DNA of 64,000 nucleotides from Thermodesulfomicrobium sp. WS (GTDB lineage: Bacteria > Desulfobacterota > Desulfovibrionia > Desulfovibrionales > Desulfomicrobiaceae), in NCBI RefSeq assembly GCF_027925145.1, contig NZ_AP027130.1:1426001-1490000 (forward strand), given 5' to 3'. Positions 1-64,000 of the stretch are shown one piece after another. The position numbers were made by a program, and so were the translations under genes. The notes beneath the pieces were generated by a model that did no database searches, was not told the origin of the DNA, and worked only from the letters and a program-made list of their open reading frames with translations. Numbering within the stretch: the stretch's first letter is position 1; every line of letters starts with the position of its first letter.

Positions 1-12
1 GGTGGGGTGATC

Positions 13-801
13 ATGGCCGACAACAAGCCCTACACGACACAGTTACAAGCAGGCCTTGGGCTCGTCAACGAGACCAAGACGCTGCTCGGCCTGTGGTCGC
101 CAGACATGTCAGCGAAGCGGTTGTATCAAGTCGCGCTGGAGTCAGGCCGATTCCCCACCGTTACCGCGCGTCGACTGCGCAACATCATCGTCGAATGCTT
201 TGCTCCGCGCTATCTGGTCCATGGCGGTACACCGGCTGCCCACCTTAAGCGCCTATTGGCATTAAGTTCCACTGCTGATTTGACGCAGCTCATGCTGGTC
301 TTCACAAGTCGTGCCAATCCCATTCTGGGGGACTTTGTGCGCGACGTTTACTGGGCGCGATACGCCGGCGGCTACACACACATCACCAACGAAGACGCCC
401 GTGCCTTTGTCGAGCGAAGCATCGCTGACGGCAAGACGATTAAACGCTGGTCTGAGACGACCGTGCGGCGTGTTGCCGCCTACCTGACTGGGTGCTGCGC
501 CGACTACGGAATGCTTGAGCACGGGTTGCGTTCGAGCCGTCGTATCCTTCCCTTCCGCATTTCCCCCACGGTGGCTGCGTACCTCGCCTATGAACTGCAC
601 TTTTCCGGCGTGGGTGATAACGCACTGCTGAACCACGAAGACTGGCAGTTGTTTGGCCTGGCACGGGAAGACGTGCTGGAAGAGCTCAAGCGTCTTTCGT
701 TGAAAGGCTGGCTCATCGTCCAAGCGGCGGGTGACGTGATCCGCATCAGTTGGAAACAACAAGGCATGGAGGCGCTCTGCGATGTCCTCACTCAAAGCTG
801 A
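13..801 (+). CDS. brxA: BREX protein BrxA (DUF1819)
   Basis: First gene of a type I BREX phage-defence operon. The product is about 262 aa, the usual size for the DUF1819/BrxA family, which is a small DNA-binding component of BREX. I recognise it by sequence style and mainly by position directly before brxB and brxC. A GTG at 7 is also in frame, but the ATG at 13 sits at a better distance from the G-rich stretch at 1-7 that can serve as ribosome binding site. The last 20 bases overlap the start of brxB, implying translational coupling. The operon promoter and any upstream genes, such as an integrase or regulator, lie outside the window. Seen: open frame and order. Known: BrxA family. Inferred: function. 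Confidence 0.88.
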   Translation: MADNKPYTTQLQAGLGLVNETKTLLGLWSPDMSAKRLYQVALESGRFPTVTARRLRNIIVECFAPRYLVHGGTPAAHLKRLLALSSTADLTQLMLVFTSRANPILGDFVRDVYWARYAGGYTHITNEDARAFVERSIADGKTIKRWSETTVRRVAAYLTGCCADYGMLEHGLRSSRRILPFRISPTVAAYLAYELHFSGVGDNALLNHEDWQLFGLAREDVLEELKRLSLKGWLIVQAAGDVIRISWKQQGMEALCDVLTQS

Positions 802-1357
802 TTTCGACGAATTGCGCGAGCGCATCCGCCACGGGCGCGAGCTTGGGGCTGCAAGCTTCGAGCCGATCTACTACCTGGTATTCCCGCCTGAACAGATTCT
901 CGAGGTCAAGCGGCAGACGCCGGCCTGGATCGCGAAGTTGCACCAAGAGGGCTGGGACGTTCACATCTTCTCTCTTGCTGAACACATCTGGGCGCTGCTC
1001 AAAGACGACCCGTTTTGGTCTCTTTGCGTGATGGAGGACAAGTCCGCTCCGCTGGATTGGCCGCGCACCAACAAGTCGCTGGCGGACATTCTGACGGCGG
1101 ATAACGGCCTGTTGAAGCGACTTGAGGATGCCCTGCAGCCGCTCGAAGGCCAGCAGAACGCGCTGCTGCTCGTCACCGACCTGGAGGCATTGCATCCCTT
1201 CTTACGCATTGGCGCCATCGAGAGTCGGCTGCAGGGCAAGTTTCATGTGCCCACCATCTTTCTCTATCCCGGCGTGCGAACCGGCAAGACGCGCTTGAAG
1301 TTTCTCGGCTTCTACCCAGAAGACGGCAACTACCGCTCCGTCCACGTCGGCGGGTGA
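782..1357 (+). CDS. brxB: BREX protein BrxB (DUF1788)
   Basis: Second BREX gene, 191 aa, matching the DUF1788/BrxB family in length and in its place between brxA and brxC. The start ATG lies 20 bases inside brxA. Its exact biochemical role is not settled in the literature; it is a conserved core subunit of type I BREX. No membrane segment or signal peptide is visible. The C-terminal part ends in a Phe/Tyr/Gly-rich stretch (FLGFYPEDGNYRS), consistent with the family. A 26-base gap separates it from brxC. Confidence 0.88.
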   Translation: MSSLKADFDELRERIRHGRELGAASFEPIYYLVFPPEQILEVKRQTPAWIAKLHQEGWDVHIFSLAEHIWALLKDDPFWSLCVMEDKSAPLDWPRTNKSLADILTADNGLLKRLEDALQPLEGQQNALLLVTDLEALHPFLRIGAIESRLQGKFHVPTIFLYPGVRTGKTRLKFLGFYPEDGNYRSVHVGG

Positions 1358-1383
1358 ACTAAAGAAAGAACCAGGACTGACAT

Positions 1384-4300
1384 ATGACCATCCGATCACT
1401 CTTCGATCCGAGTAAAGACATTTATCGCACCATCGAGAAGGTCATCACCTACGACGCCTCGACTGAATCTCGCCTCAAAGCGGAGATCTCTGAGTACGTG
1501 GTCACCGAGAGCATCGAGGAGCAGTTTCGCAAGCTCCTCGATCGCATGCAGCTGGCGATGGAGTCTGGCGGCGAAAACGAGATTGGCGTCTGGGTCTCGG
1601 GTTTTTACGGTTCCGGTAAGAGCTCGTTCACCAAGTACCTTGGCCTGGCGCTTGACGATCGGTGCACCATCGACGGCACGCCGTTCATCCATTATATGCA
1701 AGACCGCCTGCATAAGCCACAAACCAAGGCGCTCCTCAGCACTGTGGCGAAGCGTTTTCCGGCGGCTGTGGTCATGCTGGATCTGGCCAGTGAAATGCTC
1801 GCTGGCGCAACGATGGAGGATGTAACGACAGTTCTCTATTTCAAAGTTCTCAAGTGGGCTGGCTATTCCGACAATCTGGTGGTGGCTGATTTCGAGCGTC
1901 ACGTGGAGCGTGATGGTCGTATGGCCGAACTGGAAAAGCGTATATCCGACCAGTTTCCAGGAAAGAAATGGTCTGATGTTCATAACAGTCCGCTAAAGGT
2001 GTCTGCGCTCCTCCCAAAGATCGCCCATGAGTTTTACCCAGAGCTCTTCACCACGCCGACGGCCTTTACGGCCGAGATGAAGGGCTGGACCAAATCGCAG
2101 GATCAGCAGACTCAAGAGATAGTCGACATCGTCCGGGAAAAAAGCGGCAAGCAACATATCGTTTTTATCATCGACGAAGTGGGCCAATACGTCGCCTCGC
2201 GCGACAACCTGATCCTCAACCTCGATGGCCTGGCCAAGAACCTCAAGCGGCTGGGCAACGGCAAGGTTTGGATCATCGCTACCGCGCAGCAGACGCTGAC
2301 GGAAGACGATCCGCGCGCCGCACTGAACTCCGACAAGCTCTACAAGCTGAAAGACCGCTTCCCGATCCAGATCGACCTTGAATCGAGCGACATCAAGGAG
2401 ATCTGCTACCGGCGTCTGCTGGGTAAGTCACCAGCGGGTGAAGCCGAACTCGGCAAGCTGTTCGACGCCCACGGCCAGGCGCTGCGACATAACACCAAGC
2501 TGCAGGATGCCAAGTATTACGACGCAGATTTCAGCAAAGAGCGTTTCATCCAGCTTTACCCTTTCCTGCCGGCCCATTTCGATATCTTGCTGCACCTGTT
2601 GGGCGCGCTCGCCAAGTCCACTGGCGGCATTGGTTTGCGCTCGGCGATCAAAGTCATACAGGACATTCTCAAAGGCGAAGGCGGTTCCAAGGCCATGGCC
2701 GATCAGCCGGTTGGCTGGCTCGCCACCACGGTCACGCTGTACGACGAACTGGAAAAGGATATCCGCCGCGCTTTTCCATCCATCCACCAAGCGGTTGGCA
2801 AAGCCCAGATCCGCTTCCCCGATTCACCGCTCCATCAGGACATTGCCAAATCCATTGCTGTATTGCAGATTCTCGGCAACCTGCCGGTGACGGTGCAAAA
2901 CGTCGCCAGCCTGATGCATCCCTCCGTAACGGCACCGTCGCTACTCGACTCCGTGAAGAAAGCCGTTGAAGAGATGCTGAACGACATGCATGTGCCGCTC
3001 GGCGAAAAGGATGGCAAGCTCGTGTTCTTCAGCGAGAAGCTGCGGGATATCGAGCAGGAGCGTGGCGGCATTGCACTGCGCACCGTGGACGTCAAGCGCA
3101 TCTTCAACGATGCGCTACGCGAAGCGTTTGACCCGCTGCCCCGGGTGAGTCTGCACGGCACGATGGCTGTGGCCACTGGCTTGAAAGTTCAAGCCGGCAG
3201 CGCGATCACCAGCCTGGCGGGGGATACAAACACCATCCAGACCGTTGTGGAGCTGGTACCGGCCGGCGACTACGACACCGCCAAGAACCGGATGCTCGAT
3301 GACTCCCGCAGTCGAGCCGGACGCAATGTCATCGGGCTCCTGGCTCGCGCCAATGCCGAACTCGACGACCTCGCGGGTGAAATCTATCGCTGCCAGCGCA
3401 TCGCGGAGCTGCATCGCAATGAGCCTGACCAGGAGATCAGGGACTACTGCGCCGGCCAGTTGGACCGAGCGGCTAAGCTCGCCAACCAACTCAAGAGCAA
3501 GATCAAGCAGACCCTGCAATCCGGGTCTTTCATCTTCCGCGGGCAGGCTACGGCGGTCTCGGCGCTGGATGTCGATTTGCTGGAGGCTGCCAAGAAGCTG
3601 CTCGCGGAGGTGGCTGGCCAAGTATTCGATCGGTACGCAGAAGCGCCCGTTCGCGTGGCCACCGACACCGCCGAGAAGTTGCTGAGGGTCGCCAATCCCG
3701 CCGCCATCAGCAGTGCGCTCGACCCGCTGGGCCTGGTGCAAGCCGTGGCCGGTCGCGCCTCGTTCAAGACTGACCACAAGGCGATGATCAGCATCCGTGA
3801 CTACATCGAACGCTCCGGTGTGGTCGAAGGTAAGCGGTTGCTCGACCATTTTTCCGATGCGCCGTTCGGCTGGTCGCCCGATACCACACGCTACATCGTG
3901 GCAGTCATGCTGATGGCCGGTGAGATCAAGCTCAAGGTCTCGGGCCGTGAGGTCACAGCGGCTGGGCAACAGGCGATCGACACGCTCAAGACCAACAACG
4001 CCTTCAGGCAGATCGGCGTTGCGCTGCGAGACGAGCGGCCGTCCAACGAAATGCTCGGACGTGCGGCAGAGCGGCTCACCGAGCTGATCGGCGACATGGT
4101 GATCCCGCTGGAACAGGAAATCAGCAAAGCGGCAGCAAAACACTTCCCGCGCTTCCAGCACGACTACGGCGCTTTGGCCGAAAAGCTCAGCGGCCTTGGC
4201 CTGGCAGGGAGTGACCGCATTCGCACCTTGAACCAGGACATTGCCGACGTCCTGTTTACCGATGCCTCCGACGCTCCGCAACGCCTGGGTGCTGAAACCT

Positions 4301-5016
4301 CCGCCATATACGACAACCTCAAGTGGGCGCTGGAAGTGAAACGGGCGCTCGACAACGGGCTCGACGCCACCCTGCGCGACTTACAAGCCCATCGCCGCGA
4401 GATCGAGGCCTTGCCGGATACCGGCGTGCCCGGGGAACTGCGCCGTGAACTGGCCGATGAGCTGGCCACTCTATCCGAGCGCCTGGGCAAAGAAGACTTC
4501 TACCAGCACGCTGCCGACTTCAACTCCCTGCTGACGCATTGGCGGGGCCGGGTGCGTGAGGCGGTCATCAAGCTTTCCAGCCAGCAAAAACTGCGTTTGA
4601 AGGAAGGCATCGAGGATCTGCAGCGCCTCCCCGAGTGGGAAGAGCTCACTCAGGAGGAGCGCGGCAACGCCGCGAACCGGCTGGAGGGACTCGTGCTGGA
4701 GGCCACGCAAGATCTGGCTGGACTGAAGAAGCTGCTCGCCCGCGACTACGACATCAACAGTACGCTGGAGGAGCTCAAGCGCTCGATCCAGCGCCAGGGC
4801 CAGGAACGCCTGCGCCAGCGCATGGAGCAAGAGCGCGCCAAGTCTGGCGAGAAGGGTCCGTCCAAGCTCACCAAGAAGATTGCCGTGCCGGCCAGGATCA
4901 CCACGGCGGCCGACATCGACGCCATCATCCAGCAACTCCACGAGATCAAGGCACAGATCGGCATTTACTCAGAAATCGAGGTGACCTTTTCGGTCGGCAA
5001 GGGAGGCGAGCAGTAA
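1384..5016 (+). CDS. brxC: BREX P-loop ATPase BrxC
   Basis: Large BREX ATPase of 1210 aa, the typical length for BrxC (PglY-like). A Walker A motif GFYGSGKSS lies near residues 74-82, and a Walker-B-like segment VFIIDEVGQY near residues 259-268. The C-terminal third is rich in charged helices (around residues 960-1170), probably coiled coil. BrxC is required for BREX DNA modification and phage exclusion and is thought to act with PglX and PglZ. The start ATG follows a weak AGGA. The stop codon TAA is directly followed by the pglX start, so the two are probably co-translated. Confidence 0.92.
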   Translation: MTIRSLFDPSKDIYRTIEKVITYDASTESRLKAEISEYVVTESIEEQFRKLLDRMQLAMESGGENEIGVWVSGFYGSGKSSFTKYLGLALDDRCTIDGTPFIHYMQDRLHKPQTKALLSTVAKRFPAAVVMLDLASEMLAGATMEDVTTVLYFKVLKWAGYSDNLVVADFERHVERDGRMAELEKRISDQFPGKKWSDVHNSPLKVSALLPKIAHEFYPELFTTPTAFTAEMKGWTKSQDQQTQEIVDIVREKSGKQHIVFIIDEVGQYVASRDNLILNLDGLAKNLKRLGNGKVWIIATAQQTLTEDDPRAALNSDKLYKLKDRFPIQIDLESSDIKEICYRRLLGKSPAGEAELGKLFDAHGQALRHNTKLQDAKYYDADFSKERFIQLYPFLPAHFDILLHLLGALAKSTGGIGLRSAIKVIQDILKGEGGSKAMADQPVGWLATTVTLYDELEKDIRRAFPSIHQAVGKAQIRFPDSPLHQDIAKSIAVLQILGNLPVTVQNVASLMHPSVTAPSLLDSVKKAVEEMLNDMHVPLGEKDGKLVFFSEKLRDIEQERGGIALRTVDVKRIFNDALREAFDPLPRVSLHGTMAVATGLKVQAGSAITSLAGDTNTIQTVVELVPAGDYDTAKNRMLDDSRSRAGRNVIGLLARANAELDDLAGEIYRCQRIAELHRNEPDQEIRDYCAGQLDRAAKLANQLKSKIKQTLQSGSFIFRGQATAVSALDVDLLEAAKKLLAEVAGQVFDRYAEAPVRVATDTAEKLLRVANPAAISSALDPLGLVQAVAGRASFKTDHKAMISIRDYIERSGVVEGKRLLDHFSDAPFGWSPDTTRYIVAVMLMAGEIKLKVSGREVTAAGQQAIDTLKTNNAFRQIGVALRDERPSNEMLGRAAERLTELIGDMVIPLEQEISKAAAKHFPRFQHDYGALAEKLSGLGLAGSDRIRTLNQDIADVLFTDASDAPQRLGAETSAIYDNLKWALEVKRALDNGLDATLRDLQAHRREIEALPDTGVPGELRRELADELATLSERLGKEDFYQHAADFNSLLTHWRGRVREAVIKLSSQQKLRLKEGIEDLQRLPEWEELTQEERGNAANRLEGLVLEATQDLAGLKKLLARDYDINSTLEELKRSIQRQGQERLRQRMEQERAKSGEKGPSKLTKKIAVPARITTAADIDAIIQQLHEIKAQIGIYSEIEVTFSVGKGGEQ

Positions 5017-6924
5017 ATGCCCTTCGACCAAGCCACAAGAAACCGCCTGCAGCGCTTCGTCACCGACGCGCGCCGCGTGCTGGAAGAGGAATTCACGCGC
5101 CAGCTGCAAAACGACTTTGGGCTGGACCCGAACTCGGGCACCGTGGCGGCGCTTGCCAGCCTGGGCCACCTCAACGACGCGCAGCACGAAACTGCCCGCA
5201 TCCTGCGCGACACCCTGGCGCACTACATCGCCAGTGGCGACATGAATGCCACGCAGGGGCTGGCGCGTATCGTGCGCGAGCAGGCCTTCACCGTGCTCAA
5301 CCGCTTGGCGGCGCTGCGCATGGCCGAGGCGCGCGGCCTGCTCATGGAATCGGTGGGCGGCGGCTTGCAGTCCAAGGGCTTTCAGCTCTACGCCCGCCTG
5401 GCCGATACTGGCCTGGGCGAAACGGGGGATGCCTACCGCGTGTACCTGTTCAGCGTGTTCGATGAACTCGCCCAAGACCTGCCGGTCCTGTTCGACCGCT
5501 ACTCGCCCCAAGGCCGCCTGTTCCCGCGCGAGGCCGCGCTGCTGCACGTGCTCGACCTGATCAACGCCCCCGACATCGCCCCGCTGTGGCGCGAGGACGA
5601 GACCATCGGCTGGATCTACCAATACTTCAACTCAACCCAAGAGCGACGGGCCATGCGCGAGGCCAGCCAGGCGCCGCGCAACAGCCGGGAACTCGCGGTA
5701 CGCAACCAGTTCTTCACCCCGCGCTATGTGGTCGAGTTTCTGGTGGACAACACCTTGGGGCGTCTCTGGTTCAACGCCACCGGCGGGCAAACGGTTTTGC
5801 GCGAACGCTGCCCATACCTGCTGGTAAAGCCCGACGAAACACCGCAAGCCGCCGCCAAACTGCGCGACCCGCGCACCCTCAAGCTCTTGGACCCGGCCTG
5901 CGGCTCCATGCACTTTGGCCTGTATGCCTTCGATCTGTTGACCGAGATCTACCGCGAAGCCTGGGCCTGGGATCAACAGCACGGCCCCGGCTCGCTCGAT
6001 ACGCTCCCCTCGCCCCCAGGGAGCGGGGCTGGGGGTGAGGGCTTCAAACCCCTGTGCCACACCTACGCGGACGAAGCGGCCTTTCTGCGCGACGTGCCGC
6101 GGCTCATCATCGAGCACAACCTCTACGGTGTGGACATCGATCCGCGCGCCGCGCAGATCGCCTCCTTGGCGCTGTGGCTGCGGGCGCAACGTGCCTGGCA
6201 CGATGCCGAGGTGAAAGCCAAAGAGCGCCCGCCGATCGGGCGCGGCCATGTGGTTGCCGCCATTGCGCCGCCGGCGGAGCGTGAGCTGCGCGAGCAATTG
6301 GCCGCGCAGCTCGATCACCTGGACGCCGAGTTGTTCCAGAAAACCCTACAACTTTTGAAAAACCTTCCGGAGCTGGGCCTCTTGCTGCCGATTGAGCGCG
6401 AACTGCCGCAGCTCATCCGGCACGTTTATGGCGAGCATGGCCCGATGTTTCGGGAAGCCGACCAGGAACAGTGGCGCAAGGCCGAGGCGCGCCTGCGCGC
6501 CGCGCTGAGCGAATTCGCCCACGCGGCCTATGCCACCTACCAGGGCCGGCTCTTCGCCCAAGACGCCCTGGAGGGGCTGCGGCTCATCGACCTGGCGGGC
6601 CAAGCCTACGACGTGGTGGTGATGAATCCCCCCTTTGGCGCGCCGGCGACCGTGAGCAAAACCTACCTTGCGCAAACCTATCCGCGCAGCAAGAACGACC
6701 TCTTGGCCGTCTTCGTCGAGCGCGGCCTGCAACTGCTGCGCCCCGGTGGGCGCTTGGGGGCGATCACCTCGCGCACCGGCTTTTTTCTTTCGAGCTTTCA
6801 GAGGTGGCGCGAGCAGGTGGTGTTGGGCATGGCCACGCCCGAAGTCATGGCCGACCTGGGGCATGGCGTGATGGACGAGGCCATGGTCGAAGCCGCCGCC
6901 TATGTCTTGGAGAAACGCCGATGA
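5017..6924 (+). CDS. pglX: BREX adenine-specific DNA methyltransferase PglX, N-terminal (catalytic) half
   Basis: Catalytic half of the BREX N6-adenine methyltransferase, 635 aa; intact PglX is about 1200 aa in one chain. The SAM-binding motif DPACGSMHFG is near residue 291, the acidic loop LYGVDIDPRAAQIA near 369, and the catalytic MNPPFG near 536. PglX marks host DNA at an asymmetric site so that BREX spares it. The frame stops with TGA at 6922-6924, just after YVLEKRR, and the ATG of the next frame overlaps that stop (ATGA). The second frame carries the remaining domains, so the enzyme is either a natural two-chain protein or the victim of a one-base deletion. A REP-like palindrome (6007-6041) adds a Gly/Pro/Ser-rich insert near residues 331-342. 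A GGAGG precedes the start codon. Confidence 0.9.
   Translation: MPFDQATRNRLQRFVTDARRVLEEEFTRQLQNDFGLDPNSGTVAALASLGHLNDAQHETARILRDTLAHYIASGDMNATQGLARIVREQAFTVLNRLAALRMAEARGLLMESVGGGLQSKGFQLYARLADTGLGETGDAYRVYLFSVFDELAQDLPVLFDRYSPQGRLFPREAALLHVLDLINAPDIAPLWREDETIGWIYQYFNSTQERRAMREASQAPRNSRELAVRNQFFTPRYVVEFLVDNTLGRLWFNATGGQTVLRERCPYLLVKPDETPQAAAKLRDPRTLKLLDPACGSMHFGLYAFDLLTEIYREAWAWDQQHGPGSLDTLPSPPGSGAGGEGFKPLCHTYADEAAFLRDVPRLIIEHNLYGVDIDPRAAQIASLALWLRAQRAWHDAEVKAKERPPIGRGHVVAAIAPPAERELREQLAAQLDHLDAELFQKTLQLLKNLPELGLLLPIERELPQLIRHVYGEHGPMFREADQEQWRKAEARLRAALSEFAHAAYATYQGRLFAQDALEGLRLIDLAGQAYDVVVMNPPFGAPATVSKTYLAQTYPRSKNDLLAVFVERGLQLLRPGGRLGAITSRTGFFLSSFQRWREQVVLGMATPEVMADLGHGVMDEAMVEAAAYVLEKRR
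6007..6041. repeat. REP-like palindrome inserted in frame in pglX
   Basis: An imperfect inverted repeat with 13-base arms (6007-6019 and 6029-6041, one mismatch) and a 9-base loop. The C-rich/G-rich form is typical of short repeats scattered in Beta- and Gammaproteobacteria. Here it is read through as a Pro/Gly/Ser-rich insert between the SAM-binding motif and the acidic loop of PglX, without breaking the frame. It is not seen elsewhere in this window, which suggests that the BREX genes came from a genome where this repeat is common (inference). Confidence 0.65.
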
Positions 6925-8825
6925 GCCTGTTTTTGCGCTTGCTTGCCGAAGACGACAAAGCCGCCGCGCTGCACACCCTCTGCGCCCGGCTGCGCCAGGG
7001 GGAAAACGACCCGCGCCTCTTTACCGTCGCGCCCGCGGCGTTCGACACCGTGCCGGGCAAGCCCTTTGCCTATTGGGTCTCGGACGCGGTGCGGCAGACC
7101 TTCCAGCGCCTGCCGCCCTTCGAGAGCGAGGGGCGGACGGTGAAACAAGGCTTGGCGACGGCCGACGACTTCCGCTTCGTCCGCGCCTGGTGGGAAGCAG
7201 ACCGCAGCGCAACACCAGGCCAGTGGTTCCCCTTTGCCAAGGGCGGCGCCTACTCGCCGTTTTATGCCGATGTCTATCTGGTGGTGAATTGGGCGCAGGA
7301 GGGGGCGGAGATCAAAAACAACCTTAATGAAAGAGGTGGCGTCCGTTCGAATGTGTGGATGCTCCGGGATACGGCCTTACATTATTTCTTCCGCCCCGGG
7401 CTGACCTATACCAGTTACACGAATCTGGGATTTGGGCCACGCGTGATGCCCGTCGGTTGCATTTTCTCTGTCGCAGGGATGGGAATCCACGGCGTTACTC
7501 TTGCAGACCTCGCATTGCTAAGCTCTACTGGTTTTCAGTCGATGCTTTATCTGACTGCAGACCATAGAAAATGGGAAGCAGGGGTCATTCAGCGCACACC
7601 AATCCCCCATTCCGATAATGAGGAACAAACAAAAGGTTTGACACAACTCGCCCGCCGCGCCTGGTCATTGAAGCGCACGCTGGATACCGTCGAAGAGACC
7701 TCCCACGCCTTTCTCCTCCCCGCAGCGCTGCGCGGTCGGCTCGGCGATTTCGACCCGCCCGCGATCGAGGCCGAGCTCTCGCGCATCCAGGCCGAAATCG
7801 ACGCCATCGCCTTCGACCTCTACGGCTTTTCCGAGGCCGACCGCGCCGCGGTGCAGGCAAACCTGGGCACCGCCAGTGACACTGCGCCCGATTGCAACGA
7901 AGCCGAAGCCGAGGAAGACGACGATGCCGCCGCCCCCGTCGATGACCGCCAGGGGCTGCTCTCCTGGGCGGTGGGGGTGGCCTTTGGCCGCTTCGACTGG
8001 CGCTTGGCCACTGGCGAGCGCGCCGCCCCGCCAGAGCCGGAGCCGTTCGATCCGCTGCCAGCGCAAAGCCCCGGCATGTTGCCCGAGGGCGCCGAACCCT
8101 TCCATGCCCACCCCGGCATTCTCGTGGATGATCCGGGCCATCCGCATGATCTCGCGCGGCTGGTGGAAGAGGTGTTGCTGCGCGTGGCAGCCCCCGTTCC
8201 CGACGATGTGCGCCGCTGGCTGCAAAGGGATTTTTTCCCCTTCCACCTCAAGCGCTATTCCAAGAGCCGCCGCAAAGCGCCCATCTACTGGCCGCTCGCC
8301 ACCCCCTCGGGCCGCTACACGCTGTGGGTCTATTACCCCAGCCTCACCAGCCAGACGCTCTACACCGCCATCAACGACTTCGTCGAACCCAAGCTCAAGC
8401 AAGTAGGCAGCGACGTGACGGCACTGCGCAACAAGGGCGCCAAACGTAGCCGCGAGGACGAAAGACAGTTCGAAGCCCTGCAAGCCTTCGAGCAGGAGCT
8501 GATCGAGCTGCGCGACACTTTGCGCACGCTCGCGCCCCGCTACCGGCCCCACCACGACGACGGCGTGCAGATTTCTGCCTCGCCGCTGTGGCCGCTCTTT
8601 CGCCACCGGCCGTGGCAAAGGGTGTTGAAGGAAACGTGGGAGAAACTGAAAGAGGGCCACTACGACTGGGCCAAGCTCGCCATGCACTACTGGCCCGAGC
8701 GCGTGCGCGAGAAATGCAAAACCGACAAGAGCCTCGCCATTGCGCATGGTCTGGAGGATTTATACGTCGAGCCCGAGGCAGCGTCGAGGAGGACGCGCGG
8801 CAAGACGAAGGGAGAGCCATTGTGA
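6921..8825 (+). CDS. pglX: BREX methyltransferase PglX, C-terminal half (separate frame)
   Basis: Second half of PglX, 634 aa, starting at the ATG at 6921 that overlaps the stop of the first half. It begins [17 protein letters not shown], which in single-chain PglX proteins follows the methyltransferase domain almost directly, so little or nothing is missing at the junction. It should hold the target-recognition and C-terminal helical regions; an acidic linker ([14 protein letters not shown]) lies near residues 330-345. A GGAG at 6909-6912, 8 bases before the ATG, can serve as ribosome binding site, supporting coupled translation of two chains. One added base near 6920 would fuse the two frames, so a frameshift mutation or sequencing error is the alternative. 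Confidence 0.85.
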
Positions 8826-10069
8826 TGATTGAATCAAACAAACCCGATCAGAGGGGCGGTATCCCACGCATCGAATCTGTGCGAGTGGAAAACTATCGCG
8901 CCCTGCGCAAAGTCGAATTGGACAACCTTACGCCGATGACGGTGTTGCTGGGGCCCAATGGCAGCGGCAAATCTACGATCTTCGATGTGTTCAATTTTTT
9001 GTCTGAATGCTTCCAGTTTGGCTTGCGTCATGCTTGGGATCGACGCGGGCGTGGCAAGGAACTGAAAACGCGCGGCGCGGATGGCCCCATCGTTTTCGAG
9101 CTGAAATATCGTGAGCAACCCAAGAGCCCCATCATCACCTACCACCTGGCGATCGATGAGGGCCCCAAAGGGCCTGAGGTGGTCGAGGAATGGCTGCAAT
9201 GGCGGCGTGGTCAGAAAGGCCAGCCGTTCCGTTTCCTGGAGTTTCGTCGCGGGGTCGGTCGAGCCGTCAGTGGTGAGTTGCCGGATATCCAAGATCAGCG
9301 CAAGGAGACGACGCTGCGCTCGCCGGATTTGATCGCGGTGAATACGCTGGGACAGTTGGCGGAACATCCCCGCGTGGCCGCGCTGCGCGAGTTCATTACC
9401 GATTGGTATGTGTCTTACCTGTCCATTGATCAGACACGCAATCAGCCGGAAGCGGGTCCGCAAGAGCGGCTGAGCAAGAACGGGGAGAACTTACCCAACG
9501 TCATCCAGTATCTGAAAGAGCAGCACCCGGAACGTTTGGAGAAGATTTTTGCCGTTCTGCGCCAGCGCATTCCGCGCCTGGAACGGGTGGAGGCCGAGCC
9601 CATGCCAGATGGCCGCCTGCTGTTGCAAATCAAGGATGCCCCTTTCGAGCAGCCAGTGCTGTCCAAATTCGCATCCGATGGCACCCTGAAGATGCTGGCT
9701 TACCTGACCGTGCTTTACGATCCCAACCCGCCGCGCTTCATCGGTATCGAGGAGCCGGAGAATTTCTTGCACCCGCGTTTGCTGCCCGAACTGGCCGAAG
9801 AGTGCCGGGCAGCGACTGAGCGCTCACAGTTGTTGATCACCAGCCACTCCCCCTTTCTGCTCAACGCCATGCGTGCCGAAGAGGTGTGGGTGCTCTATCG
9901 AGACGAACAAGGCTTTACTCGGGCAGTGAGAACCTCTGGTATTCAGGGCATACGCGAGTTCATGCAGGCTGGCGCCAGCTTGGGTTACCTCTGGATGGAG
10001 GGGCATTTTGGCTTGGGCGATCCCTTGGTGAATCAGGGCGCGCCTCGTTCTGAAAAGGGGCGAGGCTGA
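8825..10069 (+). CDS. AAA (OLD/ABC-like) ATPase, BREX-embedded accessory gene
   Basis: ATPase of 414 aa in the AAA_21/AAA_15 group (RecF/SMC-like). Walker [15 protein letters not shown] is near residues 39-52, Walker [14 protein letters not shown] near residues 305-317, and an H-loop TSHSPF near residues 339-344. It is not a core BREX gene: it lies between pglX and pglZ and forms a pair with the following DUF4276 gene, sharing one base (TGATG). ATPase plus TOPRIM-like pairs are known as phage-sensing toxin modules (OLD, PARIS and similar). I infer an accessory or back-up defence module triggered by phage proteins, not a step of BREX itself. The start is the ATG overlapping the pglX stop; a GTG three bases upstream is also possible. 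Confidence 0.85.
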
Positions 10070-10683
10070 TGCTGGAAAAGCTGATCGTGTTTGTCGAGGA
10101 ATACTCGATGGAAACGGCGTTGGAGCAACTGCTGCCCAAATTGCTCGGGGAGATCGAATTTCAGATTGTCCGCTTTCAGTGCAAGAACGACCTGCTCCAG
10201 CACGCACCTGATCGCCTCAAAGCTTATGCCGCCTGGTTGCCTGATACGTGGCGCATTCTGGTGCTGGTAGATAGAGATGACGATGATTGCGCAGATCTGA
10301 AGGCGCGGCTGGAGCAGATGGCTGCAGCAGCAGGCTTATTGACCAAGACGAAAGCCGGGCAGGGTCAGCGCTTCCAGGTCGTCAATCGCATTGCCATCGA
10401 GGAGCTTGAAGCCTGGTTTTTTGGTGACTGGACAGCCGTGCAGGCCGCCTACCCCCGGGTACCGGCTACCGTTCCACAGAAAGCGGGTTTTCGCGATCCC
10501 GACGCGATTGCGGGCGGCACCTGGGAAGCGCTGGAACGCATCCTCAAGAAGGCCGGCTATTTCAGTACAGGCTTACGCAAATTGGAATGCGCACGCGCTG
10601 TGGCTGCGCACATGGAACCGGCGCGAAACAGCTCGAAAAGTTTCAAGAAATTTTGCAGCGCTGTTACGGCGGCAATGGCGTGA
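10069..10683 (+). CDS. DUF4276 (TOPRIM-like) protein, partner of the ATPase
   Basis: Protein of 204 aa that I assign to DUF4276, a family with a TOPRIM-like fold. An acidic FVEEYSMETALE lies near residues 8-19, an acidic cluster VDRDDDD near 68-74, and the family-typical EELEAWFFGD near 111-120. TOPRIM proteins cut or nick nucleic acid using such acidic residues. Together with the upstream ATPase it probably forms a two-gene effector: sensor or regulator plus nuclease. It overlaps the ATPase by one base and ends 9 bases before pglZ, so it is transcribed with BREX. Nuclease activity is inference; the family call rests on motifs only. Confidence 0.75.
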   Translation: MLEKLIVFVEEYSMETALEQLLPKLLGEIEFQIVRFQCKNDLLQHAPDRLKAYAAWLPDTWRILVLVDRDDDDCADLKARLEQMAAAAGLLTKTKAGQGQRFQVVNRIAIEELEAWFFGDWTAVQAAYPRVPATVPQKAGFRDPDAIAGGTWEALERILKKAGYFSTGLRKLECARAVAAHMEPARNSSKSFKKFCSAVTAAMA

Positions 10684-10692
10684 GGTAAATGA

Positions 10693-13230
10693 ATGACGAT
10701 TGCCGAATTCATTCGAGAAAGCGTGCTGCGGCCGCGCCTGAAGCAAGCGGGCGCCCTGGTGGTGTACGACGCTGACAGGCGCTACCGTGAGCTGTGTCTT
10801 GATCTGGCCTCCGACACGGTGCGGGTGGTGGATGCCTCGATCAGCAGCATCGAAAGCCGTGAGGCAGCACTGCTGGCGCTGCGTGAGATGGGGCAGCCCC
10901 AGGCCCCGCTGGGAGGGGTGCTGATCTACGTGCCTGCCAAGCGCCCGGAAACCGACGAGCAGAAGCAAGTCGATCCATTCGCCCTGTACGCCGTATGTGG
11001 CGCAGTGTTCCCGCAAGACGATGGCGACGAGTACTTGAGCCTGTGTCTGCGTGCCAAGCCGGATCATGCGACCGAGATTCGGCGGTTGTTTGCCGACAAT
11101 CCCCAGGGGCCGACCTTTGCCGTGATCGATGCGATTGGCGGCGGTGTGAGCTGGCCGCAGCTGCGCGCCACGTTGCGGGTGGAGTCCGCGCGCGAGATTT
11201 TGACCGCACTGCTCGCCCCGAGCACCAGCCAATCCGAGGCACTTAAAGGGCAGGAAGGCTGGGTGCAGGAGGCGCGGGATTTTCTTCGCGCTACCTTGGG
11301 CCTGAACCTGAAGACGCGCGGCAAGACCTGGTCTGCCCTGGCGGATGAACTGTGGCGCTACGTGCTGTTCAGCGAGTTCGTATTTGATCTGCCCGTGGCG
11401 CTGCCAGACACCCTGAAGGGGGTGCCGCACGCGCCGATGGAAGCCAGACCCATCGTCGAGGATGTGTGCGACCGTCTGCGTAGCGATCCGAAGTCACGCG
11501 CGGCGTACATCGAGCGCGCCGAGGCCATCGAGGCGGAACTCAACCTGCCCGATCTGTGCGCTGCAATCGAAGACCTGGGTGAGCGCGACACCTTCCCCTT
11601 CGAGGAGCGGACCTTCCTGCGCACGGCGATCAAGGGGATCGTCAGCGGGGACACCGATGCCACGCGCCGTGTGTTGACCCGCCACAAGAGTTCGGTGTGG
11701 CTTGGCAAGGGCGAAAGCCAGGCCCAATGGGAGTTGGTGCGCTCGGCCTTGCGCCTCGTCGAGGCCTGTGACGATTTTGAGCGCCAGTTGCCGGATCACG
11801 CCCGATCGCAAGCGGAACTGATCGACTTTTACGTGGGCAGCCTGCGTGAAGCCGATCGCTTGCAGCGCGAGTTTGAGCAAGCCGCGGGCGACTTCCTCGA
11901 CCCACATGGCTTGATGCATGAGGTGATCAATCAGGCACGGGCCCGCTACCGGCGTTTGGCGGAGAAGGTGCAAGGTGTGTTCGTGAAACACATCGAGACC
12001 GCTGGTTGGCCGCCGACCGGGCGGCTGGCCAACGTCGATGTCTTTGATCGTCTGGTGGCGGAGCGCCTCAAGGAGAGTGGGCGCAAAGTGGCCTATCTGA
12101 TGGTGGACGCCCTGCGTTACGAGTTGGGCGTGGTCCTCGAAAAACTGCTGGCAGAGGACGGTCCCGTCGAACTGCAAGCGGCCTATGCGCAGCTACCCAC
12201 CATCACCCCAGTGGGCATGGCGAGCTTGCTGCCGGACGCTCGCACGGGGCTGACCCTTTCGCTGGAGAATGATGTCCTGGTGCCTAAGCTAGCAGGGGCG
12301 CCGGTGAGCAACGTCCAACAGCGCATGAATGTGCTGGCCAAGCGCTATGGCGATCGGTTCGCGGAAATGCGGTTGGATGACTTTGTTCGCGGCAAACCAA
12401 AGATCGCAGACACCGTCGATCTGCTGGTGCTGCGCTCCACGGAAATCGACAGTCAACTCGAAAGCACCCACGAGACGACGCTCGGCCTGATCCCGGGCAC
12501 GCTCAAGCTGATCCGCGTGGCGCTGCATAAGCTGCGTGGCATGGGCTTCAAAGAGGCAATCATCGTGACCGACCATGGCTTCTTCTTGAACGCACAACCA
12601 GAGTCTGGCGATGTGTGCGTGAAACCTCAGGGGAAATGGCCGGTGAATGCCCATGACCGCATGATGCTCGGCGACGGCACAGCGGATGGTCACAGCTTGG
12701 TGGTGAGTGCCGAGAAGGTCGGCATCCGCGGTGACTTTGCTCAAGTGGCCATGCCCCGCAGCATGGCGCCGTATCGGGCAGGGCATCTTTATTTCCACGG
12801 CGGAGCATCCCTGGTCGAGGCGGTCGTGCCGGTGCTGGTGGCGCGCCTCGATACCGCCTCTCACGATGAGCAGCGAAAGGTGCTGGTCAAGCTGAGCTAC
12901 AAGAACGGCGCCAAGCGCATCACGACGCGGCTACCGGTGATCGAGGTGGCGCTGGTCTCTGAGGACATGTTCTCGCAAGACGTGAGCCTGGAGATCTTGC
13001 TGGAAGCGCAAGACAGCAAGGGCAATGTGGTCGGCGAGCCGCGCCCAGGTGGGGATGTGAACCCCGCCACACGGACGGTCACCTTGATGCCGGGCCAGCG
13101 CAAGCAGATTGCTCTGCGCATGGACGACGAGTTCCGAGGCAAGTTCTCGGTCAAGGCGCTCAACCCGACGACGCTGGCGCTGGCGTCGAAGGGCAGTGAA
13201 CTGGCGCTCGAAACCGATTACACGGAGTGA
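10693..13230 (+). CDS. pglZ: BREX alkaline-phosphatase-like protein PglZ (BrxZ)
   Basis: BREX core protein of 845 aa with a PglZ domain (alkaline phosphatase superfamily). Around residues 469-478 the segment AYLMVDALRY carries the conserved Asp expected at the metal site, and IIVTDHGFFL near residues 622-631 has the Asp-His pair of this superfamily. PglZ is the signature gene used to define BREX. The N-terminal region (residues 1-180) is the less conserved helical part, and the C-terminal region from about 720 onward has a beta-rich domain. A GAGGT just before the start serves as ribosome binding site. The stop codon is 5 bases before the brxL start. Confidence 0.93.
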   Translation: MTIAEFIRESVLRPRLKQAGALVVYDADRRYRELCLDLASDTVRVVDASISSIESREAALLALREMGQPQAPLGGVLIYVPAKRPETDEQKQVDPFALYAVCGAVFPQDDGDEYLSLCLRAKPDHATEIRRLFADNPQGPTFAVIDAIGGGVSWPQLRATLRVESAREILTALLAPSTSQSEALKGQEGWVQEARDFLRATLGLNLKTRGKTWSALADELWRYVLFSEFVFDLPVALPDTLKGVPHAPMEARPIVEDVCDRLRSDPKSRAAYIERAEAIEAELNLPDLCAAIEDLGERDTFPFEERTFLRTAIKGIVSGDTDATRRVLTRHKSSVWLGKGESQAQWELVRSALRLVEACDDFERQLPDHARSQAELIDFYVGSLREADRLQREFEQAAGDFLDPHGLMHEVINQARARYRRLAEKVQGVFVKHIETAGWPPTGRLANVDVFDRLVAERLKESGRKVAYLMVDALRYELGVVLEKLLAEDGPVELQAAYAQLPTITPVGMASLLPDARTGLTLSLENDVLVPKLAGAPVSNVQQRMNVLAKRYGDRFAEMRLDDFVRGKPKIADTVDLLVLRSTEIDSQLESTHETTLGLIPGTLKLIRVALHKLRGMGFKEAIIVTDHGFFLNAQPESGDVCVKPQGKWPVNAHDRMMLGDGTADGHSLVVSAEKVGIRGDFAQVAMPRSMAPYRAGHLYFHGGASLVEAVVPVLVARLDTASHDEQRKVLVKLSYKNGAKRITTRLPVIEVALVSEDMFSQDVSLEILLEAQDSKGNVVGEPRPGGDVNPATRTVTLMPGQRKQIALRMDDEFRGKFSVKALNPTTLALASKGSELALETDYTE

Positions 13231-13235
13231 GCCTG

Positions 13236-15332
13236 ATGGACGAACTCGACAAGAAACTGAACGAGACCTTCGACGGCAAGGTACTGCGCAAGGACCTGCT
13301 GCACCGAATCAAGAAGGGCACCAACGTCCCAACCTTCGTGCTGGAATTTTTGTTGGCCAGGTTTTGTGCTAGTAATGACGATGCAGAAATCCAGGCCGGT
13401 TTAGAGGCCGTGCTGGCAACCTTGCAGGACAACTATGTGCGGCCAGATGAGGCCAATGCTGCCCAATCCAAGGTGGCCACCAAGGGCAAGCACCGCTTCA
13501 TCGACAAGGTGCATGTGCGCTATGTCGAGAAGGAGAAACGTCATTGGGCGGCGCTCGAAAACTTCAATTCCCAGCGCATCGCCATTGGCGAAAAGTTCTA
13601 CCGCGACAACGATCGCTTGCTGGAGGGGGGCATTTGGGCGGAAGTGACTCTGGCACACAACGACATTGAAGAAGATGACTACGCGTTTTACATCGAAGAC
13701 CTGCGGCCGATCCAGCTGACACGTTTTGACTTCGACCATTATGCAGAGGGGCGTAGAGCGTTCACGCGTAATGAGTGGCTCGATGTGGTGTTACGGTCAG
13801 TGGGCCTGGAACCCGGCAAACTCACGCATCGGGTCAAGCTTCACTTCATCGCGAGGCTGGCCGCATTGGTGGAGCCCAACTACAACGTCATCGAGTTGGG
13901 CCCGCGCGGCACAGGCAAGTCTTATTTCTTCAGCGAGTTTTCTCCCTATGCCACGCTGGTTTCGGGCGGCCAGGCGACCAAGGCGACCCTTTTTTACAAT
14001 AACGCGCGGCGCAAGGTCGGTTTGGTCGGTTACTGGGATGTGGTGGCATTCGATGAGGTGGCGGGAATCAAGGTGCGGGACCCCGATACCATCCAGATCA
14101 TGAAGGATTACATGGCCAATGGCCGTTTCTCGCGCGGTGTCGAAGTGATCGCCGATGCCAGTCTGAGTTTTGTGGGCAATATCGATCTTTCCGTGCAGCA
14201 GGTGGTGAATTCCGATCAGCATGACCTGTTCCAGCCCCTTCCTCCCGAACTCGATTTGGCGGTTATGGATCGCTTCGCCGCGTATATCCCAGGTTGGGAG
14301 ATGCCCAAGAACAGCAGCGAATTCCTGACCAGCCACTACGGGTTCATCACCGATTACTTGGCCGAGGCCTTCCACTACCAGTTCAAACATACGAACCGCT
14401 ACGAAGAAGTGAGCAAGCGCATTCGACTCGGCAAATCCATCGAGGGGCGCGACGAGAAAGGAATCAAAAAGACTGTCTGCGCATTCTTGAAGATTCTGCA
14501 TCCAGATGGGCCACCGACCGACGAGGAGTTTGAAGAATATGTGGCCTATGCCACCGAGTGCCGCCGCCGCGTCAAGGAGCAGATGAACAAGCGCAAGCCG
14601 GATGACGAGTTCGCGCGCATCAACCTATCCTACTTCAAGGCTAATGGCGAAGAAGTGGTGGTTTTCTGCCCGGAATCGAAGGATGCGCCCGCGACGCAAG
14701 AGCCGACGCGTCGGCGTTTGCATCAGAAGGATGGGCAGCCTGCAGAGGTGGTTGGCGTGCAGTCGTCGGCGCAACCGGCGGCGGCTACTACGGCATCTCT
14801 GGCAGTACCGACAACGGTATCACCAGCCTCAACTTTGACTGCGGAGGGGCAGGCATCCATTGAGCAAAAAGAGCAACACTTCACCATCCTCTACGGCGAT
14901 ACCGGCTACAGCTATGAGTCGATCTTCGGCCCCTACCTACAGGGTGCGAAGTCTGTTGTGGTCGAAGATCCCTACATCCGGCTGCCACACCAGATTCAGA
15001 ACTTTGTCCGCTTCTGCGAAACCGTGCTGAGGGCGGGAACGGTGAGGAAGATCAGTTTGATCACCAGCTACGACGACAAGACCCAGTTGGCCGAAATCGC
15101 CGAGAAACTTGATGAGTTGAAGGAAAGTTTGCTGGAATGGGATGTCGAGCTGGAAGTGAAGCTGAACCCGAACATGCACGACCGAGAGATTCGCATCGAC
15201 AACGGCTGGGTGATCAAGATTGGCCGAGGGCTGGACTTCTATCAAAAACCCGGGGGTTGGTTTGAGGTAGGCGCGAACGATCTGAGCTTGCGCAAGTGCT
15301 TGGAAACGAAGGTGGATATTTTTCGCCTCTAG
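13236..15332 (+). CDS. brxL: BREX Lon-like ATPase BrxL with MIT_C-like C-terminus
   Basis: Last BREX gene, 698 aa. Residues 1-200 match the BrxL N-terminal region. The AAA core has Walker A ELGPRGTGKSYFF near residue 221 and Walker B WDVVAFDEVAG near residue 268. After an Ala/Thr-rich linker (about residues 485-545), the C-terminus is not a recognisable Lon serine/lysine protease domain. The stretch HFTILYGDTGYSYESIF followed by VVVEDPYIRLPHQIQNFVRF resembles the MIT_C phospholipase-D-like domain first known from MITD1. BrxL forms rings on DNA and is needed for phage exclusion in some type I systems. The ATG at 13236 is preferred over the GTG at 13227 because GGAG at 13224-13227 is 8 bases upstream. 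Confidence 0.88.
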   Translation: MDELDKKLNETFDGKVLRKDLLHRIKKGTNVPTFVLEFLLARFCASNDDAEIQAGLEAVLATLQDNYVRPDEANAAQSKVATKGKHRFIDKVHVRYVEKEKRHWAALENFNSQRIAIGEKFYRDNDRLLEGGIWAEVTLAHNDIEEDDYAFYIEDLRPIQLTRFDFDHYAEGRRAFTRNEWLDVVLRSVGLEPGKLTHRVKLHFIARLAALVEPNYNVIELGPRGTGKSYFFSEFSPYATLVSGGQATKATLFYNNARRKVGLVGYWDVVAFDEVAGIKVRDPDTIQIMKDYMANGRFSRGVEVIADASLSFVGNIDLSVQQVVNSDQHDLFQPLPPELDLAVMDRFAAYIPGWEMPKNSSEFLTSHYGFITDYLAEAFHYQFKHTNRYEEVSKRIRLGKSIEGRDEKGIKKTVCAFLKILHPDGPPTDEEFEEYVAYATECRRRVKEQMNKRKPDDEFARINLSYFKANGEEVVVFCPESKDAPATQEPTRRRLHQKDGQPAEVVGVQSSAQPAAATTASLAVPTTVSPASTLTAEGQASIEQKEQHFTILYGDTGYSYESIFGPYLQGAKSVVVEDPYIRLPHQIQNFVRFCETVLRAGTVRKISLITSYDDKTQLAEIAEKLDELKESLLEWDVELEVKLNPNMHDREIRIDNGWVIKIGRGLDFYQKPGGWFEVGANDLSLRKCLETKVDIFRL

Positions 15333-15356
15333 CTTGCGCATTGCGTGCCACTAGAC

Positions 15357-15383
15357 GGCCAGCCATGGTCTCCATGGCCGGCC
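15357..15383. other. Strong hairpin 25 bases after brxL
   Basis: Two 12-base arms (15357-15368 and 15372-15383) pair at 11 of 12 positions around a 3-base loop. No T-run follows, so it is a poor intrinsic terminator, though it may stabilise the end of the BREX mRNA. It lies in the 240-base stretch between brxL and the nrfA remnant, where no gene is recognised on either strand. Confidence 0.5.
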
Positions 15384-15572
15384 TCGACTTCATACCGATG
15401 TCGTTGGCCGACACAATGGGTTTGCCATTGTCACCACTGATGGTAAATGTCCGCAAGACACCGGTTTGCCCACTGCGCCAATGAGAGTGAGACACCTGCC
15501 CATTGAGAAATGAGTGTAGGGCGGGTAGGGAAAGGCATGTATATTATGTCATGGATTCAGAAGCGTGACTGA

Positions 15573-15974
15573 GGCGCAGGGATTGGCCCTAAACCGGCAG
15601 ATTACGATCAACTCCTCGTCCAGGCTCGGGAGTTGTGCCGCAAGGGGCAGTTCTTCTGGGATTATGTGTCGGCGGAAAATAGTGTTGGTTTTCACAATCC
15701 GGCCAAGGCTCTACGTACTCTGGCGCAATCCCAGCAATATAGCCAGCAGGCTGTGGAGTTAGCTATGAAGGCTGCAGACTTCACTACTGCTGAGATTCTT
15801 GCCAAAGACATCAAGACGCTTGTGCCGCCTATTTTGGAGCATAGCCGCAAACTCCAGATGGATCCGCGGCATTTGGAGAGTCATCCGTGGCTCCGCTACC
15901 TCAAACCATTGCCTCAGGCCGCCCAAGTGTGGGACGAGAACCGTCGACTTATTGCGAAACCTGCGGCGCAGTGA
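15573..15974 (+). pseudogene. nrfA: nrfA 3' remnant (cytochrome c nitrite reductase, C-terminal quarter)
   Basis: About 133 codons in frame from just after a TGA at 15570-15572 to the stop at 15972-15974. The translation contains WDYVSAENSVGFHNPAKAL and then VPPILEHSRKLQ, which fit the C-terminal helical part of Desulfovibrio-type NrfA, the pentahaem nitrite reductase that makes ammonium. All haem-binding CxxCH/CxxCK motifs, the signal peptide and the start codon are missing. The remnant keeps the native terminator downstream (15983-16017). The simplest reading is that acquisition of the BREX island, or a deletion linked to it, removed the first three quarters of nrfA. No function is expected from the remnant. 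Confidence 0.85.
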
Positions 15975-15982
15975 TGGTTTAT

Positions 15983-16017
15983 GGGGATCGCCGATGCCCG
16001 GCGGCGATCCCCTTTTT
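15983..16017 (+). terminator. Intrinsic terminator of nrfA
   Basis: Perfect 11-bp stem (15983-15993 with 16002-16012), 8-base loop and five T immediately after. It lies 8 bases past the nrfA stop and just before the end of the converging P-type ATPase gene. Confidence 0.88.
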
Positions 16018-16022
16018 GCGTC

Positions 16023-18722
16023 CTACATTGCCTTGGGGGCCCGCAGGCGTTTTTCCCATTCCACGATCAAGTACGCCGCAAGGCCGATGGCCACGGTTTT
16101 GATCCACGGCAAAACCCCTACGGGGGCAGTGGAGAAGGCATGGTGCATCAGCGGCACGTACGTGAAGGCCACTTGGAGGACGACCATGATGGACGCACCC
16201 AAGAGGACCCAGGGATTGGAGAAAAATCCCAAGGCAAAGGGCGAGCGGGAAAAGGAGCGGCTGTTGAACAGGTAAAAGGTCTCCACCAAGACAAAGGCGT
16301 TGACCGCCACGGTGCGGGCTTGGGCCTCATCACCAGTACTTGCAAGCTCCCACGCAAAAAGCCCGAAGGCCGTCACGAGCAGGATGCCTCCCACCATGAA
16401 GATACGGATGACCAGTTCCGTATCCAAGATGGGTTGGTCAGGACGGCGGGGAGGGCGCTCCATGATGCCCGGTTCTTTGGGCTCAAAGGCGAGCATGAGC
16501 CCCAGACACACCGCTGTGGTCATGTTGATCCAGAGGATCTGCACCGGCAAAATAGGGAGGGTGGTCCCCAACAGCACTGCCGCCAGGATGACCAGCCCTT
16601 CGCCGACGTTGGTGGGCAAGGTCCAGACGATGAATTTGAGCAGGTTGTCGTAGACGCCGCGGCCTTCTTCCACGGCGGCTTTGATGGTAGCGAAGTTGTC
16701 GTCGGTAAGAACCATGTCCGCGGCCTCTTTGGCTGCCTCGGTGCCCCCTTTGCCCATGGCGATGCCGATGTCCGCCTGCTTGAGGGCCGGGGCATCGTTC
16801 ACGCCGTCGCCGGTCATGGCCACCACTTCACCCTGGTGTTGCAGGGCCATGACGAGGCGCAATTTCTGCTCCGGCGCCACGCGGGCGAATACTGCCGTCT
16901 CGCTGGCGCGTTTCATGAGCTCGGCGTCGGACATGGCGGCGAGCTCGGCGCCGGAGAGCACCTGACACGTCGGCTTTCCAGGACAGGTCTCGATGCCCAG
17001 ACCCAACTGGACACCGATGGCGGCGGCCGTGACCGCGTGATCGCCGGTGATCATTTTGACACGGATTCCGGCGCGTTGGCAGGCGGCCACGGCGGCGATG
17101 GCCTCAGGCCGGGGCGGGTCCATCATGGCTTCGAGGCCGAGGAAGACGAGACCTTCGGTGAGATGGTCGTGGGTGAGCTGGGTGGTTTCCCGAGGCAGTT
17201 CTTTGAAGGCCACGGCGAGCACCCGCAGGCCATCGAGCCCCATCTCTTCGACGACGCGGCGCACGTGTTCGGCATCCAGGGGTCCGATGCCCCCATCGGC
17301 GACCATGGCCGCACTGGCCCGGGAAAGAAGCGCTTCCACCGAGCCCTTGAACAGCACCAGCCGTGACGTGCCTTCTCTTTGATCGTGGAGGGTGGCCATG
17401 TATTGGTGTTCGGACTCAAAAGGCAGGGTGTCCACGCGGGGAAAATCCCTGGCCTCGGCGGCCGGATCAAGGCCGGCCTTGAGCGCGGCCACAATCAGGG
17501 CCGCTTCCGTAGGATCTCCGGTGACGCGCTCGTCGGTTTCGGTAAAGGTGATGCGGGTGTCGTTGCACAGGAGCCCGCCGCGAGCTGTCCGCAATAGCGC
17601 CTGATTGTCGGCCTCAAATCCTTCAATGTGGCCGTGGGGGCGATACCCGGTGCCCGTGACGGAGTAGGCTCGGCCAGCAGCGAAGATGCGGGTCACCGTC
17701 ATCTGGTTTTGGGTAAGGGTGCCCGTCTTGTCCGAGCAGATGACCGTGGCTCCACCAAGGGTCTCCACAGCCGGAAGCTTCCGGATGATGGCCCCGCGAG
17801 CGGCCATACGGGAGACCCCCATGGCGAGGATGACGGTCACCGCTGCAGGCAGGCCCTCGGGAATGGCGGCCACCGCCAGGGCCACGGCGGCGAGAAAGGT
17901 GTCGGCGGCAGGTTGGCCGCGCAGGAGCCCGGCCACGAAAGTCAGCGCTGCCAACGCGATGATCGCCCACAGGAGCATGTGGCTGAAGCGGGCGATCTTG
18001 CGGGTCAGCGGCGTGGCCAACTCGTCGGCTTCGGCCACCATGGTGGAAATTCGTCCGATCTCCGTGGCGTCGCCGGTGGATACCACCACTCCCGTGGCCT
18101 GGCCATAGGTCACCAGGGTGGAGGCGTAAGCCATGTTGCGGCGATCCGCCAAAACGATATCCCGGGGAAGCGCATCCACCTGCTTGCCCACGGCCACGGA
18201 TTCGCCGGTGAGGGCGGACTCGTCCACCCGCAGGTCTTTCACTTCCACAAGGCGCAGATCCGCCGGCACCTTGTCCCCGGAGCGCAGGATGACCACGTCT
18301 CCCGGCACCAGGTCTTCGGCGGACAGCCGCACCACCTCGCCGTCGCGCCGCACCACGGCCTCGGTCACCATGGAGGTGGCAAGGGCCTCCAGGGCGCTTA
18401 TGGCCTTGGCTTCTTGAATATAGCCCACCACGGCGTTGACGAGCACCACACCCAGGATGACCGAGGCATCCACCCATTCTCCAAGGCCTATGGTCACCAC
18501 GGCGGATATGAGGAGAATATACACCAAGGGCTGATGGAATTGGAGGAGGAAACGCTCCAATTTGGTCTTGCCCTTGCGGATGGTGAGGCGGTTGGGGCCG
18601 AATTGCTCCCGGCGGCGTTCGGCCTGAAGCGGAGCGAGCCCCTTGGCAGGGTCCACTTGCAGGAGGTCAAGCACCTCCTCGACGGGCAAATGGTGCCATA
18701 TCTTGGCGAGCGAAAAATCCAT
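16023..18722 (-). CDS. P2-type cation-transporting ATPase
   Basis: Membrane pump of 899 aa, full length for a P2A-like ATPase (PacL/Ca-ATPase group). It has an N-terminal cation-ATPase domain, the phosphatase loop [11 protein letters not shown]4 [11 protein letters not shown], the phosphorylation site [12 protein letters not shown], and the hinge [16 protein letters not shown]. The aspartate of DKTGT is phosphorylated by ATP to drive cation transport across the inner membrane. In TM6 the segment [11 protein letters not shown] replaces the WVNLVTDGLP of animal Ca-ATPase, so the second calcium-binding aspartate is missing and the ion is uncertain. A clear AGGAGG precedes the start. The gene stands alone and converges on the nrfA remnant. 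Confidence 0.92.
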
Positions 18723-18984
18723 GCGTTCCTCCTTGGGGAAGTCGATGCACAGGGGATATCATCTGCCTTACACGGAATCTTCGTTTGAAGGCAAGAGAGC
18801 GAGGGCAATGGATTTTGATTGGGCATGAGGCTGGTGGCACACAGGGGTTTCTGAAAAAAAGGAAGATTCGATCCGGAAAACAAGACCGCTCGTTTGGAGA
18901 AAAACGCCTTGCCCTGAGATGCCTTTTGGCGTTACGAGAACGTGACGGATTGGTGGTGCAAAGGTTTTTTCCTTGGAGGTGGCT

Positions 18985-20703
18985 ATGCTTTTTGGCATTC
19001 GGAACCGCATTTTTGCCTTGGTGGTAGTGCTTCTGTTTTTTGTGGGCATCGTGGTGGGGATCTTCGTGTACCATGCCACGGCCACGCGGGAGGAAACCAT
19101 CGCCCAGGTGGGCCGCATCATGACGGAGGACGCCAAGGACAAGATCAAGGTGGCCACGCATTCCATGGCCTTGGCCCTGGGCGCTACCTTGAAGGGCGTC
19201 ACTGATCCGGCGGTTCAGCAGGAGCGCATCAATGCCCTGGTGGACCCCATCCGCTTTGAAGCCGATCAGTCCGGCTATTATTTTGTGTACCGCAATACCA
19301 CCGTGGTGCGGGTCCCGCCCAAGCCGGAGCTCACAGGCAAGGACTTGGGGGAGGCCAAAGACGTGCACGGCAAATTCTTTGTTCGCGAACTCCAGAAGAT
19401 GGCCCAGGCTGGGGGTGGTTTTGTGGAATACGTCTTCGCCAAGCCTGGCAAGGGGGACCAACCCAAACTCGGCTACGCGGAGCAGATCCCGGGCACGGAC
19501 CTGTGGGTGGGCACTGGGGTGTATATCGATAACGTCGTCGATGCCCAGGCTGCCATGGCCGAAGAGCTGCGAGCAGGCTCCCGGCGCGCCCTCATGACGG
19601 TGCTTGGCATCGTTGCCGCTGGGCTGGCGCTCATCATCCTGCCACTGACATTGTGGCTGATCCGCTCCATCACCCGGCCCATCGCGCGCATGACGCTCAT
19701 GCTCAAGGACATCGCCGAGGGCGAAGGCGACTTGACGCGCCGGCTGACCGACACTTCAGGTACCGAAACCCAGGTGCTGGCGGAATACTTCAACCATTTC
19801 GTCTCCCGGGTGCACGACATCGTGCGCGACGCCGCCGGAAATGCCCGGGCCTTGGCCGGCGCAGCGGAGAATCTGCTGCAGCTTTCCCGCGGACTTCGGG
19901 ATAATTCTGAGACCATGAACACCAAGACCGATCTGGTGGCTGCGGCCACGGAAGAGATGAGCGCCAACATGCGTTCCGTGGCCTCGGCCATGGAGGAGTT
20001 TTCGGTGAACATCACCACCGTGGCCACAGCAGCGGAAGAGATGAGCGCCACCATCGGCGAGATCGCCGCCAGCGCCACCAAAGCCAAGGGCATCGCCGGC
20101 GATGCCGTGGCCAAGGCGGCACAGGCGTCGTCGCGGGTGGGGGAGTTGGGTGTTGCTGCCGAAGAGATCGGCAAGGTCACAGAAGCCATCATGGCCATCT
20201 CGTCCCAGACCAATCTCCTTGCCCTCAACGCCACCATCGAGGCGGCCCGGGCGGGCGAGGCAGGCCGGGGCTTTGCGGTGGTGGCCAATGAAATCAAGGA
20301 ACTCGCCCAGCAGACCGCCAAGGCCACCGAAGAGATCCGCCAGCGCATCGATGGCATCCAAAACGCCACGGGACTGACGGTGCATGACATCCAGGCCGTG
20401 ACCCAGGTCATCCACGACGTGGACAACATCGTCGGCACCATTGCCGCGGCAGTGGAAGAACAGAGCGTCACCACCCGGGATATTGCCGACAACGTGGGCC
20501 AGGCGGCCGCCGGGGTGCAGGAAGTCAACGAAAATGTCGCCCAGGCGCAAACCGCCACGGGCGAGATTGCCCGCGACGTGGTCGGGGTGAGTGAAGAGTC
20601 CGCCAAGATTGCGGGCAACGCCAGTACGGTACAGGAAAGCGCTGAGATGCTCGCTACCTTGGCGGAGCGGCTGCGGGGCCTGGTGGGACAGTTCAAGATC
20701 TAG
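18985..20703 (+). CDS. Methyl-accepting chemotaxis protein with single Cache domain
   Basis: Chemoreceptor of 572 aa. TM1 is near residues 7-27, a periplasmic single-Cache domain near 30-185 ([24 protein letters not shown]), TM2 near 200-222, then HAMP, and a signalling domain with the conserved hairpin tip [20 protein letters not shown]. It senses a small periplasmic ligand and controls CheA. The ATG at 18985 has GGAGGT 4 bases upstream; a TTG at 18973 is less likely. No C-terminal methyl-transferase docking pentapeptide is seen. The 262 bases upstream, up to the divergent ATPase gene, hold both promoters; I recognise no clear sigma-28 site. The stop touches the cca start. Confidence 0.92.
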
Positions 20704-21834
20704 ATGCGTATCTATCTGGTGGGCGGGGCGGTTCGGGATCTATTCCTCGGCCGCCCTGTGCAGGACCGCGACTATGTGGTGGTGGGCGGCTCCGAGGCAG
20801 AGCTTATGCGCCGCATCCCCGGGCTCACCAGGGTCGGCCGTCGCGAGCCGGTATGGGTGCGGCAGGGCGAGGAATATACCTTGGCCCCGGAGGCGGACAT
20901 CCACGCCAACCTTGCCTCCCGCGATCTCACCATCAACGCCCTGGCCCTGGACGAAGACGGGCAGGTGATCGCCCTGCCTGGGGCCATGGAGGACCTTTCC
21001 GCCCGGGTGCTGCGGCCGGTGGCCGCGGCCAATATCCTGGCCGATCCCGTGCGCTTGGTGCGTGCGGCCCGCTTTGCCGCCCAGTTTCCGGATTTTCGCG
21101 TGGATGTGTCCTGGGAAGAGATTGCCCGAGCCATGCCCGAGGCGGCCCTGGGTGCGGTGGCGGCGGAGCGGGTTGGGGCGGAGGTGCGCAAAGTCTGCGC
21201 GGCCCCGGCGCCGGGGCGGTTTCTGCGCCTTGCCGCTGCCTGGGGCGGGCTCCCGCCGTGGTGCGCCATCTGGCATGCTGCGGCCAGCATCCCGGCAGGC
21301 CCCAAACCGTACCATCAGGAAAGTCTCCTCGAACATACAGCCCAGGTCATGGACGCCTGCGCCGGAGATCCTCTGGCCGTATGGATGGCCCTCACCCACG
21401 ATATGGGCAAGACCGCCACACCGAAAGAGTTCTGGCCCCGGCATCATGGGCATGAGCGCCGCGGCGAAACCTTGGCCCGTGAGTGGGGGCGCAGGCTGCG
21501 TCTGCCTTCAGCGTGGATTCAGGCCGGGGCGCTGGCGGCGCGGTGGCACATGGCCGCAGCGCGGTATGCGGAGCTCAAGGCAGCCACCCGGGTGCGGCTG
21601 GTCACGGAGTTTGCGCGTTCTGGGCTCCTTGTGCCGTTTGCCCGGCTCGTGCAGGCCGATCACGGCCTGGATGTGCGGGAGTGGATGGAGGAAGACGCTC
21701 GTCGCATCCAGGCCGTGCGCTTGCCGGTGCATCTGCAGGGGCTTGGGAAAAAGAGCGGCGAGGTGTTGCACGCCCTGCGCTGCGCCGCCCTTGCCCCCAT
21801 CAGCCAAGAAAGCCGCTCATCAGGTAGATGCTGA
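20704..21834 (+). CDS. cca: tRNA nucleotidyltransferase (CCA-adding) with HD domain
   Basis: Class II nucleotidyltransferase of 376 aa. It has the N-terminal GGAVRD motif, the catalytic DRDYVVVG, the SRDLTINALAL motif and the R-rich RLVRAARFA segment. A C-terminal HD phosphohydrolase domain (around residues 215-245, LTHDMGK) gives it the layout of bacterial multifunctional Cca. It adds or repairs the CCA end of tRNA. The start codon follows the chemoreceptor stop directly without a good ribosome binding site, so it is probably translated by coupling. Its 3' end overlaps the converging DUF202 gene by 35 bases. A second nucleotidyltransferase is encoded at 44436-47117, so this enzyme may do only part of the CCA addition (inference). 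Confidence 0.93.
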   Translation: MRIYLVGGAVRDLFLGRPVQDRDYVVVGGSEAELMRRIPGLTRVGRREPVWVRQGEEYTLAPEADIHANLASRDLTINALALDEDGQVIALPGAMEDLSARVLRPVAAANILADPVRLVRAARFAAQFPDFRVDVSWEEIARAMPEAALGAVAAERVGAEVRKVCAAPAPGRFLRLAAAWGGLPPWCAIWHAAASIPAGPKPYHQESLLEHTAQVMDACAGDPLAVWMALTHDMGKTATPKEFWPRHHGHERRGETLAREWGRRLRLPSAWIQAGALAARWHMAAARYAELKAATRVRLVTEFARSGLLVPFARLVQADHGLDVREWMEEDARRIQAVRLPVHLQGLGKKSGEVLHALRCAALAPISQESRSSGRC

Positions 21835-22174
21835 GCATCAGCCCCATGAAGGCCACGGTGGCGTTGACGAGGAGCCCCCACGAGCGCTGGTACCCTGGGG
21901 GAATTTCTCCAGGAGTCAGGCTTTGCAGGACCTTGCGATGTTGCGCCAGCGAGAGCACGGCCACGACCACGCCCAGGAGGATGAACCCCTGGCCTCCCAC
22001 GAAGGAAAGGCCCCGCTGCATGGGGGAAGTGGTCTCCTGGGCGTAGATGCTCAAAAACAGTCCAAAACGCTCCACGGCAAAACCAAAGGCCATGAGCGAG
22101 ATGGAGGTGCGGTTCCAGGCCATGAGGGTCCGCTCGGCGGCGAGGAGCACCCGTGGGTCGTGCAGGTCGGACAT
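21800..22174 (-). CDS. DUF202 family inner-membrane protein
   Basis: Protein of 124 aa with the DUF202 signature near the N-terminus (LAAERTLMAWNRTSISLMAFGF) shown in part here, then about three membrane segments. Function is unknown; YidH/YidG of E. coli are relatives. The ATG at 22174 has GGAGG 5 bases upstream, and a GTG at 22177 is an alternative. It lies 12 bases after gltA on the same strand, so the two are probably co-transcribed. The end overlaps cca on the opposite strand. Confidence 0.85.
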   Translation of the reverse strand: MSDLHDPRVLLAAERTLMAWNRTSISLMAFGFAVERFGLFLSIYAQETTSPMQRGLSFVGGQGFILLGVVVAVLSLAQHRKVLQSLTPGEIPPGYQRSWGLLVNATVAFMGLMLSIYLMSGFLG

Positions 22175-22186
22175 CACCGCCTCCGT

Positions 22187-23479
22187 TTATGAGGTCCGCT
22201 TGCGGGCGTGCATGGGGATGTAGTCCCGTTGGGCTGGCCCCATATAGATTTGCCGGGGCCGATGGATGCGGGCATTGGGGTCTTGGAATTGCTCATGCCA
22301 ATGGGCGATCCAGCCCGGCATGCGGCCCATGGCGAACATCACCGGGAACATGTTGGTGGGGATCCCCAAGGCGCGCAGGATGATGCCGGAGTAGAAGTCC
22401 ACGTTGGGGTAGAGCTTGCGCTCCACGAAATAGTCGTCGGACAGGGCGATGTCTTCCAGTTCTTGGGCGATTTCCAGGAGGTCATCCTGGACGTTGAGGG
22501 ACGTGAGCAGGCGTTTGGCTGCGGCCTTGAGGACTTTCGCCCGGGGATCGAAGTTCTTGTAGACGCGGTGTCCAAAGCCCATGAGCCGAAATTCCTTGCG
22601 TTTGGCCCGCTCCACACATTCGCGCACGGAAAGGTCGCCGTCGCGGATCTGTTCGAGCATGGTCAAGACTGCGGAATTGGCCCCGCCGTGGAGGCGGCCC
22701 CAGAGGGCGGAAACCCCTGCAGACACCGAGGCAAAAAGGTTCGCCTCGCTGGAGCCCACCATGCGCACCGTAGAACACGAGCAATTCTGTTCGTGGTCCG
22801 CGTGCACCAGCAAAAAGAGCGATAGGGCGCGCAGGGCCTCTGGGGTGGGGGTATACTCGCGGTAGGGAACGGAAAACATCATGTGGAGGAAGTTTTCGCA
22901 GTAGGAGCGGCGAGGGTCAGGATAGATAATCGGTAATCCCCGCGACTTGCGATAACTGAAGGCCGCGATGGTGCGCACCTTGCTGATGAGTTTGGCCACG
23001 GCCTGGCGGAATTCTTCATCAGAGCGGATTTCCAGGAGATCGGGGTAGTAGGTGCCCAGGGAATTGATGACCGCCGCCAGGATGGCCATGGGGTGGCCAT
23101 TGGGGGGAAAGCCATCGAAATGATGGAGCAGGTCCTCATGGAGCAGGGCTTGATCCCCGAGCATGGTGCGGAATTCGGCCCGCTCTTCTTTGGTGGGCAG
23201 TTCGCCAAAGATGAGCAGCATGGCAGTTTCCACGAAGGAGCTGTATTCCGCCAACTGTTCGATAGGATAGCCCCGGTAGCGGAGGATGCCTTTTTCGCCG
23301 TCCACGAAGGTGATGGTGCTCGTGCACGCACCGGTGTTGGCGTAGCCCGGATCCAGGGTGATGACCTTTGCCCGGGAGCGGAGCGAGCTGATATCGATAG
23401 CCACTTCTCCTTCCGTTCCCCGCACGATGGGGAGCTCGTAAGTTTGGCCGTCTATGGTCAAGGTTGCTGTATCTTGCAT
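22187..23479 (-). CDS. gltA: Citrate synthase (type II)
   Basis: Enzyme of 430 aa joining acetyl-CoA and oxaloacetate to citrate, the first step of the TCA cycle or a route to glutamate. Visible family segments are LDPGYANTGACTSTI, the active-site region FLLVHADHEQNCS with catalytic His, and GFGHRVYKNFDPRA with the second catalytic His and citrate-binding Arg. The N-terminal beta-rich domain (TLTIDGQTYELPIV) marks it as the hexameric, NADH-sensitive type II form (inference). The start at 23479 has GGAG 6 bases upstream; an in-frame start 33 bases earlier lacks one. It lies downstream of pat, separated by a terminator, and just upstream of DUF202. Confidence 0.95.
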   Translation of the reverse strand: MQDTATLTIDGQTYELPIVRGTEGEVAIDISSLRSRAKVITLDPGYANTGACTSTITFVDGEKGILRYRGYPIEQLAEYSSFVETAMLLIFGELPTKEERAEFRTMLGDQALLHEDLLHHFDGFPPNGHPMAILAAVINSLGTYYPDLLEIRSDEEFRQAVAKLISKVRTIAAFSYRKSRGLPIIYPDPRRSYCENFLHMMFSVPYREYTPTPEALRALSLFLLVHADHEQNCSCSTVRMVGSSEANLFASVSAGVSALWGRLHGGANSAVLTMLEQIRDGDLSVRECVERAKRKEFRLMGFGHRVYKNFDPRAKVLKAAAKRLLTSLNVQDDLLEIAQELEDIALSDDYFVERKLYPNVDFYSGIILRALGIPTNMFPVMFAMGRMPGWIAHWHEQFQDPNARIHRPRQIYMGPAQRDYIPMHARKRTS

Positions 23480-23510
23480 GGATGCTCCTTTATGGTTGGG
23501 ATGGCACACC

Positions 23511-23541
23511 AAAAATACCGCGGCCCCGGCTCTGGGGCCGC
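23511..23541 (-). terminator. Intrinsic terminator of pat
   Basis: On the minus strand an 8-bp GC stem (arms 23520-23527 and 23534-23541) with 6-base loop is followed within four bases by a run of T (23511-23516 as A on the plus strand). It separates pat from gltA. Confidence 0.75.
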
Positions 23542-23600
23542 TTTCTGGAAAGCGGTGCTAGCAAAGCGGGGCGGTGGCCGTCAAAGGCGGCGGCCAGGTG

Positions 23601-26291
23601 TTAGGCCTGGGGTTCCCATTCCCACAGACACAGGCGCATGAGCACCACTTCTTCGTCGTAGTTGTGGGTGACGGTGAAGCCAAAGCGCTTGGCAAGACCG
23701 ATCATGGCCTTGTTGTGGGGAAGGGTTTGGCCTTCCAGATACTTGGTCCCCCGGCTCTTGCAGTAGCGGATCATCTTTTCAAAGAGCAGGGACCCCAACC
23801 CGGTACCCTTCATGTCCGAGCGCACGATGATGGCGAACTCGGCAACGGAATTGTCCGGCTTGGTGGAGGTGCGTACCACGCCTAGGGTTTCCGGTTTGCC
23901 GTCCACGGTACGGGTGGCGATGAAGGCCATTTCCCGGTCGTAGTCGATCTGGGTGAACTTGGGCATGTCGTCGAGGACGAAGTGCTGCACGAGGCCAAAG
24001 AACCGCAGGCGCAGATCTTCTTCCGAGAGGCGGTGGATGAACTCCAGGTGCGCCACGGCGTCTTCGGGGCGGATGGGGCGCAAAAGCACCTTGGCTCCAT
24101 CTTTGAGCCGCGCGCATTCTTCGAGCTCCCGCGGGTAGGGGCGGATGGCCAGGCGCTGCGGCCCTGCGATGGTGGGCTCGGCGATGGTGATGCGGGCGCC
24201 CAGGGCGAGGACACCTCTATCGTCGGCAAAAAGGGGATTGATCTCCAGGGCCTGGATGTGCGGCAGATCGATGAGCATTTGGCTCACTTGGATGAGGGCG
24301 AGGCAAATATCGTCCAGGTCTGCGCCGGGATGGCGCGGAGAGCCTTGGAGCAGGCGGTAGATGCGGGTGCCGCGCATGAGCTCGCGGGCGAGGCTCATGT
24401 TGAGAGGCGGCAGGGTCATGCTTTGGTCGTCGATGACTGCCGCCGCCACGCCGCCGTGGCCAAAGGCGATGACTGGGCCGAAAGTGGGGTCGGTGAAGGC
24501 GCTGATGATGAGTTCGTGGGCCCCGTGGCGGCGCCCCATCTTTTGCACCGTGAAGCCTTCGATATAGGCATTGGGGACTTGGGCGTGCACCCGGGCCGCC
24601 ATGTTGGCCGCGGCCTCGAACACCAGATCCGGGGTGGTCAGGTCCAGGGCCAATCCGCCCACCGCATAGGGGTGTTCGATCTGCGGCGAGCGGATCTTGA
24701 GGGCCACAGGATAGCCGATTTCCGCGGCGGCTCCCACGGCCTCGGCCGCCGAGGTGCAGATGCGGGTGGGCACCACGGGAACGCCGTAGGCCTCGAGCAC
24801 GTCCCGGGCTTCTTCCTCGGTCAGGCGGCTTCGATCTTGGTCCAAGGCGGCGCGGATAATGCGCTCCGCCCGCTCCGTGTCGGGGAAGAAGTCCGTGGGC
24901 AGCGAATCTGGAGTCTGCATGAGGATCTGCTGGGTGCGGCGGTAGGCGAGCATGTGGAGATAGGCATGCACGGCCTTGCCCGGCCGGTCGAACACGGGGA
25001 TGCCTGCCTCGTCGAAGATCGGCTTGGCTTCGCGCATGGTCTCCTCCCCCAACCAGGCGGCCAGGATGAGACAGCGGGTGGTCTTGGCCATTTGGGCTAC
25101 GGCCTGGGCCACGGCTGTGCTGTCCACGCCTTGAAAAGGCACGTGGATGACGAGCACGCATCCCACATCTTTGCTTTTGAGCAGCGTCCCCAGGGTTTGT
25201 TCATAGATGTCCGCGCCCGCAGTGGCCGGCAGGGTCACCGGATTGTCGGAGCAGCGCTCTGGGCCGAGGATTTCTTCCAGCCGGGCCTGGATGTCTTCGT
25301 CGATGGCCGCCAGGGTGCCGCCGCCGTCTTCCAGGATGTCCGAGGCCAAAAGACCGATGCTTTGGCCGTTGGTGACAATGGCCAGGTGACTGCCGCGCAA
25401 GGGCTTGTAGTTGGCCAGGGTGCGCGCCCCTTCGAAGAGCGAGTCGATGTCATTGACGCGCACCATGCCGGCGCGGCGGAAGGCGGCGTCATAGATGCGG
25501 TCCACTCGGGTCTCGGAGAGGCCGCTGGCCACCTGCCGGATGGAGCAGGGCAGCCGTCGCGGGCGGATGACGAGGATGGGTTTGTTGCGGGCGCTGGCCC
25601 GGGCCGCGGACATGAAACGCCGGGCATCCTGAATGGTCTCCACGTAGAGGAGAATGGACTTGGTGGCGGGGTCCGAGCCCAGGTAGTCGAGCACGGAGCT
25701 GAAATCCACGTCCAGTTGCCGACCCAGGGAGATGCAATGGGAAAAGCCCACGTTGTTGGCCTTGGCCCAATCGAGAACGGACTCAAAAAGGCTGTCCGAC
25801 TGGGTGACAAAGGCCACCCGGCCTTCCCGTGCCCCAACGCGGGAAAGGCTGGCATTGACCCCGATGTTGGGGATGATCAGGCCGATACTCTCCGGGCCAA
25901 GTACACGGATGCCATGCCGCCGCACCGCAGCGAGGATCCCTTCGTCCAGCTCTGCCCGTACCCGGGCATCCAAGGCGCTGTAGCCAGGGTCCATGAGGAT
26001 GGCGGCGCGCACCCCGGCTTGCCCCAACTGGTCGAGGATTTGCGGCGCCTGGCCGACGGGAGAGCAGACCACGGCAAGGTCCGGCGTGAGTGGCAGGGAT
26101 CCGATGGAAGGGTAGGACAGGATGCCAAAGATGGCCTCTTGCACCCCGGACACCGGCAGCACCGGCCCAAGGAAACGGCTGGCCAAGAGATTTTTCATGA
26201 GCATGGCGCTCACGGAAGTTTCCTCGCGCGAAGCGCCGATGATGGCAAGGGAGTTGGGCCGCAACAAGGCTTCGAGGTTGGTGACGCTCAT
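23601..26291 (-). CDS. Pat/YfiQ-type protein lysine acetyltransferase
   Basis: Protein of 896 aa fused like E. coli YfiQ/PatZ and Salmonella Pat. It has a CoA-binding domain (residues about 5-130, ALLRPNSLAIIGAS), a succinyl-CoA-ligase-like domain (150-300), an ATP-grasp domain (about 475-690, VLEAYGVPVVPTRI) and a C-terminal GNAT acetyltransferase (about 715-880, with RSDMKGTGLGSLLF as the acetyl-CoA loop). In those bacteria Pat acetylates and switches off acetyl-CoA synthetase. Here it is divergent from acs, with 164 bases between start codons, which strongly suggests the same control. An ADP-forming acetyl-CoA synthetase is the alternative, but the GNAT domain argues against it. The start at 26291 has GGAG 10 bases upstream. 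Confidence 0.88.
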   Translation of the reverse strand: MSVTNLEALLRPNSLAIIGASREETSVSAMLMKNLLASRFLGPVLPVSGVQEAIFGILSYPSIGSLPLTPDLAVVCSPVGQAPQILDQLGQAGVRAAILMDPGYSALDARVRAELDEGILAAVRRHGIRVLGPESIGLIIPNIGVNASLSRVGAREGRVAFVTQSDSLFESVLDWAKANNVGFSHCISLGRQLDVDFSSVLDYLGSDPATKSILLYVETIQDARRFMSAARASARNKPILVIRPRRLPCSIRQVASGLSETRVDRIYDAAFRRAGMVRVNDIDSLFEGARTLANYKPLRGSHLAIVTNGQSIGLLASDILEDGGGTLAAIDEDIQARLEEILGPERCSDNPVTLPATAGADIYEQTLGTLLKSKDVGCVLVIHVPFQGVDSTAVAQAVAQMAKTTRCLILAAWLGEETMREAKPIFDEAGIPVFDRPGKAVHAYLHMLAYRRTQQILMQTPDSLPTDFFPDTERAERIIRAALDQDRSRLTEEEARDVLEAYGVPVVPTRICTSAAEAVGAAAEIGYPVALKIRSPQIEHPYAVGGLALDLTTPDLVFEAAANMAARVHAQVPNAYIEGFTVQKMGRRHGAHELIISAFTDPTFGPVIAFGHGGVAAAVIDDQSMTLPPLNMSLARELMRGTRIYRLLQGSPRHPGADLDDICLALIQVSQMLIDLPHIQALEINPLFADDRGVLALGARITIAEPTIAGPQRLAIRPYPRELEECARLKDGAKVLLRPIRPEDAVAHLEFIHRLSEEDLRLRFFGLVQHFVLDDMPKFTQIDYDREMAFIATRTVDGKPETLGVVRTSTKPDNSVAEFAIIVRSDMKGTGLGSLLFEKMIRYCKSRGTKYLEGQTLPHNKAMIGLAKRFGFTVTHNYDEEVVLMRLCLWEWEPQA

Positions 26292-26403
26292 CGTCCAAAA
26301 ATCTCCGTTTACCGAGGATAGCCGTGGATGCTTCCGCTCACGACCGATTTTGACCATTTACCAGAAAAGGGAGGAAAGCCCAAATCTTTTCTTGTATGCC
26401 CTA

Positions 26404-26419
26404 TGGCAACGACAAGGCA
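26404..26419 (+). promoter_or_regulatory. Possible sigma-54 promoter of acs
   Basis: TGG-GC elements with the GG-N10-GC spacing of sigma-54 promoters (GG at 26405-26406, GC at 26417-26418). The -24 half fits well (TGGCA) and the -12 half only partly (GGCA instead of TTGC). It would give a leader of about 26 bases before the acs start. No enhancer site was identified. Confidence 0.3.
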
Positions 26420-26455
26420 CTTTCTGCGTTTTTTCAATCCCAAGGAGCTGATTTT

Positions 26456-28429
26456 ATGACGGAAAACATCCAGAGTCTCTTGCACGAACAGCGGCAGTTT
26501 GCGCCCTTCCAGAACCCTCGTGCCCATATCCCGGACTTGGCCACCTACGAAGAGCACTACCGTCGTGCCGAGGTCGACCCGGAAGGATATTGGGCAGCAC
26601 GGGCGCGGGAGCTCGTCACCTGGTTCGAGCCCTGGACCAAGGTCCTGGACTATGATTTCAGCGTGCCGCGGGTGGAGTGGTTCCGGGGGGGCAAACTCAA
26701 TGTGTGCTACAATTGCCTGGACCGCCATGTGCACAACGGCCGCGCCGACAAGACCGCCCTCATCTGGCAGGGTGAGCCCGACGAAGACGTGCGGCACATC
26801 ACCTATCGCGAGCTCTTGGCCGAGGTCGAGCGCTTTGCCAACGTGCTCAAAAAACTGGGCGTGCATCGCGGCGACCGGGTGGTGCTCTATATGCCCATGA
26901 TCCCCGAGGCTGCTGTGGCCATGCTCGCCTGCGCCCGCATCGGCGCGCCCCATTCCATCGTCTTTGGCGGTTTTTCGGCGGCGAGCCTGCAGTCCCGGAT
27001 CCAAGACTGCGAGGCCAAGGTAGTGGTCACCGCCGATGCCGTGCTGCGCGGCGGCCGCAAGATTCCGCTCAAGGCCAATGTGGACGAAGCCCTTGGCGCG
27101 TGCCCCTCGGTGACGGCCACGGTGGTGGTGCCGCGCGCCGGGATCGATGTCACCATGGTGGCTGGCCGGGATCATTGGTGGGCCGACCTCATGAAGGATC
27201 CTGACGTCGCCGCCTCTTGTCCATGCGAGTCCATGGACGCCGAGGACCTGCTCTTCATCCTCTACACCAGCGGCAGCACCGGCAAACCCAAGGGCGTGGT
27301 GCACACCACCGGCGGTTATCTGACCTACGCCGCGCATACCACCCAATGGGTGTTCGACCTCCACGACGACGACATCCATTGGTGCACCGCGGACGTGGGC
27401 TGGATCACCGGACACACGTACATCGTGTACGGGCCGCTCACCTTGGGCGCCACCAGCCTGATGTTCGAGGGCGTCCCCTCCTGGCCGGACCCTGCCCGCT
27501 TCTGGCAGGTGGTGGAAAAGTTCAAGGTGACCACCTTCTACACCGCGCCTACGGTCATCCGCGCCCTGATGCGCGAAGGCGTGGAGTGGACCACCAAGCA
27601 CGACCTCTCCTCCCTGCGGGTGCTCGGCAGCGTGGGCGAGCCCATCAACCCCGAGGCCTGGATATGGTACTTCGAGCACATCGGCAAAGGCAAGCTCCCC
27701 ATCGTGGACACCTGGTGGCAGACGGAGACCGGCGGCATCCTCATTTCCGCCTTGCCCTTTGCCACGCCGCTCAAACCCGGTTCCGCCACCCGCCCCTTGC
27801 CCGGGGTCAAGGCCGCCATTGTCACCGCCGAGGGCCAGCCCGCCGGAGTCAACGAGGGCGGCCACTTGGTCATCGAACGGCCCTGGCCCGGCATGCTGCG
27901 CGGGGTCTTTGGCGCGCCCGAGCGCTTCAAGAGCCAGTACTTCGAGCGTTTCCCCGGCAAGTACGAGTCCGGTGACGGCGCCCGCGTGGACGAGGACGGC
28001 TATTTCTGGATCATGGGGCGGCTCGACGACGTCATCAACGTCTCGGGGCATCGTCTGGGCACAGCGGAGATCGAATCCGCCTTGGTGTCGCATCCTGCCG
28101 TGGCCGAGGCCGCGGTGGTGGGCGTGCCGCACGAGATCAAAGGCCAGGCCATCTACGCGTATGTCATTTTGCGCGCCGACGTGGACGAAACTCCGGAGCT
28201 GGTGAAGGAGCTGCGCAACCACGTGCGCAAGGAAATCGGCCCACTGGCCGCGCCCGAGGTCATCCAGTTCACCTTGGGCCTGCCCAAGACCCGCAGCGGC
28301 AAGATCATGCGCCGGGTGCTGCGCAAGATCACCGCAGGCTCTACCTCCATGGACGACTTCGGCGATACGTCCACCCTGGCCGATCCGTCGGTGATCCAGG
28401 ACCTCATCGCCGGCCGCAAACGCGTCTGA
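26456..28429 (+). CDS. acs: Acetyl-CoA synthetase (AMP-forming)
   Basis: Enzyme of 657 aa that activates acetate to acetyl-CoA through acetyl-AMP. Motifs seen are [11 protein letters not shown] (P-loop) near residue 265, [10 protein letters not shown] near residue 418, and TRSGKIMRR near residue 614, whose lysine is the residue acetylated by Pat in enteric bacteria. Full length for Acs. The ATG at 26456 has AAGGAG 10 bases upstream; an earlier in-frame start lacks one. The divergent pat gene and the possible sigma-54 site suggest control at both transcription and protein level. A strong terminator follows. Confidence 0.95.
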
Positions 28430-28479
28430 TCTTCCCTCCACACCTCCCAAAGACGCCCCCACGTCTTGGGGACTTCCTC

Positions 28480-28508
28480 CCGGGGGCCCAAGCGGCCCCC
28501 GGTTTTTT
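28480..28508 (+). terminator. Intrinsic terminator of acs
   Basis: Perfect 9-bp GC stem (28480-28488 with 28494-28502), 5-base loop and six T (28503-28508), 50 bases after the acs stop. Confidence 0.9.
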
Positions 28509-28512
28509 CCCT

Positions 28513-28722
28513 TCAGGCCCCTTCGTTGCCTGGCTCAAATCCGGCCTTGGCAATGGCCGCGCGCACCGCATCCCAGTCGAGATCCTTCGGCGCCTGGAAT
28601 GTGGCTTCGCCGCGCTCCAGGGACACGGAGATATCCGTGATGCCGGGGATGGCCGACAGGGCCCGGGTGACGGACTGGACACAGTGCTGGCAGCTCATGC
28701 CTCCCACGTGAATGCTGGGCAT
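28513..28722 (-). CDS. CopZ-like heavy-metal chaperone (HMA domain)
   Basis: Single heavy-metal-associated domain of 69 aa with the metal-binding GGMSCQHC at residues 7-14 and a C-terminal AIAKAGFEP segment, as in CopZ/Atx1 copper chaperones. It would carry Cu(I) in the cytoplasm. No copper ATPase is nearby in this window. It lies 17 bases downstream of the glutamate synthase gene on the same strand and may be read through from it. Confidence 0.9.
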   Translation of the reverse strand: MPSIHVGGMSCQHCVQSVTRALSAIPGITDISVSLERGEATFQAPKDLDWDAVRAAIAKAGFEPGNEGA

Positions 28723-28739
28723 ACATACCTCCTGGCAGA

Positions 28740-31700
28740 TTATTCCGGCGCGATGGCCGGGGTGAGGGCAGGGACGATCTTGAGAAAACGCGCGGCCGCC
28801 TCGTGGACAAGGCCCTGGACGGCGACGGCCTCGTCGTCTTGGAAGGAGGCGGTAAGGTGTCTCTGGTAGCGGCCGAGGAGTTCTTCAATGACCGCCACAT
28901 CCACATCCTCCACGGGCAAGAGCAGCACATGGGAGCCTCGGGCCAGCCGCCGCCGAAGACTTGCCTCGGTAAAGCCAAACTCCGGGTAGAGGCATTGGTA
29001 GATGGTGCCGCCGGTCATGCCCGAACAGATCCACGGCCCAGGGTCGGCAAGGCAGACCACGCGCCCGCCGGTCATGTATTCGAAGGCGAAGCCTTTAAGG
29101 CGGGCCGAGGCCGCCAGATGCCCGCGCTCATCCTCCACAGGACGGGTGATGCGCGCCCCAAACACCACGTCCGCGCCCGAAAGGCGCACGCACGCCCGGG
29201 AGTCGGCCATGTTCTGGATGGCGATGAATCCGCCGGTGGCGCCATACGCCAGGGATTTCCCCACGGAGCCGTCCACTCGCTGCCCCAGGATGTTGCGTCC
29301 CTTGAGGATGATGGTTTCTCCGCCGCAAGCCCCCTTGGCAATGCCGTCCTGGCCGCCGCCTTCCACCCGCAGCGCAATGCCGTCCACCGCAAAGGCGCCC
29401 AGACCATTGCCCGGAATGCTGGCGGCAAGGATGACCTCCGCCCGGCCTTGGGGGCAACTGCCGCGGATGATTTCTCCCGCCAAGGCCGTACCCACGGCGC
29501 GGTCCACGGAGCGCACGTACTCTTCGGCATAGCGGATCACCCGGCAGCCTTCTTCCGTGAATCCTGCCCGTACGGTATCGGCGATGACCTTGGTGAGGGT
29601 GTTGAGGGGTTTTCGCACCAGCTTAGGCACCGGGCATGCCATAGGCGCGCTGGATACTTCCACCGGGGCAAGAAGGCTGTCGAGTCGGATGCGGTCCATT
29701 TCCCGCACTTGGCGCAGGTATTGGGTCGCTCCCACCAGCTCGTGGACCCGGGGAACACCGAGGTCGGCAAGGATGGCGCGGATACCTTCTCCAAGCACCG
29801 TAAGATAGCGGGCCAGGCGGTCGGCGGCTTCTTCGGTGTCCAGCGGTTGGAAGGCCTTGAGGCCGCGCTCTCTGGCCTGCTGGAGGTCCTGGATCTGGGT
29901 GGAAATGCCGCGCGGACAGCGGTCCTGATGGCAGCGCTCGCAGGCGATGCACCCCACAGCCATAAGGGCTGCGGTGCCCAGACCCACGCGGTTGGCGCCC
30001 AGGCAGAGGAGTTTGACCACATCCGCAGCGGAGCGGACCCCGCCATCGGCCCAGATCTCGACCTGTTCCCGCAGCCCGGCCTCCACGAGCCCTGCGTGGG
30101 CTTCGCGCACCCCGATCTCCACCGGCAGGCCGACGTATTTCTTGGCGTGTTCCCGCGCCGCGCCAGTACCGCCCTCATAGCCGCTGATATTGATGATATG
30201 CGCCCCGGCCTTGGCGATGCCCACGGCAATGGTTGCCACTCCTGGAGTGACCGGGATCTTGACTGAGATGCGGGCCGTGGGGTTGGCGGTTTTGAGTTCG
30301 GTAATGATCTGGCACAGATCCTCGATGGAGTAGATGTCGTGGTGGTTGGAGGGCGAAATGAGGGCAATGCCGGGTTGGCAATGCCGCGCCCGGGCCACCA
30401 TGGGCGTGACCTTGGCCCCGGGCAAATGTCCGCCTTCGCCGGGCTTGGCCCCTTGGCCGATCTTGATCTCGATGAAGGCCGAGGCATTGAGCAGCCGCAT
30501 GGAGACCCCGAAGCGGCCCGAGGCCACTTGCTGGCCGCGGTTGGGGCCGTAGCGGCCGATCATGTCGTCGATCTCGCCGCCTTCACCGTTCATGCAGATG
30601 ATACCGACGCGGGCCGCGGCCTCGGCGTAGGCGCGAAAGGACCGCTCGCCCTGAGAGCCGAAAGACATGGCGGCAATGAGCAGCGGCATGGCGTGCTCGC
30701 CCACCCGCAGGTCCACCTGGCTCATGGGTATGGGGAGGATCCCCGAAGGCCGCGCAAGTCCCATCAAATGCCGCAGTCCGATGGGGTATTCCTCGTCCAG
30801 GGCGGCAAAGGCGTCAGCCATGTGCTGGAACCCTGCCTGGCCGCTGGCAACGGCGTGGATGATGCGGGCGACACGGACGTTGCGTTTGGGAAGGTCGGGC
30901 AGTGAGGCCGGGGCCTTCGCCACTTCAAGACGACGAAGGGCAAAGGATTCCATCTCCTCCAGGCCCAGCCCCACTTCCGGATGGGAGCAATGGGCCGGGC
31001 AGGCGAGGATCTGCGCCAGTTCTTCCTTGAGGCCGATGGCCCCGAAAATGCGTCCATAGCCGGAGACCGCGTGGATGCCCATGGTGGAGAGCACCTTTTC
31101 TACCCCGGCGTGCAGGGCGCGCAGGGTGTTGCCCAGGGCGTGGCCGAGCGCTTCTTCGCTTGCGGCCTGGGCCTCGGCCTGGTGCCAGATGAGGTATGGA
31201 TTGACCGCCGTGGCGCCAAGCCCGAGGAGCACCATGATGTCATGGAGGTTGCGGATGGCCCCGGAGCGCACCACGATGGACGGCATGGGGAGCTGGTCTT
31301 GCCCCGCCCGATGGGTGATCCAGGCCACCGCGAGGGCCGGGTCCATGAACACGCGGCCGTCGTGGAAGCTTCGGCTGTCGTCCAGGAGCACCAGGTGCGC
31401 GCCGCGGCCCACTCCGTGGGCGACGTCGTTCCAGATGCGCTCCAGGCATGGCCGGATGCCGTGGTCCGGGTGGAAGGTCGCATCGATAACGACCACGCGG
31501 CTTGTGTCCCGGCCGCCGTCGGTCATCAGGTGGAGCACGTGCTCCAGGGTAGCGGTGCCGTGTTCGTGGCAGAGGGTCTCCAGCTGTGCGGCCGAGGTGG
31601 CGGATCCGGGAAGCCCGCCGAGCAGGATCGGGGTCGTCAGTTCAAGGCCCAGGGGCGCCGTATGGGTGGCCGGAGAAGCGCCGAGGATGACGGCGGTGGA

Positions 31701-33239
31701 AAAGTGTTCTGCCTCGCGCTCCCGGTCGATGGCCGGGTTGGTGACCACGGCCACGCTTTCCTTGAGGTAGTCGGCGAGATTGGGCAGGTGCGGGTCCAGG
31801 GGGGCAAGGGGGCCTTGGTACCCCAAGGAGCCGATGGGACCCTGGCCGGTGGCAGCCACATGCCGACGCATGCGCTGGTCGTAGGCCGTCCATCCAAAGG
31901 CGGCGAGGAGCCCGGTGGCCTCGGCAGGCACGGGCCGGGCCTGGGGCAGGAGCGCAGAGAGCCCTTGAGGAGGAAGTGCCGTTGCCGTGAGGCTTCCCCG
32001 GTGGAGGCGGCGGGCGTGTTCCGCCAGGGGGCTTTTGGCCACCCCTTGGTGGACCCGTTCTTCCATGGCCCAGACGTCGAGCACCTGGGTGTGGCCGCCG
32101 GGACGCAGCTCAAAGGCGATCTTTTCTCCTGGGGCGAGCGGACGCGGGTCGTGCATGGTGGAGAGGACGTCCACGACGCCTTTTTCCGAGGACAAAAAGT
32201 ATTCGTAGTCCGTCTCCCCGAACCACAAGGGGCGCAGGCCCAGGGCATCGACGCTCCCTACGCAGAGGTTGCCGCAGCGGGCGACCACCGCTGCCGGCCC
32301 TTGGGCCGGGGTTGGAAAAAACCAGCGCAGAAGACGGTAGGCCTGGGCCAGAGGTTCGGGGAAAGCATCCGCGAGGCTGGGTACAGGCGGAAACACAGTG
32401 GCCATGGCAAGGATCAGGTCCATGCCGCGCTCGTGCACCAGTCCTGCGAGGATGCGGTCGAGATCCTGCGAATCGCTGCCAGCCAGGCTTATGGGCAGCC
32501 CGATGGCCTGGGCATGGCGGCGGAGGCGGTCGATGGTGTTGATCTCGCCGTTGTGTCCCAGAAAGAAAAAGGGTTGGGCGCGTTCGGGGGTGGGAAGGGT
32601 GTTGGTGGAATACCGACCGTGGCCGAGGGTGATGGCGGATTTGGCCCGTGGGTCGCGAAGATCGGGATATACCTGGGGCAGGAGGTCCGGAGCGCCGCGC
32701 AATTTATAGACACAGGTGCTGTGGCTGAGGGAGCAGACGTGGATATGGCTGCTTTCCAGACGGCAGGCCAGGCGAAAGAGTTGGGCCTCGCGGGTTTCCG
32801 GTGCGAGTTCGGGCGAAAGCCCTGCCAGTTGCCAAAAGAGCGGGGGATCGTGGCGCGCCCGGGGACCGAGGGCGGCAGGGTCCATGGCGTCGGTGGTCTG
32901 GAGGAGCAGGTCGATGCCTGCGGCGGCGAAGGCGTCACGGATTTCTGCCCATACTGCTTGCGCTTCCTTGGTGCGCACGAACAAATGCCCCACGCAAAAT
33001 CGCGGGCTTTCTGCCAGGTGCGGGGAAAGCCCCGCGCTCTGGAGCCGTTCGGCCCAAATGGCGCGAGGGATATCGGTCTGGACCCCACAGCCGTCCCCTT
33101 CGCTGAAGATGTCGCCGGAACGGTGGGCCATGTTTTTGAGGGCGTCGATGGTTTTGACGATATTGGCGTGCGATGGGCGGCCGTGCTTGTCCACAAAGGC
33201 GATGAGGGCGCAGGCGTCGCGTTCGGCAACTCGGGTCAT
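28740..33239 (-). CDS. gltB: Glutamate synthase large subunit
   Basis: Protein of 1499 aa with the full GltB order: N-terminal glutamine amidotransferase, central domain, FMN-binding synthase domain and C-terminal GXGXG helix. Cys10 in ERDACALIAFVD is the likely nucleophile after removal of a 9-residue propeptide. The 3Fe-4S motif C-x5-C-x4-C is present in CIACERCHQDRCPRGI. It makes glutamate from glutamine and 2-oxoglutarate. The small NAD(P)H-binding subunit GltD is not encoded next to it, so the electron donor (a distant GltD or ferredoxin) is open. GGAG lies 6 bases before the ATG. The promoter should be within 33240-33515, shared with divergent cysK. Confidence 0.93.
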   Translation of the reverse strand: MTRVAERDACALIAFVDKHGRPSHANIVKTIDALKNMAHRSGDIFSEGDGCGVQTDIPRAIWAERLQSAGLSPHLAESPRFCVGHLFVRTKEAQAVWAEIRDAFAAAGIDLLLQTTDAMDPAALGPRARHDPPLFWQLAGLSPELAPETREAQLFRLACRLESSHIHVCSLSHSTCVYKLRGAPDLLPQVYPDLRDPRAKSAITLGHGRYSTNTLPTPERAQPFFFLGHNGEINTIDRLRRHAQAIGLPISLAGSDSQDLDRILAGLVHERGMDLILAMATVFPPVPSLADAFPEPLAQAYRLLRWFFPTPAQGPAAVVARCGNLCVGSVDALGLRPLWFGETDYEYFLSSEKGVVDVLSTMHDPRPLAPGEKIAFELRPGGHTQVLDVWAMEERVHQGVAKSPLAEHARRLHRGSLTATALPPQGLSALLPQARPVPAEATGLLAAFGWTAYDQRMRRHVAATGQGPIGSLGYQGPLAPLDPHLPNLADYLKESVAVVTNPAIDREREAEHFSTAVILGASPATHTAPLGLELTTPILLGGLPGSATSAAQLETLCHEHGTATLEHVLHLMTDGGRDTSRVVVIDATFHPDHGIRPCLERIWNDVAHGVGRGAHLVLLDDSRSFHDGRVFMDPALAVAWITHRAGQDQLPMPSIVVRSGAIRNLHDIMVLLGLGATAVNPYLIWHQAEAQAASEEALGHALGNTLRALHAGVEKVLSTMGIHAVSGYGRIFGAIGLKEELAQILACPAHCSHPEVGLGLEEMESFALRRLEVAKAPASLPDLPKRNVRVARIIHAVASGQAGFQHMADAFAALDEEYPIGLRHLMGLARPSGILPIPMSQVDLRVGEHAMPLLIAAMSFGSQGERSFRAYAEAAARVGIICMNGEGGEIDDMIGRYGPNRGQQVASGRFGVSMRLLNASAFIEIKIGQGAKPGEGGHLPGAKVTPMVARARHCQPGIALISPSNHHDIYSIEDLCQIITELKTANPTARISVKIPVTPGVATIAVGIAKAGAHIINISGYEGGTGAAREHAKKYVGLPVEIGVREAHAGLVEAGLREQVEIWADGGVRSAADVVKLLCLGANRVGLGTAALMAVGCIACERCHQDRCPRGISTQIQDLQQARERGLKAFQPLDTEEAADRLARYLTVLGEGIRAILADLGVPRVHELVGATQYLRQVREMDRIRLDSLLAPVEVSSAPMACPVPKLVRKPLNTLTKVIADTVRAGFTEEGCRVIRYAEEYVRSVDRAVGTALAGEIIRGSCPQGRAEVILAASIPGNGLGAFAVDGIALRVEGGGQDGIAKGACGGETIILKGRNILGQRVDGSVGKSLAYGATGGFIAIQNMADSRACVRLSGADVVFGARITRPVEDERGHLAASARLKGFAFEYMTGGRVVCLADPGPWICSGMTGGTIYQCLYPEFGFTEASLRRRLARGSHVLLLPVEDVDVAVIEELLGRYQRHLTASFQDDEAVAVQGLVHEAAARFLKIVPALTPAIAPE

Positions 33240-33291
33240 GGCAGTCTCCTCGGGAACGGCAATGGATATGAAGATGCCCCATGCCTAGCCT

Positions 33292-33432
33292 CGCCTGTTC
33301 GTGGCCGCAAGCCCTGAAGGGAGTTCCCGTGAAGCGGTGGGAATCCATCCGGTACCGCCACTGCCGCGGCAGCCAACGCCCTTGGCACCGATTCCCGTTG
33401 CTGACCAAAAACCCTGCCCGGCAGCCCAGGCG
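33292..33432. promoter_or_regulatory. Structured intergenic element between gltB and cysK
   Basis: Within the 276-base divergent gap, complementary 6-base ends (33292-33297 and 33427-33432) enclose several helices: a perfect 12-base palindrome at 33361-33372, a stem 33334-33338 with 33354-33358, and a long-range pair 33339-33345 with 33390-33396. This suggests a folded RNA leader, of either cysK (+) or gltB (-). It has a loose likeness to cobalamin riboswitches, but the conserved 3' B12 box is not convincing. Family and strand are not known. Confidence 0.3.
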
Positions 33433-33515
33433 CCCTTGACGCTTCAGGCGATTCGCGCCAGACCCCGGCACTACGCCGTCGTTACGGAAATCTTGTGGCC
33501 ATCAGGAGAATCCTC

Positions 33516-34451
33516 ATGCCCATTGCCCGAAATGTCCTCGAACTCATCGGCCGCACCCCCATGGTCATGCTCTCGCGCCTTGCCCACGGCTTGCCGGCCC
33601 AGGTGGCGGTAAAGCTCGAGTACTTCAATCCCATGGCTTCGGTAAAAGACCGCATTGCCCTGGCCATGATCGAGGCTGCCGAGGCTTCCGGGGAGCTTTT
33701 TCCAGGAGCGGTCATCGTGGAGCCCACCAGCGGCAATACCGGCATCGGCCTGGCCTTGGTATGTGCCGTACGCGGCTACCGTCTGATCTTGACCATGCCT
33801 GAGTCCATGAGTCTGGAGCGGCGCATGCTCCTTGCCCATATGGGAGCAGAGATCGTACTCACTCCCCGGGCAGAAGGCATGGCCGGGGCGGTGCGCCGCG
33901 CCGAAGCCATTGCCCGCGAGCGGCAGGCCTTCATGCCGCGGCAATTCGACAATCCCGCCAATCCCGAAGTCCATAGCCGCACCACGGCGGAAGAAATCTG
34001 GGCCGATACCCAGGGGGTCATTGACGTCTTTGTGGCCGGGGTGGGTACCGGCGGTACCCTCACGGGCGTTGCCCGGGCCTTGAAGCCCCGGCGCCCTGGG
34101 CTTGTGGCCGTGGCCGTGGAGCCTGAAGAGTCGCCGCTCCTTTCCCAGGGCATTGCCGGCCCGCATCCCATCCAGGGAATTGGGGCCAATTTCGTACCCA
34201 AGGTGCTCGACCGGTCGCTGATCGACGAAGTGCTCACCGTCTCTGGGGAAGAAGCCATGGAGACCGCACGGCGCCTGGCCCGGGAAGAGGGCATCGTGTG
34301 CGGGATTTCGGCTGGAGCCAATGTGGCCGCGGCCCTGCGTCTGGCTGCCCAGCCTCGCTTTGCGGGCAAATTGGTGGTGACGGTCATCTGCGACACCGGT
34401 GAGCGCTATTTGAGTACCCCGCTTTTTGTTTCCAAGGAAAAGAATTCATGA
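33516..34451 (+). CDS. cysK: Cysteine synthase (O-acetylserine sulfhydrylase)
   Basis: Pyridoxal-phosphate enzyme of 311 aa that makes cysteine from O-acetylserine and sulfide, suited to a sulfide-producing organism. PLP lysine in [14 protein letters not shown] is near residue 41; the phosphate/substrate loop [12 protein letters not shown] is near residue 69; the glycine loop [11 protein letters not shown] is near residue 175. The ATG at 33516 has AGGAGA 6 bases upstream. Its stop overlaps the start of the serine acetyltransferase gene (ATGA), so the two steps of cysteine synthesis are made together. Confidence 0.94.
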
Positions 34452-35341
34452 AATCCAAGATCAATGGTAATTCGGTCCTGAGCCAGGTGGTGGATGCCTT
34501 GTGCGCCCCGCAGTCCTACCAGGGGGTGTATCACGAGCCTTCTTTCGGCTCTCCCATGCCTTCGGTGGATGCCTTGGCCGAAACGGTGGAGCGTCTGCGC
34601 TCGATTTTGTTTCCCGGATACTTCAAGGAACCCTTCATCACGCCGCGCAACATGGCCTATTTTGTGGGCTCCAAGCTGGAGAAAGTGCGCCGGGAACTCT
34701 CCCGGCAGATTGCCCGGGGGTTCTGTTTTTCGTGTACCGAGACCATCTGCAGCAGCGAATGTGAAGACCGGGCCGATGCCCTGGCGGACGCCTTCCTGCT
34801 CACCCTCCCCAAAGTGCGCCACCTGCTCGCCACCGACGTGCAGGCCGCCTACGTGGGGGACCCGGCGGCCAAAAGCCCAGGCGAGACCATATTCTGCTAT
34901 CCATCCATCCGGGCCGTCACCAACCAGCGTCTCGCCCATGAGCTCTATCTGTTGGGCGTGCCGCTCATCCCGCGCATCATCACCGAGATGGCCCATTCGG
35001 AGACCGGCATCGACATCCACCCCGGCGCACAGATCGGCGAAGGATTCTTCATTGATCACGGTACCGGGGTGGTCATTGGCGAGACCTGCATCATCGGCGC
35101 CAATGTCCGCCTGTATCAAGGCGTGACCTTGGGCGCGAAGAGCTTTCCCAAAGATGAGCAAGGGCACTTGGTCAAAGGTATCCCCCGGCATCCCATCGTG
35201 GAAGACGATGTGATTATCTACTCCGGCGCCACTGTGTTGGGACGCATTACCATTGGCCGCGGAGCGGTCATTGGCGGCAATATGTGGGTGGTGGAAGACG
35301 TGCCCCCTGGCGCGCGGATATTCCGCAAGGAGCCTCATTGA
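34448..35341 (+). CDS. cysE: Serine O-acetyltransferase (EpsC/CysE type)
   Basis: Enzyme of 297 aa making O-acetylserine from serine and acetyl-CoA, the step before CysK. The C-terminal part is a left-handed beta helix of hexapeptide repeats ([37 protein letters not shown]); the catalytic His is in FIDHGTG. The long N-terminal helical part (about 150 residues), with a Cys-rich [14 protein letters not shown] near residues 90-103, is typical of the EpsC group and not of short CysE. The cysteine cluster might bind metal (inference). The start overlaps the cysK stop. Confidence 0.92.
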
Positions 35342-35366
35342 GTTCGTCGCCGCTGTCCTCAAGCCC

Positions 35367-35407
35367 AAAAAATCATGCCCAGAGGCGCGGAGGGGCTTCT
35401 GGGCATG
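35367..35407 (-). terminator. Terminator of the mutS-lysA-TPR gene group
   Basis: 10-bp stem (35374-35383 with 35398-35407). Read on the minus strand it is followed within two bases by six T (35367-35372 as A on the plus strand). It lies about 60 bases past the TPR lipoprotein stop. The same stem may also slow transcription coming from cysE. Confidence 0.8.
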
Positions 35408-35465
35408 AGGATCAGGGAGCGTTTTTGGGACCGGCTGCCGGGAAGATCAGGCATCCCTCGGCGTG

Positions 35466-36785
35466 TTATTTACGGGAGCGCAGCAGCTCCAATTGTTCCT
35501 GAAGGTACGTGGCCCCTGCCATGTCTCCCCGGTCCTCCAAGGTACGGGCCAGGGACTCCATGGCCTGCAGGGTCAAGGGATGGCGCTCGCCCAAGCGGCG
35601 CTGCCGGATTTCCAGACATTGGCGCAGCATGGTCTCTGCCCGCTCCATGTTGCCGAGGCGGCGGTGGACCAGTCCGAGGTTGAAGAGCAGCTGGGCGGTG
35701 TCCAAGTGATCCGGCCCTAAGGTGGCCTGCGAGATGTTCAGGGCTTCGGTGAAAAGTTGCATGGCCTCCGAATACTTTTCCTGGGCATAGGCGGCTTGGG
35801 CCGCATATCCCGCTGCCACGGCGATATCCGGATGCCCGGCAGGCAGGGCGTACTCCCGCAGTTCCAAGGCACGCTTGAACGAGGCTTCTGCCTGCGCCGG
35901 GCGTTTGTTCGCCAGCTGCACCTTGCCCAAGCTCACGAGCGTATCGGCAAAGGGCACTGCCACCGATGGGCCAAGGCCCTGCAAGATCGCCACACTTTGC
36001 TGCAGCGTTGCTTCAGCGTCGGCATTCTTGCCTTGCGCGAGCTGCACCTCACCCAAGGCGCCCAAGGCTTGGGCGTAGAGTACTTGGTCCAGATTCCGGG
36101 TCATGTCCTGGGCGCGGCGGGCGGCCACCAGGGCATCTTCGGTCTTTCCCGCCTCCAACTCGGCGCGGCTTAGGCGAATGAGCAGTCGGGCAAGGGTGCG
36201 ATCCTGAGCACCCAAGGCGCGCTCCCGGACCTCCACCGCCCGGGAAAGCATGGAAACCGCCTCGGCACGCAGCCCTTTGCGGCGGTAGAGATCCCCAAGG
36301 TTGCCCAAGGTCTCCGCAATATCCGCTGGAGTTCCTCCAGCAGTGCGTTCCCGGATTTCCACGGCCTTGAGGTAGAAATCCTCGGCAGCGGCGTCATTGC
36401 CGCGGGCGGCAAAGAGGGTGCCCAGGGCCGAAAGAGTGGTTGCTGTTTCGGGATGGCTCGGCCCCAAAATTTGCTCGCGCAAACGCAGTGCCTCACGCAG
36501 GTTCTTTTCCGCGGTATCGTACTGGCCGAGGGCCACCTGGACGATGCCCAGGTTATGCAGGCTCGTGGCCAGGTCGGCGTTTTCCGGCGGAGTCATGGTG
36601 CGGGCCACGGCGAGTGCCTCCTGGGCGGAGGCCAGGGCCGCGTCATAGGCGGCCTGGTTGTAGAGCTCGAGGGTGCGGGTGTTGAGGGCAAGCCATTGGG
36701 GGGACGAGGCCGAGGGCCCCTTGGTGGTGGCACACGCGCCCAGGGCCACAAGGAGCAGGGCAAAGATCACCGTCGTGAAGCGCAT
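35466..36785 (-). CDS. TPR-repeat lipoprotein
   Basis: Protein of 439 aa starting with a signal peptide and lipobox (VALGAC, Cys18). It is then filled with tetratricopeptide repeats of about 42 residues of the kinesin-light-chain type, for example LGPSHPETATTLSALGTLF and LGPDHLDTAQLLFNLGLVH. It should be a membrane-anchored periplasmic protein-binding scaffold; the partner is unknown. The start at 36785 has AAGGA 8 bases upstream. It lies 11 bases after lysA on the same strand, at the end of the group, before a terminator. An open frame continues far upstream into lysA but is an artefact. Confidence 0.85.
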   Translation of the reverse strand: MRFTTVIFALLLVALGACATTKGPSASSPQWLALNTRTLELYNQAAYDAALASAQEALAVARTMTPPENADLATSLHNLGIVQVALGQYDTAEKNLREALRLREQILGPSHPETATTLSALGTLFAARGNDAAAEDFYLKAVEIRERTAGGTPADIAETLGNLGDLYRRKGLRAEAVSMLSRAVEVRERALGAQDRTLARLLIRLSRAELEAGKTEDALVAARRAQDMTRNLDQVLYAQALGALGEVQLAQGKNADAEATLQQSVAILQGLGPSVAVPFADTLVSLGKVQLANKRPAQAEASFKRALELREYALPAGHPDIAVAAGYAAQAAYAQEKYSEAMQLFTEALNISQATLGPDHLDTAQLLFNLGLVHRRLGNMERAETMLRQCLEIRQRRLGERHPLTLQAMESLARTLEDRGDMAGATYLQEQLELLRSRK

Positions 36786-36796
36786 CGCCGTTTTCC

Positions 36797-38086
36797 TTAT
36801 CCTTGGGTTGAGGGAATTCCCAATTCCTCCAGTCGGGCGAGGCCGTCTTCTTCCGGCCCTACCAAGTCCTGGTAGGTCTCCCGGCGGCGGATGAGCAGGT
36901 GCTTGTCTTCGTGCACCAGCACCTCCGCCACCCGGGGGCGGGAATTGTACTGGGAGGACATGACAAAGCCATACGCCCCGGCAGAGAACACCGCCAGGAG
37001 GTCTCCTGGGGCGACCATCGGGATCTCCCGATTCTTGGCAAGAAAATCGCCGGACTCGCAAATGGGCCCGACGATATCCGCCACCAAGGGCGGCGCGTCC
37101 GGCCGCTCGGTGACCGGAGCGATGCGGTGGTAGGAGCCGTACAGGGATGGCCGCACCAGATCGTTCATGCCCGCATCCACGATGACGAAGTGTTTTTCCC
37201 CGTTTTGTTTGAGGTATTGCACCTCGGTGACCAAGATCCCGGTATTGCCGGCAATGACCCGGCCGGGTTCGAGAATGATGGTGAGATCGGTCCCCTGGAC
37301 CGCTTGGGCCACCGCTGCCCCGAGTTCCGTGGGGTGCGGGGGCTCTTCGGCGTTGTAGGTGATGCCGAGGCCGCCGCCCAGATCGAGATAGCGCAAAGAG
37401 ATCCCTCGGGCGACAAGTTGACGGTAAAAGTCCATGAGCCGGTCGAGGGCTTCGATGAAGGGAGAGAGCTGGGTGAGCTGGGAGCCGATGTGGCAATCCA
37501 AGCCCACGGGCTCCACGCCGGGGAGCTTTTGCGCAAGCGTGTAGGCGGCGAGGGCTTCGTCCATGGGCAGGCCGAACTTGTTTTCCCGAAGGCCGGTGGA
37601 GATGTAGGGGTGGGTCTTGGGATCCACATCCGGATTGATACGCAGACTGATGCGGGCGGTTTTCCCAAGGCTGGAAGCCATCTCGCTGATGCGCTCAAGC
37701 TCCTGCACGGACTCCACGTTGAAGAGCAGGATGCCTGCCAGCAGGGCCTCGTGGATCTCGTGGCGTTTTTTGCCAACCCCAGAGTACACAATGCGTTCCG
37801 CAGGCACCCCGGCGCGCAAGGCCCGGAAGAGCTCCCCGCCGGAGACGATATCCACCCCTGCCCCGGCCTGGGCCAAAAGGCGCAGGATCGCCAGGTTGGA
37901 ATTGGCCTTCACGGAGTAGCAGGTGAGATGCGGCACGCCGGCAAAGGCGCTGTCCATGGCCTGATAGTGGCGAAGCCAGGTGGAGGCGGAGTAGATGTAG
38001 AGCGGCGTGCCGTACTCCGCCACGAGCTCTGGCACGGGGATGTCTTCGGCATGAAGAACGCCATGATGGAAATGAAAATGGTGCAT
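36797..38086 (-). CDS. lysA: Diaminopimelate decarboxylase
   Basis: PLP enzyme of 429 aa, the last step of lysine synthesis (meso-diaminopimelate to lysine). The PLP lysine is in CYSVKANSN near residue 60; family segments include IVYSGVGKKRHEI, LGGGLGI near residue 238 and the substrate loop GPICESGDF with the active-site Cys. The N-terminus MHHFHFHHG has five His in eight residues, more than usual for LysA. A GGA lies 8 bases before the ATG. It is in a minus-strand group with an upstream lipoprotein gene (15-base gap) and the downstream TPR lipoprotein. Confidence 0.95.
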   Translation of the reverse strand: MHHFHFHHGVLHAEDIPVPELVAEYGTPLYIYSASTWLRHYQAMDSAFAGVPHLTCYSVKANSNLAILRLLAQAGAGVDIVSGGELFRALRAGVPAERIVYSGVGKKRHEIHEALLAGILLFNVESVQELERISEMASSLGKTARISLRINPDVDPKTHPYISTGLRENKFGLPMDEALAAYTLAQKLPGVEPVGLDCHIGSQLTQLSPFIEALDRLMDFYRQLVARGISLRYLDLGGGLGITYNAEEPPHPTELGAAVAQAVQGTDLTIILEPGRVIAGNTGILVTEVQYLKQNGEKHFVIVDAGMNDLVRPSLYGSYHRIAPVTERPDAPPLVADIVGPICESGDFLAKNREIPMVAPGDLLAVFSAGAYGFVMSSQYNSRPRVAEVLVHEDKHLLIRRRETYQDLVGPEEDGLARLEELGIPSTQG

Positions 38087-38101
38087 CGGAGATTCCTCGT
38101 T

Positions 38102-38527
38102 TTACGGTTCGATAGTGATGACCGGGGAGAGGGCTGGAGGGAGCGTGGCAAAGGTATTGTCCACGCCTACACGCAGCCGAAAAGTCTCGGGGAGGTTGAG
38201 GCCGCATACGCGCAGCACGTAGCTGTTCTCCTGCCGCCGCACCCCTGAGTCGTACGGGGAAATTTGGCGCACCATGGTCGGCGCAAAGGGACAGGTGGGG
38301 CAGCCATCCGTTTCCACCTCCAGGCGGAAGAACTCCACATTGGCCAGATTGCCGCCTACTTTGACGGCGATCCACAGGCAGGGCCCATCCCGGCGGGCCT
38401 CAATGGTGTCCACGAACACCTGTTCTTCCTGCGCCTGGGGCTTGGGCCATTCTTTTTTCCCACACCCCACCACAGAAGCCGCCAGCAGGAGAAACACAAG
38501 CGCCATTTGAGTGCGGTACATGATCAC
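38102..38527 (-). CDS. Hypothetical lipoprotein
   Basis: Protein of 141 aa with a signal peptide and lipobox (SVVGC, Cys22), so probably membrane-anchored. The rest is a single beta-rich domain with four further cysteines (DGPCLW, DGCPTCPF, LRVCGLN) and no family I recognise. The ATG overlaps the mutS stop (ATGA). A second ATG two codons later is possible. Placed between mutS and lysA; the sequence gives no hint of function beyond export. Confidence 0.75.
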   Translation of the reverse strand: MIMYRTQMALVFLLLAASVVGCGKKEWPKPQAQEEQVFVDTIEARRDGPCLWIAVKVGGNLANVEFFRLEVETDGCPTCPFAPTMVRQISPYDSGVRRQENSYVLRVCGLNLPETFRLRVGVDNTFATLPPALSPVITIEP

Positions 38528-41106
38528 GGGGTCGTCTCCACAAGATGTTTCCAGCGTGTCACAAGCGCCAGGGCCTCATCCGGCGCGATGGACGCAAGCG
38601 AAAGGGCCTGCAGCTCACGCAGTACAGGATGGGGAGATGGCTGGGAAGGAGCATCGGTGAAGCGCAGCGGGGTGCAGCTCACGGTCTTTTTCCCTCGGGC
38701 TTCCAACTGCCGCAGGATTTCTTTGGCCCGTTGGATGACCGGCGCAGGCACTCCCGCGAGCCGCGCCACCTCGATGCCGTAGCTGCGATCCGACGGCCCT
38801 GGGACGAGGCGGTGCAGAAAGATGATTTCTCCTTTCCATTCCTTGATGGCCATAGTGCAGTTCTGCACCCCGGGCAAGCTGGCCTCGAGGGCGGTGAGCT
38901 CATGGTAATGGGTGGCAAACAGGGTGCGGATGCCGCCGTGGCGCCGCATGAGCTCTTCCGCCACGGCCCAGGCAAGGGACATGCCGTCAAAGGTGCTCGT
39001 ACCCCGGCCGATCTCATCCAAAATGACCAACGAACGTCGGGTGGCCTGCCGCAGGATGCGGGCGGTCTCGATCATCTCCACCATGAAGGTGGAGTACCCT
39101 TGGGCGAGATTGTCCGAGGCGCCGACCCGGGAAAAGATGCGGTCACACAGGCCGATGCGGGCGCTGGCGGCCGGGACGAAGCTGCCGATCTGGGCAAGGA
39201 TGCAGGCAATGGCGGTTTGCCGCAGAATGGTGGACTTTCCCGCCATGTTGGGACCGGTGATGAGGAGCATCCGGGTGGGGTCTTCCAGGCGGATGTCGCT
39301 GGGGATGGTATTTCCCCGTCCCACGGCCGCCTCCACCACCGGATGTCGGCTTTGCCTCAGGACAATGTCCATGCCCTCGTGGATCTCCGGACGACACCAG
39401 CCGTGACGCAGCGCTGCCTCGGCCAAGGACTGGGCCACGTCCAGCCGGGCCAGGCGATCGGCCTGGGCGGTGAGGCGGGGGTGCCATTTTGCCAAGGTGG
39501 CGCGAAGTTCGGTGAAGAGTTCGTACTCCCGGGCCTTGCGCGCTTCGCAGGCCCCGAGGATGCGCTCTTCCAGTTTTTTGAGCTCGTCGGTGATGTAGCG
39601 CTCTGCGGTGGCCAGGGTTTGGCGGCGGATGAAATGGGCAGGGGCGCTGTCCGCCTGGGCACGGGAGAGCTCGAAATAATACCCGAACACCCGGTTGTAC
39701 CCGAGCTTCAACTTGGGCAGGGCACTGCGCTCCTGCTCCTCCTGCAGCAGCCGGCCCAAGGCCTCTTCTCCGTGCTCCGAGAGCTCGAGGAGTTCGTCGA
39801 GACGGGGATCGAACCCGGAGCGGAAAATCCCGCCCTCGGTGATGAGCGCCGGCGGGTTGTCGGCCAGGGCGCGGGTGAGCAGGTCCGCGGCCTCGGCCAG
39901 ATCGTCCCAGTGGTGCTCGATGGTCGCAAGCTCTTCCGGGAGCGGCTGCAGGCGGGCAAGCCATCCTCGCAGGCGGGGGAGAATCGTCAGCGTGTGACGG
40001 AGGGCCGCCAGATCTCGAGGGTTGGTGCGGTTCATATGGATGCGGGTGGCCAGCCGCTCCAGATCGTAGACGTCGTCCAAAAGCCGCGCCAAGGCTTGGC
40101 GCTCCTGGTCGTGGTCACGAAGAAACGCCACCGCATCGAGCATGCGCTCGATGGGCGCTTGGTCGCGCCACGGTTGGCGCAGCCTTGCGGCCAAAAGCCG
40201 CGCCCCCATGGGCGTGCGGGTGGCGTCCAGGAGGTGCCACAGGGTGCCCTTGCCTTTACGGCCGTCGAGGGTGCGAAAGATTTCCAGATTACGGGTGGTG
40301 AGGTCGTCGATGAGGAGCCCTGCCCGGATGTCCACAGGAGAAAACGGCTGCAGGTGGGTCGCAGGGCAGCGGTGGGTCATCTCCAGATAGCTCAAAAGCG
40401 CCCCACAGCAGCGCGTCAGCTGCGGCGTATCCTCTAAATCCAAGGCGCTGAGCGAGGCCACGCGCTGCGCGCTCTTCACCCGTTCTGCGGCAGATGCCAG
40501 GTCAAAATGGGCCAGCGGCCACCGGGTGATCCGACGGGCGGCAATGCCGGGGGGAAGCGGCGTCTGCTGCCGATCCGGCACGAGGATTTCCCGCGGCTCG
40601 ATCTTGCTCAGCCAGGCCAGTACCGTGTCGGCGTCTTTGGCGGCAACCCCGCTCCACTGGCCGGTGGAAACATCGGCCCAGGCCACGGCAGCGCCATCGT
40701 CCTCGACGAGGACTGCGGCGAGAAAATTGGCGCTCTCCGCTTCCAGGCTGGCGTCTTCCACCACAGTACCCGGGGTGAGGACCCGGGTCACTTCCCGCCG
40801 CACCAGACCCTTGGCCTGGCGCGGGTCTTCCACTTGATCGCACACCGCGATGCTGTAGCCGCGCTCGAGGAGAATCCGGGAGTATTCATGCAAGGCATGA
40901 TGAGGAATGCCGCACATGGGCACCGGATGTTCCGCATGAGGGTTGCGGCTGGTGAGCGCAATTTGAAGTTCTCGTGCCGCAATTTCCGCGTCTTCAAAGA
41001 AGAGCTCAAAAAAGTCGCCCATGCGAAAAAAGAGCAGCGCCTCGGGGTACTGCGCCTTGACCCCCAGGTACTGCTCCATCATGGGCGTCATCTTGGTTTG
41101 GGTCAT
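38524..41106 (-). CDS. mutS: DNA mismatch repair protein MutS
   Basis: Mismatch-recognition ATPase of 860 aa. The N-terminal mismatch-binding motif MGDFFELFFEDA is near residue 30, the clamp and lever helices fill the middle, and the ATPase has Walker A TGPNMAGKSTILRQTA near residue 610 and Walker B VILDEIGRGTSTFDG near residue 688. The C-terminal tail past the helix-turn-helix is short. It starts at MTQTKMTPMM; no clear ribosome binding site is visible, and an ATG five codons later is possible. A hairpin lies between this gene and the preceding LapA-like gene. Confidence 0.95.
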   Translation of the reverse strand: MTQTKMTPMMEQYLGVKAQYPEALLFFRMGDFFELFFEDAEIAARELQIALTSRNPHAEHPVPMCGIPHHALHEYSRILLERGYSIAVCDQVEDPRQAKGLVRREVTRVLTPGTVVEDASLEAESANFLAAVLVEDDGAAVAWADVSTGQWSGVAAKDADTVLAWLSKIEPREILVPDRQQTPLPPGIAARRITRWPLAHFDLASAAERVKSAQRVASLSALDLEDTPQLTRCCGALLSYLEMTHRCPATHLQPFSPVDIRAGLLIDDLTTRNLEIFRTLDGRKGKGTLWHLLDATRTPMGARLLAARLRQPWRDQAPIERMLDAVAFLRDHDQERQALARLLDDVYDLERLATRIHMNRTNPRDLAALRHTLTILPRLRGWLARLQPLPEELATIEHHWDDLAEAADLLTRALADNPPALITEGGIFRSGFDPRLDELLELSEHGEEALGRLLQEEQERSALPKLKLGYNRVFGYYFELSRAQADSAPAHFIRRQTLATAERYITDELKKLEERILGACEARKAREYELFTELRATLAKWHPRLTAQADRLARLDVAQSLAEAALRHGWCRPEIHEGMDIVLRQSRHPVVEAAVGRGNTIPSDIRLEDPTRMLLITGPNMAGKSTILRQTAIACILAQIGSFVPAASARIGLCDRIFSRVGASDNLAQGYSTFMVEMIETARILRQATRRSLVILDEIGRGTSTFDGMSLAWAVAEELMRRHGGIRTLFATHYHELTALEASLPGVQNCTMAIKEWKGEIIFLHRLVPGPSDRSYGIEVARLAGVPAPVIQRAKEILRQLEARGKKTVSCTPLRFTDAPSQPSPHPVLRELQALSLASIAPDEALALVTRWKHLVETTP

Positions 41107-41112
41107 AGAGAG

Positions 41113-41156
41113 ACAACAAAGCGCCGGACACCCCAAGAGCGCGGAGCATCCGGCGC
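41113..41156 (-). terminator. Weak terminator/hairpin before mutS
   Basis: 8-bp GC-only-rich stem (41121-41128 with 41149-41156) with a 20-base loop. On the minus strand it is followed by TTTGTTGT, an imperfect T-run. It lies just after the LapA-like gene and could partly separate it from mutS. Confidence 0.5.
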
Positions 41157-41163
41157 AGGATGG

Positions 41164-41514
41164 TTAGGCTGCGGACTCGGCATCGGGAGCGATGGACGAT
41201 TCTTCTGCAGAAGTGGAGAGTGGGCGATGGGCCGCCACTTGGGCTTCCAACTCGGCCACCTGCTTTTTCAGGGCGCGAACCTGCCCGGCAAGACGCACCC
41301 GCTCCAAGAAGAAATAGAGCGTGCACAAAACCGCGCCCACCAGGAATGCGGTGAGAATAGTGATGTAATACGGCGTTCCAGGCATCTGGATATGAACACC
41401 GAATGCAGACAAACTCAAAGAGAGCTCCTGCATCAGGGCGTCATGATTTTGGACCACGAAGAGCATGGAGAGAAAAAAGAGGAGCACCAGACCAAGGACT
41501 TTGAGATACCGCAT
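41164..41514 (-). CDS. LapA-domain (DUF1049) inner-membrane protein
   Basis: Protein of 116 aa with two membrane segments (about residues 5-22 and 48-68) followed by a coiled coil (ERVRLAGQVRALKKQVAELE) and an acidic tail. This is the layout of LapA/DUF1049 proteins (YciS/LapA in E. coli act in lipopolysaccharide assembly control). The link to LPS here is inference. It starts three bases after the HIT gene on the same strand. Confidence 0.75.
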   Translation of the reverse strand: MRYLKVLGLVLLFFLSMLFVVQNHDALMQELSLSLSAFGVHIQMPGTPYYITILTAFLVGAVLCTLYFFLERVRLAGQVRALKKQVAELEAQVAAHRPLSTSAEESSIAPDAESAA

Positions 41515-41517
41515 AGG

Positions 41518-42018
41518 TCACCTCGGAGATTGAAGGTTGAGAAAAAGAGGACGAAGCTTTGCATACGTGGAGCGCAAATGCTCCGGGATAACCGAAACTT
41601 CACTCATGATCGCCATAAAAGAGTGATCTCCATTCCAGCGCGGAACGAGATGCACGTGGAGATGCTCACGGATTCCTGCACCGGCGGCTTCACCAATATT
41701 TACTCCAATATTGATGCCATGGGGATGGAACGCAGTCTCCAACACCTTTGCGGAAATTTGAACATAATCCATGAGTTCATGAAGTTCAGATGTAGAGAGT
41801 TCTGTGATATGGTGAACGTGCCGATATGGGGTGACCATGACATGTCCACTGCTATACGGATAGATATTCATGATTACAAAACAATGTTGCGCACGGCACA
41901 AGACAAAGCGATCTTCGTCTTCTTCGGTGGTTTCCGGAAGACAAAAGACACAGGTGTTGGGCTTAGGGCCGAGGATGTATTCGATGCGCCACGGGGCGTA
42001 GAGGGTTTTGCGAATCAT
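41518..42018 (-). CDS. HIT family nucleotide hydrolase/transferase
   Basis: Protein of 166 aa with the histidine-triad motif [13 protein letters not shown] near residues 119-131 and an N-terminal CVFC pair (residues 23-26) that in relatives helps bind zinc. Proteins of this type act on diadenosine polyphosphates or nucleoside phosphoramidates (AP4A phosphorylase-like). The start overlaps the stop of the ABC-transporter ATPase (ATGA), so it is translated with that operon, although no functional link is obvious. Confidence 0.9.
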
Positions 42019-42755
42019 AGGATTTGGCTCAAAAACTTTTGCGTGCGGGGATGCTTGGGGGCGGTAAAGAGCTGCTCGGGCGGGGCGACTTCCAGGATCT
42101 GTCCCTGATCCATGAACACCATGCGGTCCGCCACTTCGCGGGCAAAGCCCATCTCGTGGGTGACCACCACCATGGTCATGCCTTCCCGGGCGAGCTGGGT
42201 CATGACGTCGAGCACCTCACCGATCATCTCTGGATCCAGGGCCGAAGTGGGCTCGTCAAACAGCATGATTTTGGGCTGCATGGCAAGGGCCCGGGCAATG
42301 GCCACCCGCTGTTTCTGTCCACCGGAGAGCATGGCGGGATAGACGTCCGCCTTGTCACGGATACCCACTTTGTCGAGCAAGGCCATGGCAAGGTTTTTGG
42401 CTTCGAGCTCCGGCATCTTTTTGAGCTTCATGGGGGCCATGATGATGTTTCCCAGAACCGTCTTGTGGGGGAAGAGGTTGAAGTTCTGGAAGACCATGCC
42501 GAGCTCCTGGCGGATGCGATTGATATCGTGTTCCCCGGAGTGCACATTTTTGCCATCCACGATGATCTGGCCCGCATCGATGGTTTCGAGGCGATTGATG
42601 GTCCGCAGCAATGTCGATTTCCCCGATCCACTGGGGCCGATGATGACGACTTTTTCCCCGGTGGCGATATCGAGGCTGACATTGGACAATGCCTGCAAGC
42701 TGCCAAAATATTTGAAGACGTTTTGAATCTGGATGATCGGTTCAGGAGCGTTCAT
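42015..42755 (-). CDS. Polar amino acid ABC transporter, ATP-binding protein
   Basis: GlnQ/HisP-type ATPase of 246 aa. Walker [16 protein letters not shown] is near residue 36, signature [16 protein letters not shown] near residue 142, Walker [15 protein letters not shown] near residue 163, and H-loop [10 protein letters not shown] near residue 196. It drives import through the permease encoded just upstream, whose 3' end it overlaps by 14 bases. No own ribosome binding site is clear, so coupling is likely. Confidence 0.93.
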
Positions 42756-43548
42756 AATAATCGAGTTTGCTTTCCATGCGGCTCACCGCCTTGGAGAGAA
42801 TCAAGGTGATGATGAGATAGACAAGCGCGACAACGGTATATGCCTCGAAATAGAGGAAGGACTCACTGGCAAATTCTCGTCCCCGGCGCAGGATGTCCGA
42901 CACCGCGAGGATGGATACCAGAGAGCTATCTTTGAGCAGGGCGATAAATTCATTGCCCACTGGCGGCAAAATCGTGCGCCAGGCCTGCGGCAAGATGACC
43001 AAGGCCATGGTTTGCGCCCGATTGAACCCCAATGACCGGGCTGCCTCGGTTTGCCCTTTGTCAATAGAATCGATGCCCGCCCGAAACACTTCGCCCATGT
43101 ACGCGCCATAGCAGATCCCCATGGCAAGCACGGCGGCAGTCAGCGGCGGCAAGGAGCTGAAGGACTCGATGCGGCCTAGGGCATAGTAAATGTAAAAAAG
43201 CTGGACAAGGAGGGGGATCCCGCGGATCACCTCCACGTAGGTGGAGGCTATGAGATTGAAAAACCGATTACGGGAAAGCCGCCCAAGCCCGGTCACCAAT
43301 CCAAGCACCAAGGAAAGCAGAATAGACAAAAATGTCACCTGAAAGGTAACGACGATTCCATCCGGCAAAAAAGAAAGAATATGGAAATAGGGTGATGGAT
43401 AAAAAACGCAAAGGTAGGTCAATACAGCGATGGCGCCAATGAAAGAAACCCACCAGGCGGTAAAGAGGCCATGGTCCTTTTTGGATGGAATTGCAGCGCC
43501 ATCGCCAATATCAATTTTGACTGGTTGTGGGTGGCTTTGTTGATTCAT
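42742..43548 (-). CDS. Polar amino acid ABC transporter, permease
   Basis: Inner-membrane permease of 268 aa with about five to six membrane segments. The family EAA loop is in [20 protein letters not shown], near residues 163-182, where the ATPase docks. The N-terminal 30 residues are cytoplasmic and Lys/Asp-rich. It is the only permease in the operon, so it should act as a homodimer. A terminator lies between it and the upstream binding-protein gene. Confidence 0.92.
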
Positions 43549-43571
43549 AGGTTTTTTTACGGATATTGAAG

Positions 43572-43609
43572 AAAAAAGGTCATGCCGGAAGCAGGGCCTC
43601 CGGCATGAC
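43572..43609 (-). terminator. Intercistronic terminator after the binding-protein gene
   Basis: On the minus strand an 11-bp perfect stem (arms 43579-43589 and 43599-43609) is followed by a run of six T (43572-43577 as A on the plus strand). It lies inside the ABC operon between the solute-binding protein and the permease. Partial read-through would give far more binding protein than membrane components. Confidence 0.85.
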
Positions 43610-43614
43610 GGATT

Positions 43615-44358
43615 TTAGTTGTTCTTTTTGAACCATTTGGCGTAAATGGCGTCATATTCCCCATTTGCTTTGATCTTTTTGAGGCCGTCGTTGATGAGCT
43701 GGAGGACTTCGGCGTTCCCCTTCTTGACCGCAATGCCCAGATATTCCGGCTTGTCGGAAGCGATGGTGAAGGCAAGGGTCAATTTTTGGGAATACTGGGG
43801 ATGCTGGAGGGCGTAGTCTGAAGCCACCGGGCTGTCGGCAATGACGGCATCCAGCCGTCCATTGTACAGGTCTTCCACTGCCAGACCGATCTCGTCATAG
43901 GATTTGGCCTGGGCCCCGTCGATGGTCTTGGCCACGAAATATCCTGTGGTCCCCATCTGGGAGGCGATGGTTTTGCCCTTGAGGTCTTGGATGGAAGCGA
44001 TCTTGGCGCCTTTGGCCGTAATCACGCCCTGCTGCACCTCAAAATAGGGCTCGCTGAAGTCCATGGCCTGTTTGCGCTCTTCCGTAATGGACACGGAGGA
44101 TGCCACGGCGTCGTACTTGCCGGCAGCCAGTCCCGCAAAGATGCCGTCCCAGGCCGTATTTTTGAGTACCGGCGTAAATCCTGCCGCCTTTCCAATGGCG
44201 CGCACGATGTCCGGACCAAAACCGACGATCTGTTTGTTGGCATCGAGCATCTCCATGGGCGGATAGGTGGCGTCCACGGCAAAGACGATTTCTTTGGCCA
44301 AGGCAGGGGAGCCGAGGCAGGCAAGAAGCATCAGGGCAACAAGGGCGCGTCGCAGCAT
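43615..44358 (-). CDS. Periplasmic amino-acid-binding protein of ABC transporter
   Basis: Solute-binding protein (family 3) of 247 aa with a 21-residue signal peptide cut after ALA. Segments typical of polar amino acid binders are VFAVDATYPPMEM, GFGPDIVRAIGKAAG and the ligand loop MDFSEPYFEVQQGV. The exact amino acid cannot be read from sequence. A GGAGGAAG precedes the start. It is the first gene of the transporter operon, and its promoter should lie in the 77 bases upstream. Confidence 0.92.
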   Translation of the reverse strand: MLRRALVALMLLACLGSPALAKEIVFAVDATYPPMEMLDANKQIVGFGPDIVRAIGKAAGFTPVLKNTAWDGIFAGLAAGKYDAVASSVSITEERKQAMDFSEPYFEVQQGVITAKGAKIASIQDLKGKTIASQMGTTGYFVAKTIDGAQAKSYDEIGLAVEDLYNGRLDAVIADSPVASDYALQHPQYSQKLTLAFTIASDKPEYLGIAVKKGNAEVLQLINDGLKKIKANGEYDAIYAKWFKKNN

Positions 44359-44435
44359 CTTTCTTCCTCCATAAAGGTAACAGGTTTGCGAACTGTTCGT
44401 CCCGCCGAGGGGGGCGAAAAAACGTTCGCTGTTGC

Positions 44436-47117
44436 CTAAAGAATGCCGGCACTTCGGTCAAGGGAGCGCGCTTTTGGGCGTGGTTGTCCCCACACCCGGG
44501 CAAGCCGGGCCACGGCTTGCAGTTGCTCTTCCCGGCTGCTCCAGGAGCCATTGAGGAGCCCCCGGCGCACTGCCCGCAGAATTCGACCGTACACCGGGCC
44601 TGGAGGGATCCCCAAGGCGGCGATGTCCGCTCCGGAGACGAGCAGCTTCATATCCCGAAGTGTTGTGATGTAGAGGGAAATATTGCGCTTGACGTCATGA
44701 TTGGCGCTTCGGGCCATGGCATAGAGCAGTCCTTCGAGGGGGAGCGGCTCCAAGATTTCGGCGAGACGTGACCGAGAAAGTCCTCGACGCAGCCCCTGCT
44801 CCAGACCCATGAGGGCGCCACGCACCTGATAGCGCAGCCCGGAAAGCATGGAATGCTGCTTTTGCGACACGCCAAAGCGCTGCGCCAGCCGAGAAAAGTC
44901 GGCGGCTTCCATGCCTGAACACAAGGCAAGGAAGTAGACAATCCATGCCTTGGGGCGTTCGGAACGGTACAAAAGGCCGTACCAGGTGAGCACGCGTTCG
45001 ATTTCCCGCAAGAATGGTTCTTTGGTTGTGGGAAAATGGATCGCTGGATGGATCTGCTGCAGCACCCCTAAAGAACGGAGTCGTAGGAGTGAATCCACAG
45101 GAGCTGCGTCACTCAAAAGCAGCACCAGTTCATGCAGGATGCGTCCACCAGACAGACGCTGAAAAAGATTATGGCGCAGGGCGTTTTTGATCAGCCGCTC
45201 GGTTTGGACATTGATGGAAAAACGAAAACGTTGTTCAAAACGCACGGCACGAAGGATACGGGTAGGGTCTTCCACGAACGAAAGGGAATGGAGCACGCGG
45301 ATGACCCGATCTTTGAGGTCTTGCTGGCCGCCGAAAAAATCCACCAACAAGCCGAAATGTTCGGGATCCAGATGGACCGCCAGGGTGTTGATGGAAAAAT
45401 CCCGGCGAAAGAGGTCCATCTTCAGGGAGGAAAGCTCCACCACCGGCAAGGCCGCAGGGTACTCGTAGTACTCCAACCGGGCAGTGGCGACGTCGATCTT
45501 CTCTCCCCCGGGCAGGATGATCACCGCAGTATGGAATTTGGGATGGGGACGTACGCGTCCTCCCAATTGCTTGCCCAAGGCGTGTGCAAAGGTGATGCCT
45601 TCACCTTCCACCACCAGGTCGATGTCGTCGTTGGGATTGCCAAGGAGGATGTCGCGGACAAATCCTCCCACGGCGTACACCGGCATCGCCAACTCTTGGC
45701 CCACGCGGCCGGCGGTCTCCAGCAAGGCCACGGTGGCAGGGGAGAGCCGTTCGCGCAGCAGGTGGGCAATGGAGCGCTCGGTGCGTCGTCCAGGGAGCAG
45801 GGATTCCGGGATGCGGGCAGGCTCCTGCACCAAGAGGTGGATGAGGTCCGTGCGGGTGACGACCCCCACCATGGTCTCGGCACGCATTACCGGCACCAAC
45901 CGCTGGCGCTGGCCGAGGATGATCTCCATCACCGCGTAGAGGTCCTCGTCTTCAGCGACCGTGCGGATCTCTTCCTGCATATACTCCCGCACCCGTTCCT
46001 CCCCCAAACCATGGGCCACGGCCTTGTCCGCCACGGCATGCTCGATGACGCCCACCGGCGTTTGCCCCTCCATCACCGGCAAGGCCTTGAACCCGTAGCG
46101 GGTCATGATGTTCGCGGCCTCTTTCAGGGGCTGCTTGGCATCGATGCCCACGGCTGGGGCGGACATGAAATGCCGCACCAGGCGGCTGCGGTGGATGGCA
46201 GAGTAGAGCAGGGCAAAGAGTTCGTCTTTGATTTGTGCCAGTGTGCGGTCCTTGATGGAGGCCGATGCCGCATAGGGGTGGCCGCCGCCGCCAAAGGAGC
46301 GGCAAATGAGTCCTGCATCCACCTCGGCGATCTTGCTTCGGGCCACGAGCTGCACGCGGTCCGCCATGCGGCAGAGGGCAAACAGCACGCGGATGTTTTC
46401 CATCTCCATGAGCTTGTGCGCCAAAAGGGCAAAGTCCGCCATGTAGGTCTCAGACTCGGCCTCCGCCACCACAATTTCGAGACCGTTGATGGTGTGGGTG
46501 ACCGCGGAGTCCAGCAGACGCGAGAGCAGTGTCAGCTGCTCCGCAGAAAGGTCGCGGCGCAGGATATCGTGAATGATATCCAGATCCATGCCACACGCCC
46601 GAAGCCAGGCGGCAGCCTGAAAATCGTGCTCGGTGGTGGAAGAAAAGGTGAAGTGTCCGGTATCTTCGTAAATGCCCAGGCCAAGAATGGTTGCTTCGTC
46701 GGGGCTCACCGTGATGCCGCGATCCCGGAGTTCATGCACTAAAATACTCGTGGTCGCTCCCCATGGAAGAATGATGGATTTTTCTGCATGGATATCGTTC
46801 GTTTCTCCGAGATGATGATCATAGATATGCACTGTAGCCTTTTCGAGAAGGTGCTCCACATGGGGGATACGACTTTTTTGCGCCGTATCGACGACGACAA
46901 TTGTATTGATATGTTGCTGTTCGACATCTTTGATGTTTTGGAATTGAAAAAGATACATGACGCTTTGCAAAAAATAGTTGCGAAGCGCACTTTCTTGACT
47001 CCCTGGGAAGATGAGCGCCGCATGTGGATAGAGTTTGGAGGCTGCGATCATGGCCGCCAAGGCGTCGAAATCCGCGTTGGCATGACAGGTGATGATGGTA
47101 GTGACCGGCTCGCTCAT
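44436..47117 (-). CDS. DHH phosphoesterase - CBS - poly(A) polymerase/tRNA nucleotidyltransferase fusion
   Basis: Fusion of 893 aa. DHH/DHHA1 phosphoesterase (residues 1-305, with HANADFDALAAM, VVVDTA, YDHHLGE and the GGGGHPYAAS motif), two CBS domains (about 315-450) and a class II nucleotidyltransferase (about 475-890, with VGGFVRDILLG, DDIDLVVEG and RRDFSINTLAV). The type occurs in Deltaproteobacteria, Aquifex and relatives, where one enzyme may be an A-adding or poly(A)-polymerase form. The DHH part may be a nanoRNase-like 3' exonuclease and the CBS pair may sense an adenine nucleotide. With the HD-type Cca at 20704 there are two nucleotidyltransferases. The ATG overlaps the xerD stop. 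Confidence 0.9.
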   Translation of the reverse strand: MSEPVTTIITCHANADFDALAAMIAASKLYPHAALIFPGSQESALRNYFLQSVMYLFQFQNIKDVEQQHINTIVVVDTAQKSRIPHVEHLLEKATVHIYDHHLGETNDIHAEKSIILPWGATTSILVHELRDRGITVSPDEATILGLGIYEDTGHFTFSSTTEHDFQAAAWLRACGMDLDIIHDILRRDLSAEQLTLLSRLLDSAVTHTINGLEIVVAEAESETYMADFALLAHKLMEMENIRVLFALCRMADRVQLVARSKIAEVDAGLICRSFGGGGHPYAASASIKDRTLAQIKDELFALLYSAIHRSRLVRHFMSAPAVGIDAKQPLKEAANIMTRYGFKALPVMEGQTPVGVIEHAVADKAVAHGLGEERVREYMQEEIRTVAEDEDLYAVMEIILGQRQRLVPVMRAETMVGVVTRTDLIHLLVQEPARIPESLLPGRRTERSIAHLLRERLSPATVALLETAGRVGQELAMPVYAVGGFVRDILLGNPNDDIDLVVEGEGITFAHALGKQLGGRVRPHPKFHTAVIILPGGEKIDVATARLEYYEYPAALPVVELSSLKMDLFRRDFSINTLAVHLDPEHFGLLVDFFGGQQDLKDRVIRVLHSLSFVEDPTRILRAVRFEQRFRFSINVQTERLIKNALRHNLFQRLSGGRILHELVLLLSDAAPVDSLLRLRSLGVLQQIHPAIHFPTTKEPFLREIERVLTWYGLLYRSERPKAWIVYFLALCSGMEAADFSRLAQRFGVSQKQHSMLSGLRYQVRGALMGLEQGLRRGLSRSRLAEILEPLPLEGLLYAMARSANHDVKRNISLYITTLRDMKLLVSGADIAALGIPPGPVYGRILRAVRRGLLNGSWSSREEQLQAVARLARVWGQPRPKARSLDRSAGIL

Positions 47118-47998
47118 GGGTCGTTTCGGGGGTGATGCAGGTGATGGAGGGCGCGCAAACGGCTCGTATGCACATGGGTGTAGATGGTGGTGGCGGTGAT
47201 ATCGGCGTGTCCGAGAAGGATCTGCACGGTGCGCAGGTCCGCTCCGCCTTCCAGGAGGTGGGTGGCAAAGGAGTGGCGCAGGGTGTGTGGAGAAATGGTG
47301 ATGGAGATCCCGGCGGCCTGGGCATAGCCTTTGATGAGCTTCCAGACTCCTTGCCGGGAAAGGGAGCGTCCAAAGCGGTTGACAAAGATTTTTGGGACTT
47401 GGGGGCGGAGACGGGGGCGAAAAACCTTCAAGTATCGCTCGAGGCTGTGCGCGGCGACCTCGTGCAGCGGGGCGAGGCGTTCGGCATCGCCCTTGCCGAT
47501 GACCCGGATGACGCCGGCTTGAACATCCACGTCCTTCACGTTGATGGAGATGGCCTCGGAGACCCGCAGCCCCGCTGCGTACAGGATCTCCAGTAAAGCG
47601 CGGTCCCGAGCCCCCAAGGCGGTGGTGGGATCCGGCGCGGCGAGCAGGGCGGCCACGTCCTCTTGCGAAAGGACGGCGGGGAGTTTTCGGGGGATGCGGG
47701 GGCTGTCCACCAGACGCGCGGGATTGGGACCGCCATGGGTTTCTTCCACAAAGGCGAAAAAGCCTCGCAAGGCGGAGAGCTGGCGGGCGAGCGTGCGTGG
47801 GGTTACCCCTTGGGCCTTGCGGCTGGCGAGGTATGCCAGGACGATTTCGGCATCGATGTGTTCGAGCAGGACTGTATCAGTCCCAGACAGCGCGTCCAAA
47901 AAGGCGGATACGTCCGCAGCGTAGGCAGTGACCGTGTTTTCGGACAGTCCCCGAATGACCGTCAAATGGGTGAGGTAGGCATCGAGCAGGGCATGCAT
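47114..47998 (-). CDS. xerD: Tyrosine recombinase XerD/XerC
   Basis: Site-specific recombinase of 294 aa, the normal size. The N-terminal SAM-like DNA-binding domain begins ALLDAYLTHLTVIRGLSENT. The catalytic residues are seen as Arg in AAGLRVSEA, His-Arg in PHTLRHSFATHL, His in LLGHADI and the Tyr nucleophile in TTIYTHV. It resolves chromosome dimers at dif, so it is a housekeeping gene and not an island integrase. Start chosen to match XerD; longer in-frame extensions reach into the divergent folK. It is transcribed with the DHH-CBS-PAP fusion. The gene could equally be the XerC partner. Confidence 0.88.
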   Translation of the reverse strand: MHALLDAYLTHLTVIRGLSENTVTAYAADVSAFLDALSGTDTVLLEHIDAEIVLAYLASRKAQGVTPRTLARQLSALRGFFAFVEETHGGPNPARLVDSPRIPRKLPAVLSQEDVAALLAAPDPTTALGARDRALLEILYAAGLRVSEAISINVKDVDVQAGVIRVIGKGDAERLAPLHEVAAHSLERYLKVFRPRLRPQVPKIFVNRFGRSLSRQGVWKLIKGYAQAAGISITISPHTLRHSFATHLLEGGADLRTVQILLGHADITATTIYTHVHTSRLRALHHLHHPRNDP

Positions 47999-48062
47999 GA
48001 CAGGGGCCTTCGTACCCAAGGCGTCTTGCCGGTACAAGGGAAAATGAGTAGCGCCGTTGTCC

Positions 48063-48572
48063 ATGACAACGACACCATGCCATGCCTTTTTGGGTTTGGG
48101 TTCCAACAAGGGCGAAAGCGAGCGGCTTCTTGCTGTGGCCCGAGACCGCATTGCCCGCATTCCGCAGACCACTCTCGTGGCGGCGTCCTCCGTATACCGG
48201 ACCCAACCGCAACTGTACGCCGACCAGCCATGGTTTTGGAATCAAGTGGTGCGGGTGCAGACAGCGCTCTCCCCCGGGGAACTCCTGGCGGCCACCCAAA
48301 CCATCGAAGCGGAATTGGGACGCAATCGCCGCCAGGAGGAGCGTTTTGGTCCGCGCACCATGGATATCGACATCCTCATGTTTGGAGACCTTCAAGTGCA
48401 GGACGAGGTTCTCACCATACCGCATCCGCGGCTTGTGGAGCGCGCTTTCATGCTCGTGCCGCTTTTGGAGCTGGAACCTCAAGCGATCTTGCCCGACGGT
48501 ACCGTGTTGCGCGAGGCGCTCGATCATCTTTCGTATACCTGGAGTAATGACCAGATTTGGCAAGCAAACTAA
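48063..48572 (+). CDS. folK: HPPK, 6-hydroxymethyl-7,8-dihydropterin pyrophosphokinase
   Basis: Folate-pathway enzyme of 169 aa that moves pyrophosphate from ATP to hydroxymethyl-dihydropterin. The N-terminal FLGLGSNKGE and the HPPK signature RFGPRTMDIDILMFGD (near residues 97-112, with the two metal-binding aspartates) are clear. No strong ribosome binding site is seen before the ATG, and a TTG two codons earlier is possible. It is divergent from xerD and 9 bases before a small YHS-type gene. Confidence 0.94.
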   Translation: MTTTPCHAFLGLGSNKGESERLLAVARDRIARIPQTTLVAASSVYRTQPQLYADQPWFWNQVVRVQTALSPGELLAATQTIEAELGRNRRQEERFGPRTMDIDILMFGDLQVQDEVLTIPHPRLVERAFMLVPLLELEPQAILPDGTVLREALDHLSYTWSNDQIWQAN

Positions 48573-48581
48573 GGAGTATTC

Positions 48582-48857
48582 ATGATCAAGTTTATCGTTT
48601 TCATTGCCGCTGGGTTTATTTTGTACAAGCTCGTCGTGGGCGATCGTCGCAAAAAGGAACAATTGCGCAAGGAAACCCAGCGGACCATGGAAAAGGAAGG
48701 TGTCCTCGTCAAAGATCCCATTTGTGGAACTTATGTGTCCAAGGATTCCGACATTCGGGTCAAAAACGGCGATCAGACCTTCTGTTTTTGTAGCTACGAG
48801 TGCCGGGAAGCCTATCTGGAAAAAATTCAGAAAAAAGTCGATCCGGAAAATACATAA
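48582..48857 (+). CDS. Membrane-anchored YHS/TRASH-like metal-binding small protein
   Basis: Protein of 91 aa with one N-terminal membrane segment (residues 1-18), a basic/charged stretch, and then DPICGTYVSKDSDI and FCFCSYECREAYL. This is the Cys pattern of YHS/TRASH domains, thought to bind metal. The domain should face the cytoplasm. An AAGGAG lies 5 bases before the ATG. It follows folK by 9 bases. Function unknown. Confidence 0.75.
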   Translation: MIKFIVFIAAGFILYKLVVGDRRKKEQLRKETQRTMEKEGVLVKDPICGTYVSKDSDIRVKNGDQTFCFCSYECREAYLEKIQKKVDPENT

Positions 48858-48908
48858 TGTAAATTATGTAAACTTAAAAATCACCAGCTATCTTTGGAGA
48901 AAACACCC

Positions 48909-49430
48909 ATGGCATTGCACTCGCGGATTTCCTTCGTTCTCCCATGGACGGTGGGACTCATCGTCTTTTTCGCGGCATCTGCCTGTATGGCTTCTTCTGC
49001 GCCGCAAAACACGCCGAACTCCACGATACCAACGGCATCGGCCCCTTCCACGGCATCTGCCGAGGAGCCTGCGGTGAACGCTTCCAAGATTCCCCTCGAC
49101 GTCCAAAGCATGGGGGCGGATAGCGCAGGCGCACTCCTGGGCTTCAAGCTCAAGGAAGCGGTGCTGCAGAGCTCGTTTTTTACCTTGACGCCCGGGGGCA
49201 AGCGCTTTGTGCTGCGTCTTGTCACCAAACCCGAATTTGGCGATCGCCCTTATTTGAGCTCTGTTTATGCAGTCGCCCTCTTCTACCAAGAAGCTCCTGA
49301 TATCCTTCCCTATTTTCTTGACGTGCGCTGCGGCATGGTGGATGCGGAAAACGTCCAAGCTGAAATCAATGCCATTTTCGATTGGACATCGGATCTCACC
49401 AAAAAATTTCGATACTTGCTTACCCAATAG
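48909..49430 (+). CDS. Hypothetical exported protein
   Basis: Protein of 173 aa with a signal peptide (membrane segment about residues 10-27, cut near CMASSA), then a 35-residue Ser/Thr/Pro/Ala-rich linker, then a compact domain of about 110 residues (VLRLVTKPEFGDRPYLSSVY). No known family was recognised. A Cys in SACMAS might act as lipobox, but the pattern is not ideal. GGAG lies 10 bases before the ATG at 48909. Confidence 0.65.
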   Translation: MALHSRISFVLPWTVGLIVFFAASACMASSAPQNTPNSTIPTASAPSTASAEEPAVNASKIPLDVQSMGADSAGALLGFKLKEAVLQSSFFTLTPGGKRFVLRLVTKPEFGDRPYLSSVYAVALFYQEAPDILPYFLDVRCGMVDAENVQAEINAIFDWTSDLTKKFRYLLTQ

Positions 49431-49509
49431 CCCAAAGCAAAAAGCCGCATTGCACTTGCCTTTATCCTGGCGTTGGGGATAGAAGAAAGCCAAACCCTGG
49501 AGGTCCCCC

Positions 49510-49830
49510 ATGACGCCAGATCGCCTATGGCAACGACAAGCCTGCTTCGAATCCTGCGAAGCCGAGGTGGAGGGTACGGGAGAACGGGTACTGTGCCATG
49601 TGCTCGACTATAGCTTTACCGGAGTGCGATTGGGGGTGGACCGACCATTGCCGGTAGGAGCGCGCTTGCGTGTTCGCCTTCGGGATGGGACGCAGGGGCC
49701 CCTGATTTCTCTTTTAGCACGACCAGCAGCCATCGCATGGTGCCGACCCGCCCCAGATCCTGGGCAATGGTTTTTTGAAATCGGGCTCCAGCTCGCGGAT
49801 GCATCTTCTTCTCGTCCTCGGAAAGTTTGA
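49510..49830 (+). CDS. PilZ domain protein
   Basis: Stand-alone PilZ domain of 106 aa. The c-di-GMP-binding RxxxR motif is seen as RLWQR at residues 5-9, and the second motif D/NxSxxG as DYSFTG at residues 33-38; the barrel strand GLQLAD closes the domain. It probably binds c-di-GMP and passes the signal to a partner protein. GGAGGT lies 4 bases before the ATG. The partner is not evident in the surrounding genes. Confidence 0.85.
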   Translation: MTPDRLWQRQACFESCEAEVEGTGERVLCHVLDYSFTGVRLGVDRPLPVGARLRVRLRDGTQGPLISLLARPAAIAWCRPAPDPGQWFFEIGLQLADASSSRPRKV

Positions 49831-49938
49831 AAATTTGTACCGACGCAGGGGTTGTCCTCCCGCTATCTCCTGGATAAGGCTGCGGATAGTCTTTGGCCAA
49901 TACGCATCGTTGTATGCGCAAACCCAGGGGATATGCCT

Positions 49939-51345
49939 ATGCGCCATACCATTCGTGATGCCGTTCGTCGTCCCCCATCCCTTCTGGTGCGTCTGCTTAC
50001 CTGCTGCGTCGTGAGCCTGGCCATCACCATCATGGGCGGAGGGCTCTTCGTTCTTCTCTTCCATCCAGAAATCACGTTTTCCAGCATCCAACCCCAAGAA
50101 TCCATTACCCTTCTCGAACATCAGCCTGCCTCGCAAGAGCAGGTCTTCACTGCCGCGGCGTCTCAAGAACAACCGAACGCCGCCGCCCAAGCCGATGTCC
50201 CCTCCGAACCCGCACTGCAGGAGCCGGAACTCACCCGTATCGTTCGGGAGATTGAGCAGGGGGATACCCCCACTTCCCTCCTCGCCGAACATCTCGCTTT
50301 GGAGCATATCTACTCGTTATGTAGCGCCAGCCAAAAGGTTTATTCTTTGGAGCAACTCCGGGCAGGGCACCCCTTGGTGATGCTGCTGGAAGGAGAAAAA
50401 CTGGTGGGACTGGAGTACGAAATCGATGCCAACGAACGGCTGGTGGTCAACCTTCAGGGAGACAATCCGGAGATCCGCAAGGAGTCCATTCCGTACGAAG
50501 TGCGCCAGGAAACCATCGTCGGGACTATCGATGGCTCCCTGTGGAACACCATGCAAGTCTTGGGGGAGCAGCCGGAGCTCATTGTCCGTCTCGCCAATCT
50601 TTTCAGTTGGGATATCGATTTCCATCGAGAGATCCAGCCTGGCGATTCCTTCCAGCTCATTGTGGACAAACGTTTTCGAGACGGGAAATTTGCCGGATAC
50701 GGGGATATTCACGCCGCCAGCTTCACCAATGCAGGCACTACGTATTATGCCTTCCATTACACGACCAGCAGCGGTGAATCCGGATACTATGATGCACAGG
50801 GAAGATCCCTACGCAAGGACTTCTTGCGCGCTCCATTGCCTTTTCTCAAAGTTTCTTCTGCCTACTCCATGAATCGCCTTCACCCCATTTTAGGCTACCG
50901 CAGACCACATCAAGGCGTCGATTACTCCGCCCCAAAAGGGACACCCATTTTTGCGGTTGCTGATGGGACGATCGTTGCACGAGGCTATAATGGTTCCCAA
51001 GGAAATTTTATTGTTCTTCGCCATGCTGGAGAAATGAAGACCGTGTATAACCATATGAGCAAGTTTAATCCAAATTATCAAAAAGGTACTCATGTCAAAC
51101 AGGGTGCGGTGATTGGATACGTAGGAAGTACTGGATATGCCACTGGTCCGCATCTCGACTTTCGCATGCAGATTGGAAATAAGTACATCAACCCTCAAGA
51201 ATACTATAAAAAGCACAAGACAACGCCGTCCAAAGTCTTGGCCGCAAAAGAGTTGGCCCGCTTTCGGGAGCACATCACGATGTGGCAGGCGGAGCTTCAG
51301 CGCCGCGCCACCGCCATTGCGCAAACGCAAACGCCGCAGCCCTAG
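49939..51345 (+). CDS. M23 family peptidoglycan endopeptidase (OapA/MepM-like)
   Basis: Protein of 468 aa with an N-terminal membrane segment (about residues 20-42), an acidic/Gln-rich linker, an OapA/LysM-like region (residues 90-200) and a C-terminal M23 (LytM) domain. Zinc ligands are seen in RRPHQGVDYSAPKG (His and Asp) near residue 322. The later motif reads TGPHLDFRM, so the second His of the usual HxH is Asp, a variant that may alter zinc binding. It should cut peptide cross-links in the cell wall from the inner membrane. The ATG at 49939 has AGGGG 8 bases upstream. The end overlaps the converging ybbP by 4 bases. Confidence 0.88.
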   Translation: MRHTIRDAVRRPPSLLVRLLTCCVVSLAITIMGGGLFVLLFHPEITFSSIQPQESITLLEHQPASQEQVFTAAASQEQPNAAAQADVPSEPALQEPELTRIVREIEQGDTPTSLLAEHLALEHIYSLCSASQKVYSLEQLRAGHPLVMLLEGEKLVGLEYEIDANERLVVNLQGDNPEIRKESIPYEVRQETIVGTIDGSLWNTMQVLGEQPELIVRLANLFSWDIDFHREIQPGDSFQLIVDKRFRDGKFAGYGDIHAASFTNAGTTYYAFHYTTSSGESGYYDAQGRSLRKDFLRAPLPFLKVSSAYSMNRLHPILGYRRPHQGVDYSAPKGTPIFAVADGTIVARGYNGSQGNFIVLRHAGEMKTVYNHMSKFNPNYQKGTHVKQGAVIGYVGSTGYATGPHLDFRMQIGNKYINPQEYYKKHKTTPSKVLAAKELARFREHITMWQAELQRRATAIAQTQTPQP

Positions 51346-53831
51346 TCATTCCGGAGCCATCGCCAGGCGGGGAGACGCAACACGTTCCACGTGCGCCGCA
51401 AGGCCAGGCCCACTGCGAGACAGGCCCCTGCCAGCGGGATGAGCACCGCCTGTTGGGCATGCCAGCGAAACCCAAGGTGGAGCAGCCCCTCCACCACCGC
51501 CTGGGACGCGAGTGTTGCGATGCCCATGGCCATCCCGCTCGCCACGAGTGCTGCGAGCACAAACTCCACCGCAAGGATGCGCACCGTTTGCAGGCGGGTG
51601 GCACCGCACACCTTATAGACCACGGCTTCAAAATGCCGCGCCTCTTGGTCCGCGGCAAAACTTCCCATGAGCACCATAAGGCCCACCACCACGGCAAGTC
51701 CCCCCAAAAGTGCCATGGCAAGACCCAAACGCCCCACCACGGTGCTCACTTCCGCAAGGATGCGCCGCACATCCACGATGGCCACTTGAGGAAATGCGCG
51801 CGCGATAGCGGTAAAAACCGTTTCCGCAGCCTCTGGGGGGGCCTGGATGGTGCCGAGCAGCGTCCGTGGGGCGGCCTCGAGCACCCCTGGGGCGAAAATG
51901 ATGGCGAATTGGAGATTCAAAGTAGTCCAGTCCACCTGGCGCACGCTCATGATGGACGCCTCCACCTCGCGGCCCAAGATATTGAAGCGCAGCCGATCCC
52001 CCACCTGCACGCCGAAACCTTGGGCCAAATCCGCGGTGATGGAGACACGGGGCTCGGCAACGGTGGCATTGGGCGTCCACCATACCCCAGCCACGAGGGT
52101 GCTGCCTTCCGGGAGGGCCAGCGCCGAGGTGAGCATCCGGTCCGATCGGACCGCCCACTGCACTTCCGGGGCAATGGGAACAGTCTCCACTTCCTGGCCG
52201 CGGATATGGGTGATGCGGCCACGTACCACCGGCTGCAAGCGGACGCGCTCTGCCCCGGCGGCATGGGCCACTTGACGGAAGTGGTCCTCTTCGTGCGGCG
52301 GCACGTCGAGCACGAAAAAGCTGGGGGCCTGCCGAGCGATCTCTTCTCCAAGGGAAGCGCCTAAGGAATCCGTCACCAAACGCACCGCCCCGAGCATGCC
52401 GAGTCCCAACCCTAAGACGAGCACCAAACGGGGCCCTGATGCCCCAGGGCGGGCCATGTTGGCCATGGCCAGGCGCCAGGTGGGCCAAGGAAGGCTCCGG
52501 CCCAAGCGGGCCGCGGCGCGCACCCCCATGGCCGCAAGCCAGAGCACGGCAAAGCTTGCCCCCACGCCAAGCACAAACCATACCCCCAAACGGAGACGGT
52601 CGGCCAGAAGCAGGACCACCATCGCAAGGGCCGCCGCTCCCACGACTATCGTCCCCCAGGCCCACAAGGGCGCCTTACGGGCAAACCCCACCCCACGTGC
52701 ACTCTGCCGGAATACTACCGCTGCCGGCACCGCCACTGCGCGGCCCAAAGGCAGGGCCGCGAATACGGCCAGGATACAGAGCCCACAGGTGGCGCCCAGC
52801 AGCATGGGGGAAAAATACCAGCCCGGGACCACCACCGGCACGCCCCACGCCGCAAGGAGCCACGGCGTGCACGCACCGAGAACCACCCCCGCGGCGATGG
52901 CAAGCCCGCCCATCAAGAGCACAGATCCCCCGTGCACCACCAGGAGCACCCGGGTCGAAGCACCCAGCGCCTTCCACACCGCAAGTTCCAGCAGCCGGGA
53001 AGCCATGTGTGCGCGCACCCCGCTTGCCACCCCGAGGCCGCCCACCAAAAGGATCCCCAATGCCACGAAGGAGCTTACGGTGCGCAGGCGCTCAAGTAGC
53101 GTTTCCATGCGGCCGGAGGCGCGCGTGAAAGGCCGTACCCGCCATCCCGAATCCCCGATGGCGACGATCTCGTGGGCCACTGCTTCGGCGCGGGAGGCAT
53201 CGGGCAGGCGCAGGGCATAGGTGCTCTGAAAAAGACTCCCAGGAACGAGGAGGCCGGTGAGCTCGAGGGCTTTGCGGGAGAGTATGACCCGCGGCCCCAA
53301 GGTGAAGAGATCCAAGGATCTGCCCGGCTCCTTTTCGATAATGCCAGCGACGGTAAGCCAGGAGTTCCCCAAGCGCACACGCTCTCCCACTCGCGCCCCG
53401 AGACGTGTCAGGACTTCGGCGTCCACCATCACGCTTTCCGGAGACATCTCCGCGCCGGTCACGTTTCCGCGGCCGGCGATGGTGAGGCTCCCGTAGAGGG
53501 GATAGGTCTCGTCCACTGCCTTGGCTTCCACCAGCGTGCTCTTTTCTTGGCTGTGGAGCATGGTGCGTACGGTGGTGGTGTGGCCAAGGGTCCCGTAGGC
53601 CGCAATGCGCTCGAGCTCCTGCGGGGAAAGGGTTCGCGATGTCAGCTCAATGGCGACGTCTCCGCCCAAAATTTCTCGCGCGTCCAGCTCCAGGGCCTGG
53701 CGTATCGACGCCGCAGTGGTCCCGATGGCGGTCATGGCCGCCACGCCGATGGCCAGGCTCACGAGCACCCAGCGGCTGCCGCGCATCCCTCGCCGCCATT
53801 CCCGCAGGCACCAGGCAAGGATCGGGGTCAT
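51342..53831 (-). CDS. ybbP: YbbP-like ABC transporter permease (FtsX family)
   Basis: Inner-membrane protein of 829 aa with FtsX-type permease domains in two halves (about 10 membrane segments) and large periplasmic regions (MacB-like). The layout of ybbP-ybbA divergent from tesA is the same as in E. coli, which supports the name. Such MacB-type systems do not import; they move lipids or proteins at the outer face of the membrane, or transmit force. The start overlaps the ATPase stop (ATGA). Confidence 0.88.
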   Translation of the reverse strand: MTPILAWCLREWRRGMRGSRWVLVSLAIGVAAMTAIGTTAASIRQALELDAREILGGDVAIELTSRTLSPQELERIAAYGTLGHTTTVRTMLHSQEKSTLVEAKAVDETYPLYGSLTIAGRGNVTGAEMSPESVMVDAEVLTRLGARVGERVRLGNSWLTVAGIIEKEPGRSLDLFTLGPRVILSRKALELTGLLVPGSLFQSTYALRLPDASRAEAVAHEIVAIGDSGWRVRPFTRASGRMETLLERLRTVSSFVALGILLVGGLGVASGVRAHMASRLLELAVWKALGASTRVLLVVHGGSVLLMGGLAIAAGVVLGACTPWLLAAWGVPVVVPGWYFSPMLLGATCGLCILAVFAALPLGRAVAVPAAVVFRQSARGVGFARKAPLWAWGTIVVGAAALAMVVLLLADRLRLGVWFVLGVGASFAVLWLAAMGVRAAARLGRSLPWPTWRLAMANMARPGASGPRLVLVLGLGLGMLGAVRLVTDSLGASLGEEIARQAPSFFVLDVPPHEEDHFRQVAHAAGAERVRLQPVVRGRITHIRGQEVETVPIAPEVQWAVRSDRMLTSALALPEGSTLVAGVWWTPNATVAEPRVSITADLAQGFGVQVGDRLRFNILGREVEASIMSVRQVDWTTLNLQFAIIFAPGVLEAAPRTLLGTIQAPPEAAETVFTAIARAFPQVAIVDVRRILAEVSTVVGRLGLAMALLGGLAVVVGLMVLMGSFAADQEARHFEAVVYKVCGATRLQTVRILAVEFVLAALVASGMAMGIATLASQAVVEGLLHLGFRWHAQQAVLIPLAGACLAVGLALRRTWNVLRLPAWRWLRND

Positions 53832-54490
53832 ACGTCCTCCATGCGGCCGCCCGCCAAACGCATGCGGCGTTGGCAACGGGCCGCTAACGCAGGATCATGG
53901 GTCACCAAAAGGAGCGTGGTGCCATGCTCCTCATGCAGGGCAAAAAGCAGTTCCATGACCCGCGCGCCGGTGGCGGCGTCCAGGTTTCCAGTGGGTTCAT
54001 CGGCGAGGATCAGGGCGGGGCCGCCGGCAAAGGCGCGGGCCACCGCCACCCGCTGCTGCTCTCCGCCGGAAAGTTGGGAAGGCAGATGATGCAGCCGGTG
54101 CTCCAGCCCCACCTGGATAAGGGCCTGTCTGGCCCGCTTGCGGGCATCGCTCACCCCGGCCAGTTCCAAGGGCAGGGCAACGTTGTCTTCCGCGCTCAAG
54201 GCAGGAAGGAGGAGGAAGTTTTGGAACACAATCCCCACGTACTGCTGCCGGAAGCGGGCCAGCCCGTCTTCACCCATGCTGGAGAGGTCATGGCCGGCCA
54301 CATGGATGCTCCCTGCGCTCGGGCGCTCCAGGCCGGAAAGCAGCATCAAAAGCGAGGTCTTGCCCGAACCCGAAGGGCCAACTACGGCCACACTCTCGCC
54401 GGATTCCACCTGAAAACTGAGGTTCTGAAGTACGTTGACCGGCGCAGCGCCGGAAATTAGAGTCAAACTGAGATCATGTACGGTGATCAT
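53828..54490 (-). CDS. ybbA: YbbA-like ABC transporter ATP-binding protein
   Basis: ATPase of 220 aa in the LolD/MacB group. Walker A VVGPSGSGKTSLLML is near residue 39, signature LSGGEQQRVAVARAF near residue 145, Walker B LILADEPTGNLDAATG near residue 165, and H-loop VTHDPAL near residue 201. It pairs with the YbbP-like permease just downstream. Its start codon lies only 10 bases from the start of divergent tesA, so each promoter must lie inside the other gene. A start four codons earlier (54502) would overlap tesA. Confidence 0.9.
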   Translation of the reverse strand: MITVHDLSLTLISGAAPVNVLQNLSFQVESGESVAVVGPSGSGKTSLLMLLSGLERPSAGSIHVAGHDLSSMGEDGLARFRQQYVGIVFQNFLLLPALSAEDNVALPLELAGVSDARKRARQALIQVGLEHRLHHLPSQLSGGEQQRVAVARAFAGGPALILADEPTGNLDAATGARVMELLFALHEEHGTTLLLVTHDPALAARCQRRMRLAGGRMEDV

Positions 54491-54500
54491 GGGGGTATGC

Positions 54501-55151
54501 ATGCGTCTTTTCTCCGTATTTTCCGCACTTGGCGTTATGCTGGCAGCAACTCCGGCCCTTGCAGGGGGCATCACAATCCTCGCCATGGGCGATAGCCTCA
54601 CCGCAGGATATGGCCTGCCACCTTCGCAATCCTTCCCTGCAGTACTCGAACGAAAGCTCGTTTCCCGCGGCTGGGAGGTGCGCATCATCAACGCCGGGGT
54701 TTCCGGGGACACCTCGGCAGGGGGACGTAGCCGTATGGCCTGGGCTCTCGCGGATAAACCCCAACTGGTTATCCTCGCCCTCGGGGCCAATGACGCCCTG
54801 CGCGGCCTTCCCCCCCAGGCCCTGCGCGACAACCTGGAGGCCATAATCCAGGCCGCCCTCGCAGCCGATGCCCGGGTGCTCTTGGTGGGGATGTATGCCC
54901 CCCGCAATTGGGACGCCGACTACCAACAGCGTTTCAACGCCGTGTATCCCGAGCTTGCCCAGCGCTACGGCCTTGCCCTGTATCCCTTTTTTCTCGAAGG
55001 CGTCTACGGGCATCCTGAGCTTTTGTTGGAAGACGGCATCCACCCCAACGCCGCTGGCGTCGAGCGCATGGTGGCCGGGGTTTTGCCTTTGGTGGAAGCG
55101 GAACTCAAGCACCTGCTGCCCGAAGCAGGGACGCCGGCAGGTCGTCCGTAA
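54501..55151 (+). CDS. tesA: Periplasmic SGNH/GDSL esterase TesA
   Basis: Esterase (acyl-CoA thioesterase I / lysophospholipase L1 type) of 216 aa with a signal peptide of about 21 residues ending in ATPALAG. The SGNH blocks are visible: AMGDSLTAGYG with the Ser nucleophile near residue 32, a Gly in NAGVSGDTS, Asn in LGANDALRG, and the Asp/His pair in EDGIHPNAAG. It hydrolyses fatty esters in the periplasm. GGGGG lies about 6 bases before the ATG. The TAA stop overlaps the next start (TAATG). Confidence 0.92.
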   Translation: MRLFSVFSALGVMLAATPALAGGITILAMGDSLTAGYGLPPSQSFPAVLERKLVSRGWEVRIINAGVSGDTSAGGRSRMAWALADKPQLVILALGANDALRGLPPQALRDNLEAIIQAALAADARVLLVGMYAPRNWDADYQQRFNAVYPELAQRYGLALYPFFLEGVYGHPELLLEDGIHPNAAGVERMVAGVLPLVEAELKHLLPEAGTPAGRP

Positions 55152-55954
55152 TGACCGCGTCCAGCACTGCGCCCTTCTGGCGCTGGCGCCCTTCTTTCCT
55201 GGACACCGCGGTGCCGCCCATTGGCCCGTACACTCCGCCAGCAGGGCTGGACGTGGTTTACGAAGACCAGGATATGGCCATCATCCACAAACCGGCAGGG
55301 ATTCTCAGCGTCCCCGGCCGGGATCCGGCTTTTGCCGACAGCATTCTCACGCGGGTGCGGCAGCACCATCCCCATGCCCAGGCCGTGAACCGCCTGGATC
55401 TGCCCACCTCCGGACTTGTGGTGGTGGCCCTGCGCCGCAAGGCGGAAAGCCATCTCAAGTCCCAATTTCGGCAGCGGCAGGTGACCAAGGCGTATCTGGC
55501 GGTGGCTGCCGGCCGCGTGCAGGCCCCCCATGGCCACATCACCTTGCCCATGCGCTGCGACTTCCCCCGCCGCCCCATGCAGACCATCTGCTTGCAGCTG
55601 GGCAAGCCTGCCTGGACCGAATTCACGGTACTTGAGTACTTCCGCGATGCCACATTGCTTCTGCTAATCCCACACACCGGCAGGTCCCACCAACTGCGCC
55701 TACACCTGGCGGCCATAGACCATCCGCTCCTGGGAGACTCTTTCTACGCCCCGCCCGCAGTGGCCAAGGCTGCGCCGCGCCTGCTTTTGCACGCAGCAAT
55801 CTTAGGGCTCCGACATCCCTACCGCGAGCAGTGGATGTGCTTTACCGCGCCTTGCCCTTTTGCCCCGCAAGTGCGCCTGCCGATGCCAGCGCCCCAGGCA
55901 GGTCCGTGGATGCCCCAGGAAGCGGAGATGGCCGCAACCAGCGCCAATGCGTAG
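55151..55954 (+). CDS. RluA-family RNA pseudouridine synthase
   Basis: Enzyme of 267 aa that turns uridine into pseudouridine in rRNA or tRNA. The catalytic Asp is in the family motif NRLDLPTSGLVVV near residue 83 (most relatives read HRLD). Further blocks are YEDQDMAIIHKPAG and the PHTGRSHQLRLHLA segment near residue 175. No S4 domain is present, which fits the RluA group, but the target position cannot be told. It is translated with tesA through a one-base overlap. Confidence 0.87.
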   Translation: MTASSTAPFWRWRPSFLDTAVPPIGPYTPPAGLDVVYEDQDMAIIHKPAGILSVPGRDPAFADSILTRVRQHHPHAQAVNRLDLPTSGLVVVALRRKAESHLKSQFRQRQVTKAYLAVAAGRVQAPHGHITLPMRCDFPRRPMQTICLQLGKPAWTEFTVLEYFRDATLLLLIPHTGRSHQLRLHLAAIDHPLLGDSFYAPPAVAKAAPRLLLHAAILGLRHPYREQWMCFTAPCPFAPQVRLPMPAPQAGPWMPQEAEMAATSANA

Positions 55955-56012
55955 CCGATGCAGTCAACATCGGGGCCGCAGAACCCTTGGCGGTGCGGCG
56001 GCTCCAGCGTGT

Positions 56013-56645
56013 CTACTGCACTTTTCCTTCGATGACCGTGACGCCGTGCGGCGGGGTAAAGGTAAACGCTTTGGGGTCCACCGCAGCATCCGTCTCAATG
56101 GCTTTGAGCTCAAGGGCATTGGTATTGCCGAAAAAATCCACGATGCTGATACGTTCGAGCAGTCCATCGTCGGGACGGATCCATACCCGCGCAAAGGTCA
56201 GTCCCGGCTCAGGTTCCTTGGGAGTGAGCTCCAAGAGATGCAGCCCGGCATCCATGCCTTTGTCGGTGATCATAAAATCTTCTTTGAGATTGGCCTCACC
56301 AGAGAGAAAACGCAGCATCGTCTTGGACTGAAAGATTTGCTCTACGGTGTATCGGTACACAACGCCGTCTTCTGGCAAATACTCCCACACTATTTTTGGA
56401 CCGACAATCAACACTTCTTCCTCAGGACTCGTTGTCTCCCATCGCAAAAGCTTGGGTTTTGCAAAAACGATGGAACCGAGACGCTCTTCGGTCTTTTTTG
56501 TGGCCGCGTTGGTAAGGTTCTGGGTGAAGAAGGCGCGGAATGAATGTAATGTTTCATAGCGCTTTTGAAACATCTCTGTGATATCCGAGGCAAGTGCCAA
56601 AGCAGGAAAAATCATGCTGTAAAGAAATATTCCGAGAATTCGCAT
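56013..56645 (-). CDS. lolA: Outer-membrane lipoprotein carrier protein LolA
   Basis: Periplasmic chaperone of 210 aa that carries lipoproteins from the inner to the outer membrane. It has a signal peptide of about 19 residues (ALALA) and LolA-type segments: SFRAFFTQNL, GSIVFAKPKLLRWE (with the Arg-Trp pair of the lipid cavity) and IVGPKIVWEYLPEDG. AGGAG lies 6 bases before the start. It stands alone between two convergent or divergent neighbours. Confidence 0.9.
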   Translation of the reverse strand: MRILGIFLYSMIFPALALASDITEMFQKRYETLHSFRAFFTQNLTNAATKKTEERLGSIVFAKPKLLRWETTSPEEEVLIVGPKIVWEYLPEDGVVYRYTVEQIFQSKTMLRFLSGEANLKEDFMITDKGMDAGLHLLELTPKEPEPGLTFARVWIRPDDGLLERISIVDFFGNTNALELKAIETDAAVDPKAFTFTPPHGVTVIEGKVQ

Positions 56646-56732
56646 AGACTGCTCCTAGAATCTCAAGTTGCCTTCAAAAAAGAGAAAAGATAAGGGGCTG
56701 GACTTGTCTTTCCCCTGCAAACCACCACCGCC

Positions 56733-57929
56733 ATGCCCAAAGAAAAACCTTCGTTTCGCAACGCCGTCCCGGCCCTGCTTCTGCTGACCGGAGTGTTTTT
56801 TGTCAATTTTCTCGCCCGCACGGTGCTGGGGCCACTGCTTCTGCCCACAAGCGAGCGCCTGGGCGTGAGCCTTGCCACTGCGGCGCAGGCATTCGTGGCC
56901 CTGTCGGTGGGCTACAGTGTGGCCGTGTTCGGTGCGGGCTTCCTCTCCAGCCGCATCGGCCACCACCGCACCATTTGCCTGTGCCTTGTCCTTTTGGGAG
57001 GGAGCCTGCTTGGCCTCTCCAGGACCACAACCCTGGGTGGACTTCTTGCCTGGGTACTGATCTTGGGCCTGGGGGCAGGGCTCTACATGCCGTCCGGCGT
57101 GACCACCATCACTACCGTCACCCCACCGTCCGGCTGGAGCCGGGCCTTTGCCCTGCACGAGATGGCGCCCAATCTTTCCTTCGTCCTGGCCCCATTCGTC
57201 GTGGAATTAGCCGACCGCTTAGGGGCTGCCAGCATGACCTTTGCCTGGATCGGCTGGGCGAGCCTCGCCATGGGTGCACTCTACCTGTGGTGCGGACCCC
57301 GCATCGAGCGCCTTGGGGTAGCGCCGCACCTTGCTGCCTTGCGGCCGCTCGTGCAGAATCTTTCCTTTTGGGCGGTGGTGATGCTTTTTGTCATCACCGT
57401 GGGGGTGGAAGTCGGGGTCTATAGCGTCGTTCCCGCCTACCTGGTCCATGACCGAGGGCTTGGCGAGGCAGAGGCCAATATGTTTTTGGGCGCCTCCCGC
57501 GTCGTGTCTCTGGCGGTGCTCCCCTGGATGGGATGGATCACCGAACGCTTAGGCTTGGTGCGCACCCTTACGGTGTGCATGCTCGGGGTGAGCCTTACCA
57601 CATGCGTGGCAGGGGCAGGCCCTTTGCCCGTAAGTCTTGCCCTGCTCACGCTACAGCCGCTTTTGGCCGTATGTTTCTTTCCTGTAGGGTTTGCGGTTTT
57701 GGCCCAGGTGGTCCGAAGGGAAGAAAGCGACCTCAGCGTCTCGTTGGCGGTCACCTGCACTTCTCTTTTGGGCTCTGGACTGCTTCCCGCCACCTTGGCT
57801 GCCTGGGGTGAGCACGCAGGCTTTGCCTGGGCCTTTTTTGGCTTCGGCATGGCGAGCCTTGCGGGAAGTACCATCGCCCTGCTCTCTCTGTGGCGTCACC
57901 AAGGGCACACGTTGACGGTCAAACCGTAA
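56733..57929 (+). CDS. MFS transporter
   Basis: Major-facilitator membrane carrier of 398 aa with about 12 membrane segments in two halves. The loop between TM2 and TM3 (SSRIGHHRT) and the central loop after TM6 (WCGPRIERLGVAPH) are visible. The substrate cannot be read from sequence. No good ribosome binding site precedes the ATG. The gene stands alone, divergent from lolA and convergent with panB. Confidence 0.8.
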   Translation: MPKEKPSFRNAVPALLLLTGVFFVNFLARTVLGPLLLPTSERLGVSLATAAQAFVALSVGYSVAVFGAGFLSSRIGHHRTICLCLVLLGGSLLGLSRTTTLGGLLAWVLILGLGAGLYMPSGVTTITTVTPPSGWSRAFALHEMAPNLSFVLAPFVVELADRLGAASMTFAWIGWASLAMGALYLWCGPRIERLGVAPHLAALRPLVQNLSFWAVVMLFVITVGVEVGVYSVVPAYLVHDRGLGEAEANMFLGASRVVSLAVLPWMGWITERLGLVRTLTVCMLGVSLTTCVAGAGPLPVSLALLTLQPLLAVCFFPVGFAVLAQVVRREESDLSVSLAVTCTSLLGSGLLPATLAAWGEHAGFAWAFFGFGMASLAGSTIALLSLWRHQGHTLTVKP

Positions 57930-57993
57930 GCGCACGACCCATCGTCCGGCAAAGCCGTGCAGCCATCCCAAAGGCAGGCGTCCACTTGCCTCC

Positions 57994-58827
57994 CTACACC
58001 GGCGGATTCAGGGCACGAGCGAGCTCTTCTTCGTCCATGACAAAACCCTGTTCGGCCCCCGGAAACGTGCCTTGGCGTACCTGTTCGGCAAAGGTGGCAA
58101 TACCCTTCGTGGCCAGAGTGCCCAAGTCCGCATAGCGGTACACAAACTTGGGTGCCTGCCGGGGGTACATGCCGAGAAGATCATGCCATACGAGCACCTG
58201 GCCGTCGCAATGAGGGCCTGCGCCGATGCCGATGGTCGGGATGTGCAGCCGCTCGGTGATGACGCGAGCAAGAGGGATGGGGACGCACTCCAAAACCACC
58301 ATAAAGGCCCCGGCAGCCTCGAGGCTCTTGGCGTCTTCCAGCAATGCCCGGGCCTGAGCCGCAGTTTTGCCTTGCACGCGAAACCCACCCAAGGCCGTGG
58401 CCGATTGCGGGGTCAGGCCAATATGGCCGCACACCGGCACGCCGGCACGCACGATGGCCTCCACATGGACGGCCACATTGCGGCCACCCTCCAGCTTGAC
58501 CGCGTGGCAGCCGCCTTCTTGCACCAGGCGGCCAGCCCGCTCCACGGCGCAGGCTACGGAACTCGTGCTCCAAAAGGGAAGATCGCCCACGATAAAGGTA
58601 TCCGTGGCCCCGCGCCGCACTGCCTGGGTGTGGCGAACCATATCGTCCATGGTCACCGGCACCGTGGAGTCATGGCCAAGCACCACCATGCCCACGGAGT
58701 CGCCCACCAAGATGAGATCCACCCCGGCCTGTTCTGCAAAATATGCGGATGGATAGTCATAGGCTGTCACCATGACGAGCTTATGACCCTGGACCTTGGC
58801 CTGGGCGAACTCCAGCACGCCTTTCAT
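57994..58827 (-). CDS. panB: Ketopantoate hydroxymethyltransferase
   Basis: Enzyme of 277 aa making ketopantoate from ketoisovalerate and methylene-tetrahydrofolate, the first step of pantothenate synthesis. Family segments seen are MVTAYDYPSA, LVGDSVGMVVLG with metal-binding Asp, VKLEGG with the catalytic region, and GHIGLTPQS. The start overlaps the panD stop (ATGA). It is the last gene of the perM-DUF2721-panC-panD-panB operon. Confidence 0.95.
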   Translation of the reverse strand: MKGVLEFAQAKVQGHKLVMVTAYDYPSAYFAEQAGVDLILVGDSVGMVVLGHDSTVPVTMDDMVRHTQAVRRGATDTFIVGDLPFWSTSSVACAVERAGRLVQEGGCHAVKLEGGRNVAVHVEAIVRAGVPVCGHIGLTPQSATALGGFRVQGKTAAQARALLEDAKSLEAAGAFMVVLECVPIPLARVITERLHIPTIGIGAGPHCDGQVLVWHDLLGMYPRQAPKFVYRYADLGTLATKGIATFAEQVRQGTFPGAEQGFVMDEEELARALNPPV

Positions 58828-59177
58828 GGCCGCACCTCGTGGACGACATTGTGGCGATCCACCAGCACCACCCGCGGCTGATGCTGGATCATCTCTTCCA
58901 GAGTCATCTGGGCATAGGCCGCGATGATGAGTAGATCCCCAGGCATGGCCAAACGGGCGGCCGCGCCATTGACGAGAATCTCTTGGTCATTTCCTGCAAT
59001 GGCATAGGTGGAGAACCGGGCCCCAGTGGTTACGTTGTACACATCCACCCGCTCATTCGGCACGATTCCAGAAACCTCCAGCAATTTTGGACAAATGGCA
59101 ATGGAACCTTCGTAATCCAGGCAGCTTCCGGTCACCGTGACCCGGTGCAGTTTCGCCCATAACATGGTTCGGAGCAT
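58824..59177 (-). CDS. panD: Aspartate 1-decarboxylase (pyruvoyl enzyme)
   Basis: Enzyme of 117 aa that makes beta-alanine from aspartate. The self-cleavage site Gly24-Ser25 is present in LDYEGSIAI, at exactly the usual position, which also confirms the start at 59177; Ser25 becomes the pyruvoyl cofactor. Lys9 and the YNVTTGARF segment fit the family. AGGA lies 8 bases upstream. It is between panC and panB. Confidence 0.95.
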   Translation of the reverse strand: MLRTMLWAKLHRVTVTGSCLDYEGSIAICPKLLEVSGIVPNERVDVYNVTTGARFSTYAIAGNDQEILVNGAAARLAMPGDLLIIAAYAQMTLEEMIQHQPRVVLVDRHNVVHEVRP

Positions 59178-59224
59178 ACAAGTATCCTTAAGGGAGTGCA
59201 CTCCCGAGGTGGTGATGTGGGGTG

Positions 59225-60070
59225 TTATCCAATGCAAAGGTTATCGATGAGACGTGCCTTGCCCAGAAAAAGCGCCACTGCTGCCAAGGTGGGCGGCTCC
59301 ACCTGGGTGCGTGGCACCAAGGTGTCTGGATGGACGATCTCTAGGTAGTCGAGCCTGCCGAGGGGCAGATGCTCGGCAAGATAGCGCAGGCCGGCTCCTT
59401 TCAGGGCGTCCACATTCCGCTCTCCACCCGCCACACGCTGGCGGAGATTCTGGAGCATGGCAAAAAGGGCCGGGGCCTGGGCGCGTTCTTCGGCCGTCAA
59501 ATAGACATTGCGTGAGCTCATGGCCAGCCCGTCGGGCTCCCGCACGGTGGGGCAACCGACGATCTCCACCGGACAGGAGAGGTGGCGCACCATGGCGCGG
59601 ATGACGGCTAGTTGCTGCCAGTCCTTCTCGCCAAAAAAGGCGACATGCGGCTGCACGATCCAGAAAAGTTTGGTCACCACCGTGGCGACTCCCCGAAAAT
59701 GCCCGGGCCGTGATGCCCCGCAAAGTCCCTGGGAGAGATGCGGCACTTCCACCCAGGTGTCGTGGTCTGGGGTGTACATATCCTGCGCTTGCGGACAAAA
59801 AACGAGGTCCACGCCGTGCGCTTGCGCCAAGGCCAGATCGTTTTCGAGGTTGCGCGGGTAGCGCTCCAGGTCTTCGTTCGGGCCAAATTGCGTGGGATTC
59901 ACAAAGATGGAGGCCACCACCTTGGAGCACCGCTGCCGGGCGGCATCAAGCAGGCTCACGTGTCCTGCGTGCCAATATCCCATGGTAGGGACGAAGCCCA
60001 CCTGCTGCCCATGGCAGCGCCACTGCATGACCTCTTCACGGACAGCGTCGGGATGGCGCAGAATCTTCAT
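59225..60070 (-). CDS. panC: Pantothenate synthetase
   Basis: Enzyme of 281 aa joining pantoate and beta-alanine with ATP. The nucleotidyl-transferase HIGH-type motif is seen as MGYWHAGHVSLL near residues 29-40, followed by SIFVNPTQFGPNEDL, FGEKDWQQL near residue 150 and the KMSKS-like region MSSRNVYL near residue 185. The start at 60070 overlaps the DUF2721 stop (ATGA). With panD and panB it completes the pathway. Confidence 0.95.
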   Translation of the reverse strand: MKILRHPDAVREEVMQWRCHGQQVGFVPTMGYWHAGHVSLLDAARQRCSKVVASIFVNPTQFGPNEDLERYPRNLENDLALAQAHGVDLVFCPQAQDMYTPDHDTWVEVPHLSQGLCGASRPGHFRGVATVVTKLFWIVQPHVAFFGEKDWQQLAVIRAMVRHLSCPVEIVGCPTVREPDGLAMSSRNVYLTAEERAQAPALFAMLQNLRQRVAGGERNVDALKGAGLRYLAEHLPLGRLDYLEIVHPDTLVPRTQVEPPTLAAVALFLGKARLIDNLCIG

Positions 60071-60504
60071 GCCCTCTCCCCTCCCTCTTGTTTGCGCGTG
60101 GAAAGCGGCTCTTGAGCGGTCCACAATTCATGCAGCTCTATGTCCAACGCCCGCGTGGACAGGAAGATTTCCATGGCCGAAACCACCAAGGATGCCATAA
60201 GCAGGACGAGACTTGCGGCGAATACCCATTTTCCGAGAACGAACCATCCTTCAAAGAGGAAAAACATGCACACCACGCAACATAGCAGGCTCAAGATGCC
60301 CAAAAGTTGCATCAGGCGGATGAGTCGCACCCTGCCGAGAAGACTTGCGATTTGTTGACGCACTCCAGATGCCTGTTCATGCCGGTAGCGGTCGTACAGG
60401 GAGCGGATACGTGTGGACAGGGCCAAAAAACGGTTCGTATAAGCTAAGAGCAGCAACGAGAGCGTCGAAAACAGCAGTGCAGGGGTAGTCAGGGTGATTT
60501 CCAT
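60067..60504 (-). CDS. DUF2721 family membrane protein
   Basis: Protein of 145 aa with three membrane segments (about residues 8-26, 66-85 and 92-112) and a cytoplasmic Arg-rich loop in between (RIRSLYDRYRHEQ), as in the DUF2721 family. Function unknown. It lies in the pantothenate operon and overlaps the panC start by four bases. Confidence 0.75.
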   Translation of the reverse strand: MEITLTTPALLFSTLSLLLLAYTNRFLALSTRIRSLYDRYRHEQASGVRQQIASLLGRVRLIRLMQLLGILSLLCCVVCMFFLFEGWFVLGKWVFAASLVLLMASLVVSAMEIFLSTRALDIELHELWTAQEPLSTRKQEGGERA

Positions 60505-60543
60505 GATACCGACCTTGTTGGGATGGAAAAAATCGGGGGCTAC

Positions 60544-61671
60544 CTAAAGGGGAACGGTGGTATTGTCCAGACGCGCGCCTTCGTCATTGGCGATCAGGCG
60601 GCGCCAATAGGCAAAGACCAGACAGGTGAGCGGCAGGGCGAGGAGCAGGCCCAAAAACCCCAGCAAACTGCCCCATACGGAAAGGGAGAGCAGCATCCAC
60701 GCTGGGGAGAGCCCCATGGCCTTGCCCAAAAAGCGCGGCACCAGCACCATATCCTGAATGGCCTGGACAACGGCAAAGACCACCAGCACGAGCCCCAACA
60801 CCGTCCAAAACGACGTCCCGGTCTCCAGGGCGTGTACCCCGGCCAACAGCACGGCAGGCACAAATCCTACCATCTGGAGATAGGGCACCATGTTGAGCAG
60901 ACCCAGAAAGAGCCCCAGGACCACGGCCAAAGGCAGCCCGATGAGACCGAAACCAATGGCAAAAAGGATGCCCACGGTGCCGGCCACCAGGGCTTGGCCG
61001 CGGAAATAGCGGCTCATGGCGGTATCGAATTCCGCAAGAAATTCGAGTACCGGCTGCCGCCAGGCCGCAGGAAGCACGGCGTGCCAGCGCTGGCGCAACG
61101 AGTGGAAATCCAAGAGCAAGAACACGGTGTAGAGCCCAATGACCAGCACCACGGCCACGGCCATGACCATGCTGTAGGCGCCGCTGATCAGCCCCATGAT
61201 CCCAGGAACGATACGGCGAAGCGCTCCTTGGGCCATGGAGAGCACACTATCACTGCGCAAGAAGTCCTGCACTTCGGGGCTGGTCAAGACACCGCGCACA
61301 GCTTCCCAGACGTCGGGAGGGAGCCGCTTGGCGGCCTCGGCGGCCAGGCGGGAGTTGGAGAGCATCTCTTGGGCCAGTCGTGCCATATGCGCGACTTCCC
61401 GGGCGATCATCGGGGTGATGAGCGCTCCAGCCAAGACCAATGCCACGATGGCGCCCAAAAGCACCACGGCAATGGCCACGCTCCGATAGCGCACCCGCGC
61501 CTCCACCCACCCTACCAGAGGATCGAGGACGTAGGCCAAAAGCAACCCGATAAGAAAAGGAATGATCGCGTCACTGAGCGCCCCCAGCAGCCGGACTGCG
61601 CCCCAAATCACGGCAGCGGCCAAGGCCAGGCGCACGGTGCGATCAAAGGTCCACGGCTCACGACCGAGCAT
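60544..61671 (-). CDS. AI-2E/PerM family transporter
   Basis: Inner-membrane protein of 375 aa with about eight membrane segments. The N-terminal hairpin is ALSDAIIPFLIGLLLAYVLD and the C-terminal LSVWGSLLGFLGLLLALPLT is strongly conserved in this family. Members have been tied to autoinducer-2 export and to Na+/H+ exchange, so the substrate is uncertain. GGAGG precedes the start. It is the first gene of the perM-DUF2721-pan operon, divergent from htpG. Confidence 0.85.
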   Translation of the reverse strand: MLGREPWTFDRTVRLALAAAVIWGAVRLLGALSDAIIPFLIGLLLAYVLDPLVGWVEARVRYRSVAIAVVLLGAIVALVLAGALITPMIAREVAHMARLAQEMLSNSRLAAEAAKRLPPDVWEAVRGVLTSPEVQDFLRSDSVLSMAQGALRRIVPGIMGLISGAYSMVMAVAVVLVIGLYTVFLLLDFHSLRQRWHAVLPAAWRQPVLEFLAEFDTAMSRYFRGQALVAGTVGILFAIGFGLIGLPLAVVLGLFLGLLNMVPYLQMVGFVPAVLLAGVHALETGTSFWTVLGLVLVVFAVVQAIQDMVLVPRFLGKAMGLSPAWMLLSLSVWGSLLGFLGLLLALPLTCLVFAYWRRLIANDEGARLDNTTVPL

Positions 61672-61757
61672 CGTTCCTCCAGGGTCTCACTTGACAGCTT
61701 CCGATGGCCTCTTACCTATCGAGGCAGCACACCCTACCCCGTTGGAGGAACACATCC

Positions 61758-63641
61758 ATGACGCAAACGCAAGAGATGGAATTCAAGACCGAGATTCGAC
61801 AGCTTTTGGAGATCATCACGCATTCCATCTATACCAGCCGAGAGATCTTCCTGCGCGAGCTCATCTCCAACGCCTCGGACGCATTGGACAAGCTGCGCTT
61901 CGAACAGGCCCGCGGCGCCGACATTGAAGACCCAGACGCCGAACTCGCCATCCGCGTCACCACCGACGCCGACGCTCGCTCCATCACCATCACCGACACC
62001 GGTATCGGCATGACCCAAGAGGAGGTCATCACCAACATCGGCACCATCGCCCATTCCGGGACCGCAGCATTTCTCGCCAAGGCCAAGGAAAGCGGCGCGG
62101 ACGCCTCCACCCTCATCGGCCGCTTTGGGGTGGGCTTTTACTCGGTCTTCATGGTGGCAGAGCGCGTGGTCCTGCGCACCCGTTCGGCTACGCCCAATGC
62201 CAAGCCCGTGGAATGGATTTCCACCGGTCAGGGCTCCTACTCCATCCGCGAACTCGATGAGGCCCTGCCCCGTGGCACCTCCATCCACATCCACCTCAAG
62301 GAAGACGCCGCCGAGTTCGCAAACAAAGACCGCCTGGCAGCCATCATCAAAAAGCACTCCAATTTCGTCTCGTTTCCGGTGTATGTGGATGGCGAGAAGG
62401 TGAATACCGTACCGGCCCTGTGGCGGGAAAACAAGTTTTCCATCACCAAGGAACAGTATAGCGAATTTTATCGCTTCCTCACCCTGGATTCCGAAGACCC
62501 GACACATACCATTCACATCAATGTCGATGCGCCGGTGCAGTTTTCGGCGCTCCTCTTCATCCCGCCCAAGACCATGGATGTGTTCGGCATCGAGCGCGAC
62601 GCCCACGGCCTGGATCTCTACGTGCGCCGTGTGCTCATTCAATCCAAGAACAAAGACCTCATCCCCGAATATCTCGGGTTCGTGCGTGGCGTGGTGGACA
62701 CCGAAGACTTGCCCCTCAACATCTCCCGCGAGACCTTGCAGGAGAACCGTGTCATTCGCAAAATCGCCCAGACCATCACCAAACAGGTCCTCGGGGAACT
62801 GCACAAGTTCGCCCAAGACCAGGAACGGTACGCTGCTTTTTGGAAAGAGCACAGCAAGCGCTTCAAAATGGGCTATGCAGACTTCGCCAATCAGGAGGCC
62901 TTTGCGGAGCTCCTGCGTTTCCACTCCTCGGCGGCTTCCGACCCCGATGCCCTGGTTTCTCTGGAAGAATACGTGGGCCGCATGCAGGAAGGCCAAAAGG
63001 CCATCTACTATATCTCCGGCCCATCCCGGGAAGCCATTGAAAAGAACCCCCACGTGGAGATCTTCCGCACCAAGGGGGTCGAATTGCTCTACCTCTTCGA
63101 CCCTATCGACGAGTTCGTCATGGAGGCCGTGCGTCGTTACCGGGACTTCCCTCTCGAGGCCGCGGAAAACGCGGATCTCCGCAAATTGGAAAACCTCCCC
63201 GATACGACCCCCGACGACGCGGCGGCCGCCACTGCTTCGGCACAAGCGGAAGACATGGAGGCCTTGCTGACGGTCATGCGCCGTGTCCTCAAAGACCGAG
63301 TGACCGAGGTGCGCGCATCCAAGCGCCTCAGCCACAGCCCTGCCTGCTTGGTGAGTCCCGATGGATCCACCTCGCAGATGCACCGCATCATGCAGATTTT
63401 GGCCAAGGATACCTCCATTCCGCAAAAAGTCCTGGAGGTGAACCCCAAACACCCATTGGTGCACAATCTGCAGAAGATGGCCCAGCACAGCCCGGACGAC
63501 CCCTTCTTGGCCATGGCGGTGGAAGGCATCTTCGAGGCGGCCCTGCTCCAGGACGGCTACCTGGCGGATCCGCACTCTTTGGTGGAGCGGACGTACCGGC
63601 TCCTGGAAGAGGCCAGCGCCTGGCATGCGCCCAAGGAGTAA
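61758..63641 (+). CDS. htpG: Molecular chaperone HtpG (Hsp90)
   Basis: Hsp90 chaperone of 627 aa, full length. The N-terminal ATPase has REIFLRELISNASDALDKLR, DTGIGMTQEE and IGRFGVGFYSVFMV. The middle domain includes PLNISRETLQEN with the catalytic Arg, and the C-terminal dimerisation domain is present. The ATG at 61758 has GGAGG 11 bases upstream; a frame extending 54 bases earlier lacks a good site. The gene is followed by a spacer of 98 bases and the selenoprotein gene. Confidence 0.95.
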   Translation: MTQTQEMEFKTEIRQLLEIITHSIYTSREIFLRELISNASDALDKLRFEQARGADIEDPDAELAIRVTTDADARSITITDTGIGMTQEEVITNIGTIAHSGTAAFLAKAKESGADASTLIGRFGVGFYSVFMVAERVVLRTRSATPNAKPVEWISTGQGSYSIRELDEALPRGTSIHIHLKEDAAEFANKDRLAAIIKKHSNFVSFPVYVDGEKVNTVPALWRENKFSITKEQYSEFYRFLTLDSEDPTHTIHINVDAPVQFSALLFIPPKTMDVFGIERDAHGLDLYVRRVLIQSKNKDLIPEYLGFVRGVVDTEDLPLNISRETLQENRVIRKIAQTITKQVLGELHKFAQDQERYAAFWKEHSKRFKMGYADFANQEAFAELLRFHSSAASDPDALVSLEEYVGRMQEGQKAIYYISGPSREAIEKNPHVEIFRTKGVELLYLFDPIDEFVMEAVRRYRDFPLEAAENADLRKLENLPDTTPDDAAAATASAQAEDMEALLTVMRRVLKDRVTEVRASKRLSHSPACLVSPDGSTSQMHRIMQILAKDTSIPQKVLEVNPKHPLVHNLQKMAQHSPDDPFLAMAVEGIFEAALLQDGYLADPHSLVERTYRLLEEASAWHAPKE

Positions 63642-63739
63642 TATCAAGGAGTTCTATAGAGAAAAGTTCTTTGCATTGACACACCTAAGGTTCCTCGCTA
63701 GCCCGAGGTCTCTGGCATCATCAATTTGAGGAGGTCTTC

Positions 63740-64000
63740 ATGTTTGCACTGAGCAAGGCCGCAAAGGAGCAGTTGGATATGCACTTTGCGGGAAAGGATG
63801 TATCCCCCATCCGCGTCTATATCGCCGCTGGCTGAGGGGGGCCGCGGTTGGCCCTCGCTCTGGATGAGCGAAAAGACGGCGATACGGTCCTGGATGTGGA
63901 TGGCTATACGTTTCTGGTCGAAACGAACCTGCTTCAGGAAGTGGCTCCCATTCGCGTGGATTTCAACCACCACTATGGCTTCAATGTGCAGTCGCGCCTG
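63740..64000 (+). CDS. HesB/IscA-like selenoprotein (TGA read as selenocysteine; runs off window)
   Basis: GAGGAGG lies 6 bases before the ATG at 63740. The translation runs MFALSKAAKEQLDMHF, then SPIRVYIAAG, a TGA as codon 32 (63833-63835), then GGPRLALALDE, and continues without a stop to the window end, with the HesB/IscA-type VDGYTFLVETNLLQE and GFNVQSRL. In HesB/IscA proteins a Cys stands at this place (CGG), and a HesB-like selenoprotein with UGG is known in Deltaproteobacteria. The product may bind or deliver iron-sulfur clusters or metal; its true role is not known. A TTGACA at 63676-63681 may be part of a promoter. Standard gene callers would stop at the TGA. Confidence 0.87.
63836..63871 (+). 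promoter_or_regulatory. Candidate bacterial SECIS element
   Basis: Directly after the TGA two hairpins can form in the mRNA. The first pairs about 63834-63843 with 63850-63856 around a six-base loop; the second pairs 63855-63860 with 63866-63871 around a UGGAU loop, 26 bases after the Sec codon. Distance and a G in the apical loop fit the requirements for SelB binding. Which of the two is used is not known. Confidence 0.5.

What the first reader, a model, noticed from the sequence alone, without database searches (positions are those of the whole stretch)
15333..15974. BREX island edge truncates nrfA
Only the C-terminal quarter of a Desulfovibrio-type NrfA remains, with its own terminator, directly after the BREX operon. 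This gives the exact right boundary of the transferred segment and implies loss of nitrite reduction to ammonium by this gene. The 240-base junction holds a strong hairpin and no known integrase or IS.
Basis: partly seen in the sequence, partly recalled or inferred. Interest (0 to 1): 0.6.

Follow-up and report, generated by a model that had tools for sequence, protein, structure and literature searches.

The report
IS-truncated nrfA remnant beside BREX island
Next to a bacterial anti-phage (BREX) gene cluster lies the tail end of a nitrite-reductase gene, cut off by the leftover end of a jumping gene rather than by the BREX cluster itself: an ordinary genomic scar that records how the cluster's neighbourhood was rearranged.

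Summary
Window 15585-15974 encodes the last 129 residues of a Desulfomicrobiaceae-type NrfA (PF02335 positions 328-419; up to 77% identical to intact relatives) with its own terminator. No other NrfA piece and no NrfH was found in the 2.36 Mb single-contig genome.

(1) BREX does not cut nrfA: the fusion is to the first ~113 bp of an IS3-family element (15474-15586; 90% identical to a second truncated copy elsewhere in the genome, tip matching ISAzs23). Left of it is an IS21-type tip (15429-15468). So the junction does hold IS sequence. (2) The left island edge is also IS debris, starting ~11 bp from where homology to a sister species ends. (3) In two sister species the same mntR/P-type-ATPase interval lacks BREX, IS and nrfA. 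The nrfA tail therefore lies inside the genome-specific segment (about -1595 to ~16030); 15585 is not its boundary with the chromosome. (4) Both sisters also lack NrfA, so loss of nitrite reduction by this insertion is not shown.

Best reading: an IS3 copy upstream of or inside nrfA, then an illegitimate deletion from IS leader to nrfA codon ~392. Ordinary; low interest.

The parts
7..15332 (+). BREX operon: BrxA (7-801), BrxB (782-1357), BrxC (1384-5016), PglX in two ORFs (5017-6924, ~6921-8825), AAA ATPase + DUF4276 pair resembling HEC-01 (within 8588-10069, and 10069-10683), PglZ (10693-13230), BrxL (13227-15332); a BrxE-like gene lies just left of the window (genome 1425471 on)
   Evidence: PADLOC and Pfam scans; BrxE-like protein 41% identical to the BrxE-family protein of Thioflavicoccus pTHIMO01
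15333..15428 (.). spacer after brxL with a palindrome (GGCCAGCCATGGTCTCCATGGCCGGCC); not shared with the two nearest BREX relatives; origin unresolved
   Evidence: fold z -2.9; no homology downstream of brxL in L165 or L153
15429..15468 (+). terminal end of an IS21-type element (remnant, about 40 bp)
   Evidence: 92.5% over 40 bp (E 3e-6) to Hydrogenophilus pTH1, where it lies just upstream of an IstA-like N-terminus; the motif occurs only here in 297 genomes of the order
15474..15586 (+). left end (tip TGCGCCAATGAGAGTGAGACACC plus untranslated leader) of an IS3-family, ISAzs23-like element; rest of the element deleted
   Evidence: 90% over 118 bp to genome 1665928-1666042; tip matches the left end of ISAzs23 in Azospirillum; 3 copies of the tip motif in the genome, 0 in the reversed control
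15585..15974 (+). nrfA 3' remnant: last 129 codons of cytochrome c nitrite reductase NrfA, in frame to the native stop
   Evidence: retains 41 of 42 residues invariant in 19 relatives
15983..16017 (+). intrinsic terminator after nrfA (11-bp stem, T5)
   Evidence: intact relatives also carry a hairpin after nrfA, though not the same sequence
16023..18722 (-). P-type cation ATPase: conserved right flank; homology to the sister species resumes at about 16032-16042

Best explanation
The feature is a 3' remnant of nrfA left by an IS-linked deletion, inside a genome-specific, IS-littered insert that also carries a BREX operon. Shown: the remnant begins at a seam where the leader of an IS3-family (ISAzs23-like) element runs into nrfA codon ~392 with at most 2-3 bases of overlap; BREX is separated from nrfA by that IS end and by an IS21-type tip; the insert (about 17.6 kb, genome ~1424406 to ~1442030) is absent from the same place in two sister species and begins at an IS3 right-end tip next to mntR. 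Inferred: an IS3 copy sat upstream of, or within the 5' part of, nrfA; a deletion from about 113 bp inside that IS to nrfA codon ~392 removed the transposase, the heme-binding three quarters of nrfA and presumably nrfH. The tail should be catalytically dead (no heme site, no signal peptide) and has no predicted promoter. The conserved amino acids suggest that the cut is recent compared with the divergence of this nrfA from its relatives. Whether nrfA came in with the insert or was resident at this site is not resolved; the sister species favour, without proving, that it came in with the insert.
For: IS copy 2 at 1665928-1666042, 90% to 15469-15586, with similarity ending where nrfA homology begins at 15585. 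ISAzs23 left-end match. IS21-type tip. Left edge: IS3 C-terminal transposase piece and right-end tip plus an ISNCY-like N-terminal piece, with homology to sister G001 ending ~11 bp from the tip. Sister loci without BREX, IS or nrfA: G002 with mntR and ATPase about 220 bp apart, G001 with glpA/glpB-like genes. No other NrfA and no NrfH in the genome; no NrfA in the sisters; no BrxL in the sisters. Amino-acid constraint still visible: 41/42 invariant residues, dN 0.16-0.26 to family members with saturated or near-saturated dS.
Against: The fusion could have arisen by several routes (adjacent deletion by the IS, slippage, recombination); the sequence cannot tell them apart. The sisters are incomplete drafts (83-85%), so their lack of NrfA is not absolute, although the locus itself is contiguous in both. 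Third-position GC of the remnant (0.58) is below most neighbouring genes but within their range, so composition neither proves nor excludes import.
Confidence: 0.8

Rival explanations
1. One reading: BREX inserted directly into a resident nrfA, which marks the right boundary of the transferred segment and cost the cell nitrite ammonification.
For: The nrfA tail lies right of brxL, and no 5' part was found elsewhere; nrfA is common in the family.
Against: Two IS ends lie between brxL and nrfA; nrfA is fused to the IS3 leader, not to BREX; no nrfA piece lies on the other side of BREX; sister species have no nrfA at this place.
Confidence: 0.07
2. A variant of the best explanation (not exclusive of it): nrfHA was ancestral at this locus in the genus; an IS entered it, an IS-linked deletion truncated it, BREX came in next to the IS, and the two sisters lost nrfHA completely.
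For: NrfA is present in nearly all members of the neighbouring genus g4; the remnant's identity to them is similar to that of the flanking ATPase (about 67-77% against 70-73%).
Against: Needs complete losses in G001 and G002; in no relative examined does nrfA neighbour the ATPase; in G009 and G013 it is followed by an HlyD-like and an ABC-transporter gene instead.
Confidence: 0.3
3. nrfA's tail is a functional small gene or RNA kept for another purpose.
For: Open frame of 113 codons from a TTG, conserved residues, own terminator.
Against: No predicted promoter, no heme site, no partner NrfH, found in one genome only; conservation is explained by recent truncation.
Confidence: 0.04
4. Assembly artefact joining an IS end to a fragment of nrfA.
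For: The IS end has a second copy in the genome.
Against: The copies differ (90% with a 3-base indel over 118 bp); the genome is one contig of 2.36 Mb, estimated 100% complete, with no other nrfA piece to be joined.
Confidence: 0.03

Closest known systems
IS-adjacent deletions, as in the Lenski lines (PMC11708052)
   Same: An IS end lies at the edge of a deletion that removes part of a neighbouring gene, with no target-site duplication to be seen.
   Different: Here the IS itself is truncated by the same or a later deletion: the seam is inside the IS leader, not at its tip. No ancestor is in hand.
NrfA, cytochrome c552 nitrite reductase (PF02335)
   Same: Residues of the C-terminal quarter; 41 of 42 invariant positions kept.
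   Different: The heme-binding motifs and signal peptide are missing; no NrfH in the genome.
ISAzs23-like IS3-family elements
   Same: Left-end tip, near-identical over 28-39 bp.
   Different: The leader beyond the tip is not shared with ISAzs23; only a solo end is left, and no further copy of this leader other than one truncated copy was found in the genome.
BREX of Thioflavicoccus mobilis plasmid pTHIMO01
   Same: Order BrxE-A-B-C-methyltransferase-accessory genes-PglZ-BrxL; BrxL 70% identical.
   Different: Different accessory genes between the methyltransferase and PglZ; carried on a conjugative plasmid; nothing downstream of brxL shared.

Membership tests
NrfA (cytochrome c nitrite reductase) | Sequence homology to PF02335 | tested here: met
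   C-terminal positions 328-419 above the curated cut-off
NrfA (cytochrome c nitrite reductase) | Heme-binding CXXCH/CXXCK motifs and signal peptide of a working enzyme | tested here: not met
   None in 15585-15974; full-length relatives show five CXXC[HK] motifs
NrfA (cytochrome c nitrite reductase) | Partner NrfH (PF03264) in the genome | tested here: not met
   No match in G000
IS3-family element (ISAzs23-like) | Characteristic terminal sequence | tested here: met
IS3-family element (ISAzs23-like) | Transposase gene and second terminal repeat at the junction copy | tested here: not met
   Sequence turns into nrfA at 15585; only a solo left end remains
IS21-family element | Terminal sequence upstream of istA | tested here: inconclusive
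   40 bp at 92.5% to a stretch upstream of an IstA-like N-terminus in Hydrogenophilus pTH1; one supporting record only
BREX system | BrxC, PglZ, methyltransferase PglX and BrxL in one operon | tested here: met
BREX type 6 (BrxE plus a helicase, per PMC12839542) | BrxE present | tested here: met
   Weak PADLOC match E 6e-4; 41% identity to an annotated BrxE-family protein
BREX type 6 (BrxE plus a helicase, per PMC12839542) | Helicase component | tested here: not met
   No such gene among the operon ORFs scanned from 7 to 15332

The most novel reading that the evidence does not exclude
The mntR/P-type-ATPase interval of this Desulfomicrobiaceae genus is a preferred integration site, where BREX, glp genes and nrf genes are swapped in and out through IS3-type ends, and the nrfA tail travelled with BREX as part of one IS-bounded cargo.
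Probability: 0.25. Interest if true: 0.35.

Novelty: new member of a known kind. Interest (0 to 1): 0.2.

Why it matters
It corrects the reading of an island boundary: the gene remnant next to a defence island is a scar of IS activity within the variable segment, not a landing-site marker and not proof of a metabolic loss caused by the island. The case also shows one genomic site in three sister species with three different contents, useful for following how defence islands build up.

Tried and rejected
Integrase or tRNA att site at the edge: no tRNA in the window, no Rfam hit. Direct repeats around the junction: none in 15250-16100. The repeat of note shared by both island edges is the IS3 tip (16 of 18 bases, 15479-15496 and genome 1424409-1424426); it comes from two copies reading away from BREX, so it is not a target-site duplication and not two halves of one split element. 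Phage records: no match to the junction. Exact-pattern scans for the IS leader in genome contigs and for the IS21-type tip in viral contigs: none. Nrf-neighbour ABC gene of G013 in this genus: only distant paralogues at about 35%, so no hint of a second, empty nrf locus. Third-position GC as a test of foreign origin: not decisive. Tree of the 129-residue piece: no supported placement. Rhizobium matches to 15419-15463 (E 0.2-0.8): taken as chance.

Full report
WHAT IS THERE. The window is bases 1426001-1490000 of a single-contig 2.36 Mb genome. brxL ends at 15332. tblastn with NrfA of 20 relatives finds homology from 15585 (15582 in four) to 15974, in all but the most distant one, and the Pfam NrfA model matches positions 328-419 of 438. 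The remnant has 129 codons in frame to the native stop. It keeps 41 of the 42 residues that are invariant in 19 relatives, with dN 0.16-0.26 and saturated or near-saturated dS against family members: it was under protein-level selection for most of its history and was cut off recently in comparison. The nearest intact NrfA is 77% identical (G017). A good terminator follows. No other NrfA piece and no NrfH was found in the genome.

THE JUNCTION IS IS DEBRIS. A search of the genome with this stretch gives a second copy of 15469-15586 at 1665928-1666042, 90% identical with one 3-base indel. The second copy goes on with other sequence where the window copy turns into nrfA. The tip of both copies, GCCAATGAGAGTGAGACACC, is that of the left end of the IS3-family element ISAzs23 as annotated in Azospirillum, where the transposase gene starts about 40 bp further on. 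The tip motif with up to two mismatches occurs three times in the genome, never in the reversed control: at this junction, at the second copy, and at the left edge of the island. The 40 bp before it (15429-15468) match, at 92.5%, a Hydrogenophilus plasmid sequence just upstream of an IstA-like N-terminus; that peptide matches annotated IS21 istA. So the order is brxL - 96 bp spacer with palindrome - IS21-type tip - IS3 left end and leader - nrfA tail - terminator - ATPase.

THE SEAM. IS homology ends at ...CAGGGATTGG and nrfA homology begins with GGCCCTAAACCGGCAGATTAC (Gly-Pro-Lys-Pro-Ala-Asp-Tyr), an overlap of two or three bases at most. nrfA was therefore joined to the inside of an IS leader, most simply by an illegitimate deletion. 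BREX is not a party to this seam. Deletions next to IS elements are a frequent outcome of IS activity (PMC11708052, abstract).

THE LEFT EDGE AND THE EMPTY SITE. Left of the BrxE-like gene, outside the window, lies an ORF that joins an ISNCY-like N-terminus to an IS3 C-terminal transposase piece (rve_3), followed by an IS3 right-end tip at genome 1424406-1424426. Homology to sister species G001 ends about 11 bp before that tip. On the right, homology to the sisters resumes only at 16032-16042, within the last codons of the ATPase. In G002 mntR and the ATPase are about 220 bp apart; in G001 two glpA/glpB-like genes lie between them (named from the look of the sequence). Neither has NrfA or BrxL. 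The genome-specific segment is thus about 17.6 kb and includes the nrfA tail, so neither 15333 nor 15585 can be called the exact boundary between transferred DNA and the old chromosome.

HOW IT AROSE. Shown: IS ends on both sides of BREX, nrfA fused to one of them, the same site without the insert in sisters. Inferred: an IS3 copy stood before or in nrfA and a deletion removed the IS body and nrfA's first three quarters. Not resolved: whether nrfHA was resident here or imported. Import is favoured because both sisters lack it and because no relative examined has nrfA next to the ATPase; in G009 and G013 nrfA is followed by HlyD-like and ABC-transporter genes instead. The remaining doubt is that the sisters are drafts of 83-85% completeness.

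FUNCTION. The tail has no heme-binding motif and no signal peptide, and the region has no sigma-70-like promoter. It is most likely a dead remnant. The claim that this event cost the cell nitrite ammonification is not supported: no genome of the genus that was searched has an intact NrfA.

VERDICT. A real, correctly spotted truncated gene; the explanation shifts from 'BREX edge' to 'IS-linked deletion scar inside a variable segment'. Ordinary in kind.

Noticed in passing
window 5017-8825: PglX is encoded by two ORFs that meet near 6921 (profile positions 1-659 and 662 onwards); PADLOC has models for each half, so this may be a natural split form rather than a frameshift.
   Followed up: partly
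window 8588-10683: A pair of an AAA ATPase and a DUF4276 protein resembling the candidate defence system HEC-01 sits between PglX and PglZ inside the BREX operon.
   Followed up: partly
L022 19471-19998 (genome 1425471-1425998): A BrxE-like gene opens the operon, although BrxE is described as exclusive to type 6 BREX (PMC12839542) and no helicase gene was seen here; a similar operon sits on a conjugative plasmid of Thioflavicoccus mobilis.
   Followed up: partly
L022 18367-19404 (genome 1424367-1425404): One open frame joins an ISNCY-like N-terminus with an IS3 C-terminal transposase piece: two IS remnants fused in frame.
   Followed up: partly
L059 5929-6180 (genome 1665928-1666180): Second solo left end of the same IS3 element, upstream of a gene that looks like pyrG, without transposase.
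   Followed up: partly
L037 5900-10680: In sister species G001 the same mntR-ATPase interval holds glpA/glpB-like genes instead of BREX, which suggests that the site is a repeated insertion spot.
   Followed up: no
window 15333-15428: Strong palindrome of unknown origin directly after brxL, not shared with BREX relatives and without a T run.
   Followed up: partly
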